Source: Brochothrix thermosphacta DSM 20171 = FSL F6-1036
GTDB lineage: Bacteria; Bacillota; Bacilli; Lactobacillales; Listeriaceae
Assembly: GCF_036884295.1 (NCBI RefSeq)
Contig: NZ_CP145608.1
Span: 620,001-684,000, forward strand
DNA length: 64,000 nucleotides
Direction: 5' to 3'
The translations under genes were made by a program, and so were the position numbers. How positions within the stretch are numbered: position 1 is the stretch's first letter; every line of letters starts with the position of its first letter. Shown here piece by piece: positions 1-64,000 of this stretch. The notes beneath the pieces are model-generated. The model made no database searches. It had not been told where the DNA came from and was given only the letters and a program-made list of their open reading frames with translations.

Positions 1-351
1 CAAGAAGGTATGTTGTCATTGATGCAAATGGCAAAAACATCTGCAGCACTAGAACGCTTAAGCGCCGCTGGTGGTTTATCAATCATTGTCATGACTTATC
101 CAACGACAGGTGGTGTTTCAGCAAGTTTTGCCTCTTTAGGTGATTTTAACTTTGCCGAACCAGCCGCTCTTATTGGTTTTGCCGGACGCCGTGTTATTGA
201 ACAAACAGTAAGAGAAAAACTGCCTAAAGATTTCCAAACAGCTGAATTCTTGTTAAAAACAGGACAATTAGATGCTGTTATTCCACGTTTAGAGTTACGT
301 GAAAAATTGGGATTCTTGGTATCATTCCATACGAAAGCGGGTGATAAATAA
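1..351 (+). CDS. accD: Acetyl-CoA carboxylase carboxyltransferase beta subunit (3' part)
   Basis: This is the C-terminal part of AccD; the frame is open from base 1, so the start lies outside the window. AccD and AccA form the carboxyltransferase that moves CO2 from biotin to acetyl-CoA to make malonyl-CoA for fatty acid synthesis. The visible 116 residues carry the family's oxyanion-hole region ([16 protein letters not shown]) and the tail motif [11 protein letters not shown]. The N-terminal zinc ribbon is not in view. The stop codon shares one base with the accA start, so the two subunits are probably translationally coupled, as expected for equimolar partners. Confidence 0.95.
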
Positions 352-1307
352 TGGGAGCAGATTTACAATTTGAAAAACCAATTTTAGAATTGCGTAATAA
401 GATTATCGAATTGAAGAATTATACCAAAGAAACTAATATTGATTTATCAGCCGAAATAAATAAATTAGAAGAGCGTCTTTCAAGATTAGAGACTGAAGTA
501 TATAGTGATATGGGTTCATGGGATCGTGTACAAGTTGCGCGACATCCTGAACGTCCAACCACATTAGATTATATTCCATTGTTATTTACTGATTTTATGG
601 AATTGCATGGGGACCGTCGTTTTGGTGATGACGCAGCTATTGTTGGAGGTATTGCGCGTTATAAAGGCATGCCAGTAACAGTTATTGGTCATCAACGTGG
701 TAAAGATACGAAAGAAAATTTAGCGCGTAATTTTGGTATGCCTCATCCAGAAGGTTACCGTAAAGCATTACGTTTAATGGATCAGGCGAATAAGTTTAAA
801 CGCCCAATCATTACGTTTATTGATACGAAAGGTGCTTATCCAGGTAAAGCTGCGGAAGAACGTGGTCAAAGTGAAGCGATTGCACGCAACCTTTTTGAAA
901 TGGCAAGCTATGAAGTCCCAATTATTTGTATTGTTATTGGTGAAGGCGGAAGTGGTGGTGCCTTAGGTATTAGTGTAGGTAACCGTATATTGATGTTGGA
1001 AAACAGCACGTATTCTGTTATCTCACCAGAAAGTGGCGCGGTTATTTTATGGAAAGATGCCACGCTTGCTAAAAAAGCAGCGGAAGCAATGCATATTACT
1101 TCCCCGGAATTATTAAAATTGGGCATCATTGATGAAGTGATTGAAGAAGTAAAAGGTGGTGCGCATCATAATGCAACGCAACAAGCAATTATGATAGACA
1201 CGATGCTTGATCGTCATCTAAAAGAATTGTTAACGATGGATGGTCCAAGTTTGCGAGAAGACCGTTATCAACAACTGCGCAAGATTGGCAAGTATACAGA
1301 GAATTAA
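351..1307 (+). CDS. accA: Acetyl-CoA carboxylase carboxyltransferase alpha subunit
   Basis: AccA is the second carboxyltransferase subunit and works with AccD in the cytoplasm in the committed step of fatty acid synthesis. The 318-residue length is normal. The N-terminal segment is helical, followed by the crotonase-fold core with [14 protein letters not shown] (about residue 83) and the glycine-rich [10 protein letters not shown] stretch (about residue 198) that shapes the acyl-CoA pocket. The ATG overlaps the accD stop by one base. In Listeria and Bacillus, pfkA and pyk follow accDA, as here, but a terminator separates accA from pfkA. Confidence 0.96.
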
Positions 1308-1332
1308 TAGCTATTATATTTCTACATTCTGC

Positions 1333-1364
1333 AACTGCAGTGACTTAATGTCCTGCAGTTTTTT
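1333..1364 (+). terminator. Rho-independent terminator after accA
   Basis: Inverted repeat AACTGCAG / CTGCAGTT with an inner GAC/GTC extension, followed by a run of six T. It lies 26 bp after the accA stop and closes the accDA operon. Confidence 0.8.
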
Positions 1365-1582
1365 GCGTTCTTGCCCTAAAAAAGCATAATTAGTCGCTTT
1401 TTAAAGGAATAAGTGCAAAAAGCCAATAATTTGAAACATTTAAAAATGGAATAGGCCAATAGAGCGTGGTATTGCCTATGTAGAGAGGAAAAGACGGTTT
1501 TTATGTAACCGTTTTCCCTGTATTATATGTATGGAAAGTTGTGATAACAGGCCTTAGAGCTTATTTTTATACGTATCATCGA
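1365..1582 (+). other. Gene-free stretch with two hairpins upstream of pfkA
   Basis: No credible gene is seen between the accA terminator and the pfkA promoter. Two hairpins stand out. ATAGGC-C-AATA (1451-1461) pairs with TATTGCCTAT (1470-1479) apart from one bulged C. GGAAAA-GA-CGGTT (1487-1499) pairs with AACCGTTTTCC (1507-1517) apart from a GA bulge. Neither has a T-run, so they are not ordinary terminators. Both lie upstream of the likely pfkA start site, so they would be outside the pfkA transcript. Confidence 0.45.
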
Positions 1583-1611
1583 TTGCTGAAAGGGTCTAAT
1601 TATAATATAAT
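1583..1611 (+). promoter_or_regulatory. Sigma-A promoter of pfkA
   Basis: -35 TTGCTG (1583-1588), 17-bp spacer, -10 TATAAT (1606-1611). Predicted transcription start near 1618, about 70 bp before pfkA. Confidence 0.65.
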
Positions 1612-1686
1612 AGATGTGAAAGATAACTTAAGTCAGTATACGGACAGTAAGTTGTCAGGAATGTAGTACATAAGAGAGGACGATGA

Positions 1687-2649
<963 letters not shown>

Positions 2650-2660
2650 AGGAAAGGACT

Positions 2661-2684
2661 CGAAGTTTTCAACTTCGGGCTTTT
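2661..2684 (+). terminator. Weak hairpin between pfkA and pyk
   Basis: CGAAGTT / AACTTCG with a 3-nt loop, followed by GGGCTTTTC. The U-tract is short and interrupted, so this is probably a partial terminator or processing site that lets some pfkA transcripts continue into pyk. Confidence 0.45.
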
Positions 2685-2792
2685 CATATGTTTTTGAAAA
2701 AAGATGAAAATTTTTTCATAATAGGTTACAATGATAGAGGCGTATTTCTTTAGAGTTAAAGTTAAGCAATATAAATTAGGAGGATTTTATTA

Positions 2793-4217
2793 ATGAAAAA
2801 AACAAAAATTGTTTGTACAATTGGTCCTGCAAGTGAATCTGTAGAAAAATTAGTTGAGTTAATGAACAACGGCATGAACGTTGCTCGTCTTAACTTCTCA
2901 CACGGTGATTTTGAAGAGCACGGTGCTCGTATCAAAAACATCCATGAAGCTGAAAAAATTTCAGGTAAAAGCGTTCCAATCTTATTGGATACAAAAGGTC
3001 CTGAAATTCGTACACATAACATGGGTGGAGATGGAAAAGTTGCTTTCCAAACTGGCGATATCGTACGTGTGTCAATGACAGAAGTTGCTGGAACACGTGA
3101 AAAATTCTCAGTAAGCTATCCTGGTTTAATTAACGACATTGAAATCGGTGGTTCAATCTTATTAGACGATGGTTTAGTAGGGTTAGAAGTACTTGAATTA
3201 GATAAAGCAAACGGCGAAATCGTTACTAAAGTTTTAAACGACGGTATCCTTAAAAGTAAAAAAGGTGTTAACGTTCCTAATGCAAGTATTAAATTACCTG
3301 GTATCACTGAAAAAGATGCAGAAGATATCCGCTTCGGTGTTCGTAATGGCGCAACATTTATCGCTGCATCATTCGTTCGTACTGCAAACGATGTATTAGA
3401 AATTCGTAACATTCTTGATGAAGAAAATGCTGCACACGTTGGAATTATTCCTAAAATTGAAAACCAAGAAGGCGTTGATAACATCGACGAAATCTTAGCA
3501 GTTTCTCAAGGATTAATGGTTGCTCGTGGTGACTTAGGCGTTGAAGTACCAGCTGAGGAAGTTCCAATTATCCAAAAAGCTTTGATTAAAAAATGTAATC
3601 TTTTAGGATTACCAGTTATTACTGCAACACAAATGTTAGATTCAATGCAAAACAACCCACGTCCAACACGTGCTGAAGCAAGTGATGTAGCTAACGCTAT
3701 CTACGATGGTACAGATGCTATCATGCTTTCAGGCGAAACTGCTGCTGGATTATATCCTGCAGAAGCTGTTGCGACAATGGCTCGTATTGCAATCCGTACT
3801 GAACATGTAATCGAAGATCAAGATAAAGCATACTTGAAAATCAACCGTCAATCTTCAACAACTGAAGCAATTGGTCAAGCTGTTGCACATACAGCTCGTA
3901 ACTTAGGAATTAAAGTAATTGTTGCCGCTACTACTGGTGGTCACACTGCTCGCATGATTTCTAAATTCCGTCCAAAAGCTCCTATCTTAGCATTAACATA
4001 CAACAAAGAAGCATTTAACAACTTGTCTCTTTCTTGGGGTGTTTATCCTAAATTAGTTGAAGTACCAAGTGGTACTGACGAAATGTTCGCTTCATCAACT
4101 AAAGAAGCAGTAGCTGCTGGATTCGTTGAAAAAGACGATTTAGTAATCATTACTGCTGGTGTACCAGTTGGTGTAACAGGAACAACTAACTTACTTAAAA
4201 TTTCTATTGCTGAGTAA
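2793..4217 (+). CDS. pyk: Pyruvate kinase
   Basis: Converts phosphoenolpyruvate and ADP to pyruvate and ATP, the last step of glycolysis. The N-terminus [12 protein letters not shown], the [11 protein letters not shown] motif and the signature [11 protein letters not shown] (catalytic Lys, about residue 218) are all present, as are [10 protein letters not shown] and LSGETAAG. At 474 residues it ends with the allosteric C-domain and lacks the extra C-terminal PEP-utiliser-like domain that gives Bacillus (and, as I recall, Listeria) PykA about 585 residues. AGGAGG at 2779-2784 sets the ATG. It is followed by a strong terminator. Confidence 0.97.
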
Positions 4218-4239
4218 TAACTCATAAGATAGTAATCAA

Positions 4240-4274
4240 AAGCTCACCTAACATCTGTTAGGTGAGCTTTTTTT
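4240..4274 (+). terminator. Strong rho-independent terminator after pyk
   Basis: Perfect 13-bp stem AAGCTCACCTAAC / GTTAGGTGAGCTT with ATCT loop, followed by a T-run. Confidence 0.92.
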
Positions 4275-4317
4275 CTATTTACATTAATGTGTTTCAAACT
4301 AAAAATTTGCTAAAATA

Positions 4318-4326
4318 TGTTATAAT
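4318..4326 (+). promoter_or_regulatory. Extended -10 promoter of the fxsA-DUF441 pair
   Basis: TGTTATAAT gives a TGn extension and a consensus -10 (4321-4326), about 24 bp before the fxsA start. No good -35 is seen. Confidence 0.55.
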
Positions 4327-4349
4327 AACCTAATAATTGAGGTGATACT

Positions 4350-4781
4350 ATGAAAAAACTCTTGGGCTATTGGTGCCTTTATGTCATTGCAGAAATTGGT
4401 GCCTATATGGTTGTGGGGCATTATCTATCATTCGGACGAATCTTTTTACTCGAATTGATATCAACAGCAATTGGCGTTGTGGTAATCATTATCCAATGGC
4501 AATCGTTAAGACTTTTTATTACACAAGTACAAAAATTAGATGGCGTAAGCACCAAAATCGCAGATAAGTTAGCATTATTTATTGCAGGTATCCTCTTAGT
4601 TGTACCAGGCTTTATTACAACAATTATTGGTTTATTATTGCTATTACCATTTGTTCGTAAATTAATTTTGCCAATGATTACAGCAAAAGGGAGTAACGTT
4701 ATTCAAACTAAATTTAAAGTAACGACTTTTGGTCAACAAACAACGCGTAAAGAAAAAACATTTGATTATGAAGAAAAATAA
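4350..4781 (+). CDS. fxsA: FxsA family membrane protein
   Basis: A 143-residue inner-membrane protein of the FxsA family, named after the E. coli suppressor of F exclusion of phage T7; its normal role is unknown. The sequence shows hydrophobic segments at about residues 5-22, 26-48 and 75-100, the last containing the conserved VPGFITTIIGLLLLLP block, and then a charged cytoplasmic tail. GAGGTGA precedes the ATG. It sits directly before a UPF0756 membrane protein, the arrangement known from Listeria and Bacillus between pyk and citZ. Confidence 0.88.
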   Translation: MKKLLGYWCLYVIAEIGAYMVVGHYLSFGRIFLLELISTAIGVVVIIIQWQSLRLFITQVQKLDGVSTKIADKLALFIAGILLVVPGFITTIIGLLLLLPFVRKLILPMITAKGSNVIQTKFKVTTFGQQTTRKEKTFDYEEK

Positions 4782-4794
4782 GGAGCGTTAAGCA

Positions 4795-5259
4795 ATGTTC
4801 ACACAAGCATTTTTATTTTTAAGTTGTATTCTTGTCATTGCAATCGTCGCAAAAAATCAGTCACTATTGATTGCTACCGTTGTTGTTATGCTGTTGAAAT
4901 TGTTTTTAGATGGTACAAAAATAATGAGTTTTATTCAATCAAAGGGCATTCATTGGGGTGTTACAATCATAACAATAGCGATCCTGATTCCGATTGCAAC
5001 GGGACAAATAGGATTTAAAGATCTTTATGAGGCATTTAAAACACCGATTGGTTGGGTAGCTTTAGGTTCAGGTATTGTTGTCGCGATGCTAAGCGCACGG
5101 GGGATAAAATTGATGGGTACTGATCCACAAGTGACAGTTGCGCTTGTTATGGGAACTATTTTAGGTGTTGTCTTTCTTAAAGGTGTTGCCGCAGGACCTG
5201 TTATTGCAAGTGGTATGACCTACCTGGTTATGCAATGTGTAACCTACTTTGTTAAGTAA
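4795..5259 (+). CDS. UPF0756/DUF441 membrane protein
   Basis: A 154-residue integral membrane protein of the DUF441 (UPF0756) family, function unknown. It shows about four hydrophobic segments (residues 4-38, 50-70, 80-100 and 115-150) with glycines in the last two. AAGGAGCG lies before the ATG and only 13 bp separate it from fxsA, so the two are one operon. The pair is conserved upstream of citZ in Listeria and Bacillus, but nothing in the sequence ties it to citrate metabolism. Confidence 0.85.
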
Positions 5260-5311
5260 ACTGAAAATAAATGATAGGCAGGTATTTTAACTGAAAAATT
5301 CTAATAAATAT

Positions 5312-5352
5312 AAAAACCAACGGACAGACATTATTTAGCTGTCTGGTTTTTT
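5312..5352 (+). terminator. Terminator after the DUF441 gene
   Basis: AAAACCA-(ACG bulge)-GACAG pairs with CTGTC-TGGTTTT, followed by T residues. Confidence 0.7.
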
Positions 5353-5367
5353 ATACTCAAAAGTTCG

Positions 5368-5382
5368 AATTTTCAGAACATT
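5368..5382 (+). promoter_or_regulatory. CodY box upstream of citZ
   Basis: AATTTTCAGAACATT matches the CodY consensus AATTTTCWGAAAATT at 14 of 15 positions. It lies about 107 bp upstream of the predicted citZ start site. CodY responds to branched-chain amino acids and GTP and is known to act on TCA-branch genes in Firmicutes. Confidence 0.6.
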
Positions 5383-5412
5383 AGATAAAGCCGAGTAATA
5401 ATTAAAGACAGT

Positions 5413-5429
5413 GATAAGCACAGCTTATC
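5413..5429 (+). promoter_or_regulatory. CcpC operator upstream of citZ
   Basis: GATAAGCACAGCTTATC is a perfect dyad with 7-bp arms and contains ATAA-N7-TTAT, the type I site described for CcpC at citB and citZ in B. subtilis. It ends 24 bp before the -35 element. A ccpC homologue is encoded in this window at 37.5 kb. Confidence 0.72.
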
Positions 5430-5453
5430 TATAAACATAAAATCAATAAGTAA

Positions 5454-5482
5454 TTGTTTTGTTGAGGAAGTTAAGGTAAAAT
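5454..5482 (+). promoter_or_regulatory. Sigma-A promoter of citZ-icd
   Basis: -35 TTGTTT (5454-5459), 17-bp spacer, -10 TAAAAT (5477-5482). Start site near 5489 gives a leader of about 124 nt. Confidence 0.65.
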
Positions 5483-5498
5483 GAAATTTATAGCATTT

Positions 5499-5512
5499 TG
5501 AAAGGGTTCTCA
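5499..5512 (+). promoter_or_regulatory. cre-like site (CcpA) in the citZ leader
   Basis: TGAAAGGGTTCTCA fits TGWAANCGNTNWCA except for G in place of the central C. It lies about 10 bp after the predicted start site, where CcpA would repress by roadblock. Confidence 0.45.
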
Positions 5513-5612
5513 CTAAATTCGTCTGAAAATAACGAAAAGTCTGAAATATAAACTCAAGATGAACTAAATAGAGTAAGAAGTTGTATAGGGAGAATAAGGG
5601 AGGAATGAACAG

Positions 5613-6731
5613 ATGAGCGAAATTATTCGTGGTTTAGAGGGCGTTATAGCCAACCAAACAAAGATCAGTTCAATTATTGATGACCGCTTAACTTATGTGG
5701 GTTACGATATTGGGGATTTAGCTGAAAATGCATCATTTGAAGAAGTTATTTATCTATTGTGGTACTATCGTTTACCAAACCAACGTGAGTTATCAATTTT
5801 TAAAGAACATTTGAATAGAGAGATGAAATTAGGTCATTCCATTATTGCAAGTCTTGCCGTTATTGCACATAAGCAAGTGCATCCAATGAGTGTTATGCGC
5901 ACGATGGTTTCAATGTTAGGCGTATACGATACTGATTCTGAGGGGGATTCAAATCTTTCTAATTATTCGAAAGCCATGAAACTAGTAGCGAAGATGCCAG
6001 CTCTTGTAGCTGCTTATTCACGTATGCGTAAAGATGAAGTACCGATTGAACCACGTGAAGATTTGAGCTTAGCTGGAAACTTTTTATACATGTTCTCTGG
6101 TGAAGAACCAAGTGAGTTGCATGAAAAAGCAATGAATCGAGCATTAGTGTTGCACGCAGAGCATGAAATGAATGCTTCTACCTTCTCAGCACGCGTATGT
6201 GTCGCGACTTTATCTGATTTTTATTCAGGCGTTACAGCGGCGATTGGCTCATTAAAAGGTGCTTTACATGGTGGCGCTAATGAGCAAGTAATGGTCATGT
6301 TAGCTGAAATTGGCGATGTGAAAAATGTCGAAGCGTATCTTGATAATAAATTAGCTAAAAAAGAAAAAATTATGGGTTTTGGACATCGCGTTTATGAATC
6401 AGGTGATCCGCGTGCTAAGTATCTTCGCGATATGTGTGAGGAACTGACAAGTGTCACAGGTGAAACTAAATGGTATGACATTAGTGTTGCCGTTGAAAAA
6501 TATGTGCTTGAGAAAAAAGGACTCAAACCTAATGTCGATTTTTATTCGGCAACAGTATACCACTGTATGGGAATTGATAAAGACTTATTCACACCCATAT
6601 TTACTGTTAGTCGTATTGCAGGATGGTCTGCACATATCATTGAACAATATGAGGATAATCGCTTAATTCGTCCACGTGCAGAATACATAGGGCAAATTGG
6701 TAATACTTATATTCCAGTAAACGAACGTTAA
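5613..6731 (+). CDS. citZ: Citrate synthase
   Basis: Condenses acetyl-CoA with oxaloacetate to citrate, feeding 2-oxoglutarate and glutamate synthesis. The 372-residue length is that of the small type II Gram-positive enzymes. Catalytic regions are visible: GALHGGANEQV (His about 222), the signature GFGHRVYESGDPRA (His about 261) and DFYSATVYHCMG with the catalytic Asp about 311. Start ATG follows GGGAGGAATG-type pairing. icd begins 12 bp downstream, so the two are one operon; malate dehydrogenase does not follow, unlike in Bacillus, and aconitase is elsewhere. CodY, CcpC and CcpA-like sites upstream suggest tight control by nitrogen, citrate and sugar. Confidence 0.96.
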   Translation: MSEIIRGLEGVIANQTKISSIIDDRLTYVGYDIGDLAENASFEEVIYLLWYYRLPNQRELSIFKEHLNREMKLGHSIIASLAVIAHKQVHPMSVMRTMVSMLGVYDTDSEGDSNLSNYSKAMKLVAKMPALVAAYSRMRKDEVPIEPREDLSLAGNFLYMFSGEEPSELHEKAMNRALVLHAEHEMNASTFSARVCVATLSDFYSGVTAAIGSLKGALHGGANEQVMVMLAEIGDVKNVEAYLDNKLAKKEKIMGFGHRVYESGDPRAKYLRDMCEELTSVTGETKWYDISVAVEKYVLEKKGLKPNVDFYSATVYHCMGIDKDLFTPIFTVSRIAGWSAHIIEQYEDNRLIRPRAEYIGQIGNTYIPVNER

Positions 6732-6743
6732 GGGGGAGAAAAA

Positions 6744-8012
6744 ATGACAGCAGCATCTGTGAAAATGACAGAAAAAGGACTCCAGGTACCTAATGAAGTG
6801 ATTGTGCCTTACATCGAAGGTGATGGTATTGGACCAGATATATGGAAAGCCAGTAAACGTGTAATTACAACTGCTTTAAAACAAGCATATGGTTCAGAGC
6901 GTACCATTGCATGGCAAGAAATTTTAGCAGGAGAAAAAGCGTTTAATGCAACTGGAGAATGGTTGCCGACAGAAACGGTGACAGCAATTAAAGAGCACCT
7001 TGTTGCTTTGAAAGGGCCGTTAACAACACCGATTGGTGGTGGGATACGCTCGCTAAATGTTGCGCTGCGTCAACAGTTAGATTTGTATGTCTGTTTAAGA
7101 CCAGTCACCTATATGGCTGGTGTCCCTTCACCCTTAAAGAAACCTGAAAATACGGACATTGTTGTTTTCCGTGAAAACACAGAGGATATTTATGCCGGGA
7201 TTGAATTTGATGTGAATACACCAGAAAATCATAAGTTACGTGATTTTTTAATCAATGAATTAGCTGTAAAAACAATTCGTTTTCCAGATACAGCGGCCTT
7301 TGCAGTGAAGCCTGTTTCAGAAGAAGGGTCAGAACGTTTAATTAGAGCTGCGATTGACTATGCTCTTGCACATAAGCGTCCATCGGTAACACTTATACAT
7401 AAAGGTAACATCATGAAATTTACTGAGGGCGGTTTTAAACGTTGGGGATATGAGTTAGCTGAGCGTGAGTACGGTGATGTTGTTTTCACTTGGCCTCAAT
7501 ATGAAGCAATCCAAGCAGCAGAAGGATTTGAAGCAGCTGAAAAAGCGTTGTCAGATGCTTCATCTGCTGGGAAATTAATTGTAAAAGATATTATTACAGA
7601 TAACTTTTTACAACAAATTGTCTTACGACCAGAACAATTTGATGTTGTTGCTACGATGAATCTTAATGGAGATTATGTTTCTGATGCGTTAGCAGCTCAA
7701 GTTGGTGGTATTGGTTTATCACCTGGTGCAAACATTAATTATTTAACAGGTCATGCTATTTTTGAAGCGACGCATGGTACAGCACCAACCTTTGCGAATC
7801 AAGACCGTGCGAACCCAAGTGCGATGTTATTATCAGCAGTGATGCTGTTAGAACATTTGGGGTGGAATGAGGCGGCAACATTAATTTTGAATGCGTTGGA
7901 ATCAACGATTTCACAACAAATAGTCACAGAAGATTTAGCGCAGCTCATTGATGTTACTGCTGTTTCGACTTCGGCATTTGCAGATGCATTAGAAGCAGCT
8001 ATTACAAAGTAA
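6744..8012 (+). CDS. icd: NADP-dependent isocitrate dehydrogenase
   Basis: Oxidatively decarboxylates isocitrate to 2-oxoglutarate. The 422 residues carry [12 protein letters not shown] near the N-terminus, the substrate motif [21 protein letters not shown] (Ser and Arg residues that bind isocitrate), [15 protein letters not shown], the metal-binding [17 protein letters not shown]-type region and the cofactor motif EATHGTAP, as in NADP-specific enzymes. GGGGGAG precedes the ATG. It is translated from the citZ transcript, and the operon ends at the hairpin at 8166. The last codons and the stop are copied in an 18-bp repeat 124 bp downstream. Confidence 0.96.
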
Positions 8013-8148
8013 CGACTGAGATTGGTTGGTGTTATCGGCCGAGGTAGGCTGATTAGAACTGTTAATATAACAGGCACGACAAGTGAATGCGGGTGAGCGT
8101 ACAGATAGTACGTAATCCTAAATGAGTGAGAAGTAACGTCTGAGATTG
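8007..8148 (+). repeat. 18-bp direct repeat flanking a structured icd 3' region
   Basis: AAGTAACGACTGAGATTG (8007-8024, containing the icd stop) recurs as AAGTAACGTCTGAGATTG (8131-8148) with one mismatch. Between the copies lie two perfect small hairpins: CTGTTA-ATA-TAACAG (8059-8073) and CGTAC-AGATA-GTACG (8098-8112). With the terminator at 8166 this could be a structured 3' UTR or a processed small RNA. No open frame is convincing here. Confidence 0.55.
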
Positions 8149-8165
8149 ACGGTTATAATCTGCCT

Positions 8166-8202
8166 GAAGCAAGTTCCTGAAAGAAGGGGCTTGCTTCTTT
8201 TT
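8166..8202 (+). terminator. Terminator of the citZ-icd operon
   Basis: GAAGCAAGTTCCT pairs with AGGGGCTTGCTTC over 13 bp (two G-T pairs) with a GAAAGA loop, followed by five T. Confidence 0.9.
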
Positions 8203-8241
8203 AGCTTGAGAATGAACAGAAGTGTTATTGCGTCTAATAAA

Positions 8242-8250
8242 TGCTAAAAT
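8242..8250 (+). promoter_or_regulatory. Extended -10 promoter of polA
   Basis: TGCTAAAAT (TGn plus -10 TAAAAT at 8245-8250) about 37 bp before the polA start; TTATTG lies upstream at a short 14-bp spacing. Confidence 0.4.
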
Positions 8251-8286
8251 AGAGGAATAGAACAGTCTGGATAGGGAGCGATGAGA

Positions 8287-10920
8287 GTGAAAAAATTAGT
8301 ATTATTTGATGGGAATAGTTTAGCAAGTCGTGCATTTTATGCATTGCCGCTTTTAAATAATGATAAGGGTGTTTATACCAATGCAGTGTATGGTTTTGCA
8401 ATGATGGTAACAAACGTTATTGAAAAAGAGCAACCAACACATGTAATGGTTGCATTTGATGCGGGGAAAACAACTTTTCGTCATAGCCAATATAAAGAGT
8501 ATAAAGGTGGGCGTTCAAAAACACCGAGTGAACTTTCGGAACAATTTCCGTTTATCAAAGAGTTGTTAGATGCCTATCATGTGAAACATTACCAATTGGC
8601 TAACTATGAAGCGGATGATATTATTGGGACATTAGCCACACAAGCTGAAAAAGAAGGTATTGATAAAATTCTTATTATTACCGGAGATCGCGATTTAACA
8701 CAGCTGGCTAGTGAAAAAATCACTGTTAATATCACTAAAAAAGGAATTACAGATGTTGAAGTGAATACACCAGAAACGCTGCTTGAGAAATTCAACTTAA
8801 CACCGAATCAAATCATTGATTTAAAAGGATTAATGGGTGATTCATCTGATAATATTCCTGGGGTAAAAGGTGTTGGAGAGAAGACAGCTTTAAAATTACT
8901 GCATGAGTATGGTTCAGTTGAGAAGGTGTTAGAAAATACAGAGGCTGTTTCTGGTAAAAAATTGAAAGAAAATTTAACGACTTACAAAGAAGATGCACTT
9001 CTCAGTAAAACGTTAGCAACGATAGATGTGTCATCTCCAATTGAAGTAACATTAGATGATACGGCCTATAATGGTTATGAAGCAAGCGATGTGATTCCAA
9101 TATACCGCGAGTTAGGTTTTAAGACCTTGCTTGAAAAAGAATTGGGCGAAGAACCCTCAGCACAAGCAGAGCCATTAGCAGAAATTGCTGTTGAAATCGT
9201 TAAAGATATTCCAACGGCAGAATTGATGGATGGCGCAAGTGTATATGTTGAAGCTAAAACAGATAATTATTTAGGATCTGATATTTTAGGTTGGAGCGTT
9301 TATACAAATGAAAAAATCTATTATTTAACACACGAAGCTGTATTGGAGGCGAAAAATCTTCAAGCCTTTCTGACAGATGAAACACTGACAAAACGGGTTT
9401 ATGATGCGAAACGTTGTGTGGCCATTTTATTGCGTGAAGGAATTCATCTTAAAGGTATTACCTTTGACTTAATGTTGGCGTCTTATTTATTAGATCCATC
9501 CTTTACAATTACCGATTTTGCTGGTGTAGCAGAACTACATAGTTATTCGGCTGTTGAAAACGATGAAACCATTTACGGCAAAGGTGCTAAATGGGCGTTG
9601 CCAGAAGAACAAATACTAGCTGATCATCTTGGACGCAAAGCATTAGCGATTGCTGAACTAGAAGAAGCAATAACAATTTCTTTAAACAACAATGAGCAAG
9701 CAGACTTATTGATTGAACTGGAATTGCCATTATCGCTTGTGTTAGCTGAAATGGAAGTTCAAGGTGTCTCAATTGATACAGCTGCTTTAGAAAAAATGAA
9801 AACAGATTTGCAAGTACGTTTAGATACATTAGTCGCTGATATTCATGCAGCAGCTGGAACAGAGTTTAATGTGAACTCTCCTAAGCAACTAGGCGTTATT
9901 TTGTTTGAAGAGTTACAATTGCCAGTGATTAAGAAGACTAAAACGGGTTATTCGACCTCTGTTGATGTCTTAGAGCAATTACAAAGTGAACATCCAATCA
10001 TTGACTTAGTGATGACTTATCGTCAGCTAGTGAAGCTTCAATCAACGTATATCGAAGGTTTGTTAAAAGTAACAGATGAGAAGACACATAAAGTGCATAC
10101 GCGTTTCAATCAAACATTGACGCAAACAGGACGTTTGAGTTCAGTAGATCCTAACCTTCAAAATATTCCCGTTCGACTAGAAGAAGGACGTCGTATTCGT
10201 TCAGTCTTTAAAGCATCACAAGAAGGCTGGAAAATCTATGCGGCCGATTATTCACAAATCGAATTACGAGTGTTGGCACATATTGCGAAAGACGAAAACC
10301 TGATTGCGGCCTTTAATGCAGATATGGATATCCATACTAAGACAGCGATGGATGTTTTCCATGTTGAAGCGGATGAAGTGACGAGTAACATGCGTCGCCA
10401 AGCAAAAGCAGTTAACTTCGGTATTGTTTACGGCATTAGTGATTACGGTCTTTCACAAAACTTGGGAATAACACGCGCAGAAGCACAGACGTTTATTGAT
10501 CGCTATTTTACAAGTTACCCGAAAGTAAAAACATTTATGGAAGAAGTTGTGGTTCAAACGAGACAATCAGGTTATGTTGAAACGATTTTACATCGTCGTC
10601 GTTACATTCCTGAAATTACAAGCCGTAACTTTAATATTCGCGGTTTTGCAGAACGAACAGCGATGAACACTCCGATTCAAGGGAGTGCGGCTGATATTAT
10701 CAAACAAGCAATGGTCTTATTAGATAAAGAACTTAAAGCAACAAATATCCAAGCAACGATGCTTTTACAAGTACACGATGAGCTTATTTTTGAAGTCGCT
10801 GAAAAAGATATTGAGCGTTTGGACACACTCGTGAAAGACGTAATGGCCAACGCTGTTGAATTAGATGTACCCTTAAAAGCCGACAGTGCATATGGCGATT
10901 CATGGTACGATGCAAAATAA
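8287..10920 (+). CDS. polA: DNA polymerase I
   Basis: Fills gaps and removes primers in replication and repair. About 877 residues: N-terminal 5'-3' exonuclease (residues 1-290, with ANYEADDIIGT and ITGDRDLTQL metal ligands and a helix-hairpin-helix GVKGVGEKTA), a degenerate proofreading domain (about 300-470) and the polymerase domain with motif A DYSQIELRVLAHI, motif B RRQAKAVNFGIVYG and motif C QVHDELIFEV. GGAG at 8275-8278 is only 2 bp from an in-frame ATG at 8281 but 8 bp from GTG 8287, so I prefer the GTG. It opens a repair/replication run polA-mutM-coaE. Confidence 0.95.
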   Translation: MKKLVLFDGNSLASRAFYALPLLNNDKGVYTNAVYGFAMMVTNVIEKEQPTHVMVAFDAGKTTFRHSQYKEYKGGRSKTPSELSEQFPFIKELLDAYHVKHYQLANYEADDIIGTLATQAEKEGIDKILIITGDRDLTQLASEKITVNITKKGITDVEVNTPETLLEKFNLTPNQIIDLKGLMGDSSDNIPGVKGVGEKTALKLLHEYGSVEKVLENTEAVSGKKLKENLTTYKEDALLSKTLATIDVSSPIEVTLDDTAYNGYEASDVIPIYRELGFKTLLEKELGEEPSAQAEPLAEIAVEIVKDIPTAELMDGASVYVEAKTDNYLGSDILGWSVYTNEKIYYLTHEAVLEAKNLQAFLTDETLTKRVYDAKRCVAILLREGIHLKGITFDLMLASYLLDPSFTITDFAGVAELHSYSAVENDETIYGKGAKWALPEEQILADHLGRKALAIAELEEAITISLNNNEQADLLIELELPLSLVLAEMEVQGVSIDTAALEKMKTDLQVRLDTLVADIHAAAGTEFNVNSPKQLGVILFEELQLPVIKKTKTGYSTSVDVLEQLQSEHPIIDLVMTYRQLVKLQSTYIEGLLKVTDEKTHKVHTRFNQTLTQTGRLSSVDPNLQNIPVRLEEGRRIRSVFKASQEGWKIYAADYSQIELRVLAHIAKDENLIAAFNADMDIHTKTAMDVFHVEADEVTSNMRRQAKAVNFGIVYGISDYGLSQNLGITRAEAQTFIDRYFTSYPKVKTFMEEVVVQTRQSGYVETILHRRRYIPEITSRNFNIRGFAERTAMNTPIQGSAADIIKQAMVLLDKELKATNIQATMLLQVHDELIFEVAEKDIERLDTLVKDVMANAVELDVPLKADSAYGDSWYDAK

Positions 10921-10949
10921 TTTAAAACGCTGAAAGAGGAGGAACTGCA

Positions 10950-11783
10950 GTGCCAGAATTACCAGAAGTAGAAAATGTCCGTGCCACATTGGCGGAATTA
11001 GTCATCGGTCGCACAATTGAACAAGTAACAATTGGTGTACCAAAAATGATTCATGGTGTGGATTCACAACAGTTTGCTTATAACCTTATAGGTGAAAAAT
11101 TTATGGACATCCGTCGTCGGGGCAAGTTTTTATTACTAGATACGACAAATTATACGATTTTATCGCATCTACGGATGGAAGGTAAATATCGTTTAACGTT
11201 AGATGAAGAAGAAAAAAGTAAACACACACATGTTGTTTTTCAATTAGATGGGGGACAACAATTACGTTACCTTGATGTCCGTAAATTTGGAACAATGGAA
11301 ATGGTACCTTTAGGGCAAGAAGAGACCACGCGTGCGATTAAAAAATTAGGGTCTGAACCTTTTGGCGAAGACTTCCAATTAGACGTGTTTGCAAAAGCAT
11401 TGTCGCGTTCAACGCGAGGTATTAAAAATGTGCTATTGGATCAAAAAGCAGTTGTTGGATTAGGCAACATCTATGTCGATGAAGTCTGTTATGTTGCAAA
11501 GGTCAATCCAATTAAACCAAGTAACGAATTAAATCAAACAGAAGTGAAACGATTGTACGATGCGACTCGCAGCATCTTAACGGAAGCTGTTAAATTAGGT
11601 GGTTCAACGATTCGGACCTATGTGAATTCACAAGGTAAAATCGGTAACTACCAAGAAAAATTGGTAGTTTATGGGCATAAAGGAGAACCATGTCCACAGT
11701 GTGGGACTGAAATTGAAAAGATTCAGTACCATGGTCGTGGCACGCATTATTGCCCCGCTTGTCAACCATTATTAAGGAAGTGA
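10950..11783 (+). CDS. mutM: Formamidopyrimidine-DNA glycosylase
   Basis: Bifunctional glycosylase/AP lyase that excises 8-oxoguanine and formamidopyrimidines. It starts at GTG 10950 after GAGGAGG, giving the mandatory N-terminus MPELPEVE; Pro2 becomes the catalytic N-terminal nucleophile and Glu3 is catalytic. The helix-two-turn-helix carries VVGLGNIYVDEV, and the C-terminus holds an intact zinc finger with two CxxC pairs (CPQC and CPAC). 277 residues is usual. It lies 29 bp after polA and 4 bp before coaE, so the three are cotranscribed, as in Listeria and Bacillus. Confidence 0.97.
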   Translation: MPELPEVENVRATLAELVIGRTIEQVTIGVPKMIHGVDSQQFAYNLIGEKFMDIRRRGKFLLLDTTNYTILSHLRMEGKYRLTLDEEEKSKHTHVVFQLDGGQQLRYLDVRKFGTMEMVPLGQEETTRAIKKLGSEPFGEDFQLDVFAKALSRSTRGIKNVLLDQKAVVGLGNIYVDEVCYVAKVNPIKPSNELNQTEVKRLYDATRSILTEAVKLGGSTIRTYVNSQGKIGNYQEKLVVYGHKGEPCPQCGTEIEKIQYHGRGTHYCPACQPLLRK

Positions 11784-11787
11784 TAAC

Positions 11788-12387
11788 ATGACAATAGTGA
11801 TTGGGTTAACAGGTGGCATTGCCTCAGGAAAAAGCTTGGTGAGCACTTATTTAAAAGAAAAAGGTTTACCAGTGATTGATGCAGATGTTGTCGCTCATGA
11901 GGTTGTGGCACCAGGTCAGCCACTTGTGAAGGCTTTGATAAAAGAGTTTGGTGAAAAAATTGCTGAAGGTGACGGCATAAATCGGCAAGCTTTAGGTGAA
12001 ATTATCTTTGCTAATCCTGAAAAACGTCAAAAACTGAATAGTTTAATGCACCCAGCGATTTTTGCTAAGATGATGATGACTTTATCCGACTATCAAAAAC
12101 AGCAGGAACCCATTGTTATTTTAGATATTCCGTTGCTATTTGAAAGCAATCGTTTAGAGTTATACGATAAGATTTGGGTCGTTGCTGTTGATGAAGAAAC
12201 ACAGAAACAACGATTAATGCTCCGCAATGATTTAACTGAGCAAGAAGCGGTCCAACGGATTACGTCACAACTGCCATTGGCTGAAAAAATACAACGTGCA
12301 GATACTGTGATTGATAACAATGGAACGCCAACCGCGACCTTTGAGCAAGTTGATGTTGCACTCGCCGCAGTTGTATGTGATTCCTAG
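11788..12387 (+). CDS. coaE: Dephospho-CoA kinase
   Basis: Phosphorylates the 3'-hydroxyl of dephospho-CoA, the last step of coenzyme A synthesis. The P-loop GLTGGIASGKS is at residues 6-16, DADVVAHEVV follows at about 31, and the LID-like region contains RLMLRNDLTEQEA (about 150). 199 residues is typical. It starts 4 bp after mutM, so it belongs to the polA-mutM-coaE operon; this neighbourhood is conserved in Firmicutes without an obvious metabolic link. Confidence 0.95.
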   Translation: MTIVIGLTGGIASGKSLVSTYLKEKGLPVIDADVVAHEVVAPGQPLVKALIKEFGEKIAEGDGINRQALGEIIFANPEKRQKLNSLMHPAIFAKMMMTLSDYQKQQEPIVILDIPLLFESNRLELYDKIWVVAVDEETQKQRLMLRNDLTEQEAVQRITSQLPLAEKIQRADTVIDNNGTPTATFEQVDVALAAVVCDS

Positions 12388-12417
12388 CGAGAAGAATGCC
12401 GTCAAACGTGAGAAATA

Positions 12418-12426
12418 TGCTATAAT
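12418..12426 (+). promoter_or_regulatory. Extended -10 promoter of nrdR-dnaB-dnaI
   Basis: TGCTATAAT places a consensus -10 at 12421-12426, about 40 bp before nrdR. Confidence 0.6.
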
Positions 12427-12466
12427 AAGCATATGAAATTCTGTAAAAAACGAGGAGGTTAAAACA

Positions 12467-12925
12467 ATGCGCTGCCCATCTTGTCAATCAAATGATACGC
12501 GAGTGATCGACTCACGGCCAACAGATGAAAACCGTTCGATACGAAGACGTCGCGAATGTGAATCGTGTAGTTTTCGTTTCACAACATTTGAAAAAATTGA
12601 AGAAAGCCCATTGATTATTGTGAAAAAAGATGGCATACGCGAAGAGTTTTCACGTGAAAAAGTTTTACGTGGTTTAGTACGTGCTTGTGAAAAACGCCCT
12701 GTATCTTTGGAACAATTAGAAAATGTTGTTAATGAAGTTGAACACGATATTCGCGCGCAGGGCACAAGTGAGATTGAATCAAATATTATCGGTGAATTTG
12801 TGATGAATAAATTAGCTGATATTGATGAAGTGTCATATGTGCGATTTGCATCAGTCTATCGTCAGTTTAAGGACTTAAGTGTCTTTATTGAAGAGCTCAA
12901 AGAAATTATGGAGAAACAAAAATAA
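12467..12925 (+). CDS. nrdR: Ribonucleotide reductase repressor NrdR
   Basis: NrdR senses ATP/dATP and represses ribonucleotide reductase genes through NrdR boxes. The zinc ribbon is intact (Cys3, Cys6, Cys31, Cys34; MRCPSC and CESC) and is followed by an ATP-cone domain (about residues 49-139, starting [17 protein letters not shown]). 152 residues is the usual length. GAGGAGG lies 7-8 bp before the ATG. It heads the nrdR-dnaB-dnaI group, linking dNTP supply with replication initiation genes. Confidence 0.97.
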
Positions 12926-12954
12926 ATGCAAACAGCAAAAAAGAAGGTGAGATA

Positions 12955-14424
12955 ATGAGACAACATCATTTGGAAGGTAACTACCAGCCTGATCCAGGGG
13001 ATAGTTATGTCATTGAAACGGTAGGATTGCTAAACGATATTGATCGTCGCGTGCTAACGCAACTGTATCTACCGTTAATTAATGTTGATGCTTATACGCT
13101 CTACCAAACATTTTTTGACCATGTTCCAACAATGGGAACACAATCAGAAAAACAAACACATTATCAACTCCAAACACTGCTTGCCGATATGAGTCAAACA
13201 CGATTAATTAAAGCACGCCTCGTCTTAGAAGGTGTGCGTTTACTTAAAAGTTTTGTAGTCGACAAGGGAGATTCACGGCACTATATCTATGAATTAGCAC
13301 CACCAATGGACCCTTATCATTTTTTTAACGACGGTGTGCTGAACCTGTTTTTATTTAGTGCGGTAGGTGATCGTCGTTATCGGGTACTGAAAAATAATTG
13401 GGTGAAAACAGAGACCGATAAATCAGAAATGACAGAAATTACAACATCGTTCACAGAGGTATTCCAATTTCCAAAAACAAAATTAACAGCTGAAGCAAAA
13501 GCTGATACAGATAAACTTGTTGGACGTTCACAAGCAACACAATTTGATATACCGGATTCGCGGTTTGACTTTGAACGTCTTTACAGTAAATTATCGCCAA
13601 CGTTTATTACTTTATCCGCGATTAATGATGAAGTGAAGGAGACCATTCGTAAACTCTACGCGGTTTACCATATCAGTGAAGACGATATGGTTAGTTTGAT
13701 TTATCGTGCAATGCAATCGGATGGTAATGTTGATTTAGAGCAATTACGTAAAGTTGCGCGTGATTTTTATCAAATTAATATGGGTGAAGGTGCTTATCCG
13801 AAACTCAAGGTTAAAGAACCGGAGATCCAAACAGTTGATGTCGTCCAATCAATTGGTGATATTCAAAATGAAGGACAGCTCATTGAGTTCTTAACGCAAA
13901 TTGATACTTTCAACTTAATTAAAGAACTTTCTACTTATGGGGCCGATCCCACGATTAAGGAATTGGAAGCAGTTGAGACCGTGATGTCGAAACGAAAAAT
14001 GCCAATCCCTGTCATGAATGCGCTCATCTATTATACGCGTTTACAAGGAAATGGGATTGATAGTCCTGAGTACATGGAAAAAATTGCGCGTGATTGGGAT
14101 ATGAAAGGCGTTGTTACAGTTGCTGATGTGATTCAATCAACGAAAGCATTTGTTGATAAAAAACAAGAGGATTACGAAAAATGGCAACAGCGTCAAAATA
14201 ATTCATATCGAAAAACAGATGGAAAGGCAAATGATATTATTCCTGATTGGTTACAAAAACAACTGGCAGAGGAAGACGGTGTAACCTTGCCAGCCGCTGC
14301 TGAAAAACCAGTAGAAAAAGTGACCGTCCCAACAATTATTAAAAAGAAACCCGAAATTAAAACAGATCCAGCAATGCTCGAAAAAATTGCTCAACTTAGA
14401 AAAGATTTAAAGGAAGGTAGGTGA
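12955..14424 (+). CDS. dnaB: Replication initiation and membrane attachment protein DnaB
   Basis: Firmicute DnaB is a primosome protein (not the replicative helicase) that works with DnaD and DnaI to load the helicase at oriC and restart sites, and associates with the membrane. The 489-residue protein has an N-terminal DnaB/DnaD DDBH1 winged-helix region and, at about 320-400, a DDBH2 region containing the conserved YxxxGIxSPEYMEKIARDW-like motif (here YTRLQGNGIDSPEYMEKIA), then a charged tail. GAAGGTGA precedes the ATG. dnaI starts just after its stop, so the two are translated together. Confidence 0.93.
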   Translation: MRQHHLEGNYQPDPGDSYVIETVGLLNDIDRRVLTQLYLPLINVDAYTLYQTFFDHVPTMGTQSEKQTHYQLQTLLADMSQTRLIKARLVLEGVRLLKSFVVDKGDSRHYIYELAPPMDPYHFFNDGVLNLFLFSAVGDRRYRVLKNNWVKTETDKSEMTEITTSFTEVFQFPKTKLTAEAKADTDKLVGRSQATQFDIPDSRFDFERLYSKLSPTFITLSAINDEVKETIRKLYAVYHISEDDMVSLIYRAMQSDGNVDLEQLRKVARDFYQINMGEGAYPKLKVKEPEIQTVDVVQSIGDIQNEGQLIEFLTQIDTFNLIKELSTYGADPTIKELEAVETVMSKRKMPIPVMNALIYYTRLQGNGIDSPEYMEKIARDWDMKGVVTVADVIQSTKAFVDKKQEDYEKWQQRQNNSYRKTDGKANDIIPDWLQKQLAEEDGVTLPAAAEKPVEKVTVPTIIKKKPEIKTDPAMLEKIAQLRKDLKEGR

Positions 14425-14429
14425 TAGCA

Positions 14430-15353
14430 ATGGACCCGATTCAAGCAGCATTAAAAAACGTGGCGAGCAACAATAGTCGTCTGACAGCACTTTATGATGA
14501 AACGTTGCAGACCGTCTTAAATTATGATGAGATCAAACGATTCCAAGCAGAAAACCCTCAGTTAACAACAGAGCTAATTAAGCACAATATCACTAAATTA
14601 TATGAGTTTGTAACGGAACATCAAAAGTATCAAAATAAAGAACGGGGCTTGCTACCAGGCTATCGACCAGAGTTATCGCTTAACAATGGTATTATAGAAG
14701 TACGTTACGCGGCGACGCCTGAAAAAATTCGTGCTGATCGTGAACGTGAACGACGTAAACGTATACGCTCGTTGCATATGCCGAAACAAATTCTTAATGC
14801 CAGTATGGAAAATTTTGAAACCGACACAGCTCAACGTGTTGAATTGTTGAATGCAATGTTTCCATTGGTACGTGCAATCAAAGATGCAAGTGACACAATG
14901 GTGCAAGGTTGGTTTGTTTATGGTTCATATGGAACAGGAAAATCCTATGTACTGGGTACGATTGCGAACATGTTGGCAGATAATGATGTCGAAACAACGA
15001 TGATTTATGTGCCAGAATTTATGCGTGAAATTAAACAAGCGATTAATGACAATTCTGTGGGTGAGAAGGTTCAAATTGCGAAAGAAACGCCAGTCTTAAT
15101 GTTGGATGATATCGGTGCTGAGTCATTAACAAGTTGGACGCGAGATGAAGTCTTAGGGGCAATTTTACAATATCGCATGCAAGAAGAATTACCAACGTTT
15201 TTCTCATCAAATATGGATTTTAAACAACTTCAAAAATATTTGATGGTAAATAATCGTGGTGATGAAGAGACGATGAAAGCTACTCGTATCATGGAACGTA
15301 TCCGTTTCTTAGCACAACCAATTGAGCTTTCTGGTAAAAACTATCGCCAATAG
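14430..15353 (+). CDS. dnaI: Primosomal helicase loader DnaI, zinc site lost
   Basis: AAA+ loader that delivers the replicative helicase DnaC. Walker A YGSYGTGKS (about residues 164-172), Walker B VLMLDDIGAES and sensor motif TFFSSN are intact. I chose ATG 14430 (MDPI, like MEPI of B. subtilis) over an upstream GTG at 14421. In B. subtilis the N-terminal helicase-binding domain binds zinc through three Cys and a His. Here the whole 307-residue protein has no cysteine; the CxxC segment is KYQNKE, the ligand His in GYHP is Arg (GYRP), and the fourth Cys position is Ala/Thr. The gene overlaps the thrS promoter at its stop. Confidence 0.94.
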   Translation: MDPIQAALKNVASNNSRLTALYDETLQTVLNYDEIKRFQAENPQLTTELIKHNITKLYEFVTEHQKYQNKERGLLPGYRPELSLNNGIIEVRYAATPEKIRADRERERRKRIRSLHMPKQILNASMENFETDTAQRVELLNAMFPLVRAIKDASDTMVQGWFVYGSYGTGKSYVLGTIANMLADNDVETTMIYVPEFMREIKQAINDNSVGEKVQIAKETPVLMLDDIGAESLTSWTRDEVLGAILQYRMQEELPTFFSSNMDFKQLQKYLMVNNRGDEETMKATRIMERIRFLAQPIELSGKNYRQ

Positions 15354-15355
15354 TC

Positions 15356-15383
15356 TTGCATTTTTGGCAAAAGAAGCTATAAT
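15356..15383 (+). promoter_or_regulatory. Sigma-A promoter of thrS
   Basis: -35 TTGCAT (15356-15361, beginning 3 bp after the dnaI stop), 16-bp spacer, -10 TATAAT (15378-15383). Start near 15390. Confidence 0.7.
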
Positions 15384-15389
15384 ATAGTC

Positions 15390-15656
15390 ATATATAACAA
15401 AAGTATTGAGAAGGATAAGGATTTAAGGAAGCTGTTTACAGAGAGGCGAGCATTGCTGAGAGCTCACCAACGATTGCACCTTACAATTCACCACCTTTGA
15501 ACTGACTATCTGAACTTACAGTAAGATAGTCCGGAACCTTTTTCCGTTACCAAGGCCCATGAGGATAGCTTCGGCTATTAAATGAGGGTGGAACCACGAC
15601 TGTTCATTCAGACGTCCCTTTGTATTCTATTGTTAGAATGCAGAGGGACGTTTTTT
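15390..15656 (+). promoter_or_regulatory. T-box leader of thrS (tRNA-Thr sensing)
   Basis: The conserved T-box AGGGTGGAACCACG is at 15585-15598. It is followed by a terminator with stem ACGTCCCT (15612-15619) / AGGGACGT (15644-15651) and a T-run; the T-box can pair with its 5' arm region to form the antiterminator. Upstream, GAGAGGCGAGC and the paired ACTGACTATC...GATAGT segments fit stem I. The likely specifier is an ACC threonine codon around 15490-15495. Uncharged tRNA-Thr would stabilise the antiterminator and turn thrS on. Confidence 0.93.
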
Positions 15657-15683
15657 ATTTTAACTAAAAAGGAGAAATGACCA

Positions 15684-17606
15684 ATGAAAATTAAATTTCC
15701 AGATGGTGCCGTGAAAGAATTTGAAAACGGACTGAATACAGCAGAAATAGCAGGATCAATTAGCTCTAGTTTAAAGAAAAAAGCAATCGCCGGTAAAGTA
15801 AACGGTACAATTGTCGAATTAACAACACCGATTAACGAAGATGCTGATTTTGAAATTATTACACCTGAACATGAAGATGCATTAACAGTGATTAATCACT
15901 CAGCTGCACATACAATGGCGCAAGCAATTCGCCGTCTTTATCCAGATGCAAGCTTTGGTGTAGGTCCAGCAATCGATGGTGGTTTCTACTATGATTTTGA
16001 TACAAAAGAAGATATTTCTGATGAATCATTTAAAGCAATCGAAAAAGAAATGAAAAAAATCATCAAACAAAACATTAAAATTGAGCGTCAAGAAGTGACT
16101 CGCGAAGAAGCGAAAGCACGTTTTGCTGACGATAAATACAAATTAGAACTAATCGATGCGATTCCAGAAGATCAACAAGTGACATTGTATGCACAAGCAG
16201 AATATGCTGATTTATGCCGAGGTGGTCATTTACCATCAACTGGTAAAATCAAAGCCTTTAAATTATTGAGTCTTGCAGGTGCTTATTGGCGTGGAGATAG
16301 TAAAAATAAAATGCTTCACCGTATTTACGGAACAGCATTCTTTTCACAAACTGACTTAGACGCGCATCTTGCCATGTTAGAAGAAGCCAAAGAACGTGAT
16401 CATCGTAAAATCGGAAAAGAACTCGATCTTTTTATGATTAATAACTTAGTGGGTCAAGGTTTACCGATGTGGTTGCCAAAAGGTGCGACTGTTCGCCGTC
16501 AAATTGAAAGATATATCGTCGACATGGAAGTATCTAAAGGATATGATCATGTTTATACACCCGCTCTTGCTAATGTGGAGCTTTATAAAACAAGTGGACA
16601 CTGGGAACACTACAGTGAGGATATGTTCCCACCAATGAAAATGGATGAGAATGAGTCACTTGTTTTACGTCCGATGAACTGTCCACACCATATGATGATC
16701 TACAAAAATGATATTCATTCATACCGTGAATTACCTATTCGTATTGCGGAATTAGGTTTAATGCACCGTTATGAAATGAGTGGCGCATTATCTGGTTTAC
16801 AACGCGTGAGAGCTATGACACTTAATGATGCTCACATCTTTGTTCGTCCAGATCAAATTGCAGAAGAATTTAAAGCAACTGTGAAATTGTTGCATGATGT
16901 GTATAAAGATTTCAATATCACTGATTACTCATTCCGTTTAAGCTACCGTGATCCGGAAAACACTGAAAAGTATTATGATGATGATGATATGTGGGATAAA
17001 GCACAAGCAATGCTAAAATCAGCAATGGATGACCTTGGCTTAGAATATTTTGAAGCCGAAGGTGAAGCTGCTTTTTATGGTCCTAAATTAGATGTGATGG
17101 TTAAGACTGCAATTGGTAAGGAAGAAACACTTTCAACAATCCAATTAGACTTCTTATTACCAGAGCGTTTTGATCTTACTTATATTGGTGAAGATGGCGA
17201 TAAACACCGTCCAGTTGTTATTCACCGTGGAATCGTATCAACTATGGAACGATTTGTGGCTTACTTAATAGAAGAATACAAAGGCGCGTTCCCAACATGG
17301 TTAGCACCAGTTCAAGTACAAATCATTCCAGTTAACCTTGATGCACATTCAGATTATGCGTTTGAATTGAAAGAAGAATTAAAACGTGCGGGATTCCGTG
17401 TTGAAGTAGATGTTAAAAATGAAAAACTAGGCTATAAAATTCGCGAAGCTCAAATGCAAAAAATTCCGTTCCAATTAGTTGTAGGGGATGAAGAAGTTGC
17501 GAACAAAGCCGTTAATGTCCGTCAATACAGTAAAAAAGAATCAAATACAGTCGCAAAAGATGATTTCATTAAACAACTCGATGATGTTGTTAAAAATAAA
17601 AAATAA
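15684..17606 (+). CDS. thrS: Threonyl-tRNA synthetase
   Basis: Charges tRNA-Thr. 640 residues with the full class II domain set: TGS domain (1-62), editing/SAD domain ([16 protein letters not shown] with the HxxxH editing site about 72), catalytic core with motif 2 and zinc ligands (Cys of RPMNCPHHM, His of MHRYE, His of [11 protein letters not shown]) and the C-terminal anticodon-binding domain (from about 540). GGAG precedes ATG 15684. Expression is controlled by the T-box leader upstream, and the gene ends at its own terminator. Confidence 0.97.
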
Positions 17607-17627
17607 TGAAGTTTTAGCATCTTTCAA

Positions 17628-17658
17628 AAACCACATGCGTATAACATGTGGTTTTTTT
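17628..17658 (+). terminator. Terminator after thrS
   Basis: Perfect 10-bp stem AAACCACATG / CATGTGGTTT with a 7-nt loop and a T-run. The next 230 bp to the symporter gene show no gene and no clear promoter. Confidence 0.88.
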
Positions 17659-17889
17659 GTGCAGATGTACAATAACAGTTAAATAAAATCACGTTACTTT
17701 TCATGTATTTAAAAGAGTAAACAATCGTAAGACCAGTAAAAAGAATGCGTAGGTATCGACGATTGCTAACAAACATATAGGGCTTTTCGCCAAAAATATA
17801 TGTCGGAATCCACAATGAATAATTTCAGATTCAATAGTACAGTAGATTAAAGCAGAGACACTGAAAATGATAGAAAGGATGATAACAAA

Positions 17890-19314
17890 ATGCCTACGAG
17901 TAGTGAAACGACAAAATTACCCTTCAAAATAAAACTTTCGTATTCAATGGGACAAATGGGAGATAGTCTAGGTTATAATATGTATTTTTTCTTCTTTCTT
18001 TTTTTCTTGACAGATTATGTTGGCGTGCCACCAGCTTTAGCAGGAATGATTTCATTGGTAGCGATTTTATGGGATGCTGTGTTTGATCCAGTAGTGGGAC
18101 ATATATCGGATAATATGCGTTCGAAATATGGTCGAAGACGTCCTTTGATGATCATGGCTGCATTACCATATTCAATCTTTGCTTTTTTAATTTTCAACAG
18201 TATTAGTTTGGGAACACAAGCGACATTTTTATACTTTTTAATAATGACAATACTTTTTTGGAGTAGCTATAAATTTTTTGTTATTCCGTATTTTGCTTTA
18301 GGTGCTGAACTAACAAATGACTTTAATGAGCGAACAACTTTACGAGCATGGTCGAGTGTGGGCTTATACGTCGCTGTAATGGTAGCATCCGCATTACCCC
18401 CTTATTTATTAGCCTTATTTGAAAAAAGCGGTATGTCTGGTCAACTGAGTTGGCGGATTATTGGTGGTATCTTTGCCGTGGGAATTCTGCTAAGCGCTTT
18501 TATTTGTTGGCACTTTACGCGTGGAAAAGAAATATATAAGCACGAAGAGCAAAAAAATAACACAATGAAAAAATCTTCACTGGTCAAAGCATTAGCCCAA
18601 ATAGTGAAATTGAAACCGACTAAATTTTTGGCAGGATCAGTGTTCTTTTGGGCAGTTGCTTCAACAATGGCAATGGGCGGATTAATCTACCTGATGAAAT
18701 ATAATCTTGGGTACGGTGCAGAAAGGCAATCACTTTATTTTATTATTAATAGCTTAGTATGTATTGTATGGATAGTATTTATTAACAAAACAGCCCGACA
18801 TTTTGACAAGAAGCATGTGTACGCCTGTTTTCTAGGAATAGGTTCATTAGGATTGCTTCTCTTCAGTATGACGGGCTTTCCTAGCTTTGCGATTCTACTG
18901 ATATTTTGTGTTGTTTTCTGTCTAGGAGACAGCACCTATTGGACACTCTACTACTCGATGATGTATGACATTTGTGAATTAGATGAGTATGTCAATGATA
19001 GCCGACGAGAAGGTGTTGTAACAGCTGTAATGTCCTTCTCGCAAAAACTTGGTGCCGCTTGCGCCACTTGGATTACAGGAATGTTACTCGCTTTTGGTGG
19101 TTATGAAGGGGCAATTGAGAACCAAAGCGAGAGTGCACACCAAATGATTTTATACGTTAATACGCTTATGCCAGGAATTTTTGGTAGTTTAGCAGTATTA
19201 GCGATATTATTCTATCCAATTACTAAAAAACGCTTTGATAGTATGATGACTGCTTTACACGCGAAACGTTCACACAAAAAATACTCAGAAGAAGACTTCA
19301 AAGATATGTTATAA
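17890..19314 (+). CDS. GPH-family cation symporter (MFS)
   Basis: A 474-residue, 12-helix transporter of the glycoside-pentoside-hexuronide:cation symporter group (MelB-like). Support comes from the N-terminal KLSYSMGQMGDSLGYNMYFFF segment, the DAVFDPVVGHISDNMRSKYGRRRP loop after helix 2, and the FWSSYKFFVIPYFALGAELT region. The family normally carries sugars, but the gene is followed by an aminopeptidase, a PucR-type regulator and an aminotransferase, which points to a peptide or amino compound. The substrate cannot be read from the sequence. The 152-bp gap to the peptidase gene holds no terminator. Confidence 0.85.
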   Translation: MPTSSETTKLPFKIKLSYSMGQMGDSLGYNMYFFFFLFFLTDYVGVPPALAGMISLVAILWDAVFDPVVGHISDNMRSKYGRRRPLMIMAALPYSIFAFLIFNSISLGTQATFLYFLIMTILFWSSYKFFVIPYFALGAELTNDFNERTTLRAWSSVGLYVAVMVASALPPYLLALFEKSGMSGQLSWRIIGGIFAVGILLSAFICWHFTRGKEIYKHEEQKNNTMKKSSLVKALAQIVKLKPTKFLAGSVFFWAVASTMAMGGLIYLMKYNLGYGAERQSLYFIINSLVCIVWIVFINKTARHFDKKHVYACFLGIGSLGLLLFSMTGFPSFAILLIFCVVFCLGDSTYWTLYYSMMYDICELDEYVNDSRREGVVTAVMSFSQKLGAACATWITGMLLAFGGYEGAIENQSESAHQMILYVNTLMPGIFGSLAVLAILFYPITKKRFDSMMTALHAKRSHKKYSEEDFKDML

Positions 19315-19466
19315 CTACTGGTAATCGAGAGTAGTACTTATAAAAGCGGTATTTAAATTACGTTCAGCAGTGATAATCTAAGCTAAAAGTTTCTTTTTTA
19401 TAAGATTAAAACAATCAATTGAAGTTGCGTATGTCACTGATAATTTAAAACAATGGAGGTATAAAA

Positions 19467-20600
19467 ATGAGCAAAAAAAGAGTAAGAGAAGCGGGCTATA
19501 CGTTACCTGGGAAAACAGGTGAATACAATGCCATCACAGATGTAGCAGGTGTAGAGGTTGGGTATAAAACGATAACGTTTGGTGAGCCAAGCGACTATAA
19601 AGGAGCAGGCTCTCCATTTGCAAGAACCGGCGTAACGATGATTTTACCACAAGGTAAAAAACGCAGCGCATTATTTGTTGGACGACATAATTTGAATGGT
19701 AATGGTGAACTGACCGGGACTCATTGGATGGATGATTCAGGCTATCTTCATGGCCCAATAGGGATTACAAACACTAATAGTGTCGGTATCGTTAGAGATA
19801 CTCTGGCAAAATGGATGATTGATAACAATTATTATTATCCTTACATCCATGAAGGTAAACCAATTGAAGGGGTCGGGTATTTTTATCCAGTGGTTGGTGA
19901 AACATGGGATGGTTTAATGAATGATACCAACGGCTTTCATGTTACTGCAAGTGATGTATATGAAGCAATTGATGATGCTAAAACAGGACCAATTGCTGAG
20001 GGGAATGTGGGTGGAGGAAATGGCATGCAATGCCATGAGTTCAAAGGTGGAACGGGGACGTCTTCACGTGTTTTGACGGACGCTGAAGGTGGTTATACTT
20101 TAGGTGTGCTTGTACAAGCTAATCATGGCACACGCGCGTGTTTTGAAATGTTTGGTGTCCCGATTGGACGTTTGTTGAAAGGGGGTGAAGCGAGGCTAGA
20201 AACGTTTTCGCCAAAACCTGGGACAGGATCCATTATTGTTGTTATTGCAACAGATGCACCTGTATCGCCTCTTCAACTACAAAAAATTTGCAAACGAATA
20301 CCAATTGCAATCGGTCGTCTGGGTGCGGGATTCGAGAATGATTCAGGAGATATCTTTTTAGCCTTTTCAACAGCCAATAATACTGCTTATCAAGATAATA
20401 AAGCAACGCTTATTAGTGATGATGCGCTGGACCCAATCTATAAAGCAACAGCAGAAGCAGTCGAAGAAGCAATCTTAAATGCAATGTTTGCAGCTGAATC
20501 GATGACTGGAAAAGCAAATAATCATTTTTATGCTTTGCCACAAGACGATGTATATAACATTTTGAAAGAATACCGTTCAGATATATTAAAAACATTTTAG
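19467..20600 (+). CDS. DmpA/BapA-family (P1, S58) aminopeptidase
   Basis: A 377-residue N-terminal-nucleophile hydrolase of peptidase family P1. DmpA/BapA proenzymes cleave themselves before a serine; by position and context (PGTGSII, then ATDAP) the site here is Gly254-Ser255, like Gly249-Ser250 of DmpA. Other family motifs are ITDVAGVEVGY at 23-33, GTHWMDDSG at 84-92, GNVGGGNGM at 179-187 and VQANHG with the conserved Asn219. There is no signal peptide, so it is cytoplasmic. Known members release D-Ala or beta-amino acids from peptides; specificity here is unproven. GGAGG precedes the ATG. Confidence 0.88.
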   Translation: MSKKRVREAGYTLPGKTGEYNAITDVAGVEVGYKTITFGEPSDYKGAGSPFARTGVTMILPQGKKRSALFVGRHNLNGNGELTGTHWMDDSGYLHGPIGITNTNSVGIVRDTLAKWMIDNNYYYPYIHEGKPIEGVGYFYPVVGETWDGLMNDTNGFHVTASDVYEAIDDAKTGPIAEGNVGGGNGMQCHEFKGGTGTSSRVLTDAEGGYTLGVLVQANHGTRACFEMFGVPIGRLLKGGEARLETFSPKPGTGSIIVVIATDAPVSPLQLQKICKRIPIAIGRLGAGFENDSGDIFLAFSTANNTAYQDNKATLISDDALDPIYKATAEAVEEAILNAMFAAESMTGKANNHFYALPQDDVYNILKEYRSDILKTF

Positions 20601-20709
20601 TGAAAAGTCACATTAAAAATTGAATGTGAAACGAGCCTCACAACTTTTGCAATATAGAATATGACTGTGTTTTACTGTAATTAAGTTAAATTTGATTGGG
20701 GGACTAACG

Positions 20710-21888
20710 ATGATTACAGTAAAAGAAGTATTATCTAAAAAAACTTTTCATTATTTGCAACAACATACTTCACAAGACGATTTAACACAACTAGTTACAG
20801 GTGTGAATCGAGTTGAAAGTATCACGCTCAAACATTTAATTCAAAGAAATGAATTAGTGGTTACTACAGGAGAAGCGATGATAAACCCTATTTCAGAATG
20901 CCTGTCATTACTAAAATACATGAAAAAAGTAGGTGCGGCTGCACTTGTTATCAATACAGGGCCTTATATAAAAAAAGTGCCAGAAGAAGTTAAACTATAT
21001 GCAGAAGAAGTAGGTTGCATTGTCATTGAAATGCCTTGGAGAATAAGGATTGCAGATATGACAAAAAAGATTTTTGAAGAACTAGTCAAGCGTACAAAAA
21101 GACAGAGTGAAGAAATAGTTTTTATTGAAAAATTAATTAGTAAAAAAATCAGAAATGAGGAAATTCCTGTAGAAATCATCAATGATCTGGGGGAAGACTT
21201 TCTCTTTGAGGGTGTTGTCGTTATTGTAAAACAGACCAATAAACGTGAGATGGAAATAAACGTTTTCCATGAACGTCTTCGTGAACTATTTCATCAAAAA
21301 TATAATAAATTTATTTCAGGTATTGTTGGACAAATGGTTGTTTTTGTAATTAATCGCTCTAGCCGAGTATCAGAGACAATGAACTTTACAAAGTTTGGAA
21401 AAGAACTTTACGCCTATTTTGACAAAAAAAAAATCACCATTGCCATTGGTAAAGGTGAGAGCTATCCTAATATTACTGAAGTCTATAAAAGTTATGATGA
21501 GGCGTTACAAGTTATCACTGTGGTGCAAAATCAGGATGAAAAGTGGTTGTTTAAATATAAAGATTTGGGTGTGTACCAATTTTTATTCGCTTTGAAAGAT
21601 TCGCCTATCCTAACGCAATTTTGTAAAGAAATGTTAGCTGGAGTATGGGAATACGACCGTTGCAATAACCAAAAATATTATTCTTTTTTAAGAGTTTTTC
21701 TTGAGGAAAATGGACATGCCAATGCCATTTCTAAACGATTATTTATCCATCGGAACACGGTATCTTATCGTGTGCAGCGTATTGAAAAAATTTTAGACCG
21801 TAGTTTAACAAATAATTTAGATAAAACGAGTTTATCTTTAGCGATTTTGATTGATGATCTTTTTCTTCATAATCGTGCAGATGACTAA
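20710..21888 (+). CDS. PucR-family transcriptional regulator
   Basis: A 392-residue regulator with an N-terminal PucR ligand domain (about 1-130, with TLKHLIQRNELVVTTG), a central CdaR GGDEF-like region (about 165-290) and a C-terminal PucR helix-turn-helix (ISKRLFIHRNTVSYRVQRIEKIL, near 345-370). The start is ATG 20710 after GGGGGA rather than an in-frame TTG at 20692. PucR proteins commonly activate neighbouring catabolic genes in response to the substrate, so it probably controls the adjacent symporter, aminopeptidase and aminotransferase genes. Confidence 0.87.
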   Translation: MITVKEVLSKKTFHYLQQHTSQDDLTQLVTGVNRVESITLKHLIQRNELVVTTGEAMINPISECLSLLKYMKKVGAAALVINTGPYIKKVPEEVKLYAEEVGCIVIEMPWRIRIADMTKKIFEELVKRTKRQSEEIVFIEKLISKKIRNEEIPVEIINDLGEDFLFEGVVVIVKQTNKREMEINVFHERLRELFHQKYNKFISGIVGQMVVFVINRSSRVSETMNFTKFGKELYAYFDKKKITIAIGKGESYPNITEVYKSYDEALQVITVVQNQDEKWLFKYKDLGVYQFLFALKDSPILTQFCKEMLAGVWEYDRCNNQKYYSFLRVFLEENGHANAISKRLFIHRNTVSYRVQRIEKILDRSLTNNLDKTSLSLAILIDDLFLHNRADD

Positions 21889-21966
21889 AAAGATTGAGTT
21901 AAATGCCAATAGTTGTTTTGAAAACTATTTAGTAGACTAACCATAAGAAGATAGGAGGAATGTTTT

Positions 21967-23331
21967 ATGTTAACCAATGACCAGATAAAAAAAGCCAATC
22001 AGCATTATGTTTTACAGCCGTGGTCTAAACAAGCAAAGCGTAATCCGAAAATTATTACTGACTCAGAAGGCATTTATTTTTGGGATGAAAATAACAAAAA
22101 ATTCTATGATATGAACGCTCAACTTGTTTATGCTAATCTTGGGCACAAGCATCCCAAGATAATCGAAGCTTTTAACCAGTTTAAAGAATTAGAAATTTCA
22201 GCGCCTGGTTTTGCCTCAGAATCGAAAGCAAAGCTAGCACAAAAAATTGTAGACTTGGCACCGAATAATATGGCAAAAGTATATTTTACAACTGCTGGTG
22301 CAGAAGCGAATGAGCAAGCATTAAAAATGGCTAAAGCAATTACTGGAGGTTATAAAATATTTTCTCGCTATCGTTCATACCATGGAAGCACTCTGGGTGC
22401 GGGGAACTTAACAGGTGAATCAAGGCGACTAGGTTCTGAACCTAGTCCACCAGGATTTGTTAAATTTGATATGCCTTATTTATACCGTGAATACCAAAAT
22501 TTTGAAGATGAAAAAGCATTAAGTACACAATATCTTACCCGATTGGAACGCCAAATTACTTCTGAAGGCCCGGATATAATTGCTGCACTTGTGATTGAAA
22601 CAATCCCTGGAAGTAACGGTGTTTTATTACCGCCTGACGGCTATATTAAAGGGATTGAAAAACTCTGTCGGCGTTATAATATCATGATGATTTGTGATGA
22701 GGTAATGTCTGGATTTGGGCGAAGTGGTGAATGGTTTGCTTGTGATCATTATGATGTCCAGCCTGATATGATTACTTTTGCAAAGGGAGTGACCGGTGGT
22801 TATTTACCATTAGGGGGTGTGATTTTGAGCAAAGAATTGTCAACTTATTATGATGACAATGTCTTTTTATCGGGAGCAACTTATAGTGGTCATACACTTG
22901 TTTGTGAAATTGGAAATGCTGCGATTAAAAGTTATGAAGATATGGATTTAATCAAGCATGTTAAACAAATGTAAATCGTAATGAATGAACGACTTGAAAA
23001 GTTACGCGTCTATAAATATGTTGGTGATGTTCGAAATAAGGGGTTGTTTGGTGCTGTTGAATTAGTAAAAAACAAGCAAACAAAGGAGCCTTTGATTGAA
23101 TATGGCACCGCTCAGGGGAATGATAAACAAGGTTATATGAGGGCCTTTAGTCAACTGCTTTTAGATGAGGGTTTTTATACGTTTGCACATGAATCGCATG
23201 TATTAGTGACACCCCCACTAACAATTACAGCAGTTGAAATAAATGCTGCGATGGATCTATTTGAAAATGCATTAGTGCGTTTTGAAGAACAGTTCCCCAA
23301 GATGAACGAGGGCTATCCTGCTCATCTTTAA
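21967..23331 (+). pseudogene. Class III aminotransferase interrupted by one in-frame stop
   Basis: A PLP-dependent omega-amino acid:pyruvate type aminotransferase. The single reading frame is continuous from ATG 21967 to TAA 23331 (about 454 codons, the normal family length) except for a TAA at 22972-22974. The 5' part encodes the PLP site (TTAGAEANEQA, CDEVMSGFGRSG and the Schiff-base Lys in FAKGVTGGYLPLGG); the 3' part encodes the C-terminal small domain (VRNKGLFGAVELV). One base change from CAA, GAA or AAA explains the stop. It could be a young pseudogene, a sequencing error or a read-through codon. AGGAGG precedes the ATG. Confidence 0.85.
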
Positions 23332-23369
23332 GGCGTAGGTCAATTCAATAATTAAAATTATAAACAATA

Positions 23370-23428
23370 AAAAAGAGCAAAATAACAACCGTATCTATGG
23401 CAGACACGGCAGTTATTTTGCTCTTTTT
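23370..23428. terminator. Bidirectional terminator between aminotransferase and tetR
   Basis: A 17-bp perfect stem (AAAAAGAGCAAAATAAC at 23370-23386 with its complement at 23412-23428) with an inner CCGT/ACGG. A and T tracts on the two sides serve both strands. The 3' arm encodes the last residues and stop of the minus-strand tetR gene. Confidence 0.85.
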
Positions 23429-24000
23429 AATAAGAGTGGAATTACTTTTTTCACATTGAGAAGAGGAGCGTTTGATTTGGAAGTCACGCACAAAGCAACA
23501 GCACCTTCAACCAAGATATTAAAAGTAGAACTTAATATTAAGGCTTCTTCTGAGGTATAGCCAGCTGCTAATAACCGTTGTTCATAAATTGCTTCAAGGG
23601 TGGCATATGTTTTTTCACAAGATTTACGAATGTTTTCATTTACTAAGGCAGTTTCACTCGCAATTAGCCCGAATGGGATTGTTGAAAAATCATCGGTTTT
23701 ACCAAAATCTTCAAACTTAGTGGCGATACTCGTTAAATGATGGGAGAAAGCTGTATAGATATCATCATAAAAGTCTAAGTCTGATTTCATTGCCGTTGCA
23801 ATGATAACCGTAGATTGTTCAATTGCTTCAATCGCAAGCTGTTCCTTCCCACCAGGGAAATGATAGTAAAGCGATCCCTTTGGTGAAACACTCTCTTTAA
23901 GAATCTGGGAAACTCCGGTCGCATGATAACCTTGTGTGTGAAAAAGGCGCATGGCAGTTTGTAAGATTCGTTGTTTTGTTTGCTGTTTTGTTTGACTCAT
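23413..24000 (-). CDS. TetR-family repressor (LmrA/YxaF type)
   Basis: A 195-residue TetR/AcrR regulator. The N-terminal helix-turn-helix (about residues 10-56) contains RILQTAMRLFHTQGYHATGVSQIL and GSLYYHFPGGKEQLAIEAI, a form typical of the LmrA/YxaF drug-responsive group; the C-terminal domain should bind a ligand. GGAGG lies before the ATG on the minus strand. It is divergent from an efflux gene whose promoter holds a TAGACC-GATT-GGTCTA palindrome, so it most likely represses that pump and perhaps itself. Confidence 0.87.
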   Translation of the reverse strand: MSQTKQQTKQRILQTAMRLFHTQGYHATGVSQILKESVSPKGSLYYHFPGGKEQLAIEAIEQSTVIIATAMKSDLDFYDDIYTAFSHHLTSIATKFEDFGKTDDFSTIPFGLIASETALVNENIRKSCEKTYATLEAIYEQRLLAAGYTSEEALILSSTFNILVEGAVALCVTSKSNAPLLNVKKVIPLLLKRAK

Positions 24001-24040
24001 TAGCTAAGCCTCCATTTATTATGTATAACATCTCTTGTTT

Positions 24041-24069
24041 AGAATAGTCAAAGGCACTGATAAAGTCAA
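24041..24069 (-). promoter_or_regulatory. Promoter of tetR (minus strand)
   Basis: Reading the minus strand: -35 TTGACT (24069-24064), 17-bp spacer, -10 TATTCT (24046-24041). Confidence 0.6.
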
Positions 24070-24090
24070 TTATTGTTCTATTTTTGCTGT

Positions 24091-24119
24091 TTGACAATTA
24101 TTAAAAAATATTTTATACT
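24091..24119 (+). promoter_or_regulatory. Strong sigma-A promoter of the efflux gene
   Basis: Consensus -35 TTGACA (24091-24096), 17-bp spacer, -10 TATACT (24114-24119); predicted start at about 24126, inside the TetR operator. Confidence 0.85.
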
Positions 24120-24125
24120 AAAAAT

Positions 24126-24141
24126 TAGACCGATTGGTCTA
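24126..24141. promoter_or_regulatory. TetR-type operator
   Basis: TAGACC-GATT-GGTCTA, perfect 6-bp arms, centred just after the predicted start of the efflux gene. It resembles the TAGACC-containing boxes of B. subtilis LmrA/QdoR. Confidence 0.75.
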
Positions 24142-24167
24142 TTCGAGAAGAAAAGAGGAATTTTATT

Positions 24168-25571
24168 ATGTATACGAACGAAAAAACAACGTTTAATCCA
24201 AACCTAATGGCTTTCGCGCTAATGTTGGCTGCCTTTGTGGGTCTGTTTGGTGAAACGGCTTTGAATATGGCCTTTTCCAATTTAATGATAGAATTTTCAA
24301 TATCAGCAGCCACAGTTCAATGGTTAACAACGGCTTACTTATTAGTTTTAGGTATTTTAGTTCCAGTCTCTGCACTTTTAATTAAGTGGTTTGCAACACG
24401 AAAACTATTTATTATTTCAATGTTTTTTTCTATTACAGGGACAGTTGTTGCGGCATTTGCCACAAACTTTGAAATGTTATTAATTGGTCGTATTATTCAA
24501 GCGATTGGGACCGGCCTTGTATTGCCATTATTAATTAATGTTTTATTAGTGATTTATCCCGTTCATAAACGCGGGGCTGTAATGGGAGTAATGGGGTTAG
24601 TAATTGTATCTGCTCCAGCGATTGCGCCCACTATTTCTGGTTTAATTGTTGATAGTTTAGGATGGAATTATATTTTTTATGTCAGTGCGTTATTATTGGT
24701 CATTAACTTCATTCTAGGTATAAAAGTAATTAAAGATGTTTCTACAATCACGAAACCGAAAATCGATATTTTATCGGTGCTGTTATCAACAATCGGTTTT
24801 GGTGGGATTGTGTATGGGTTTAGCACTGCAGGGGATGCGTCAATGACGGATAACACTGTATTGATTTCATTGGCAGTCGGTCTTTTGGCACTTATTCTTT
24901 TTGTGTGGCGTCAAACTAGATTAGAACAACCAATGTTAAGAATGGGTGTATTCAAATACCCAATGTTTACATTAAGTTTACTCTTTATGATTATTGCGAT
25001 GATGATTATATTAGCGGCAGCTATTCTATTACCATTGTATTTAAAAGGAAGTTTACTTGTTTCTTCAGCAATTGCAGGATTAATTTTGCTGCCAGGTGGA
25101 TTCTTAAATGCAGCATTATCTCCCGTTATCGGACAATTATTTGATCGAGTAGGACCGCGTCCGTTTATCCCAATTGGTTTTTTATTAGCAGCAATTGGTT
25201 TATTCTCACTTTCACACATCACAGAAAATACGGCAATAGCATTGATTATTTTATGCCATTCCATTGTTTTTATCGGTATTACATTTATGTTTATGCCTTC
25301 ACAAACTTATGGTTTGAATCAATTGCCACCAAAACTATATCCTGATGGCTCAGCTGTAATGAGCACTTTACAACAAATAGCAGGCGCTGTAGGAACAACG
25401 TTAGCTATTCTGTTAATGTCGAGTGGACAAAATACATTTGCTGCAAAAAATCCAGGTGCGGATAGCTCAGTGTTATTAGCAATGGGAGTGCAACATGCCT
25501 TTACATGGTTAGCAGTAATTGCTGCTGCTGGATTCATTGGCTCACTCTTTATCAAAGTACCCAAAAAATAG
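24168..25571 (+). CDS. DHA2-type multidrug efflux MFS transporter
   Basis: A 467-residue, 14-helix drug:H+ antiporter of the EmrB/QacA group. Motifs include the early helix WLTTAYLLVLGILVPVSA (motif D1-like), LIGRIIQAIGTGLVLPL and motif C-like GLVIVSAPAIAPTISGLIVD that mark the DHA2 family. A strong promoter lies upstream with a TetR-type operator at its start site, and the repressor gene is divergent. Expression is therefore probably induced by the pump's own substrates, which cannot be named. Confidence 0.88.
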   Translation: MYTNEKTTFNPNLMAFALMLAAFVGLFGETALNMAFSNLMIEFSISAATVQWLTTAYLLVLGILVPVSALLIKWFATRKLFIISMFFSITGTVVAAFATNFEMLLIGRIIQAIGTGLVLPLLINVLLVIYPVHKRGAVMGVMGLVIVSAPAIAPTISGLIVDSLGWNYIFYVSALLLVINFILGIKVIKDVSTITKPKIDILSVLLSTIGFGGIVYGFSTAGDASMTDNTVLISLAVGLLALILFVWRQTRLEQPMLRMGVFKYPMFTLSLLFMIIAMMIILAAAILLPLYLKGSLLVSSAIAGLILLPGGFLNAALSPVIGQLFDRVGPRPFIPIGFLLAAIGLFSLSHITENTAIALIILCHSIVFIGITFMFMPSQTYGLNQLPPKLYPDGSAVMSTLQQIAGAVGTTLAILLMSSGQNTFAAKNPGADSSVLLAMGVQHAFTWLAVIAAAGFIGSLFIKVPKK

Positions 25572-25579
25572 TAATCCGA

Positions 25580-25608
25580 CCCCAGTTGTAATTGAACTGG
25601 GGTTTTTT
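25580..25608 (+). terminator. Terminator after the efflux gene
   Basis: CCCCAGTT / AACTGGGG with a 7-nt loop, followed by six T. Confidence 0.88.
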
Positions 25609-25656
25609 ATTGTTTTCATGGTAAAGTAATGGTAGTGCTATACAGGAGGTGTTTGT

Positions 25657-26328
25657 GTGAAAACGATTTTAATTGCAGATGATGATAAAAATATTCGTGA
25701 GTTGGTGAAGTACCCTCTCATTGCTGAAGGGTATCATATATGTGAAGCTGCTGATGGCGAAGCGGCATTACGCATCGTACAACAACAACAAATCGATTTA
25801 GCGATACTCGATGTGATGATGCCATACATAGATGGTTATGAAGTTGCCGAAGCAATCCGAGTAGATAATGATATTCCTATTATTATGTTAACAGCAAAAG
25901 GGGAATTGGCTGATAAGGCGAAAGGTTTTAATGCAGGTATCGATGACTATATGACAAAACCATTTGCACCAGAAGAACTACAGTTTCGGATCCAAGCGTT
26001 ATTTCGCCGTTATGATGTGTCTAATAAAACACTATTAACGGTTGGACAACTAGTAATTGATCGAAAGACATACAAAGTGAGTAAAGGAACAAAAGATATC
26101 TTTTTACCTTTAAAAGAATTTGAACTAATCTACGAGCTAGCGAGTCAACCAGAGCGGATTTTCACACGCGAGGATTTAATTACTCGTATTTGGGGTGCTG
26201 ACTACGAAGGGAATGATCGAACGGTTGACGTTCATATTAAACGTCTCCGCGAACATCTAGGTGACGGTAGTAATGTGGTCATTAAAACAGTCCGCGGTGT
26301 CGGTTATACGCTGGAGGTAATGGCATGA
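25657..26328 (+). CDS. hssR: Haem-response regulator HssR
   Basis: An OmpR-family response regulator of 223 residues: receiver domain with acidic pocket DDD at 8-10, phospho-acceptor Asp52 (LDVMMP) and Lys of MTKPF, then a winged-helix domain. The linker and DNA-binding regions (AGIDDYMTKPF, LFRRYDVSN, IFTREDLITRIWGADYEG) closely follow staphylococcal HssR as I remember it. GTG 25657 follows AGGAGG at 7 bp. The stop overlaps the start of hssS in ATGA. HssR activates the haem exporter hrtBA; a matching direct repeat precedes hrtB in this cluster. Confidence 0.88.
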   Translation: MKTILIADDDKNIRELVKYPLIAEGYHICEAADGEAALRIVQQQQIDLAILDVMMPYIDGYEVAEAIRVDNDIPIIMLTAKGELADKAKGFNAGIDDYMTKPFAPEELQFRIQALFRRYDVSNKTLLTVGQLVIDRKTYKVSKGTKDIFLPLKEFELIYELASQPERIFTREDLITRIWGADYEGNDRTVDVHIKRLREHLGDGSNVVIKTVRGVGYTLEVMA

Positions 26329-27692
26329 AAACACTTTATTTACGAATCGTTTACATCACATTAATTGTCATGGTGTTGAGCAGTTTACTTGGCTTTTTAG
26401 GTGCTAATTTATACTATCAGGTGAAGTTGAAGCCAGTTAATGATGAAAAAATAATGAAGGTAGCGAAAGAAATTAAAGAGTATTATTTGACGAATGATGA
26501 GGTCAAAATAGAAAATTACCTTGAGCATATAGGCGAGCTCGGTTATGAGGTATTAAAAGTAAATCAAGCAGGCGATAAAAAATATTTTGGTGAGGCCTTT
26601 AGAAAAACGGCAATAGACCAGAAAGTCATTGATGATGTCTTAGCAGGTGAACCCTATCATGGTATCTTAAACTTTAATACAGGCTGGTTTATTACAGGCT
26701 TTTTTGATAACGATGTTAGGAACACTGTGGGTGTCGAGGTGGAAGGTTATGCGCTGTTTATTCGTCCAAGCCAAGAGGATCAATTTGGAGAACTGCGTAT
26801 TTTCATTGCGATGATCGCAGTATTCACAGGTATTATTAGTGTGATTGCTGTATTCATTATGACCCGTTTCATTGTAAAACCTGTCCGGATGTTAACAAAA
26901 GCTACCAAAGCTTTTTCAAAAGGCGAAACAACCATTACATTGCCGACAAAACGCCAAGATGAGATTGGACAATTAGCCCGTTCTTTTGAAGAAATGACCA
27001 CAGAATTGTCGTTGGCTGAACAAAAACGGCAAGAGTTTGTGGCAAATGTCTCACATGAATTACAAACACCGTTAACCGCAATACAAGGTTTTGCTAGAAT
27101 TCTTCAAAATCAAGAGCTAAGTAAAGCAGAACGCGAAAAATATTTACGAATTATTACAAATGAAACGAACCGTTTATCTGGATTGACCAATCAGTTGTTA
27201 CTGTTATCCTATTTAGATCAAACGGATGAATTGTTAACGCCTGAAGAAGTTCGGGTTTCTGAGCAGATTCAACAATTTACAGCATCGACAGAATGGCGTT
27301 GGCGGGCCAAAAATATTTTTATTCAAATGGAAACAGTACCTGCGCTTGTATTGGCAAATGGCCCTTTGCTTTATCAAGTGTGGCAAAATATCATCGGTAA
27401 TGCCATTAACTACACACCGATAGATGGTGAAATAAATATTAAAATGAGTCACGATAATGATTTTCTATTCGTAAGTATTTCAAATACAGGTGATAAAATA
27501 CCGGCTGACGATCTTGCGCATATATTTGAACGTTTTTATCAAGCAGATAAAATGCGTGAACGTACAGAAGAGAGTAGCGGTTTAGGATTGGCAATTTCCG
27601 CTGAAATTGTTAAGCGCCATCGAGGGACAATTCAAGTGGAATCGAATGATGAAGAAACAATTTTCACAGTTATGTTACCCAAGCATAAATAA
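26325..27692 (+). CDS. hssS: Haem-sensing histidine kinase HssS
   Basis: A 455-residue membrane kinase: TM1 (about 7-30), extracellular sensor (31-157), TM2 (158-180), HAMP (from 181), dimerisation helix with His244 (NVSHELQTPLTA) and the ATPase domain ending in the GLGLAI box. The sensor contains landmarks of staphylococcal HssS: LYYQVKLK, YFGEAFR, YHGI and FITGFFDN...NTVGV. In S. aureus HssS responds to toxic haem exposure. It is coupled to hssR by a 4-bp overlap. Unlike S. aureus, where hrtAB diverges from hssRS, all genes here point the same way. Confidence 0.87.
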   Translation: MKTLYLRIVYITLIVMVLSSLLGFLGANLYYQVKLKPVNDEKIMKVAKEIKEYYLTNDEVKIENYLEHIGELGYEVLKVNQAGDKKYFGEAFRKTAIDQKVIDDVLAGEPYHGILNFNTGWFITGFFDNDVRNTVGVEVEGYALFIRPSQEDQFGELRIFIAMIAVFTGIISVIAVFIMTRFIVKPVRMLTKATKAFSKGETTITLPTKRQDEIGQLARSFEEMTTELSLAEQKRQEFVANVSHELQTPLTAIQGFARILQNQELSKAEREKYLRIITNETNRLSGLTNQLLLLSYLDQTDELLTPEEVRVSEQIQQFTASTEWRWRAKNIFIQMETVPALVLANGPLLYQVWQNIIGNAINYTPIDGEINIKMSHDNDFLFVSISNTGDKIPADDLAHIFERFYQADKMRERTEESSGLGLAISAEIVKRHRGTIQVESNDEETIFTVMLPKHK

Positions 27693-27733
27693 CGGGAAAA
27701 GAGTATAATAATAAAAAAAGAAAGAAGGCGTTA

Positions 27734-28189
27734 ATGATGGCAAAAATTTATCCTTATTTAATGTTTGAAAACGCAAAAGAAGCATTAACCTACTATGAAG
27801 AAGTTTTTGGTGCGACTAACATTGCACGGATACAAATGACACCAGATCAAGAAGCGGCCTTTGATACACCAGTTCCTAATTTAGAAGACTCAACGATTCA
27901 TGGTACGTTTAGTGTTTTAGGTGCGGATTTATTTTGTTCAGATACATTTGGGAAAAGTCTTGTAGAGGGCAATAACACCTCACTGTTGTTGGATATTAAT
28001 AGTGAAGATGAAATTGCTGCTAAAGCAGCAGATGATTTTTATGACAAAGTGTTAGCTTCAAATACGGTTAAATTAGAAATGCCTTATGCCGAACAATTTT
28101 GGGGCGGTAAGATGGGCCAATTTACTGATAAATATGGTATTCAGTGGATGTTACATTCACAACCTTATTCAAAAATTAAGCAGAAGTAA
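27734..28189 (+). CDS. VOC/PhnB-like protein
   Basis: A 151-residue vicinal-oxygen-chelate (glyoxalase fold) protein of the PhnB/YjdN group (IYPYLMFENAKEALTYYEEVFGA at the start, then WGGKMGQFTDKYGIQWML near the end). Members of this group include metalloenzymes and antibiotic-binding proteins; most are uncharacterised. Two start codons are adjacent (27734 and 27737). It lies 41 bp after hssS, before the terminator at 28221, so it is probably read with hssRS rather than with hrtBA. A role in haem stress would be a guess. Confidence 0.75.
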   Translation: MMAKIYPYLMFENAKEALTYYEEVFGATNIARIQMTPDQEAAFDTPVPNLEDSTIHGTFSVLGADLFCSDTFGKSLVEGNNTSLLLDINSEDEIAAKAADDFYDKVLASNTVKLEMPYAEQFWGGKMGQFTDKYGIQWMLHSQPYSKIKQK

Positions 28190-28220
28190 CAGGCTCGAAT
28201 TGTTTGTGTCTTACAACAGA

Positions 28221-28252
28221 CAGGTTAACATTTTATGTTGGCCTGTTTTTTT
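28221..28252 (+). terminator. Terminator after the VOC gene
   Basis: CAGGTTAACAT pairs with ATGTTGGCCTG over 11 bp (two G-T), followed by seven T. It separates the hssRS-VOC transcript from hrtBA. Confidence 0.87.
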
Positions 28253-28260
28253 ATGCTAAA

Positions 28261-28293
28261 GTTCATATTCAGTTCATAATCCACTCCTATACT
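28261..28293 (+). promoter_or_regulatory. HssR direct repeat and promoter of hrtBA
   Basis: GTTCATATT-CA-GTTCATAAT (28261-28280) matches the HssR-binding repeat GTTCATATT-N2-GTTCATATT described for S. aureus hrtAB with one mismatch. A -10 TATACT lies at 28288-28293; the -35 position is covered by the repeat, as expected for an activator-dependent promoter. Confidence 0.82.
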
Positions 28294-28327
28294 TAAGAAG
28301 TAGATAAGATAAAAAGGAGTGAGACAA

Positions 28328-29419
28328 ATGTTTTTAGCATTAAAAGAATTAAAACATTCGAAATTACGTTATGTATTAGTGATTTTTATTATGACATTGA
28401 TTGTTTGGTTAGTCTTATTTGTATCAGGTTTAGCCAATGGTTTAGCAAAGGAAAATGCTTCTGCGATTGAACAGGATTCAGCCACGCATTTTGTTGTGCA
28501 AGATGAAACAGAAAATCGTTTAGCACGTTCAGCTATTACAGATAAACAATTAGAAGAAGTAAAAGCAGAATACGGTGAAAAGGCAACGCCGTTACAAGTT
28601 AATACGGCAACAATTGTACCGAAGAACAGCAAGCAAAAAACAGACGTTACTTACTTTGGTATTGATAAAAAACAATTCATGGCTCCGGTCGTAACTGAAG
28701 GTACAGCCTTAAAAGATTTAACAGGTAATGAAGTAGTCGTGGATGACAAAATGAAAGCTGACAATTTTAAATTGGGTAGTCGTTTTACAGATGAGCGCTC
28801 TGGCGTTGTCTATACTATTAAAGGTTTTACAACTGGACAAGCTTACAGTCACACACCTGTTGTTTATATGAATGGTTCAGCATTTGACGAAATGATACCT
28901 AAAACGAAGCATACAATTGGTAAATACAGTGCCATCGTTTTAAACATTACGGATAAAGAAGCTGAAAAAGGCAACTTTAAAGGCCTCACTATTGTGACAC
29001 AGAAAGATATTGTTGAAAATATCCCTGGTTATTCGGCAGAACAAGGCTCGTTGACGATGATGATTGTTTTCTTAATTGTGATTGCAACTTTTGTGTTAGC
29101 AGCATTTTTCTATGTCATAACAATTCAAAAGATGAGTCAATTTGGTGTTTTGAAAGCACTAGGTGCAACAAATGCGTATCTTTCACGTAGTTTGTTAAGT
29201 CAAATTTTAGTTTTGGCAATCATTAGTATTGTTATTAGCATTCTTTTAACTCTAGGTGTAGCAAGCATACTCCCAGCTGGCATGCCATTTGCGATGACAC
29301 CAATGATGATTACCGGCATTTCTGCAATATTTATTGTTGTATCTGTCTTGGGTTCATTGTTATCACTCTATCGTGTCTTCAAAGTTGATCCAATCGAAGC
29401 TATAGGAGGTAGTAATTAA
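28328..29419 (+). CDS. hrtB: Haem exporter permease HrtB
   Basis: A 363-residue FtsX-type permease: TM1 (about 14-38, RYVLVIFIMTLIVWLVLFVSGLANGL), a large extracellular domain, and three C-terminal helices (about 238-345) ending in YRVFKVDPIEAIGG. N-terminal LALKELKHSKLRYVL, the SGLANGLAKEN segment and FFYVITIQKMSQFGVLKALG are close to staphylococcal HrtB as I recall it. The start is ATG 28328, 8 bp after AAGGAG, not the GTG at 28319. With HrtA it exports excess haem from the membrane. The stop overlaps the hrtA start by one base. Confidence 0.87.
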   Translation: MFLALKELKHSKLRYVLVIFIMTLIVWLVLFVSGLANGLAKENASAIEQDSATHFVVQDETENRLARSAITDKQLEEVKAEYGEKATPLQVNTATIVPKNSKQKTDVTYFGIDKKQFMAPVVTEGTALKDLTGNEVVVDDKMKADNFKLGSRFTDERSGVVYTIKGFTTGQAYSHTPVVYMNGSAFDEMIPKTKHTIGKYSAIVLNITDKEAEKGNFKGLTIVTQKDIVENIPGYSAEQGSLTMMIVFLIVIATFVLAAFFYVITIQKMSQFGVLKALGATNAYLSRSLLSQILVLAIISIVISILLTLGVASILPAGMPFAMTPMMITGISAIFIVVSVLGSLLSLYRVFKVDPIEAIGGSN

Positions 29420-30111
29420 TGAGTGTTAAATTTAAAATGACCAATGTGTCAAAAACGTATCAAGATGGAAAAGAAACCATTAATGTGTTGGAAAATGTTT
29501 CAATGCAAGTAAACGCGGGTGAATTTGTTGCAATCGTTGGACCATCGGGATCAGGTAAGAGTACATTCTTATCAATTGCAGGCGCACTCTTATCACCTAC
29601 AAGCGGTGAAGTTGAGATTGGTGGTGTCGCAATTGAAGGGCTATCAAAAAAAGCATGGACAAAGTTACGCTTAGAAAAAATTGGTTTTATTTTTCAAGGT
29701 GCTAATTTAATTCCTTATTTAACCGTAGAAGATCAATTGAAACTGATACCTCAACTAGCTGGCAGTAAAAGCAGTGTTGATTCACACGAGTTGTTGAGCA
29801 GTTTAGGATTAGCACATCGTTTGAAACAATACCCACAACAACTTTCGGGTGGTGAAAAACAACGCGTGGCTATCGGACGTGCCTTAATGAACAATCCAGA
29901 TTTAATACTAGCGGATGAACCAACGGCTAGTTTAGATGCGGAGCGTGGCTATCAAGTTGTTGAAATGTTGGCGAAAGAAGTACATGAACATAATAAAGCT
30001 GCGATTATGGTGACACATGATGAACGAGTGTTGGCATTAGTTGATCGTGTATTACGCATTGAGAATGGAACAATAACAAGTGAAACAGGGCATAAAAAGA
30101 ACCCATCTTAA
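29419..30111 (+). CDS. hrtA: Haem exporter ATPase HrtA
   Basis: A 230-residue ABC ATPase of the MacB/LolD-like group. Walker A VGPSGSGKST (about residues 40-49), Q-loop FIFQGANLIPYLT, signature LSGGEKQRVAIGRAL, Walker B LILADEPTASLD and H-loop MVTHDERVL are all present. It partners HrtB, with which it overlaps by one base. On its own the protein would be only a generic lipoprotein/drug ATPase; the haem assignment rests on hrtB, hssRS and the HssR repeat. Confidence 0.86.
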   Translation: MSVKFKMTNVSKTYQDGKETINVLENVSMQVNAGEFVAIVGPSGSGKSTFLSIAGALLSPTSGEVEIGGVAIEGLSKKAWTKLRLEKIGFIFQGANLIPYLTVEDQLKLIPQLAGSKSSVDSHELLSSLGLAHRLKQYPQQLSGGEKQRVAIGRALMNNPDLILADEPTASLDAERGYQVVEMLAKEVHEHNKAAIMVTHDERVLALVDRVLRIENGTITSETGHKKNPS

Positions 30112-30157
30112 TTGTGGATGTGAAGTCTCTAAAATTGGTATAGTTAAAATACGATAA

Positions 30158-30199
30158 TTCAGTCACTTTTCGCTTTGAATTGTGACTGAAAATCTTTTT
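30158..30199 (+). terminator. Terminator after hrtA
   Basis: TTCAGTCAC / GTGACTGAA, 15-nt loop, then AATCTTTTT. Confidence 0.68.
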
Positions 30200-30587
30200 A
30201 ATTATCATTGAAAATAAAATTTAACTGGTGTTTTTTTATTAACGAAAAGAGATATTAATGAATCTTTTTCAAAACCTCTTGCTTTATGAAAATAACTTGT
30301 AAATAAATGATGCATCAGAGAAATTTTTTCATAACTAAATAATTGTTCTTTAAAAGTACAAGAAATGAGCAAATACACGCCATATAACCATTAAATGTTC
30401 AAAATTCACAAAAAAAAAGCAACAAAGGCTTGAAAATAGTTGAGAATTAATGCTAAAAATGTTAATCTTTGTATGGATAGATTATATTTTTTTGTTAAAG
30501 ATAGGTATTTATGAAAATAGTAATGAAACCGTTCTTATGCAAAATATGTAATCGTCACAACTGTATATATAAAGGAGATTTTTAATT
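30200..30587 (+). other. AT-rich leader region upstream of ptsH
   Basis: No gene is seen. A candidate promoter is TTGAAA (30430-30435), 18 bp, TGC-TAAAAA (30454-30459), which would give a leader of about 120 nt. A cre-like site lies at 30524. The rest is AT-rich without clear structure. Confidence 0.4.
30524..30537 (+). promoter_or_regulatory. cre-like site upstream of ptsH
   Basis: TGAAACCGTTCTTA fits TGWAANCGNTNWCA except T for the penultimate C. It lies 50 bp before ptsH and downstream of the likely promoter. CcpA with HPr-Ser46-P as cofactor would make this a feedback loop. Confidence 0.45.
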
Positions 30588-30854
30588 ATGGAAAAACAAA
30601 CATTCACTGTTATCGACGAAACAGGTATTCACGCACGCCCAGCAACTTTATTGGTACAATCAGCAAGCAAGTTTGCTTCAGATGTTCAATTAGGTTACAA
30701 CGGCAAAGATGTTAACTTAAAATCAATCATGGGTGTTATGTCTTTAGGTATTGGTAAAGGCGCTGAAATTACAATCTCTGCAGAGGGTGCTGACGAAAAA
30801 GAAGCAATCGCTGGATTAACTGAAACACTTAAGAAAGAAGGATTGGCAGAATAA
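30588..30854 (+). CDS. ptsH: Phosphocarrier protein HPr
   Basis: HPr passes phosphate from EI to the sugar-specific EIIA domains of the PTS. The 88 residues contain the active His15 in GIHARPA and the regulatory Ser46 in [12 protein letters not shown]; Ser46 phosphorylation by HPr kinase makes HPr the CcpA co-repressor in Firmicutes. AAAGGAGA precedes the ATG. The stop shares one base with the ptsI start, so HPr and EI are translationally coupled. Confidence 0.98.
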
Positions 30855-32572
30855 TGGCTAAAAAAACACTTACCGGAATAGCAGCATCAGACGGTATTGC
30901 TGTTGGACCAGCCTATTTGCTTGTAGAACCTGATTTATCGTTTGAGAAAAAGAACATTACTGACGTTGATAGCGAAATTAAACGTTTTGAAGCGGCTGTT
31001 ACTGTTTCTATCTCTGAATTGGAAGCAATTCGCGATAAAGCTAAAACAGACTTAGGTGAAGACAAAGCTGCCATCTTTGATGCACATTTACTTGTTGCTC
31101 AAGATCCAGAAGTGACAGGTCAAATCGAAGAACATATTAAAAATAACATCAATGCAGAAGCTGCTCTTCAAGATGCAACTGATACGTTTATTACAATTTT
31201 TGAATCGATGGATAATGAGTACATGCGTGAGCGTGCTGCTGATATTCGTGACGTTCGTAAACGTATTATGTCGCACTTATTAAATGTTGAGTTGCCATCA
31301 CCAACAATGATCGATAGTGAAGTTGTTGTCGTTTCTGAAGATTTAACACCTTCAGATACAGCACAATTGAATCGTAAATTTGTTAAAGGTTTTGTAACTG
31401 ACATTGGTGGACGTACTTCTCACTCAGCAATCATGGCGCGTTCGTTAGAAATTCCTGCAATCGTAGGAAGTGGTTCTATTACTGAATCAGTAACTAACGG
31501 TACAATGATTATTGTTGATGGTCTTGAAGGGAACGTACTTGTTGATCCAACAGAAGCAGAAATTGCTGAGTACCAAGAAAAGCAAGCTGCATTTGAAGCT
31601 CAACAAGCTGAATGGGAAAAACTAAAAAATGAAAAATCTGTCTCTAAAGATGGAAAAGAAGTTCTTTTAGTTGCAAACATTGGTTCACCTGGAGACATGG
31701 AAGGTGTTATTTCTAACGGTGCTGAAGGCGTTGGTTTATACCGTACTGAATTCTTATTTATGGGTCGCGATAACTTCCCATCTGAAGATGAGCAATTTGA
31801 TGCTTATAAAGCAGTGCTTGAAGGTGTTAAAGAAGGCGCTCCTGTTGTTGTCCGTACTTTGGACATTGGTGGGGACAAAAACTTATCATACCTTAAATTA
31901 CCAGAAGAAATGAACCCATTCTTAGGCGTGCGTGCAATTCGTTTATGCTTCAAAGAACAAGATATGTTCCGTACTCAATTACGTGCTTTATTGCGCGCAA
32001 GTGTTTATGGTCATTTACAAATCATGTTCCCAATGATTGCAACTTTAGGCGAATTCCGTAAAGCTAAAGCAATGTTAGAAGAAGAGAAAGCAAAATTAGT
32101 TTCTGAAGGCATTAAAGTATCTAACGATATCGAAGTTGGTATCATGATCGAGATTCCTGCAGCTGCAATTATTGCTGATCAATTCGCTAAAGAAGTAGAC
32201 TTTATGAGTATCGGAACAAACGACTTGATTCAATACTCAATGGCTGCTGACCGTATGAACCAAGATATTTCTTATCTTTACCAACCATATAACCCAGCAA
32301 TTTTACGTCTTGTGAAAAACGTTATTGACGCAGCTCACAAAGAAGGTAAATGGGCAGGTATGTGTGGCGAGATGGCGGGCGATCAAACAGCAGTACCATT
32401 GTTGTTAGGTTTAGGCTTAGATGAATTCTCTATGAGTGCATCATCAGTCTTGAAAACCCGTTCATTAATTGCTAAATTATCTTCAACTGAAATGGCAGAG
32501 TTAGCTGAAAAAGCAATTAACTGTGCAACTCAAGAAGATGTAATTGCAACAATGGATGAATATCTTAAATAA
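30854..32572 (+). CDS. ptsI: PTS enzyme I
   Basis: Phosphoenolpyruvate-protein phosphotransferase, the general first enzyme of PTS sugar uptake. 572 residues: swivelling N-terminal domain with active His190 ([13 protein letters not shown]), and a C-terminal PEP-binding TIM barrel with [11 protein letters not shown] and [19 protein letters not shown], plus the active-site Cys in GMCGEMAGD. It directly follows ptsH and ends at a strong terminator. crr, for IIA-Glc, lies separately at 41.5 kb. Confidence 0.98.
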
Positions 32573-32584
32573 GATGAACTTCCA

Positions 32585-32617
32585 AACTACCCGATAATTA
32601 TATCGGGTAGTTTTTTT
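32585..32617 (+). terminator. Terminator of ptsHI
   Basis: AACTACCCGATA / TATCGGGTAGTT, 12-bp stem with ATTA loop and T-run. Confidence 0.92.
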
Positions 32618-32754
32618 GTCTCAAAAAGAGGATGTCGTTAAAAGAGTAATGAAATAGACAAAAATTAAAATGATTTATAATATAAAATTAGCTGATTGTT
32701 TTTTTATTGCTGTCTAAATGGTAAGATAAGCTAAAAGGCAAGGGAGCGATAGCA

Positions 32755-33624
32755 ATGGCAAATGTCGGATTTATTGGTACAGGTGTAATGGGTACAGGGA
32801 TGATTAAGCAACTGTTAGCCAAAGGAACAGCTGTTAAAGTATATACAAGAACAGCAGAACGCGCACAAAAGGTTCTTGATGCGGGTGCTACATATTGTGA
32901 AACTGCCAAAGAGTTAGCACAACAATCAGATATTGTTTTTACTGTGGTCGGATACCCAAAAGATGTAGAAACGCTTTATTTAGGAACAGATGGTATTCTT
33001 GGGGCAGCATCTACAGGTACTATTTTTATTGATATGACAACATCTTCTCCAACATTAGCACGTGAACTGAGTGCAAAAGCAAGCGTTTTAGGTAAACATG
33101 TATTAGATGCACCTGTTTCTGGTGGAGACATCGGTGCGCAAAATGGGACCTTATCAATTATGGTAGGTGGCGAACGCGCTGCATTTGAGCAAGTGTTGCC
33201 GCTATTTGAAAAAATGGGCAAAACGATTGTTTATCAAGGCGACGCAGGAAACGGTCAAAATGCCAAAATGGTAAATCAAATCGCAGTGGCAGGAACAATG
33301 CTTGGTGTTGTAGAAGCACTTGTTTACGCTAAAAAAATGGGATTAGATGAAAAAACCGTATTGGAATCGATTGAAACAGGTGCTGCAGGTAGTTGGACAT
33401 TATCAAACCTTGGGCCGCGTATTATAGCTGATGATTTTGAACCCGGATTCTTTATTAAACATTTTGTGAAAGATATGACCATTGCTAGTAACGAAGCCGC
33501 TCAAAACGGCTTTGAATTACCTGGTTTACAGACGGCGAAAAGGCTTTATGAAGTTTTAGAGAATAGTGGATTAAGTGAAAAAGGAACGCAAGCACTTTAT
33601 CACTATTATTTCATGAATAAATAG
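32755..33624 (+). CDS. NAD(P)-dependent beta-hydroxyacid dehydrogenase family protein
   Basis: A 289-residue member of the 3-hydroxyisobutyrate/6-phosphogluconate dehydrogenase family. Rossmann motif GFIGTGVMGTGM (residues 5-16), substrate motif DAPVSGGDIGAQNGTLSIMVGG (about 118) and the catalytic Lys in GNGQNAKMVNQ (about 170) are intact, so it should be active. Possible substrates are 3-hydroxyisobutyrate, tartronate or glyoxylate-type semialdehydes; the sequence does not decide. A homologue occupies this place after ptsHI in Listeria as I recall. AAGGGAGCGA precedes the ATG. Confidence 0.85.
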   Translation: MANVGFIGTGVMGTGMIKQLLAKGTAVKVYTRTAERAQKVLDAGATYCETAKELAQQSDIVFTVVGYPKDVETLYLGTDGILGAASTGTIFIDMTTSSPTLARELSAKASVLGKHVLDAPVSGGDIGAQNGTLSIMVGGERAAFEQVLPLFEKMGKTIVYQGDAGNGQNAKMVNQIAVAGTMLGVVEALVYAKKMGLDEKTVLESIETGAAGSWTLSNLGPRIIADDFEPGFFIKHFVKDMTIASNEAAQNGFELPGLQTAKRLYEVLENSGLSEKGTQALYHYYFMNK

Positions 33625-33701
33625 ATGTTCAATCGTCAATCGGTCTGTTATCATTAAGGCATTAGCTTAACGATGAGAATCATCGGGAAGGAGGAGTTTG
33701 A

Positions 33702-34457
33702 TTGAGCATTAAAGCTGGACGAGTGATTGATATCTGTGTATTAACAGGTAAAATCATGTTGGAAAATGGTGCTGAAAACTATCGAGTAGAAGATACAATG
33801 AAACGTATTGCCAATGCTTGTTATGATGGAGCGGAGGTAGGCAATAGTTTTGCGACACCAACAGGTATTTTTATGACAATTGAAGATGAAGGTATTAAAC
33901 TACAAGAGGTCACCAAGCGAACGTTAAACCTAAAAAAAGTAACCGAAGCCAATCAAATTTCTCGTGAAATTGTCAACAAAGAAATTTCTCTTGATGAAGC
34001 CTATAAAAAATTAGTGCGATTGGATACAGAGAATAATCTTTATCCTGTATGGATTCAATTCACTGCCGCTTTTATTGTGAGTGGCGCCTTAATGCTTCTT
34101 TTTGGTGGTGTATGGTCCGATTTTATTGTGACTGCGTTTATTGGCGGTATTGGTTATTTGATTTTCTACTATAACGATGAATTATTAAAAATTAAATTTT
34201 TAGCTGAAGTCCTTGCTTCAATGGCAATTGCCGCCATGGGGATTTTTGCAGTTAAATATTCAATTGTATCAACATTGAATATTGTTGTAACAGGTGCAGT
34301 GATGCCATTAGTGCCTGGTGTGCCAATTGCAAATGCTGTGCGGGATTTACTAGCGGGGCACTTAATATCAGGAATGGGTCGTGGTGTCGAAGCGATTTTA
34401 TCAGCAGCATCAATAGCAATAGGGATTGCTATTACATATCGCTTTTTATTGAACTAA
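33702..34457 (+). CDS. ThrE-family exporter, large subunit-like half
   Basis: A 251-residue membrane protein with the N-terminal domain of the threonine/serine exporter family (DUF1212): a soluble part with MLENGAENYRVEDTM (about 17-31) and about five helices from residue 108 on, including VTGAVMPLVPGVPIANAVRD. It starts at TTG 33702, set by AAGGAGGAG 6 bp upstream; no ATG fits. Corynebacterium ThrE has both halves in one protein; here the second half is the next gene. The substrate is likely a small amino or organic acid, unproven. Confidence 0.82.
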   Translation: MSIKAGRVIDICVLTGKIMLENGAENYRVEDTMKRIANACYDGAEVGNSFATPTGIFMTIEDEGIKLQEVTKRTLNLKKVTEANQISREIVNKEISLDEAYKKLVRLDTENNLYPVWIQFTAAFIVSGALMLLFGGVWSDFIVTAFIGGIGYLIFYYNDELLKIKFLAEVLASMAIAAMGIFAVKYSIVSTLNIVVTGAVMPLVPGVPIANAVRDLLAGHLISGMGRGVEAILSAASIAIGIAITYRFLLN

Positions 34458-34470
34458 GGAGGTTATTGAG

Positions 34471-34917
34471 ATGTTAACTTATATTTTACACATTGCGTTG
34501 AGTTTTGTTTCAGTGGCCACCTTTGGTGTTTTGTTGAATATTCCTAAACGTGCCTTTATCGCCTGTGGGATAATTGGTGCTATTTGTTGGACTGTTTTTG
34601 AAGCATTTCTTTTTATGGGAACAGGGAAAATCATGTCAACATTAGTGGCGTCCTTTACTGTTGCCATTGCAAGTGATCGAATGGCTCGACATATGAAAAT
34701 GCCGATGATTATTTTCAATATGCCAGGAATTGTTCCACTTGTACCCGGTTTTATTGCAATGACAGCCGTAAGAGAATATGTAAATGGTGATTATTTATCT
34801 GCAATCAATAATACCGTACATGTTTGTATGGTAGCAGGAGCGATTGCAATTGGTTTGATGTTATCAGAAGTGTTTAATAACAATATCCGTCGTTTCATAG
34901 TCCGACGTGAGGGTTAA
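34471..34917 (+). CDS. ThrE-family exporter, small subunit-like half
   Basis: A 148-residue protein with four to five helices, of the DUF3815/ThrE_2 group that completes the split ThrE exporter. The FNMPGIVPLVPGFIAMTAVREYVNGDY motif echoes the MPLVPGVPIANAVRDLL motif of the upstream partner, consistent with the two halves being ancient homologues. AAGGAGGTTAT precedes the ATG, 13 bp after the partner, so the pair should be made together. It ends at a bidirectional terminator. Confidence 0.82.
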   Translation: MLTYILHIALSFVSVATFGVLLNIPKRAFIACGIIGAICWTVFEAFLFMGTGKIMSTLVASFTVAIASDRMARHMKMPMIIFNMPGIVPLVPGFIAMTAVREYVNGDYLSAINNTVHVCMVAGAIAIGLMLSEVFNNNIRRFIVRREG

Positions 34918-34932
34918 CATAAAAACATGAAT

Positions 34933-34978
34933 AAAAGCACAAACTTCCTCTATTGTTGAGAAAGTTTGTGCTTTTTTT
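34933..34978. terminator. Bidirectional terminator between thrE pair and patA
   Basis: AAAAGCACAAACTT / AAGTTTGTGCTTTT with A and T tracts on the two sides, placed between convergent genes. Confidence 0.85.
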
Positions 34979-35030
34979 GTTTGAAAAAAATTGGAAGTAA
35001 ATATTTTTAACTGTCGGATAAGGTTCGCAA

Positions 35031-36185
35031 TTAATGATAACGAGCCATCATTTGTTTGAGTCGTTCCATAGCAATTTTTAAATGATCCATACTAGCAGCG
35101 TAAGAAATACGGAGGTAACGATCCCCTTTTTGAGAAAAGGAGTCACCAGGTATAATAGCGACTTGATACTGTTCCGCAAAGGCTACAGCAAAATCATAAC
35201 TGTTTTCTTTCACATACTCAGGTAGTTTGATAAAGAAGTAAAAAGCACCGTCAGGAGAGATAACATCAAAGCCCATTTCCTCGAGAAGAGGTTGAACATA
35301 ATCGCGTCTTTGGCGATAAGCTTCACGCATTTCCAGTGAATCGTTAAAACCATTGCTGAAGGCTTCTTCTGCAGCAATTTGCGAAATACTTGTGGCACAA
35401 GTTGTTGTGACTTGGTGTATCTTCAAGACATGTCTTACGATCGATTCGGGTGCCATTAAGACACCGATACGCCAACCGGTCATCGCATGCGATTTAGAAA
35501 GCCCATTTAATACGATTGTTTGTTCACGAATCTCACGAGCAAGCGAATAATGTTCTTCACCATAAGTTAGCTCACTATAGATTTCATCTGCAATCAGATA
35601 GATACCTAATTCTTTGATTTTTGCTGCAAGAACAATGGCTTCTTCTTTTGTATAGGTAACACCTGTTGGGTTACACGGATAAGCAAGAATTAAAACCTTT
35701 GTCTTCTCAGTGACATAATTATCTAACATAGCAGGTGTTACCTTGAATTCAGTAACCGTCGTGTCCATAACGACCATCTCAGCCCCTGCAAGATGTATCG
35801 GGGCAGTATAACCAGGATAGAGAGGGTCTGGCACTAAAACCTCGTCACCGGGGTTTAAAACAGTGCTCAGTGCAAGTGAAATTGCCTCAGTCGCACCAAC
35901 TGTAATGACCACTTCAGATAAGGGATCATAATCAAGACTGTATTTCTTTTTGAAATAAGCAGCAGCCGCTTGGCGTGTAGATAAAAAGCCTGCATTTGGC
36001 GTATAGTTTGTAATATTATTATCAATAGCAGCTTTAGCAGCTGTTTTGATGTGATCTGGTGTCGGAAAATCAGGAGCGCCTAAAGTAAGTGGGATAATGT
36101 TAGGTATTATTCCAACTTTTTCGCTGAATTGGCGAATGCCAGAAATTTCAATGTCATCAACTAATCTATTTAAAGGTAAAACCAT
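35031..36185 (-). CDS. patA: PatA-type aminotransferase (class I/II)
   Basis: A 384-residue PLP fold-type I aminotransferase. The PLP lysine is in NGLSKSHAMTGWRIG, with VTVGATEAISLAL, DPLYPGY and YPCNPTGVTY motifs. Bacillus PatA acts on N-acetyl-LL-diaminopimelate, and dapH and dapL, for the steps before and after it in the acetylase branch of lysine/diaminopimelate synthesis, lie 2.3-4.1 kb away on the other strand; this makes that role more likely than aromatic amino acid transamination. AGGAG lies 10 bp before the ATG. The divergent neighbour is Fur-controlled. Confidence 0.82.
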   Translation of the reverse strand: MVLPLNRLVDDIEISGIRQFSEKVGIIPNIIPLTLGAPDFPTPDHIKTAAKAAIDNNITNYTPNAGFLSTRQAAAAYFKKKYSLDYDPLSEVVITVGATEAISLALSTVLNPGDEVLVPDPLYPGYTAPIHLAGAEMVVMDTTVTEFKVTPAMLDNYVTEKTKVLILAYPCNPTGVTYTKEEAIVLAAKIKELGIYLIADEIYSELTYGEEHYSLAREIREQTIVLNGLSKSHAMTGWRIGVLMAPESIVRHVLKIHQVTTTCATSISQIAAEEAFSNGFNDSLEMREAYRQRRDYVQPLLEEMGFDVISPDGAFYFFIKLPEYVKENSYDFAVAFAEQYQVAIIPGDSFSQKGDRYLRISYAASMDHLKIAMERLKQMMARYH

Positions 36186-36270
36186 TCATAAACAACTCCT
36201 TTGTATTGTGTTATGTAATTAATTTATATTTTATCATAACTATCAAACAGATGAAGATAAAAATTATGGC

Positions 36271-36299
36271 TTGATAAAAAAAACGAATTCTAGTATTAT
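36271..36299 (+). promoter_or_regulatory. Sigma-A promoter of the Fur-controlled small gene
   Basis: -35 TTGATA (36271-36276), exact 17-bp spacer, -10 TATTAT (36294-36299). The start would fall at about 36306, inside the Fur box. Confidence 0.75.
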
Positions 36300-36302
36300 A
36301 AG

Positions 36303-36323
36303 TGATAATGATAATTATTATCA
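36303..36323. promoter_or_regulatory. Fur box
   Basis: 36309-36323 reads TGATAATTATTATCA, a perfect match to the 7-1-7 Fur consensus TGATAATNATTATCA; another half-site TGATAAT overlaps at 36303-36309, so the 19-bp form matches 18 of 19 positions. It covers the predicted start site, so Fe-Fur would repress. Confidence 0.88.
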
Positions 36324-36345
36324 TTTAGAAGAGGAGCTGTGAGTT

Positions 36346-36573
36346 ATGTCGAACAATAAACAAATCTGTTTTTTCCAAACGAAAATAAATGGGACGCCAA
36401 TTTTGTTTCAAATTGTCGGCTTTAGCCCAGTGAACTCTTGGGGAGAAATTTATGCAGAGGTAAATCAAGAAAAATATCGATTTGTTGGTTATCATCGCAA
36501 TAAAGTGTTAACCTGTGCTATTTGTGAAACACAACGCCTACTAACAAATATTGTGAACAAAAACAACAGTTAA
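36346..36573 (+). CDS. Fur-controlled 75-residue protein of unknown function
   Basis: Not recognised. The 75-residue product is soluble, with no signal peptide or membrane segment. It contains one CxxC (LTCAICETQ, about residues 59-67) plus Cys8, which could bind iron, zinc or a cluster or be redox active. GAGGAG lies 9-10 bp before the ATG. It is a single-gene unit between divergent patA and ykuJ and has its own promoter overlapped by a perfect Fur box, so it should be induced in iron limitation. A gene in this position exists in Listeria, as I recall. Confidence 0.8.
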   Translation: MSNNKQICFFQTKINGTPILFQIVGFSPVNSWGEIYAEVNQEKYRFVGYHRNKVLTCAICETQRLLTNIVNKNNS

Positions 36574-36695
36574 ATATAAAATAAAGTAAAAAAAAACCAT
36601 CTTTAATTAGTGAAAAAAAGTGTAATATCTGATAAGATAATACATGCGATGATTTTTAAAGCAAATTTTTCAATGAGAAGAGAGGGGTTTTTTAC

Positions 36696-36929
36696 TTGTC
36701 TCAATTAGCAGGTATTATACAACGTTTGAACGCTATGAAAGAGGACGATTCTGTTGAAGTACAACAACGTCGTTTTGAAAGAGAAGGAAAAGCAATTTGT
36801 GAAGTTAAATATTACCAAGCAACTGAATCATTCGAAATTGTTATTTTGGAAGAGGATCAAAAATATCAATTCGATAACATTGATTTAGCAGCAATTGATA
36901 TCTTTGAATTATTACAAGATGCTCAGTAA
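36696..36929 (+). CDS. ykuJ: YkuJ-like protein (DUF1797)
   Basis: A 77-residue cytoplasmic protein of the YkuJ/DUF1797 family, function unknown. MSQLAGIIQRLNAM at the start, then AICEVKYYQATESFEIVILE and QFDNIDLAAIDIFELLQ at the end, follow B. subtilis YkuJ. It begins at TTG 36696, supported by AGAGGGG 8 bp upstream. In Bacillus it also sits just ahead of the CBS protein and ccpC (ykuJ-K-L-ccpC); here ykuK is absent and a terminator separates it from the next gene. Confidence 0.83.
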   Translation: MSQLAGIIQRLNAMKEDDSVEVQQRRFEREGKAICEVKYYQATESFEIVILEEDQKYQFDNIDLAAIDIFELLQDAQ

Positions 36930-36948
36930 ACAATAAGTACTTAAAAAA

Positions 36949-36981
36949 ACAAAGTGAACAGCTGTTTGCTTTGTTTTTTTT
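36949..36981 (+). terminator. Terminator after ykuJ
   Basis: ACAAAGTGAACAG pairs with CTGTTTGCTTTGT through its length (two G-T pairs), followed by seven T. Confidence 0.8.
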
Positions 36982-37059
36982 ATTGCTTTAGAAGTTTTGT
37001 GAAATGTGGTTAAATGGTAGTAAGCTCTTCTTAGCAAATACTAAAGGTGGCGTTTATTA

Positions 37060-37503
37060 ATGAATAACTCATTAAAGGAAGAATTTGAACTTGCAATGGA
37101 AGATTATGTTATTCCAGCAAGCAAAGTAGCACATGTCTTTGAAGATAATAGTCTTGAACATGCTCTACTTGTATTAACAAACACGGGTTATACGTTAATC
37201 CCTGTTTTAGATTATGATAACAAGTATATTGGTATGATTAATAACGCCGGTATTATGAATGATATAATGGGCGTTGAAAGTATTTTGTTTGAAAATTTAC
37301 CAGAAGTAAAAGTTTCTAATGTAGTTATACGTGATTATCCAGTGTTACGTGTAGGTTTTTCATTTGAAATTTTATTAAAACATTTAATTGATCACTCTTT
37401 CTTATGTGTGGTTGATGATGATAACGAATTTGTCGGTATTGTAACACGTAGGGTTGCACTTAAGCGTTTAGCGAAAGCTATTCATCAGCCTGTTGATCAG
37501 TAA
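37060..37503 (+). CDS. cbpB: CBS-domain c-di-AMP receptor CbpB/DarB
   Basis: A 147-residue protein made of two CBS domains (about 15-70 and 80-140), the size and context of Listeria CbpB and Bacillus DarB (YkuL). These bind cyclic di-AMP; the free form stimulates the stringent-response synthetase Rel, linking potassium and nucleotide status to (p)ppGpp. NNSLKEEFELAMEDYVIPASKVAHV at the start and FLCVVDDDNEFVGIVTRR near the end are typical. It directly precedes ccpC, with a 24-bp gap, as in both model genera. Confidence 0.86.
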   Translation: MNNSLKEEFELAMEDYVIPASKVAHVFEDNSLEHALLVLTNTGYTLIPVLDYDNKYIGMINNAGIMNDIMGVESILFENLPEVKVSNVVIRDYPVLRVGFSFEILLKHLIDHSFLCVVDDDNEFVGIVTRRVALKRLAKAIHQPVDQ

Positions 37504-37527
37504 AAAGCGAACAAAGGATGATAAAAA

Positions 37528-38418
37528 ATGAGTATTACAGAATTTAGAATATTGGATATGTTAGCGGAAGAGTTGAACATGAGGAAAACCGCAGAACGCC
37601 TTTATATTTCACAACCAGCACTTTCACAAAGGCTTCAATCGATTGAAGCACGGTGGGAGAAACAGTTGTTTATTCGTACTCGAAAAGGGCTATTGCTAAC
37701 ACCACAAGGTGAAAAAATTATTGAGTTTGCTCGTTCTGTATTGGAAGAAGAAGAACAGGTACTTGATGAACTTTTAGCAATGGAAGGTGTTGTTCAAGGG
37801 ACGTTGAAGATATATTCGGGTACAATTGTTGCTCAACGATGGCTGCCGCATGTTTTTAAAGAGTTTATCGCACAATACCCGCATGTTAATATCGAGCTTG
37901 ATTCCGGCGGGAGCCGCCGTTCACAGCAAGCAATTGCAGATGGTGAAGTACACCTAGCAATTACTCGAGGAGAATCGGATTGGACAGGTGAAAAGCGCTT
38001 TTTGTTTGCAGATAACCTTTGCTTAGTCGATAAATATAATACGACAACAGCTGAAACATTGGCATCTGATCGTCCTTTTATTCGCTTCAAAACAGATTCT
38101 GATTATGATCAAGGAATAATGGATTATTGGCAACAACATTTTCATCGTTTACCTAGTAAAACATTGGTTGTTGATCAGCTTGAAACGTGTAAACAAATGG
38201 CTTTAAGTGGCATTGGGTACACGATTTTACCAGAACTCATTATCGGTAAAAATACGCAACTAAATGTGATGCCGTTGGTTCAAGAAGATGGCGAACGTTT
38301 ACATCGTAATACGTGGTTGTTAGGGTATAAAAAAAGTTTCCAACTGCCACAAGTACAGGCGTTTGTACAATTAATTGAACGTTTGGATAAAGAAAAAGGA
38401 CTATTGCAAATATTCTAA
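37528..38418 (+). CDS. ccpC: LysR-type citrate-responsive regulator CcpC
   Basis: CcpC represses citZ and citB and is relieved by citrate. The 296 residues include an N-terminal winged helix (AEELNMRKTAERLYISQPALSQRLQSIE, about 12-39) almost as in B. subtilis CcpC, then VQGTLKIYSGTIVAQRWLPHV and a periplasmic-binding-like effector domain. Identity is supported by position between cbpB and dapH and by a perfect ATAA-N7-TTAT site before citZ in this window. RBS is AAAGGATGAT. Confidence 0.88.
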   Translation: MSITEFRILDMLAEELNMRKTAERLYISQPALSQRLQSIEARWEKQLFIRTRKGLLLTPQGEKIIEFARSVLEEEEQVLDELLAMEGVVQGTLKIYSGTIVAQRWLPHVFKEFIAQYPHVNIELDSGGSRRSQQAIADGEVHLAITRGESDWTGEKRFLFADNLCLVDKYNTTTAETLASDRPFIRFKTDSDYDQGIMDYWQQHFHRLPSKTLVVDQLETCKQMALSGIGYTILPELIIGKNTQLNVMPLVQEDGERLHRNTWLLGYKKSFQLPQVQAFVQLIERLDKEKGLLQIF

Positions 38419-38430
38419 AATATGGCACAC

Positions 38431-38436
38431 TATAAT
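38431..38436 (+). promoter_or_regulatory. Possible -10 of dapH-dapL
   Basis: TATAAT 28 bp before dapH, just after the ccpC stop; the only -35-like match (TTGCAA) is 20 bp away, too far for a good promoter. Confidence 0.35.
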
Positions 38437-38463
38437 AAATTGATAAAAAAGGAGAATGACATT

Positions 38464-39174
38464 ATGAAGCAAATGGATGCAAATGAAATTATTAAATTTA
38501 TTCAAGAAAGCAAAAAATCAACACCGGTAAAGGTTTACCTTAAAGGTGATTTAGATAAAATAACTTATCCTGACTCTATTAAAGACTTTGTTCAATCAAC
38601 TTCAGGTGTTATTTTTGGTGAATGGGATGTTGTAGAACCATTCCTTACAGAAAACGCTGCTCATATCTCTGATTATGTTTTAGAAAATGACCGTCGTAAT
38701 TCAGCAATTCCAGAAGTAGACTTGAAAAAATTCAATGCTCGTATTGAGCCTGATGTTATGATTCGTGATCAAGTTGAAATCGGTGATAATGCTGTCATCA
38801 TGATGGGAGCATTGATTAATATCGGTGCTGTTATCGGTAAAAACACTATGATTGATATGAACGTTACTCTTGGAGGTCGTGCGACAGTTGGCGATAACTG
38901 TCATATCGGTGCAGGTACTGTTCTTGCAGGCGTTATTGAGCCGCCATCAGCACAACCAGTCATTGTTGAAGATGATGTATTAATTGGCGCTAATTGTACT
39001 GTATTAGAAGGCGTTCGTATTGGTAAAGGTTCTGTTGTTGCAGCCGGAGCGGTTGTCATTAAAGATGTAGAACCAGGAACAGTGGTTGCCGGTATTCCAG
39101 CACGTGAAATTAAGAAAATTGATGATAAAACACGTTCTAAAACAGAAATTATGTCGGCATTACGCGAACTGTAA
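38464..39174 (+). CDS. dapH: Tetrahydrodipicolinate N-acetyltransferase
   Basis: Acetylates tetrahydrodipicolinate with acetyl-CoA, the entry to the acetylase branch of meso-diaminopimelate and lysine synthesis. The 236 residues combine an N-terminal alpha domain (1-85) with a left-handed beta-helix made of hexapeptide repeats (about 88-215, for example [16 protein letters not shown] and [10 protein letters not shown]). I chose ATG 38464, after AAAAAGGAG, which gives [14 protein letters not shown] as in homologues, over an ATG at 38422. dapL follows after 24 bp. Confidence 0.96.
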
Positions 39175-39198
39175 ACGTTGAAGAAAGAAGGAACGTCG

Positions 39199-40323
39199 AT
39201 GAACTTAACTGACTTGCAAAAAATACGCCGTGATTTACATCAAATTCCTGAATTGGGATATGAAGAATTTAAGACACAAGCGTATTTATTGGATTATCTT
39301 TCACAACTGCCACAAGCGAATATGGTCGTGAAAAAATGGCGTACGGGATTACTTGTACGTATTTCAGGAACAGATTCAAAAAAAACGATTGGTTACCGTG
39401 CCGATATGGATGGACTTCCAATCGTTGAAGAAACAGGGTTAGCGTATGCCTCTAAACATCTGGGGAAAATGCATGCCTGTGGTCATGATATGCATATGAC
39501 AATCGCGTTAGGTGTCATTACAAATATCGTAACGGCCCCTCTTCAAAACGATGTTGTTTTTTATTTTCAACCAGCAGAAGAAAATCCTGGTGGTGCTCAA
39601 CCAATGTTGGCATCGGATGAGATGAAAGAATGGTGGCCAGATCAAATACTTGCCTTACATGTGGCTCCTGAATATGAAGTAGGGAAAATCGCTTTGAAGC
39701 CAGGATTGTTATTTGCCAATACGAGTGAGCTATTTGTTAATTTCACTGGTAAAGGTGGACATGCGGCGTATCCTCATAAAGCGAATGACATGGTAGTTGC
39801 CGCTTGTGAATTTGTATCACAAGTGCAATCGATTATCAGTCGTAATATTGACCCACTAGACAGTGCAGTTATTACGATCGGTAAAGTTGCGGCTGGGAAC
39901 ACCATGAATATTATTTCAGAAACAGCTGCGATAGAAGGAACGATTCGAACATTATCAAAAGAAACAATGGCGATTGTTAATGCACGCATTGCTCAATTGA
40001 TCGAGGGGATGTCAATTGCCTATGATTGTAAAATTGAGCGTTTGGAGCGTCCCGCCTATATGCAAGTCTACAATAACGAACAAGTAACCAAGGAATTTAT
40101 CGATCATTTAGAAAAACAATTTCCTGAGGCCTATGTTCCTTGTCGTGAAGCAATGACAGGAGAAGATTTTGGTTATATGTTAGATAAAATTCCTGGGTTA
40201 ATGTTTTGGTTAGGCATTGATACGCCATACGGATTGCATCATTCTAAAATGTCACCAACTGAAGAGGCGTTACCTTTTGCAGTGGGTGTTATTACAAGTT
40301 ACTTGAAAAGTTTAGACAAATAA
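39199..40323 (+). CDS. dapL: N-acetyldiaminopimelate deacetylase
   Basis: An M20-type metallo-deacetylase that removes the acetyl group from N-acetyl-LL-diaminopimelate. 374 residues, as in Bacillus. Metal and catalytic motifs are [28 protein letters not shown] and the late GLHHSKM. Start ATG 39199 follows GAAGGA; an upstream in-frame TTG at 39178 lacks a ribosome site. With dapH here and patA nearby, three consecutive steps of the acetylase route are in this window. Confidence 0.93.
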
Positions 40324-40357
40324 AAAAGAAAAGGCGCTTTCGCCTTTTCTTTTTTTT
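40324..40357. terminator. Bidirectional terminator between dapL and mscS
   Basis: AAAAAGAAAAGGCG / CGCCTTTTCTTTTT with a CTTT loop, starting at the dapL stop and ending 9 bp before the mscS stop. Confidence 0.9.
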
Positions 40358-40365
40358 ATTTTGGT

Positions 40366-41235
40366 TTATGTTGTTGGTGCGATTGATAGAGGCATCAATA
40401 GTTTTTTTGCTTGGAAGTTTTGATACACTTTTTGATAAAGTTCATTGCTAACAACAAATTGTGATCCATTTACTGTATTAGTTGAAATCGTCACAACGAA
40501 GTTACCTTGTTCATAACCGACAATACCAGACACAACAGGTGTATCGACGATATTTGCATTATTTCTCGTGTACTCACGAGTAGTTTCCTCGATTGCAGCA
40601 AGAGCCTTATCAATATCTTCATTTGGGTTAATTTGAATACGCACAAGCGCCAACATATTCCCACGAGAATGATTGCTTACGACCATAATTTCACGATTGG
40701 GAATAAAATGAATTGTCCCGTTGAGATCTCTGATTTGTGTTGTACGTAACCCCAATAACTCAACAGTCCCTTTAATTTCTCCAACTGTGATATTGTCACC
40801 CACATCGAGTTGACGTTCCAATAGAATAAAGAAACCAGTGACAACATCACTTACTAAGCCTTGGGCACCAAAAGCCACTGCTAAACCGACGATACCCGCA
40901 CTAGCGATGATGGCACGTACGTCTACGTTAAATGTACTCAATACACTAACGCTCAAGATAAACATCAAGATATAACGAAAAGCATTTTCAATTAGACTTA
41001 AAAGTGTATTTGAACGATTTTCGCTGACATTTTCACGCTTGCTATAACTGTCGAAAATTTTACGAATAATCCTTTGCCCAATAGCGCGTACGATATAGTA
41101 AATGATTACTGTGAAAATCAGGGATAGCAGACCATTAATAATGGTATCAATAATGTTTGACCAATCAATATTATTAAAAGTGGTATTGAAACGTGTAATT
41201 TGATTTGTTACTTCATTTGAGAAAGTCTCACTCAA
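40366..41235 (-). CDS. mscS: Small-conductance mechanosensitive channel (MscS family)
   Basis: An osmotic-downshock safety valve of about 289 residues. N-terminal helix (about 27-50), then a second helix and the pore-lining TM3 rich in Ala and Gly (ASAGIVGLAVAFGAQGLVSDVVTGFF), followed by the beta domain motif VGDNITVGEIKGTVELLGLRTTQIRDLNG and FIPNRE. Start is uncertain: AAGGA lies 10 bp before TTG 41235 but 1-2 bp before GTG 41244, so I prefer the TTG. The location after dapL is shared with Listeria and with Bacillus ykuT. It is convergent with dapL. Confidence 0.88.
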   Translation of the reverse strand: MSETFSNEVTNQITRFNTTFNNIDWSNIIDTIINGLLSLIFTVIIYYIVRAIGQRIIRKIFDSYSKRENVSENRSNTLLSLIENAFRYILMFILSVSVLSTFNVDVRAIIASAGIVGLAVAFGAQGLVSDVVTGFFILLERQLDVGDNITVGEIKGTVELLGLRTTQIRDLNGTIHFIPNREIMVVSNHSRGNMLALVRIQINPNEDIDKALAAIEETTREYTRNNANIVDTPVVSGIVGYEQGNFVVTISTNTVNGSQFVVSNELYQKVYQNFQAKKLLMPLSIAPTT

Positions 41236-41428
41236 AAAAATCACATCCTTATTAGCTTGTTTACTCTTTAAGAGCTATTACAATTGTACTTGTTATACAT
41301 AAATTAGTCTAATTTTATAAAAGTGAGAGCGTTTGCCTAATAATTGTATAAGTTTTGTACAAAATTCACTGTTTTATGACAACAATGAGAGCGTGCCGTT
41401 TAAAATAAGCGATTATAGTGGAAAGTCA

Positions 41429-41437
41429 TGCTATAAT
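41429..41437 (+). promoter_or_regulatory. Extended -10 promoter of crr
   Basis: TGCTATAAT with -10 TATAAT at 41432-41437; no clear -35. Predicted start near 41444, 35 bp before crr. Confidence 0.6.
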
Positions 41438-41478
41438 ATATGTGATAGAAAGAACTATTTAAGGAGGAAATATAAATT

Positions 41479-41982
41479 ATGTTTAAAAAATTATTCGGTA
41501 AAGAAAAAGCAATCACAAATGAAAAAATTGTATCACCAGTAACAGGTGTATTAATTAAGATTGAAGAAGTTCCAGACCCAGTATTTGCTCAAAAAATGAT
41601 GGGTGAAGGTGTTGGTGTTCAACCAACAAACGGTATCGTTGTAGCACCAGTAGACGGCGAAATTATTCAAATTGCAGAAAAAAGCAAACATGCTTTTGGT
41701 ATCCGCTCTGCACTTGGACAAGAAATTCTTGTACACATTGGTTTAGAAACAGTGGCAATGGAAGGTGAAGGCTTTAAGACACTTGTTAAATTAGGCGATC
41801 ACGTTAAAGCTGGTCAACCAATCATCGAAGCTGATCTTGAATTAATTAAAGAAAAAGCAGCTTCAACAGTTATTCCAGTTGTTGTTACTAATAGTAGCAA
41901 TAACGAATATGACTTTGTATGGACTGAACCAGGTAATGTAACAGCTGGTGAAACAGTTATTTTTGAAACAACAGCAAAATAA
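41479..41982 (+). CDS. crr: PTS glucose-type IIA component
   Basis: A free-standing IIA-Glc domain of 167 residues. Active-site His86 (EILVHIGLETV) and the companion His71 (KHAFGI) are present, as are VAPVDGEI and GEGF. It receives phosphate from HPr and passes it to a IIBC partner encoded elsewhere. AAGGAGG precedes the ATG. It is a single-gene unit with its own promoter and terminator, as in Listeria. Confidence 0.93.
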   Translation: MFKKLFGKEKAITNEKIVSPVTGVLIKIEEVPDPVFAQKMMGEGVGVQPTNGIVVAPVDGEIIQIAEKSKHAFGIRSALGQEILVHIGLETVAMEGEGFKTLVKLGDHVKAGQPIIEADLELIKEKAASTVIPVVVTNSSNNEYDFVWTEPGNVTAGETVIFETTAK

Positions 41983-41990
41983 TAATTTAA

Positions 41991-42029
41991 AACGCAATGA
42001 ATGGCTTTTTCATTTGTTGCGTTTTTTTT
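41991..42029 (+). terminator. Terminator after crr
   Basis: AACGCAATGAATG pairs with CATTTGTTGCGTT (two G-T pairs), followed by T residues. It lies directly before the M42 peptidase ribosome site. Confidence 0.87.
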
Positions 42030-42044
42030 AGGGGGATATTTTAC

Positions 42045-43118
42045 ATGAATAATAACACACAGCAATTATTTAAAACTTTGACTGAAATGGCAGCACCATC
42101 AGGATTTGAACGACCAGTACGTGCTTTTATGAAAGAGCAGATGGCACCGAATGTTGATCGTTTTGAACAAGATGGTTTAGGGGGCTTGTTTGGCGTAAAA
42201 GAAAATGCAGGAGCACCACGTATTTTAGTTGCCGGACATATGGATGAAGTTGGTTTTATTGTTACTAAAATTACACCTAATGGCATGATTAAATTTGATA
42301 CGTTAGGTGGATGGAGTCCACATGTGTTGTCAGCACAACGCGTTCAAATCGTTTCTGACCATGGACCTGTAATCGGTGTTATTGCATCAGTGCCACCACA
42401 TCTTTTATCTGAAGCAGAACGTAACGCACCAGTTAAAGCAGCTAACTTATTGATTGATATTGGTGCAGACAACGCTGAAGAAGTTATGGAATCATTTGGT
42501 ATTTTACCAGGTTATCCAATCGCACCAGTTTCAGAATTCACACCTATGGCTAACCCAAAGAAAATTTTAGCGAAAGCATGGGATAATCGTTATGGTGTTG
42601 GTTTAGCAATTGAAGCAGCAGAAGAGTTGAAAAATATTAAATTACCGCATGAATTATATATCGGTGCGACAGTACAAGAAGAAGTTGGTCTTAGAGGCGC
42701 TGAAGCAGCAGCAAGCATGATTAAACCAGAAATGTTCATCGCATTAGATGCTTCACCAGCTAATGATACAACAGGCGATAAAAGTCAATTTGGTCAATTA
42801 GGCGGCGGATTCTTGTTACGTATCTATGATCGTACGATGATCACTCATCGAGGGTTACGTGATTTTATGTTAGAAACAGCGAAGGATAATCACATTCCTT
42901 ATCAATACTTTGTATCGCCAGGCGGAACAGACGCTGGAACTGTTCATAAAATGGAAGGCGGAATTCCAAGTGCAGTAATTGGTTTGCCATCACGCTACAT
43001 TCATACTAGTCAATCAATTTTACATGTGGATGATTATGCAGCAGCCAAAGAAATGCTCTTGAAATTATTACCACAATTAGATGCAACAACAATCGCATCA
43101 ATTAAAGAAAATGCATAA
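42045..43118 (+). CDS. pepA: M42-family glutamyl aminopeptidase
   Basis: A cytoplasmic dinuclear-metal aminopeptidase of the M42 (PepA/YsdC/FrvX) family, 357 residues, trimming peptides from their N-terminus. Metal-ligand motifs are [41 protein letters not shown] and RYIHTSQS. I chose ATG 42045, 8 bp after GGGGGA; an earlier in-frame ATG at 41997 lies inside the crr terminator. M42 members differ in specificity, so glutamyl preference is only the family default. Confidence 0.88.
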
Positions 43119-43183
43119 ATCTCACGAAAATTAAATTGCGGGTCTAATGTTTTATCTTTGTGTTTAATTTTTAAAAAATAAAA

Positions 43184-43220
43184 AACGAGCTTATCAAAAT
43201 TAGATAAGTTCGTTTTTTTT
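43184..43220. terminator. Bidirectional terminator after the M42 peptidase
   Basis: AACGAGCTTATC / GATAAGTTCGTT with A and T tracts on the two sides. It also ends the minus-strand peptide operon at 43.3-43.9 kb. Confidence 0.85.
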
Positions 43221-43258
43221 GCATTTTATTTTTGACATCTAAAAGTTGTGTAGTTTAT

Positions 43259-43402
43259 TTAATCCCTTTTTGAAAAAAATGTAAAAAGTAACAAGACAAC
43301 AATTAACATGATAGAAAAAGTGAGATATTGCTTCGCATGAAAATTTAACACAGTAATTATAATAGATAAAATTATCGTAAAAATTAATTTCAGCTGATCC
43401 AT
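43259..43402 (-). CDS. 47-residue two-helix membrane peptide (immunity-like)
   Basis: A short gene with AAGGAG 8 bp before its ATG. The product MDQLKLIFTIILSIIITVLN... has two hydrophobic helices (about 5-20 and 27-43), a short FHAKQY loop and a charged KRD end. It lies 29 bp after the end of a secreted cationic peptide gene (now broken) on the same strand, before a shared terminator. Small hydrophobic peptides in this position often give immunity to a bacteriocin. No family is recognised, and function is inferred from size, topology and position only. Confidence 0.6.
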   Translation of the reverse strand: MDQLKLIFTIILSIIITVLNFHAKQYLTFSIMLIVVLLLFTFFSKRD

Positions 43403-43431
43403 AGAAGTCACTCCTTCATTTTACACTCCTA

Positions 43432-43918
43432 TTATATGACAGCCCAAACAATTCCTTGAGCTATATAACCAGCTGAGTTAGCAATCATTCTAGGCACGCC
43501 TTTTTTTGTAGAAATTGGGATACTCCAGATTTCACTTCATCCAAAGGACTTAATAATACATAAGTGCTCCACCCGGCAACGAAATTTTTTTGAGAAATTT
43601 TTTTCTTCACGAATTTTGGCATCTTGGAATATATTTTTTTAGGTAAAACTTGGGTTGTGTATCTTTTCCCGAATTTTTTTATTAAGATACGGCCAACACT
43701 TCCCCATCCTTTAGTTTGAGACGAATTCACATGATAATTTTTTTGAGTTACTTCGTTATCTAAAGAAGCACTAACAACATCTTCATTTTCAAAAGTATTA
43801 TCTAATATTTTTTGTTTTCCAGTCGTTCTGCAGAAATGGTAGATGCAATCGGCGAAAAAGATGTGAAAAATAGAGTGAAAGATAAAATACCAATTAAATA
43901 CTTACTCGTTTTTTTCAT
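43432..43918 (-). pseudogene. Frameshifted gene for a secreted cationic peptide (bacteriocin-like)
   Basis: AGGAG then ATG 43918 opens a frame with a typical signal peptide (MKKTSKYLIGILSFTLFFTS..., likely cut after ISA near residue 30) that stops at 43802. Adding one A to the A6 run just before it joins the frame to KILDNTFENEDVVSASLDNE...; adding one A to the A7 run near 43500 extends past the TGA at 43485 to GVPRMIANSAGYIAQGIVWAVI and the stop at 43432. The restored protein would be 162 residues: an acidic segment, then a strongly basic, aromatic part (GWGSVGRILIKKFGKRY). No family is recognised. Confidence 0.7.
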
Positions 43919-43974
43919 AACATTACTCCTGTGTTTTTTTATTTGTTTGTTAATTTAATGCTACAACAGAATGA

Positions 43975-44003
43975 ATGTAAAGTAACGCACCGTGTAGTTG
44001 CAA
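43975..44003 (-). promoter_or_regulatory. Weak candidate promoter of the secreted-peptide gene (minus strand)
   Basis: -35 TTGCAA (44003-43998), 17-bp spacer, -10 TTACAT (43980-43975), which matches the -10 consensus poorly. Confidence 0.3.
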
Positions 44004-44042
44004 TTATTAAATTGAAAGAACACATAAGCTTATTAAGAACTG

Positions 44043-44106
44043 AAAAGAATCATTAACGATTTTTTAATCGGTAGGCGTATCTTTGAAAGCTCATAAGTTT
44101 GGCCTT
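44043..44106. repeat. Dispersed repeat, copy A
   Basis: AAAAGAATCATTAACGATT... to GTATCTTTGAAAGCTCATAAGTTTGGC resembles 60241-60303 along its length, with scattered mismatches. Neither copy is inside a gene. Confidence 0.5.
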
Positions 44107-44178
44107 TTTTTAATAGAGAGAAAAATAAAAGGACATTAATGAAATTTCTCGATTTAGGAAGATAACGCAATCAAGCAG

Positions 44179-44187
44179 TGGTATACT
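44179..44187 (+). promoter_or_regulatory. Extended -10 promoter of the AEC transporter gene
   Basis: TGGTATACT with -10 TATACT at 44182-44187, 32 bp before the start codon. Confidence 0.5.
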
Positions 44188-44219
44188 AATAGTATTTTAA
44201 AAAGGGCGGGTGAGAAAAA

Positions 44220-45176
44220 ATGGCTATACTTATGCAAGGCGCAGAAGGGATATTAACGATTCTAGTAATGATAGGGTTAGGATATTACCTATGTAGTCGA
44301 AAGTGGTTTGACGAGCGCACAACGGGTGTTATCGTACGTTTAGTAATTGTGGTATCTTTACCGATGTATATGATTTACAATATTCTCACCGATTTCACAA
44401 GAGATAAACTAATTGACCTTGTTCCTGGTTTGATGTATCCGTTATTATCAATGGGAATATTATTCATTGTGTCATTGTTAATGACGCGGATATTTCGTGT
44501 AAGAAAGGGACGACGTGGTACGTTTGCGTCGATGTTTTTAAACTCAAATACATTATTTATCGGTCTTCCTGTTAACCTCGCGTTATTTGGGACAAGTAGT
44601 TTACCGTATGTTCTAATTTATTTTATGGCAAATACGCTTTGTTTTTGGACATTAGGTGTTTATTTGATTAGTAAGGATGGCGAAAACAGTGAAATGGGTA
44701 AACCATCGGTTAAAACAGTTTTATCACGTGTTTTTTCGCCCCCTTTTATCGCTTTTTTAGTGGCTATTTTACTTTTATTATTAAATGTCCAATTTCCTAA
44801 ATTTATTATGGATGATATGAAATACATTGGTGGAATGACAACTCCGTTATCAATGATCTTTATTGGTATTTGTATTTATCGGGCAGGAATTGAAAATGTT
44901 CGTTTATCAAAAGATGCCTTTGGGATTCTATTAGGTCGTTTCATAATTGCGCCAGCAATAATGATTGGGCTCGTATACTTTGCAGATATACCCATGCTGA
45001 TGAAAGAGGTGTTTATTATCCAATCAGCTATGCCAGTAATGACAAATGCACCTGTCATTGCGCGAGCGAGTGGTGCGGATGCAGATTATGCTGCAATCAT
45101 GGTCACGCTGAGTACTTTGTCTGCTTTGGTAGCCATCCCATTTTTATTATTTGCTGTTTCAAAAATCCCGTTTTAA
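44220..45176 (+). CDS. AEC-family transporter (malate/auxin-efflux carrier type)
   Basis: A 318-residue membrane protein with ten predicted helices in two inverted halves. Family motifs are LVIVVSLPMYMIYNIL in helix 2, the FLNSNTLFIGLPV segment in helix 4 and IQSAMPVMTNAPVIARASGADADYAA near helix 9. Bacterial members include malate permeases and malolactic transporters; the substrate is not decided by the sequence and no metabolic gene is adjacent. The ATG follows GGGCGGGTGA. Confidence 0.85.
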   Translation: MAILMQGAEGILTILVMIGLGYYLCSRKWFDERTTGVIVRLVIVVSLPMYMIYNILTDFTRDKLIDLVPGLMYPLLSMGILFIVSLLMTRIFRVRKGRRGTFASMFLNSNTLFIGLPVNLALFGTSSLPYVLIYFMANTLCFWTLGVYLISKDGENSEMGKPSVKTVLSRVFSPPFIAFLVAILLLLLNVQFPKFIMDDMKYIGGMTTPLSMIFIGICIYRAGIENVRLSKDAFGILLGRFIIAPAIMIGLVYFADIPMLMKEVFIIQSAMPVMTNAPVIARASGADADYAAIMVTLSTLSALVAIPFLLFAVSKIPF

Positions 45177-45236
45177 TCGATTTAATAAGCTGGACAGAAC
45201 GGTATCATCTTAATAAGCTATTAAAAACACTGATTT

Positions 45237-45253
45237 TGTTAGCTTATGTAACA
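45237..45253. promoter_or_regulatory. GlnR/TnrA box upstream of amtB
   Basis: TGTTAGCTTATGTAACA fits TGTNA-N7-TNACA perfectly. It is centred about 70 bp upstream of the predicted amtB start site. It overlaps an inverted repeat ATAAGCTA (45212-45219 region) / TAGCTTAT (45240-45247). Confidence 0.75.
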
Positions 45254-45279
45254 AAATAAACAGAATATTCCGTATTTTA

Positions 45280-45308
45280 TTGCTTACGTTTGAAAATCTG
45301 CCTATAAT
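45280..45308 (+). promoter_or_regulatory. Sigma-A promoter of amtB-glnK
   Basis: -35 TTGCTT (45280-45285), 17-bp spacer, -10 TATAAT (45303-45308); start near 45315. Confidence 0.72.
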
Positions 45309-45364
45309 TCAATCTCATAGAAGGATAGTTTTCTAGCAACTAATCTGAAAAGGGGATGTAATTT

Positions 45365-46552
45365 ATGGCAGATACAGGATTTGTTTTTATATGTGCACTA
45401 CTAGTATGGTTGATGACGCCGGGGTTAGCATTTTTTTATGGCGGTATGGGGCAAACTAAAAATGTGTTAAGTACCGCGATGTATAGTTTTTCTGCAATCG
45501 TAGTTGTTTCTATTTTATGGGTGATTGTCGGATATAGTTTGGCATTTTCACCAGGTAATTTATTTTTTGGAGGCTTTGATTATGTTTGGTTAAAAGACGT
45601 CGGTTATAGTATTCCTAAGGAAGGTATACCTGATGTGTTGAACATGATGTTCCAATTAACTTTTTGTGCTGTAACAGTTGCAATTATTAGTGGGGCTGTG
45701 GCAGAACGAATGAATTTTACAGCTTGGTTATTATTTATTAGTTTATGGGTATTGCTTGTTTATACTTTTGTAGCCCATTGGGTTTGGGGCGGAGGTTTTA
45801 TTGATGAAAAAATCGGAGCGCTCGATTTTGCAGGTGGAACAGTTGTACATATTGCATCTGGAGTAGCAGGTTTAGTACTAGCACTGATGTTAGGCAAACG
45901 TAAAGAAATTGCGTTGCCGCATAATTTAACATTGGTCGGTTTAGGTGCAACGCTTGTTTGGTTAGGATGGTATGGTTTCAACACTGGGAGTGCGCTTGGG
46001 TTAACTGATATTGCTATGCATGCTTTCGTTAATACGAATACAGCAGCCGTTTTTGGTATTGTTGCTTGGGTAGGAATTGAATGGATTGTTATAAAAAAAC
46101 CCACGTTTTTAGGCACAATGAGTGGTGCGTTGGCAGGGCTTGTAGGTATTACGCCAGCCGCAGGTTTTGTCACAATTACAGGGGCGATGTGTATTGGCTT
46201 ACTAACTGCAGCAGGCTGTTACTGGGCGATTGCATACTTGAAACCTCGTCTTGGTTACGATGATGCTTTGGATGCGTTTGGATTACATGGTATTGGAGGA
46301 ACAATTGGGGCGTTGCTAACAGGTGTGTTTGCAACTTCATCAGTCGGAGGCACGGATGGTCTTTTCAGCGGTAACCCCATGTTAGTATGGGATCAGTTTT
46401 TAGCAGTTATTATTACCATTGCTTTTGTTGCCGTGATGACATATCTAATTGCTAAAGTGGTATCATTTATTACACCGCTACGTGTCAATCAAAAAGCAGA
46501 GCAAACTGGTTTAGATGTAACGATACATGGTGAGCGTGCTTATCGAGAATAA
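45365..46552 (+). CDS. amtB: Ammonium transporter AmtB/NrgA
   Basis: An 11-helix ammonium channel of 395 residues. The pore twin histidines are in GGTVVHIASG and DAFGLHGIGGTIGA, and the early MTPGLAFFYGGM block is the Amt signature. There is no cleavable signal peptide, as usual for Gram-positive AmtB. It is followed after 20 bp by glnK, the classic amtB-glnK pair in which GlnK plugs the channel when nitrogen is plentiful. The GlnR/TnrA box upstream implies nitrogen-responsive control. Confidence 0.96.
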   Translation: MADTGFVFICALLVWLMTPGLAFFYGGMGQTKNVLSTAMYSFSAIVVVSILWVIVGYSLAFSPGNLFFGGFDYVWLKDVGYSIPKEGIPDVLNMMFQLTFCAVTVAIISGAVAERMNFTAWLLFISLWVLLVYTFVAHWVWGGGFIDEKIGALDFAGGTVVHIASGVAGLVLALMLGKRKEIALPHNLTLVGLGATLVWLGWYGFNTGSALGLTDIAMHAFVNTNTAAVFGIVAWVGIEWIVIKKPTFLGTMSGALAGLVGITPAAGFVTITGAMCIGLLTAAGCYWAIAYLKPRLGYDDALDAFGLHGIGGTIGALLTGVFATSSVGGTDGLFSGNPMLVWDQFLAVIITIAFVAVMTYLIAKVVSFITPLRVNQKAEQTGLDVTIHGERAYRE

Positions 46553-46572
46553 TTCAAAAGGGGGTTTTATAG

Positions 46573-46929
46573 ATGGTAGAGGAAACAGGTATCTTTAAAG
46601 TTGAAATTATTACACGAGATGGTAAGTTTTATGAGCTGCAAAAAGCATTAAAGGAAGTTGGTATTACTGGGATCACTGTAACAAATGCATTAGGGACAGG
46701 TTTGCAAAAAGGTGAACTGGAACTATATCGTGGTGTGAAACATGATTCTAGCGTGTTTGAACGCATCAAAATCGAAATCGTCGTTCATGATGTCCCAGTC
46801 GATACAGTGATTGATGTTACCAAACATGTTTTGGGTACAGGGCAACCTGGAGATGGTAAAATATTTGTTTATCCCATTGTTAGAGTCGTGGACATTAGAA
46901 CAGGAAATGAAGGACGCGACGCATTATAA
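46573..46929 (+). CDS. glnK: PII nitrogen regulatory protein GlnK/NrgB
   Basis: A 118-residue PII-family signal protein binding ATP/ADP and 2-oxoglutarate. The T-loop (about 40-57) reads LQKGELELYRGV with the Tyr at the uridylylation position, and the B and C regions HVLGTGQPGDGKIFVYPI are intact. AAAGGGGG lies before the ATG. It should bind AmtB and a GlnR/TnrA-type regulator. The operon ends at the hairpin at 47015. Confidence 0.95.
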   Translation: MVEETGIFKVEIITRDGKFYELQKALKEVGITGITVTNALGTGLQKGELELYRGVKHDSSVFERIKIEIVVHDVPVDTVIDVTKHVLGTGQPGDGKIFVYPIVRVVDIRTGNEGRDAL

Positions 46930-47014
46930 TTTTTTGAAAGATTGTTTTAATAACTGAAATAATCGAAGGCGTCATATCATTATAAAATAGTTTAATTTTT
47001 TTTTTATGTAAGCC

Positions 47015-47047
47015 AAAGCACAAAACATTTGTTTTGTGCTTTTTTTT
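47015..47047 (+). terminator. Terminator after amtB-glnK
   Basis: AAAGCACAAAACA / TGTTTTGTGCTTT with a very short loop and a T-run. Confidence 0.9.
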
Positions 47048-47087
47048 GCTTAATATAGTATGGGATTACACGTTCCAACTCTAAACA

Positions 47088-47121
47088 CGAACAATAAATA
47101 TATATATTGCTTTAATGTTCG
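47088..47121. promoter_or_regulatory. PurBox pair (PurR operator) of the purine operon
   Basis: CGAACAATA (47088-47096) and TAATGTTCG (47113-47121) are inverted with a 16-bp spacer, the geometry of tandem PurBoxes bound by the PRPP-responsive PurR repressor of Firmicutes. They end 8 bp before the -35 element. Confidence 0.85.
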
Positions 47122-47129
47122 ATTATAGG

Positions 47130-47159
47130 TTGACAGTATTTTGGGTTATTTGTTACAAT
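47130..47159 (+). promoter_or_regulatory. Promoter of the purine operon
   Basis: -35 TTGACA (47130-47135), 18-bp spacer, TGT-TACAAT extended -10 (47154-47159); start near 47166. The 140-nt leader shows a small hairpin GTGTTA/TAACAC but no guanine-riboswitch core. Confidence 0.8.
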
Positions 47160-47305
47160 GATATTGAAAGTAATAGAGATAATTAAAAATTACGATATAA
47201 TTAGAAATGACCCTTTCATCTTAATTTAATGGGAGAGTGTTAAACTCAATCTAACACATCGTATATCTTAAATAGATTAATTACTAAGTAAAAGTGGAGG
47301 CGTTT

Positions 47306-47794
47306 ATGACTGTCAAAATTGGTGTGATAATGGGAAGTACATCGGATTGGCCAACAATGAAGTTGGCATGTGACGTATTGGAACAGTATGGGATTGATTA
47401 TGAAAAAAAAGTAGTCTCAGCACATCGAACGCCAGATCTAATGTTTGAATATGCAGAGCAAGCGCGCCAACGAGGAATCCAGATAATTATTGCGGGTGCG
47501 GGTGGTGCTGCACATCTTCCAGGCATGGTAGCAGCTAAAACAACGCTCCCAGTGATCGGTGTCCCGATTCAATCACGTGCACTCAATGGAATGGATTCAC
47601 TTTTATCCATTGTACAAATGCCAGGTGGTGTCCCTGTTGCAACAGTAGCGATTGGTGAAGCTGGTGCTAAAAATGCAGGGCTGCTTGCAGCTCAAATTTT
47701 AGGGATTAATGACAATGACATTGCCACCCACTTAGATGACAATCGAAATGATATGCGAAATACAGTGATAGAAAGTAGTGATTTTCTTGAATAA
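47306..47794 (+). CDS. purE: N5-carboxyaminoimidazole ribonucleotide mutase
   Basis: Class I PurE converts N5-CAIR, made by PurK, to CAIR. 162 residues with [14 protein letters not shown] at the N-terminus, VVSAHRTPD (catalytic His about 44) and [14 protein letters not shown] 47306 follows GTGGAGG; the GTG at 47294 is part of that ribosome site. It is the first gene of the operon and overlaps purK. Confidence 0.96.
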
Positions 47795-48908
47795 ACAGTT
47801 GTATCCAGGTCAAACAATTGGTATTATCGGTGGTGGGCAACTTGGAAAAATGCTTGCTCTATCAGCAAAATCAAACGGTTTTTATGTAATAGTACTTGAT
47901 CCAGTGGCAAATTGCCCTTGTGCACAAGTGAGTGATGAACAGATTGTTGCCGACTATGATGATAAAACAGCGCTTAAACAATTGGCGCAACGTGCAGATG
48001 TCCTCACTTATGAATTCGAAAACATTGATTACAATGCGCTTCAAGCTGTTGAGAATAAAACAATAGTAGCACCAAATGCAGAGATACTATCGATTACGCA
48101 AGATCGTATTTTAGAAAAAACATTTTTGACTGACTTGAGCATAAATGTGGCACCATTTGCTGTTATTGTTGATCGTACAGATATTGATGCAAAAATTGCA
48201 GGCATTGGTTTCCCATCTGTGCTTAAAACAAGTAACGGTGGTTACGATGGTAAAGGGCAAGTAGTTATGCAAGATGAGCAGGATATTGAAGAAGCTGCAA
48301 AACTATTGCAATACGGACCATGTGTACTTGAAGCATGGATTCCATTTGATTCAGAAGCTTCAATTCTTGTATCGCGTAATCATTCGGGAGACATTCAATT
48401 GTTCCCAGTCGTTGAAAACGAACATCGCGATAACATTTTACATTTAACGATTGCACCGGCTCGATTATCGGCTGAAGTCATTTTACAAGCTGAAAGTATT
48501 GCGACTAAGTTAGCGCAAAAAACAGGCTTGGTTGGTACGTTAGCCATTGAGTTGTTTATCGGTAAAAATGAGGCAGTTTATGTTAATGAATTAGCACCAC
48601 GTCCGCATAATTCAGGTCATTATTCGATTGAAGCATGTGATTTTTCACAATTTGAACAACACATTAGAGCAATTGCAGATTGGCCATTACAGCGTCCACA
48701 ATTATTAAAAAAAGCAATAATGGTTAATGTATTAGGACAACATGTTGATAAAGTATATGCAGCAATTCCACATCATCCAGATTGGCATATTCATATGTAT
48801 GGTAAAGATGCGGCTAAGCACAATCGTAAAATGGGGCATATCACTTTGTTAACGAATGATGTTGAGTCAGCGCTAGAAGATTTAAAAAACACCCGTATTT
48901 GGGATTAA
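47787..48908 (+). CDS. purK: N5-carboxyaminoimidazole ribonucleotide synthase
   Basis: An ATP-grasp enzyme making N5-CAIR from AIR, bicarbonate and ATP. About 373 residues with [19 protein letters not shown] at the N-terminus, [10 protein letters not shown] in the ATP-grasp and [17 protein letters not shown] as the metal/substrate motif. The start is uncertain: TTG 47787 gives [13 protein letters not shown] as in homologues; GTG 47778 is also in frame. Both overlap the purE stop, so the two genes are coupled. Confidence 0.94.
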
Positions 48909-48924
48909 TTGGAGGAAAAATTAA

Positions 48925-50226
48925 ATGATTGAACGCTATACCCGACCAGAGATGGGCAATATATGGACAACAGAAAATCGTTATAAAGCATGGTTAGAAG
49001 TAGAAATTTTGGCTGATGAAGCTTGGGCTGAATTAGGGATGATTCCTAAAGAAGATGCGGCTAAAATTCGCGCGAATGCTTCATTCGATAGTGCGCGTAT
49101 TGCTGAAATTGAAAAAGAAACACGTCACGATGTTGTTGCATTTACTCGCTCAGTATCAGAATCATTAGGCGATGAAAAAAAATGGGTGCATTATGGTCTA
49201 ACATCAACAGATGTGGTTGATACGGCCAATGGTTATTTGCTTAAACAAGCAAACGATATACTTCGCACTGATTTGCATAACTTCATTGAAATTATAAAAA
49301 ATAAAGCAATCGAGCACAAAGATACTGTTACAATGGGTCGTACACACGGCGTTCATGCTGAACCAACAACGTTTGGATTGAAATTGGCATTATGGTATTC
49401 AGAAATGCAACGTAACTTAGAGCGTTTTGAACATGCCGCTCATACTGTCGAATTCGGAAAAATTTCGGGTGCAGTTGGTACTTATGCAAATATCGATCCG
49501 TTTGTTGAATCGTATGTTTGTGAAAAAATTGGCATCTCTGCAGATCCAATTTCAACACAGGTATTACAACGTGACCGTCATGCTGAATATGTGAGTACGT
49601 TAGCATTGATTGCTACATCGATTGAAAAATTCGCAACAGAAATTCGTGGTTTGCAAAAATCAGAAATCCGCGAAGTTGAAGAAGCTTTTGCCAAAGGGCA
49701 AAAAGGTTCATCAGCGATGCCGCATAAACGTAACCCAATCGGCTCAGAAAATATGACTGGATTGGCACGAGTTGTTCGTGGGCATGTGATGACAGCATTC
49801 GAAAACGTAACGTTATGGCATGAACGAGATATCTCGCATTCATCTGCTGAACGTATCATTTTGCCAGATGCAACAATTTTACTTGATTATATGCTTAACC
49901 GTTTTGGAAATATTGTGAAAAACTTAACAGTATTCCCTGAAAATATGAAGCGTAATATGGAAGCAACACATGGTTTAATCTATTCACAACACGTTTTGTT
50001 AACATTGATTGATAAAGGGATGGCACGTGAAGAAGCGTATGATACGGTTCAACCACTCGCGATGACATCTTGGGAAGAATCACTTCCTTTCCGTGGCTTA
50101 GTTGAAAACAACCCGATTATTGCTGGTAAATTATCAGCAGAAGAAATCGAAGCATGTTTTGATTATAACTATCATTTAACAAAAGTAGACTTTATCTTTG
50201 AACGACTAGGTCTTATCTCCAAATAA
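48925..50226 (+). CDS. purB: Adenylosuccinate lyase
   Basis: Cleaves SAICAR to AICAR and adenylosuccinate to AMP, with fumarate released. 433 residues of the fumarase/aspartase superfamily: [15 protein letters not shown] (catalytic His about 141) and the flexible signature loop [12 protein letters not shown] with the catalytic Ser. TTGGAGGAA precedes the ATG. It follows purK after 16 bp; a 168-bp structured gap without a terminator separates it from purC. Confidence 0.96.
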
Positions 50227-50394
50227 TTTTTCAACCACATACAATTGAATACAAGGTGAGCAGTGTACTTAGCAAGAAGTTGTTAAGTACAGCGCAATAC
50301 CCCTGAGGGATGACGGAATAACGTCTTCTCCTCTTAAGTATTCGCAATTTTCAAAGTATTCGCTCTTAATTAACTAATAGATGGAGGACTCATC
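50227..50394 (+). other. Structured purB-purC gap
   Basis: Within the operon, this stretch holds hairpins GTACTTA / TAAGTAC (50265-50290), CCC-TGA-GGG (50301-50309) and GACG / CGTC (50312-50325), then a 10-bp direct repeat AAGTATTCGC (50336-50345 and 50354-50363). None has a T-run, so it is not a terminator. It may be an mRNA processing or stability element. No promoter is evident. Confidence 0.45.
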
Positions 50395-51117
50395 ATGCAA
50401 AAAGGTCACTTGTTATACGAAGGTAAAGCAAAATCGTTATTTGCAACAGAATCACCGGATATTTTATGGATGACATATAAAGATGATACAACGGCTTTAA
50501 ATGGTGCTAGAAAAACTGCGTTTACAGATAAGGGGAAATTAAATAACCAAATATCGACACTCTTATTTCATTTTTTAGAAAAAAACGGTGTGCAAACACA
50601 CTTACTTGAAACATTATCAGATACGGAACAACTCGTAAAAAAAGTAACTGTAATACCTATCGAAATTATCGTCAGAAATGTTATCGCTGGTTCATTTGCT
50701 AAAAAATTAGGCGTCGCTGAAGGCGAAGAACTGGCTGAGCCAATTGTTGAATTTTACTACAAAGAAGATGCACTTGATGATCCATTCATTAATGACGACC
50801 ATGTGCGTTATCTCAAACTAGCAACAACTGTCGAAATAGCGGAGTTAAAGGAACTTGCATTAACCATTAATACGCTATTACAACAACGTTTCTTAGCAGC
50901 TGATATTTTATTGGTTGATTTCAAAATAGAGTGTGGTCGTCTGAACAATCAAACAATTGTTCTAGCCGATGAAATTTCGCCAGACAGCTGTCGCCTCTGG
51001 GATGTGAACACAAAACAAAAATTAGATAAAGATGTGTTCCGCCATGACTTAGGTGATTTAGTGTCAGTGTATCAAGAGGTATTACAACGCTTATTAAATA
51101 AAACGACGGAGGTATGA
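50395..51117 (+). CDS. purC: Phosphoribosylaminoimidazole-succinocarboxamide synthase
   Basis: SAICAR synthetase, joining CAIR and aspartate with ATP. 240 residues with LLYEGKAKSLFAT near the start, EIIVRNVIAGSFAKKLG (signature), LLVDFKIECG and LADEISPDSCRLWD. GATGGAGGA precedes the ATG. Its stop overlaps the upstream ATG of purS, and purS/Q/L follow without gaps. Confidence 0.96.
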   Translation: MQKGHLLYEGKAKSLFATESPDILWMTYKDDTTALNGARKTAFTDKGKLNNQISTLLFHFLEKNGVQTHLLETLSDTEQLVKKVTVIPIEIIVRNVIAGSFAKKLGVAEGEELAEPIVEFYYKEDALDDPFINDDHVRYLKLATTVEIAELKELALTINTLLQQRFLAADILLVDFKIECGRLNNQTIVLADEISPDSCRLWDVNTKQKLDKDVFRHDLGDLVSVYQEVLQRLLNKTTEV

Positions 51118-51119
51118 AA

Positions 51120-51374
51120 ATGTTTAAAGTAAAGGTGTATGTTACGTTGAAAAAAAGTGTGTTAGATCCACAAGGTGTCGCAGTAAAAGATTCTTTAAAT
51201 AGTATGGATTATTCGGAAATTGAAGATGTACGTATTGGAAAGTACATGGAAGTCATGGTTAATCCTAAAGAACGTTCTGTTGAAACAGTTGTGAATGAAA
51301 TTTGTGATAAGTTATTAGCGAATCCAGTCATGGAAAACTATTGGTATGAGATAGAGGAGGTTGAAGAAGCGTGA
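51120..51374 (+). CDS. purS: FGAM synthase subunit PurS
   Basis: A small 84-residue subunit of the Gram-positive FGAM synthase, bridging PurQ and Pur[18 protein letters not shown] and [11 protein letters not shown] are family hallmarks. GGAGG (51108-51112) is 1 bp from ATG 51114 but 7 bp from ATG 51120, so the latter is the real start. It overlaps purQ in GTGA. Confidence 0.94.
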
Positions 51375-52051
51375 AATTTGCTGTGATTCAATTTCCAGGA
51401 TCAAATTGTGATATTGATATGTTATCTGCTATTCGTGAAATCGTAAAAGAAGAGGCTGATTACGTTTGGTATGCTGAGACATCGCTAGAAGGTTATGATG
51501 CCGTATTATTACCCGGTGGTTTTTCATACGGGGACTATCTCCGAACAGGTGCAATTGCTAAATTTGCCCCGATTATGGCAGAAGTCATCCGCTTTGCAAC
51601 AGAAGGTAAACCCGTTCTAGGCGTGTGTAATGGCTTCCAGATTTTAACTGAAAGTGGTTTGTTACCAGGCGCATTAATCCGCAATAAAAACTTGCATTTT
51701 GTGTGCAAGATGAGCCAATTGAAAATTGAAAATACAGCAACACTATTTACAAATGCCTATCAACAAAATGATACACTGTCTATTCCAATCGCGCATGGCG
51801 AAGGTAACTATTATTGTGATGAAGAAACACTTCAACGTTTAAAAGAGAATAAACAAATTGTCTTTACTTATGCGGGTGAAAATCCGAACGGTTCGATAGC
51901 TAATATCGCTGGTATTGTTAATGAACAAGGGAATGTATTAGGAATGATGCCGCATCCTGAACGAGCAGTTGAAAGTTTGCTAGGAAGTGCAGACGGATTA
52001 AACGTTTTTCAATCAATTGTTAAACAATGGAGGGAATCACATGTTAACTAA
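51371..52051 (+). CDS. purQ: FGAM synthase glutaminase subunit PurQ
   Basis: A class I glutamine amidotransferase delivering ammonia to PurL. 226 residues with [11 protein letters not shown], the nucleophile Cys in [10 protein letters not shown] (about 85) and the His/Glu in [10 protein letters not shown]. It starts at GTG 51371 within the end of purS, with GAGGAGG upstream. The 3' end overlaps purL. Confidence 0.96.
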
Positions 52052-54260
52052 TAATGAACCGACAGCAGCGATGATTGCAGAGCAACAATTATACTTGGAA
52101 ATGGGATTGACTCCTTCTGAGTACGACATGGTTTGTGATATTTTAAAGCGACAACCCAATTACACTGAAACGGGATTGTTTTCAGTTATGTGGTCTGAGC
52201 ATTGTAGTTATAAGAACTCTAAACCTGTATTAGCTAAATTTCCGACAACAGGTGAGCAAGTATTAATGGGCCCAGGTGAAGGTGCTGGTATTGTAGACAT
52301 TGGTGATGGACAAGGCGTTTGTTTTAAAGTTGAAAGCCATAATCATCCGTCATATGTTGAGCCTTATCAAGGTGCTGCAACAGGTGTTGGTGGGATTATT
52401 CGTGATATTTTTTCCATGGGAGCCCGCCCGATTGCTTTATTAAACTCATTGCGTTTTGGTGAAATTGATAATGCTCATACGAAGTACTTGGTGAATGAAG
52501 TGGTTGCCGGTATTGCAGGTTATGGTAATTCAATTGGGATACCTACTGTAGGTGGTGAAATTCAATTTGAACCAAGCTATGCGAAAAACCCATTGGTTAA
52601 TGCAATGTGTGTCGGAATTATCGACCAAAAAGATATTCAAAAAGGTAAAGCTTCTGGTGTGGGAAACTCAGTGATGTATGTGGGTGCTAAAACTGGGCGT
52701 GATGGTATTCACGGTGCAACATTTGCTTCTGTTGAGTTCAGTGAAGAAGGTGAGCAACAACGTTCAGCTGTTCAAGTAGGTAATCCTTTTATGGAGAAGT
52801 TATTGATTGAAGCTTGTCTTGAAGTGATACAAAAACATTCTGATATATTAATCGGCATTCAAGATATGGGTGCTGCTGGGTTAGTGAGTTCATCCTCAGA
52901 AATGGCATCAAAAGCAGGCTCAGGCTTACGTTTAGATATGGATGTTGTACCGAAACGTGAAACAGAAATGACACCGTATGAAATGCTTTTATCTGAATCA
53001 CAAGAGCGTATGTTGTTATGTATAAAAAAAGGTGAAGAACATACGATCCAAGCATTGTTTGAACGTTATGGATTAGAAGGCGTGGTCATTGGTGAAGTAA
53101 CGGATGATGGGATGTACACGATTATTCATCAAGGTGAAGTTGTAGCAGATGTGCCTGTTGATGCATTGGCAGAAGAAGCGCCTGTTTATCATAAGTTAGC
53201 AACTGAACCACAACAGTATCGTGATTTTCAAGCAGAAGCACCATTTGTACCTCAAATTACGAACGCGGCTCAAACATGGAAAGACTTACTTTCACAACCA
53301 ACCATTGCGAGTAAACGCCATGTGTATGAGCAGTTTGATTACCAAGTACGTACAAATACGGTCGTGATTCCAGGGTCAGATGCAGCTGTTTTACGCGTGC
53401 GTGGTACTAATAAAGCGATAGCTATGACAGTTGATTGTAACTCACGTTATTTATACCTTGACCCAAAAGTGGGTGGACAAATTGCATTGGCAGAAGCGGC
53501 CCGCAATATTGTGTGTTCAGGTGCACAACCACTAGCCATTACAGATGGTTTGAACTTTGGGAATCCAGAAAAACCAGAAATTTTCTGGCAAATTGAACAA
53601 GCTGCTGATGGGATTGCAGAGGGGTGTCGTGTGTTAAATACACCTGTTATTTCAGGAAACGTTTCGTTGTACAACGAAACAGATGGTGAAGCCATTTATC
53701 CAACACCCGTTATTGGAATGGTTGGTTTAATAAAAGATTTAGCGCATGTTACAACACAATCTTTTGCAGCCGCAGATGACAGCATTTTTCTAATCGGTGA
53801 AACAGCTGCTGAATTTAACGGCTCTGAATTACAAAAATTACAGCTAGGTCATATTAGTGGAAAAGTACCTGCGCTTGATTTAGCAGTAGAACAAGACTAT
53901 CAAGCAAAACTATTAACTGCTATTCAACAAGGACTTGTTGTTTCTGCTCATGATTTAGCAGAAGGTGGTTTAGCAATTGCACTAGCAGAATCTGCTTTTA
54001 AGGGTGAATTTGGAGTAACAGTTAGCGTTGATTTTGAACAAGCATTACTTTTTAGTGAATCACAATCTCGTTTCTTAATTTCTGTGAAGCCAGAACAGCA
54101 CGAAGCTTTTGCCCAACATTTTGGTGCAGCAGCTGTGGCGATTGGAAAAGTCACTGCGGATGGTTTATTGCGTGCCCAAACAACAAATGGAACGGTAGAA
54201 GTAACAACAGCGGCTTTGAAAACCGCTTGGGAGGCTACATTGCCATGTCTGCTGAAATAA
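52041..54260 (+). CDS. purL: FGAM synthase subunit PurL
   Basis: The synthetase subunit that uses ATP and PurQ ammonia to convert FGAR to FGAM. 739 residues, the small PurL form that needs PurS and PurQ. Motifs include [49 protein letters not shown] and the second-half [15 protein letters not shown] 52041, 5 bp after GGAGGGA, lies inside the end of purQ. The purF start lies inside the purL end. Confidence 0.96.
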
Positions 54261-55678
54261 AAGGGTTAAATGAAGAATGTGGTGTTTTTGGTATCTGGGG
54301 ACATCATGAAGCGCCATCAGTTACGTATTTTGGGCTACACAGTTTGCAACATCGTGGGCAAGAAGGCGCTGGTATTTGTGTGACGGACGGTGAAAAAATT
54401 GATGGGCATCGTAATCTAGGTTTGCTTGCTGATGTCTTTAAGAATGGTGAGCTGGATCAATTACATGGAGATGGGGCAATCGGTCATGTGCGTTATGCAA
54501 CAGCGGGAGGTAAAACGTTAAGCAACGTTCAACCCATGTTATTTCATTTTCAAGATTCAAGTTTAGCGTTAGCTCATAATGGTAATCTGATTAATGCCCG
54601 TACTTTGCGCCGAAAGTTAGAACGTGAAGGGGCGATTTTTCAATCCAGTTCAGATACAGAAGTATTGGCACATTTAATCCAACGTGGTATTTCAGATGAT
54701 TTTTACGATAATTTAAAAGCAGCTCTTTGCCAAGTAAAAGGTGGCTTTGCTTATGTGTTATTAACAGAAGATGCGATGATTTGTGCGTTAGATCCAAGTG
54801 GTTTCCGTCCATTATCGATTGGTAAAATTGGTGATGCTTACGTCGTTGCCTCTGAAACATGTGCATTTGATGTTGTAGGTGCTGAATTTGTTAGAGATGT
54901 CGAGCCGGGTGAAATGATTGTTTTTGATAAAGATGGCATGCATATTGACCATTATCGTACAGATACACAACATGCGATTTGTAGTATGGAGTATGTTTAC
55001 TTCGCTCGACCTGATTCCAATATTGCAGGGGTGAATGTTCATACTGCCCGCAAACGAATGGGTGTTAGTCTGGCACAAGAAGCGCCAGTTGAGGCAGATA
55101 TGGTGATTGGTGTACCTGATTCAAGTATTTCAGCTGCGATTGGTTACGCGGAAGAAGCGCAATTACCCTACGAATTAGGGTTGATTAAAAATCGTTATGT
55201 TGCTCGTACATTTATTCAACCCAGTCAAGAGTTACGCGAACAAGGGGTGAAAATGAAATTATCAGCAGTCAGCGGTGTTGTAAAAGGCAAACGTGTTGTG
55301 ATGATTGATGATTCGATTGTAAGAGGAACGACCAGTAAGCGGATTGTTAAATTATTGCGGGAGGCAGGTGCTGCAGAAGTACATGTTCGCATTGCTTCAC
55401 CGCCATTAAAATACCCTTGTTTTTATGGTATTGATATTCAAACGCGTCGAGAACTAATTGCTGCTAACTATACTGTTGCTGAAATTTGTGAGCAAATCGG
55501 TGCAGATTCGCTTGAATACCTCAGTTGTGATGGCTTAGTTGAAGCAATTGGGCGTCCATTCCCCGCTGAAAAATATGGCGGTATTACAATGGCTTATTTT
55601 AATGGTGATTATCCAACAGGGCTTTACGATTACGAACAAGAGTATTTAGAAAGCTTAGAAGAAAGCAGTTTACGCTAA
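54245..55678 (+). CDS. purF: Glutamine PRPP amidotransferase, two Fe-S ligands missing
   Basis: First committed step of purine synthesis. The 477-residue precursor starts at ATG 54245 after GGGAGG and has an 11-residue propeptide; cleavage exposes nucleophile Cys12 (CGVFGIWG). The PRPP loop is [14 protein letters not shown]. In B. subtilis a [4Fe-4S] cluster is held by four Cys. Here two remain (ICSMEYVYF and KYPCFYGI), but the C-terminal CGQC pair is replaced by YGGITMAYF, so a normal cluster cannot form. The C-terminus ([14 protein letters not shown]) resembles the form seen in lactobacilli. Confidence 0.95.
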
Positions 55679-55691
55679 GGGGGAAGAGACA

Positions 55692-56732
55692 ATGACAAAC
55701 AATGCATACGCTCGAGCAGGTGTTGATGTAACAGCAGGTTATGAAACGGTAGAACGTATCAAAAAACATGTCCAACGCACGGAACGTCAAGGTGTAATGG
55801 GAGCAATTGGTGGTTTTGGCGGTCTCTTTGATTTATCTGAATTGAAACTTAAACAACCAGTATTAGTATCAGGGACAGATGGCGTAGGTACTAAATTGAA
55901 AGTGGCAATCGCTGCTAATAAACATGACTCAATCGGGATTGATTGTGTGGCAATGTGTGTCAATGATATTGTGGCACAAGGTGCGGAACCGTTGTTTTTC
56001 TTAGACTATATCGCTACAGGTAAAGCTATTCCTGAACAATTAGAGCAAATTGTCGCTGGTGTTGCTGAAGGGTGTGTTCAAGCGGGCTGCGCTTTAGTCG
56101 GGGGAGAAACGGCTGAGATGCCTGGTATGTATGCTGATAACGACTATGATTTAGCAGGCTTTACAGTGGGAGCTGCTGAGAAAACAGCATTAATAACAAG
56201 CGATAATGTTAAAGCGGGTGATGTGTTATTAGGTTTGCCATCAAGTGGTATCCATAGTAATGGCTATTCCTTAGTTCGTAAGATCTTCTTTGAACAAAAA
56301 GATTTTGAATTGGATGTCATCTTACCAGAATTAGGTCAACCTTTAAGTGATGTGTTGTTAACACCCACTAAAATTTATGTAAAGCCAATTCTAGCATTAA
56401 AAGAAGCGGTTGCTATCCATGGGATTAGCCATGTGACAGGTGGAGGCTTTGTTGAAAACATTCCACGTATGTTGCCAGAAGGTTTGTCAGCGAACATTAA
56501 ATTAGGGTCTTGGCCGACGTTACCTATTTTTGAAGCATTACAACATTATGGCGCACTCGATCCTCTAGAAGTTTATGAAATTTTCAACATGGGTATCGGT
56601 ATGGTTGTTGCCATCGCACCTGAAGATGTAGCCAATGCACAAGCAACCTTACTTGCAGCAGGTGAATCGTCTTATGTCATCGGTACAGTTGTTGCAGATG
56701 ATGCGCATCAGGTTAGATTGGAAGAGGTATAA
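55692..56732 (+). CDS. purM: Phosphoribosylformylglycinamidine cyclo-ligase
   Basis: AIR synthetase, closing the imidazole ring of FGAM with ATP. 346 residues with the glycine-rich [26 protein letters not shown] (about 58-71), [12 protein letters not shown] and [25 protein letters not shown] precedes the ATG, 13 bp after purF. PurM is structurally related to PurL, and the two act one after the other. Confidence 0.97.
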
Positions 56733-56736
56733 CACA

Positions 56737-57324
56737 ATGAAAATAGCCCTCTTCGCATCAGGAAATGGTTCTAACTTTGCTGCAATGTTGGCGGCAATTG
56801 AAACCGGACATTTATCAGCTGAGATTGGTTTATTGGTTTGTGATCAACCAGAAGCCGTAGTCGTTGAACGTGCAAAGGCAAATAATATTGAAACATTTGT
56901 CTTTAAAGCTCGTCAATACAAGGATAAAGCCACTTTTGAAACGAAGATAATTGAGCAGTTACAACAACATGAAATTGAGCTGGTTGTGTTGGCAGGGTAC
57001 ATGCGCTTAATTGGGCCGACTCTGTTAACGGCATATGAAGGTAAAATTATTAATATCCATCCGTCGCTTTTACCCGCATATGCAGGTAAAGATGCCATTG
57101 AACGTGCTTATGCTGCAGGAGAGAAAGAAATCGGTATTACGATACACTATGTGGATGCCGGAATGGATACAGGTGAGCCAATTGCCCAATTTAAAGTTGC
57201 CCGAACAGAAGGCGATACATTAGAAAGTTTAGAAGCACGTCTTCATCAAATAGAACATGTTTATTACCCGCAAATTGTACAACAACTTATCGAAAAAATG
57301 GAAGGAACGGTGAAAGATAAATGA
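56737..57324 (+). CDS. purN: Phosphoribosylglycinamide formyltransferase
   Basis: Transfers formyl from 10-formyl-THF to GAR. 195 residues with [15 protein letters not shown] (phosphate-binding) and the catalytic block [21 protein letters not shown] (Asn, His), followed by [15 protein letters not shown] with the catalytic Asp. ATG 56737 lies 4 bp after the purM stop; an ATG at 56635 lies inside purM and is rejected. The stop overlaps purH in ATGA. Confidence 0.96.
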
Positions 57325-58859
57325 AACGCGCATTGATTAGTGTATCGGACAAAACAGGTATTTTAGAGTTGGTTGAGCAATTAATTGCCCTTGATTTTGA
57401 AATTATTTCAACAGGAGGCACTAAGACATTAATTGCTGAGGCAGGACTGCCTGTTATCGGTATCGAAGAAGTGACAGAATTTCCCGAAATGTTAGACGGG
57501 CGTGTCAAAACATTGCATCCCGCAATCCATGGTGGGTTATTGGCACGACGTGATGATGCATCACATATGGCAGCAATTGCTGAACATAACATCGCACTAA
57601 TAGATTTGGTGATTGTAAATCTTTACCCGTTCCAAGAAACGATTACTCAACCCGATGTCGCTCTCTCTGATGCGATTGAAAACATCGATATTGGCGGACC
57701 TTCAATGTTGCGATCAGCTGCCAAGAATCATGCCAGTGTGACGGTAATTGCTGATGCCGCTGACTATGAGCATGTGCTAGCAGAGTACCGTGAATTAGGT
57801 GATACGACCTTTGATACACGTCAACGTTTAGCTGCTAAAGTTTTCCGTCATACGGCGGCCTATGATGCGTTAATCGCCGGTTTTTTAACAGAAGTAGTGG
57901 GTGAAGAATACCCAGAAAAACTAACGTTGACTTATAATCGCAAACAAGCGTTACGTTATGGCGAAAATCCACATCAATCAGCTAGTTTTTATGCAGAGCC
58001 AATTGTGAAACATGCCTCGCTTGTATCGGCTGAGCAATTACATGGAAAAGAACTCTCATACAATAATATTCGTGATGCGGATGCTGCGTTACATATCGTT
58101 CAAGAATTTGAAACTGAATGTGCGGTAGTCGCTGTTAAACACATGAATCCATGTGGTGTTGGCTTAGGTGAAACGATTGAACAAGCCTTCTTAAAAGCCT
58201 ATGAAGCGGACCCAACATCGATTTTTGGTGGCGTATTAGCCTTTAACCGAGAAATTGATTTAGCAACTGCTCAACCACTCAGTGACATGTTTTTAGAGCT
58301 ACTCATTGCACCTAGCTATTCAGCAGAAGCATTGGCTTTGTTGAGCAAGAAGAAAAATATTCGTCTTTTAAAAATGCCAATATATAATACTTCAGTAGCA
58401 AGTGATTATGTGAAAACAAGTGTGGCAGGAGGATTATTGGTGCAACAAGCAGATGAGATTGATGAAGACCCTACAACATGGGAGGTTGTCACCACAGTTC
58501 AACCAACAACTGAACAATTAGCAGCCTTGGCGTTCCAATGGAAAGTCGTCAAACACATTAAATCAAATGCGATTATGATTGGTGATGATTCTCAAACAGT
58601 CGGTGTAGGCGCAGGACAAATGAACCGTGTCGGATCTGCGAAAATAGCATTCGAACAGGCAGGTGACAGAACGGTAGGGGCTGTGATGGCAAGTGATGCT
58701 TTTTTCCCAATGCCCGATACAATTGAAGAAGCTGCGAAAGTTGGAATTGTTGCGATTGTTCAGCCTGGTGGCTCTATGCGTGATCAAGAATCAATCGATG
58801 AAGCGAATAAACATGGCATTAGTATGGTATTTACAAAAATTCGTCATTTTAAACATTAA
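57321..58859 (+). CDS. purH: Bifunctional AICAR formyltransferase/IMP cyclohydrolase
   Basis: Last two steps to IMP. 512 residues: N-terminal cyclohydrolase ([18 protein letters not shown], about 1-195) and C-terminal formyltransferase with the catalytic Lys-His in [13 protein letters not shown] (about 270). The start overlaps purN. A degraded copy of its last 60 bp follows immediately downstream (58869-58925), evidence of a small tandem duplication at the 3' end. Confidence 0.96.
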
Positions 58860-58925
58860 CATAAGAAACAATCGATTAAGCGCATAAGGATGGTATTTAC
58901 AAAAAGTCCGTTATTTTAAACAACA
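58792..58925 (+). repeat. Degenerate tandem duplication of the purH 3' end
   Basis: Copy 1 (58792-58857, in purH) CAATCGATGAAGCGAATAA...ATGGTATTTACAAAAATTCG... recurs at 58869-58925 as CAATCGATTAAGCGCATAA...ATGGTATTTACAAAAAGTCC..., with a deletion of about 12 bp and several substitutions. Copy 2 is non-coding and fills most of the purH-purD gap. Confidence 0.75.
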
Positions 58926-58942
58926 ATAAGGAGGCGCAAACA

Positions 58943-60250
58943 ATGAAATTGCTTGTAATTGGTAGTGGTGGGCGTGAACATGCAGTGAGTAAAAAATTAC
59001 TTCAAAGCAACCGAGTGACCGCTGTTTATTGTGCACCAGGTAATCCAGGAATGCATGGAGATGGTATAAAAACAGTAGCTATTGCTGAAACTGATGTTGC
59101 TGAATTGATAACATTTTCTAAACGTGAGCAGATTACATGGGCATTTGTTGGACCAGAAGTACCGTTATTAGAAGGTGTTGTTGATGCATTAGAAAAAGCA
59201 GGTATACCAACATTTGGACCACGTAAACAAGCAGCTTTAATTGAAGGTAGCAAAGATTTTGCCAAGCAGTTAATGTCTAAATATGGGATTCCAACAGCAG
59301 CATCACAAACATTCACTGATTTTGAAAAAGCCAAAAATTATTTATTGGAACAAGGCGCGCCGATTGTTGTTAAAGCCGATGGATTGGCTGCCGGTAAAGG
59401 CGTGGTTGTTGCAACAACTGTGGAAGAAGCGATTGCTGCGGCGCAAGCGATGTTATGCGATAAACAATTTGGGAATTCAGGTGCACAAATTGTCGTTGAA
59501 GCGTTTTTAGAAGGTGAAGAGTTTTCATTGATGGCATTTGTTGATGGTGCTAAAGTCTATCCGATGGTCATTGCACAAGATCATAAACGAGCTTTGGCGG
59601 GAGATAAAGGTTTAAATACAGGGGGAATGGGTGCTTATGCGCCCGTTCATCATATTCCAGCTGCTGTTGTGGAAACAGCCATTGAAACGATTTTAGAGCC
59701 AACGGCATTAGCCTTAGTGAACGAAGGACGATCATTTACAGGTGTGTTATATGCAGGATTAATCCTCACTAGTGATGGACCCAAAGTGATTGAGTTTAAT
59801 GCCCGTTTTGGCGATCCAGAAACACAAGTTGTATTAGATCGACTCAGCTCTGATTTTGCTGCAGTCATTACTGACTTGTTAGCGCATCGAACACCGACAC
59901 TCGTATGGCAAACTGAAGGGGTAACATTAGGCGTGGTCTTAGCGAGTAAAGGATACCCCGAGGCTTATGAAAAAGGTGCACAATTAGTGGGATTGGAAAA
60001 ATTAGCAGATCATACGCAAGTGTTTCATGCTGGTGTAGCACAGAATGAAGCCAAGCAACTCATTGCCAATGGCGGACGCGTCAGCCTTTTCAGTGTGCGA
60101 GCTAAAACGATGGCAGACGCACAACAAAGCATTTATGCTGAATTAGCTAAACTTGATACCAGTGATTATGTATACCGTAATGATATCGGACATCGAGCAT
60201 TAAAAGCACCTTCAAGCCCGTTCAGAACTGAAGAGATTGGAAAAGAATGA
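58943..60250 (+). CDS. purD: Phosphoribosylamine-glycine ligase
   Basis: GAR synthetase, an ATP-grasp ligase joining phosphoribosylamine and glycine. 435 residues, slightly longer than usual at the C-terminus (PSSPFRTEEIGKE tail). Motifs: LVIGSGGREHA at the N-terminus, PIVVKADGLAAGKGVVVA (ATP-grasp) and FNARFGDPETQ (metal ligands). AAGGAGG precedes the ATG. It is the last gene of the operon; the order purEKBCSQLFMNHD is the Firmicute standard. Confidence 0.96.
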   Translation: MKLLVIGSGGREHAVSKKLLQSNRVTAVYCAPGNPGMHGDGIKTVAIAETDVAELITFSKREQITWAFVGPEVPLLEGVVDALEKAGIPTFGPRKQAALIEGSKDFAKQLMSKYGIPTAASQTFTDFEKAKNYLLEQGAPIVVKADGLAAGKGVVVATTVEEAIAAAQAMLCDKQFGNSGAQIVVEAFLEGEEFSLMAFVDGAKVYPMVIAQDHKRALAGDKGLNTGGMGAYAPVHHIPAAVVETAIETILEPTALALVNEGRSFTGVLYAGLILTSDGPKVIEFNARFGDPETQVVLDRLSSDFAAVITDLLAHRTPTLVWQTEGVTLGVVLASKGYPEAYEKGAQLVGLEKLADHTQVFHAGVAQNEAKQLIANGGRVSLFSVRAKTMADAQQSIYAELAKLDTSDYVYRNDIGHRALKAPSSPFRTEEIGKE

Positions 60251-60303
60251 TTAGCGATTATTTTTATAGCTATGAGTATCTTTGAAATTTCACAAGTTTT
60301 GGC
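60241..60303. repeat. Dispersed repeat, copy B
   Basis: AAAAGAATGATTAGCGATT... to GTATCTTTGAAATTTCACAAGTTTTGGC, overlapping the purD 3' end; similar to copy A at 44043-44106. Confidence 0.5.
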
Positions 60304-60482
60304 TTGAAGTGCTGGAGATAAATAAAAGCAAAACCAAACGCTGAGCTACAAATAAATTGGAAAAAAACTCTTGTTGACGCTTTATGTCAGGAAGAGTTTT
60401 TTTTGAAATTTTAGAAGTTTTGGCATAAAATACTAGAGAACAGTGAAAGTATCTTCAATCTTGTAAGTACCAAATAAATTGG
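60281..60482 (+). repeat. Imperfect duplication around the purD terminator
   Basis: TTTGAAATTTCACAAGTTTTGGC (60281-60303) and TTTGAAATTTTAGAAGTTTTGGC (60402-60424) begin two related segments that both run to ACAAATAAATTGG/CCAAATAAATTGG (ending near 60360 and 60482). The terminator lies between them. The rest of the 403-bp purD-yerC gap contains no gene. Confidence 0.55.
60364..60404 (+). terminator. Terminator of the purine operon
   Basis: AAAACTCTT-gtt-GAC / GTC-agg-AAGAGTTTT with T-run, 114 bp after purD. Confidence 0.82.
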
Positions 60483-60579
60483 CAGTCTGCAGTCTAATAA
60501 AAAGGCAAAAGCGACAGTTGAATCAAGCTATTGTTCTTTTTCGCATCAGCATTGTCAGTTAAATAAAAAGTTATCCGAC

Positions 60580-60609
60580 TTGCCTTTCACTAGTGTAGTG
60601 CGTTAAAAT
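60580..60609 (+). promoter_or_regulatory. Promoter of yerC
   Basis: -35 TTGCCT (60580-60585), 18-bp spacer, -10 TAAAAT (60604-60609), 45 bp before yerC. Confidence 0.55.
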
Positions 60610-60653
60610 GTTAAAGAGAAGTTGTCGTTAAATTCTGTGAGGGGGATACAACT

Positions 60654-60965
60654 ATGCAAATTGAAAAATTACGAGGTGAAGGCCTCGATGAATTCTTTCA
60701 AGCTGTTTTAACATTAAAAGATCTGGAAGAATGTTATCATTTTTTTGATGATGTTTGTACAGTAAATGAAATACAAGCGCTTTCGCAACGTTTTCAAGTA
60801 GCTAAAATGTTACGCGGAGGAAGCACCTATAGTAAAATTGAGGAAGCAACAGGCGCTAGTACAGCGACGATTTCACGCGTTAAGCGTTCGTTAAACTGGG
60901 GTAATGATTCGTATGAATTGGTAATGTCCCGACTCGAAGAAAATAAAAAAGCAGAAAATAAATAA
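60654..60965 (+). CDS. yerC: YerC/YecD-family TrpR-like regulator
   Basis: A 103-residue protein of the TrpR/YerC/YecD family, which shares the Trp repressor fold. The HTH is visible as EIQALSQRFQVAKMLRGGSTYSKIEEATGASTATISRVKR (about 40-80). Its target is not known. The place between the purine operon and pcrA-ligA is conserved in Bacillus, where pcrB lies between yerC and pcrA; here pcrB is missing. GAGGGGGA precedes the ATG and a terminator follows. Confidence 0.9.
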   Translation: MQIEKLRGEGLDEFFQAVLTLKDLEECYHFFDDVCTVNEIQALSQRFQVAKMLRGGSTYSKIEEATGASTATISRVKRSLNWGNDSYELVMSRLEENKKAENK

Positions 60966-60975
60966 ATTTCACCAA

Positions 60976-61006
60976 AAACTAAAGGGCCTTATCCTTTAGT
61001 TTTTTT
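60976..61006 (+). terminator. Terminator after yerC
   Basis: AAACTAAAGG / CCTTTAGTTT with a 7-nt loop and T-run. Confidence 0.9.
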
Positions 61007-61063
61007 GATTGTAAGAAATGGCTCTATCTTACTTTTAACTGTGATATTTGTTATAATTAAAAA

Positions 61064-61138
61064 GAAGTTTTCAAAGTGAAGACGAAAAAATAAAGCAGAA
61101 GGAAATAGGCAGAGGGTCTCGTATTTGCCTGTTTTTTT
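61064..61138 (+). ncRNA. Candidate short terminated transcript upstream of pcrA
   Basis: A good promoter (TTACTT 61029-61034, 17 bp, TGT-TATAAT at 61052-61057) lies only about 75 bp before a terminator hairpin (AATAGGCA 61104-61111 / TGCCTGTT 61126-61133 plus T-run). There is no open frame. It may be a small RNA or a terminated pcrA leader. Confidence 0.4.
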
Positions 61139-61148
61139 ATGTATAATA

Positions 61149-61162
61149 AGAACAAACGTTCT
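61149..61162. promoter_or_regulatory. LexA/DinR-type SOS box at the pcrA promoter
   Basis: AGAACAAACGTTCT is a GAAC-N4-GTTC palindrome, 1 bp after a -10 TATAAT (61142-61147) and 16 bp before pcrA. Outer bases are A/T rather than the C/G of the B. subtilis consensus CGAAC-N4-GTTCG; the AATAAGAACA flank resembles the Listeria SOS consensus I recall. Confidence 0.62.
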
Positions 61163-61178
61163 GTATAGGTGGTGCACA

Positions 61179-64000
<2,822 letters not shown>

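Follow-up and report, generated by a model that had tools for sequence, protein, structure and literature searches.

Does a short, AT-rich gene pair on the chromosome of Brochothrix thermosphacta preserve the remains of a bacteriocin together with an intact gene for immunity to it? The pair (30.8% G+C, against 37.6% for the window) lies within the window, that is, the whole 64,000-base stretch of DNA analyzed here, which covers positions 620001-684000 of a genome assembled as one contig of 2,564,037 bases and 99.96% complete. On the minus strand, a broken signal-peptide gene is followed after a 29 nt gap by an intact 47-codon gene, a layout that the original prediction had read as a bacteriocin gene with its immunity gene. 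With a probability of roughly 0.7, we take the locus to be a bacteriocin-immunity pair of a family absent from the libraries searched, in which the killer gene has become a pseudogene and the immunity gene is intact. The locus comprises the following features (loci are numbered L, and genomes G):

43432-43918, minus strand: decayed gene for a putative Sec-secreted, bacteriocin-like pre-pro protein, spread over three frames and homologous to intact proteins in L043, L044, L046, L061-L063, and L102
43802-43918, minus strand: first frame, with the start codon, a signal peptide (judged by eye), 38 codons, and a stop
43808-43813, minus strand: A-run at or near the first frame change, placed by the end of the signal-peptide frame
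43485-43802, minus strand: second frame, with an acidic pro-region (43802 to about 43719) and a basic conserved core (43718-43506), assigned by core homology and charge count
43501-43507, minus strand: A-run at or near the second frame change, placed by the core and tail match boundaries of relatives
43432-43500, minus strand: third frame, with the hydrophobic C-terminal helix (tail), matched by relatives in its own frame, and then the stop
43259-43402, minus strand: intact gene for a 47-residue two-helix membrane peptide, a putative immunity protein (hydropathy; homologues in L057 and L102; profile match to L087)
43180-43218, no strand assigned (listed on the plus strand; a T-run comes after it on the minus strand as well): terminator-like hairpin that separates the pair from a convergent peptidase gene

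The reading frame of the first gene changes twice, each time at or near one of these A-runs. The first frame opens with an ATG at 43918, preceded by AGGAG, and ends after 38 residues at a stop codon at 43804-43802; the second (43802-43485) is a lysine-rich frame of 105 codons without a stop; and the third holds the C-terminal tail and closes with a stop codon at 43434-43432. The distance from the ATG to the last stop is 487 bases, which fits the restored length of 162 residues that had been proposed for a decayed signal-peptide gene on this strand. When 11 intact relatives were used as tblastn queries over the 1.3 kb region 43001-44300, all of them matched the core in one frame (E 1e-19 to 6e-8), and eight matched the tail in another (E 0.003 or better), where 17-21 residues align at 52-65% identity; the tail matches of the Paraclostridium protein and L063 reach this level when joined to the core. 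The L. sakei tail match covers ten residues (E 1.0), and for L062 and the S. agalactiae protein, no tail match was found in this region. Against the whole 64 kb window, the tail gives E values of 0.10-0.16 where it is listed on its own and attains significance only when joined by BLAST to the core match, for example with Paraclostridium and L063. With most relatives, alignment to the core stops at 43506 and resumes in another frame, that of the tail, at 43497 or 43485; in the eight with a tail match, it lies 11-20 bases further on. The order and spacing of these matches show that the gene was once continuous, with a frame change around the A-run at 43501-43507. The first frame change probably lies at 43808-43813, where the signal-peptide frame ends, a site that none of the homology matches spans.

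By sequence, the first gene is a member of a real family. Profile A2, in which the window core itself is one of the 12 rows, matches the window at E 1.5e-36, and both the homologous core and the hydrophobic tail of the family represented by L044, L061, and L102 are present, as is the two-helix small gene downstream, while the open frame for the secreted protein is interrupted by the two frame changes. The pro-region and core carry charges of -5 and +15 in the window, and of -4 and +8 in L102. A signal peptide can be recognized by eye in most of the intact proteins; the annotated Paraclostridium protein (L043) has none.

The breaks themselves allow a second interpretation, according to which the pair is the same and its first gene is really intact or switchable, with base-calling errors or slippage at A-runs producing the apparent frame changes. 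Both breaks lie at or near such runs, and the first gene holds seven runs of seven or more A in its 487 bases, compared with 25 in the 51,018 bases of the 46 other window genes, which makes slippage or base-calling errors plausible; the 105-codon core frame, moreover, is stop-free and still close to its relatives. Against this stands a synonymous redraw of the core, where six A-runs are seen against a mean of 4.0 and 45 of 2000 redraws reach as many, so that the runs are mostly explained by lysine-rich coding and AAA usage. Five intact relatives have 0-1 such runs each, and broken copies are common in the family, so that decay needs no special cause; the 99.96% completeness of the single contig is uninformative on run-length errors. 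An intact or switchable first gene is on these grounds rather unlikely, and we favor a killer gene that has decayed into a pseudogene.

The first gene is broken or fragmentary in 11 loci, and the small gene is still open in eight of them (the window, L045, L047, L056, L057, L064, L074, and L075); L059 and L060 retain short fragments without a partner, and L050 only a 33-residue ORF. This distribution suggests that bacteria keep the immunity gene by selection after the weapon is lost, the survival of the small gene being weak evidence of selection because it has only about a third of the first gene's length. Elsewhere in the window, an aminotransferase-like gene (21967-23331) is interrupted by an in-frame stop behind codon 335 and then stays open in that frame for about 118 more; it is a second broken gene in the window, and its break is not at a homopolymer run.

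The small gene (43402-43259) encodes 47 amino acids with two hydrophobic segments by hydropathy, has AAGGAG eight nt ahead of its ATG, and is intact at the proposed distance of 29 nt. Shuffling tests relate its product to the small proteins of L057 (z 11.8) and L102 (z 8.3; 0 of 1000 shuffles each), with values of 3.4 for Brevibacillus, 3.0 for L087, 1.8 for L075, 1.2 for Paraclostridium, and -0.1 for L072. L102, from a genome of another family, encodes an intact 172-residue secreted protein (40% identity to the window core and 71% to the tail), and a homologue of the 47-residue gene begins 11 or 20 nt behind it, according to which start codon is taken. Both genes of this intact pair have their homologues in the window. 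The 47-residue frame is conserved here and also in L057, of the same family as L102, where the first gene has decayed with in-frame stops and the small gene is open; the doubt raised at the outset, that the short frame might not be conserved, is thereby answered. In L075, from the window's own family, the first gene is shortened in its core and the small gene is open, with 51 residues. A profile search of 398 genomes with the small protein gave 15 matches at E 0.01 or better, among which only three are clear (the genome itself, the L085/L057 genome, and L087 at E 9.7e-8); the other 12 (E 0.002-0.01) were dropped, and tblastn with the peptide found no plasmid match. L087 has the small gene and no detectable first gene nearby, and its orphan peptide lies between flavodoxin-like and DUF368-like membrane genes (names assigned by eye).

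The pairing of the two genes is itself conserved. Seventeen intact relatives were opened (L043, two in L044, L046, L048, L049, L051-L054, L058, L061-L063, L072, L073, and L102), and the downstream side was scanned in 15 of them (L051 and L052 were left out, and plasmid matches H9, H10, and H17 were unopened). A protein of 52-64 residues with two hydrophobic segments, judged by eye for L053, L058, and L102 and by hydropathy for the others, lies 3-22 nt downstream in 12 of the 15, or 13 if the 120-residue multi-helix protein found 29 nt downstream in L073 is counted. The exceptions to the expectation that the first gene comes with an immunity partner are L048 and L049, the two streptococcal plasmids scanned, which lack a two-helix partner downstream and have only a 33-residue single-helix ORF. 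By comparison, such a gene follows only 1 of 113 control ORFs, a set of remaining ORFs with at least 120 codons, spurious or not, from the two strands of the window and of 12 further records; the same automatic scan finds a small downstream gene for 6 of 9 family members, with L. sakei, whose gene runs to the record end, among the three misses. This association supports the proposed layout of a putative bacteriocin with its immunity gene. Eight Brevibacillus-type pairs, two from a named Brevibacillus plasmid and the rest from genomes and IMG/VR contigs, share a gene spacing of 17-20 nt and a conserved AGAAAGGAGAT site, with a median dN/dS of 0.22 for the secreted protein (28 comparisons) and 0.45 for the small protein (27 comparisons); both genes evolve under constraint in these copies. 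Across the family, the small proteins form several groups that are barely alike in sequence, so that a shared immunity function for them is argued from position. Just before one Brevibacillus-type pair, on an IMG/VR contig (L064, 4151-4813), lies a gene for a 220-residue secreted-looking protein.

Beyond the pair, a hairpin of 16 pairs (43180-43218) agrees with the predicted shared terminator; the terminator scan gave one site here against 0.4 expected from shuffles, and the hairpin, which also stands behind the peptidase gene, may serve both the pair and the peptidase. The same-genus genome G001 (85% complete) has an orthologous peptidase (93% identity), and the pair is absent from the 1.5 kb behind it, where other genes lie, so that the locus is variable. 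A second copy is absent from the B. thermosphacta genome itself (next match E 0.16), and the plasmid search found no DNA-level match to the window region.

Searches with the window core and the 47-residue peptide, a check of the kind that the original prediction had proposed, recovered intact relatives as well as small-gene homologues. The relatives are 145-194 residues long and come from Brevibacillus, Paraclostridium, lactobacilli, streptococcal plasmids, and other families. Among plasmids, the window core matches those of Brevibacillus halotolerans (E 3e-13), B. laterosporus (3e-10), Paraclostridium (1e-5), Latilactobacillus sakei (8e-5), and Secundilactobacillus (2e-3), with weak streptococcal matches near E 0.1. 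Distribution among genomes is patchy: 5 of 398 genomes in the class sample were positive, the genome itself included; a phylum sample of 398 gave the genome itself and one match confined to the N-terminal part; and family-wide searches yielded 2 of 100 genomes around G354 and 1 of 98 around G886. Several copies may share a replicon or genome, as in L044, where two tandem pairs lie on one plasmid (2296-3022 and 3773-4492), and in genome G232, where three Brevibacillus-type places comprise two intact genes and one fragment. Members are also found in IMG/VR contigs. Among viral contigs, profile A2 recovered the same four loci, and four further scans, three of them using distant members as queries and the fourth the window core, were negative; phage records contained no relative at E 1 or 0.1. 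L075 (genome G009) gave no match in the window-sequence search and was found by profile only. Several candidates were set aside, namely L042 (an archaeal bin), the sole match of the genome-contig scan and an unrelated ORF that has one short motif in common by chance; hits between E 0.01 and 1 in a set of 100 related genomes, treated as noise (41 of 100 genomes in one search and 49 of 100 in another, own included); and the profile matches L071 and L076-L081 (E 6e-5 to 1e-3), which cover the N-terminal third only.

The expectation that the proteins would match no known family held in the libraries searched. In Pfam and NCBIfam, no score exceeded the cut-off for any of the four pieces of the window or the eight proteins from relatives that were searched, and profile searches of the PDB gave no significant sequence match. 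PHROGs returned weak matches only (E 0.035-0.093), and in PADLOC, the proteins of L061 reached E 0.003-0.04, mostly to PDC-S02, while those of the window had no match; the matches from both libraries were taken as chance. An AlphaFold model of L061, built on a four-row alignment, has low confidence over the first 80 residues, followed by a predicted helical C-terminal domain (pLDDT 67-83 in 10-residue blocks from residue 81) whose last helix, 152-169, corresponds to the hydrophobic tail; modeled alone, the C-terminal domain has a mean of 63.7, with the last helix below a pLDDT of 50. Fold searches brought up helical proteins such as globins, at best with E 3.8 in Foldseek and, among 66 aligned chains, with Z 4.9 in VIA; these matches were unused, as was the single match of the domain-alone search (E 9.7).

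The pair probably belongs to a known class, that of large Sec-exported bacteriocins with a micro-immunity gene, and its sequence family is new to the libraries searched. Within this class, EntV, also called enterocin O16 or enterococcin V583 (EF1097, PDB 7ROA), is described as a 170-residue, Sec-exported pre-pro protein from which a 34-residue signal is removed and the 68-residue C-terminal half is released; its N-terminal half is negative and its C-terminal half positive, the latter having a positively charged outer face and closing with a hydrophobic helix, and the protein needs a disulfide between C106 and C167 (PMC9562342; PMC6606811; PMC5454873). A second gene, ef1097b, is induced with EF1097, and self-protection against EntV is described as an unsettled matter (PMC5454873), for which EF1352 has been proposed elsewhere (PMC3667150). 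The window family resembles EntV in its pre-pro plan, charge split, hydrophobic last helix, and second gene, but lacks the cysteine pair: the mature parts of four relatives contain 0-1 cysteine, and no cysteine occurs in the window where its core and tail align. The EntV chain was not among the two matches of the PDB profile search (E up to 10), nor in the Foldseek or VIA-align lists, for which the query models rest on four-row alignments.

Dysgalacticin is reported to be a large, Sec-exported plasmid bacteriocin that acts on the glucose and mannose PTS and on the membrane potential, with a membrane-associated immunity protein, DysI (PMC8308785), whose gene sits behind the rep gene on its own plasmid (PMC5702455). 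Likened by description only, it shares with the family its large size, Sec export, plasmid coding, and a membrane immunity partner, and differs in length (220 residues, against 145-194 for the intact relatives here). On plasmid pA852 (L083), a 50-residue hydrophobic ORF (708-860) occupies dysI's reported place behind rep, and a 102-residue signal-peptide protein with two cysteines is encoded on the other strand (900-1208). These ORFs score z -0.1 against the window small protein and 0.2 against the L102 secreted protein, neither being significant, and z 3.0 with L048 and 2.9 with L072; neither is clearly related to the window pair. Streptococcin A-M57 of S. pyogenes is listed as a plasmid-coded class III bacteriocin (PMC8308785), which EF1097 is said to resemble (PMC3667150). 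On comparison by description only, the family may conceivably be distant kin of dysgalacticin and streptococcin A-M57 (class IIIb), or the same as that of streptococcin A-M57. Corynicin JK was sought on plasmid pKW4, where the single ORF tried, possibly the wrong gene, gave no match.

The nearest published support is the relative on the S. pyogenes plasmid pA996 (WP_020958253.1), which has near-identical copies in S. agalactiae and S. dysgalactiae; pA996 is said to carry a putative bacteriocin, whose gene the source leaves unnamed (PMC10808429). With the S. agalactiae copy (L048), the window core shares 32% identity over 71 residues (E 6e-8 within 1.3 kb), and the match between the pA996 protein and the L. 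sakei member has E 2e-17. When all plasmids were searched with the window core, pA996 came up at only E 0.09. The titles and abstract openings listed, which mostly exclude subscription papers, contain no description of the family in Brochothrix or Brevibacillus, and the passages of the B. thermosphacta genome paper that deal with bacteriocin production name a lantibiotic-type cluster and do not mention the pair (PMC6180393).

Taken together with the layout, these comparisons suggest how the pair might act by analogy. The first gene would encode a pre-pro protein that its signal peptide directs to export through Sec, with the acidic pro-region holding it inactive. Its active part would be the C-terminal domain, about 90 residues long, basic, wholly helical, and closed by the hydrophobic helix; this domain may enter the membrane of related competitors via this tail and cause leakage, perhaps after docking to a membrane protein, as reported for dysgalacticin. 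The two-helix peptide encoded by the second gene would stay in the producer's membrane and stop the action there.

A second alternative grants that the two genes work together and assigns them a role outside antagonism, as a secreted protein with a membrane partner for signaling, surface anchoring, or processing. It would be in keeping with the literature covered, which reports no activity for any member, and with the searches, in which no significant similarity to known toxins was found. Occurrence on plasmids, in IMG/VR contigs, and in several copies per genome or plasmid is nevertheless usual for bacteriocins and supports the bacteriocin reading, and the patchy distribution, frequent decay, and divergent partners also suit bacteriocins better than such functions, as does the presence of a relative on pA996, the plasmid credited with a putative bacteriocin (PMC10808429). 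A non-antibacterial pair is in our estimate improbable.

Small hydrophobic peptides can be toxic when overproduced, and the 47 residues and two hydrophobic segments of the second gene's product would suit a type I toxin-like or holin-like peptide with an unrelated first gene as its neighbor, but the close succession of the two genes in several families (12 of 15 loci scanned), the conserved ribosome site of the Brevibacillus-type copies, and the finding that no Rfam family reaches its gathering score in 36000-50000 make this explanation very improbable.

The bacteriocin-immunity pair with a decayed killer gene thus remains our preferred reading, under which this strain most likely no longer makes the bacteriocin, yet could remain immune to it. 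More tentatively, and as a proposal we would not yet lean on, the locus may be one example of uncatalogued Sec-exported pre-pro bacteriocins without a disulfide that occur in several Bacillota families on plasmids, prophage-like contigs, and chromosomes, most of them with a fast-changing micro-immunity protein of 47-65 residues, in which the killer often decays and orphan immunity genes remain. If true, this would leave a store of immunity genes that have lost their partners and are too short to be picked up by standard gene prediction. The finding, if right, adds a large two-gene bacteriocin family, with very short partner genes, that was missed by the libraries searched, and the intact pairs of L061 and L102 would allow immunity conferred by a two-helix peptide of about 50 residues to be studied, a question described as open for EntV (PMC5454873).
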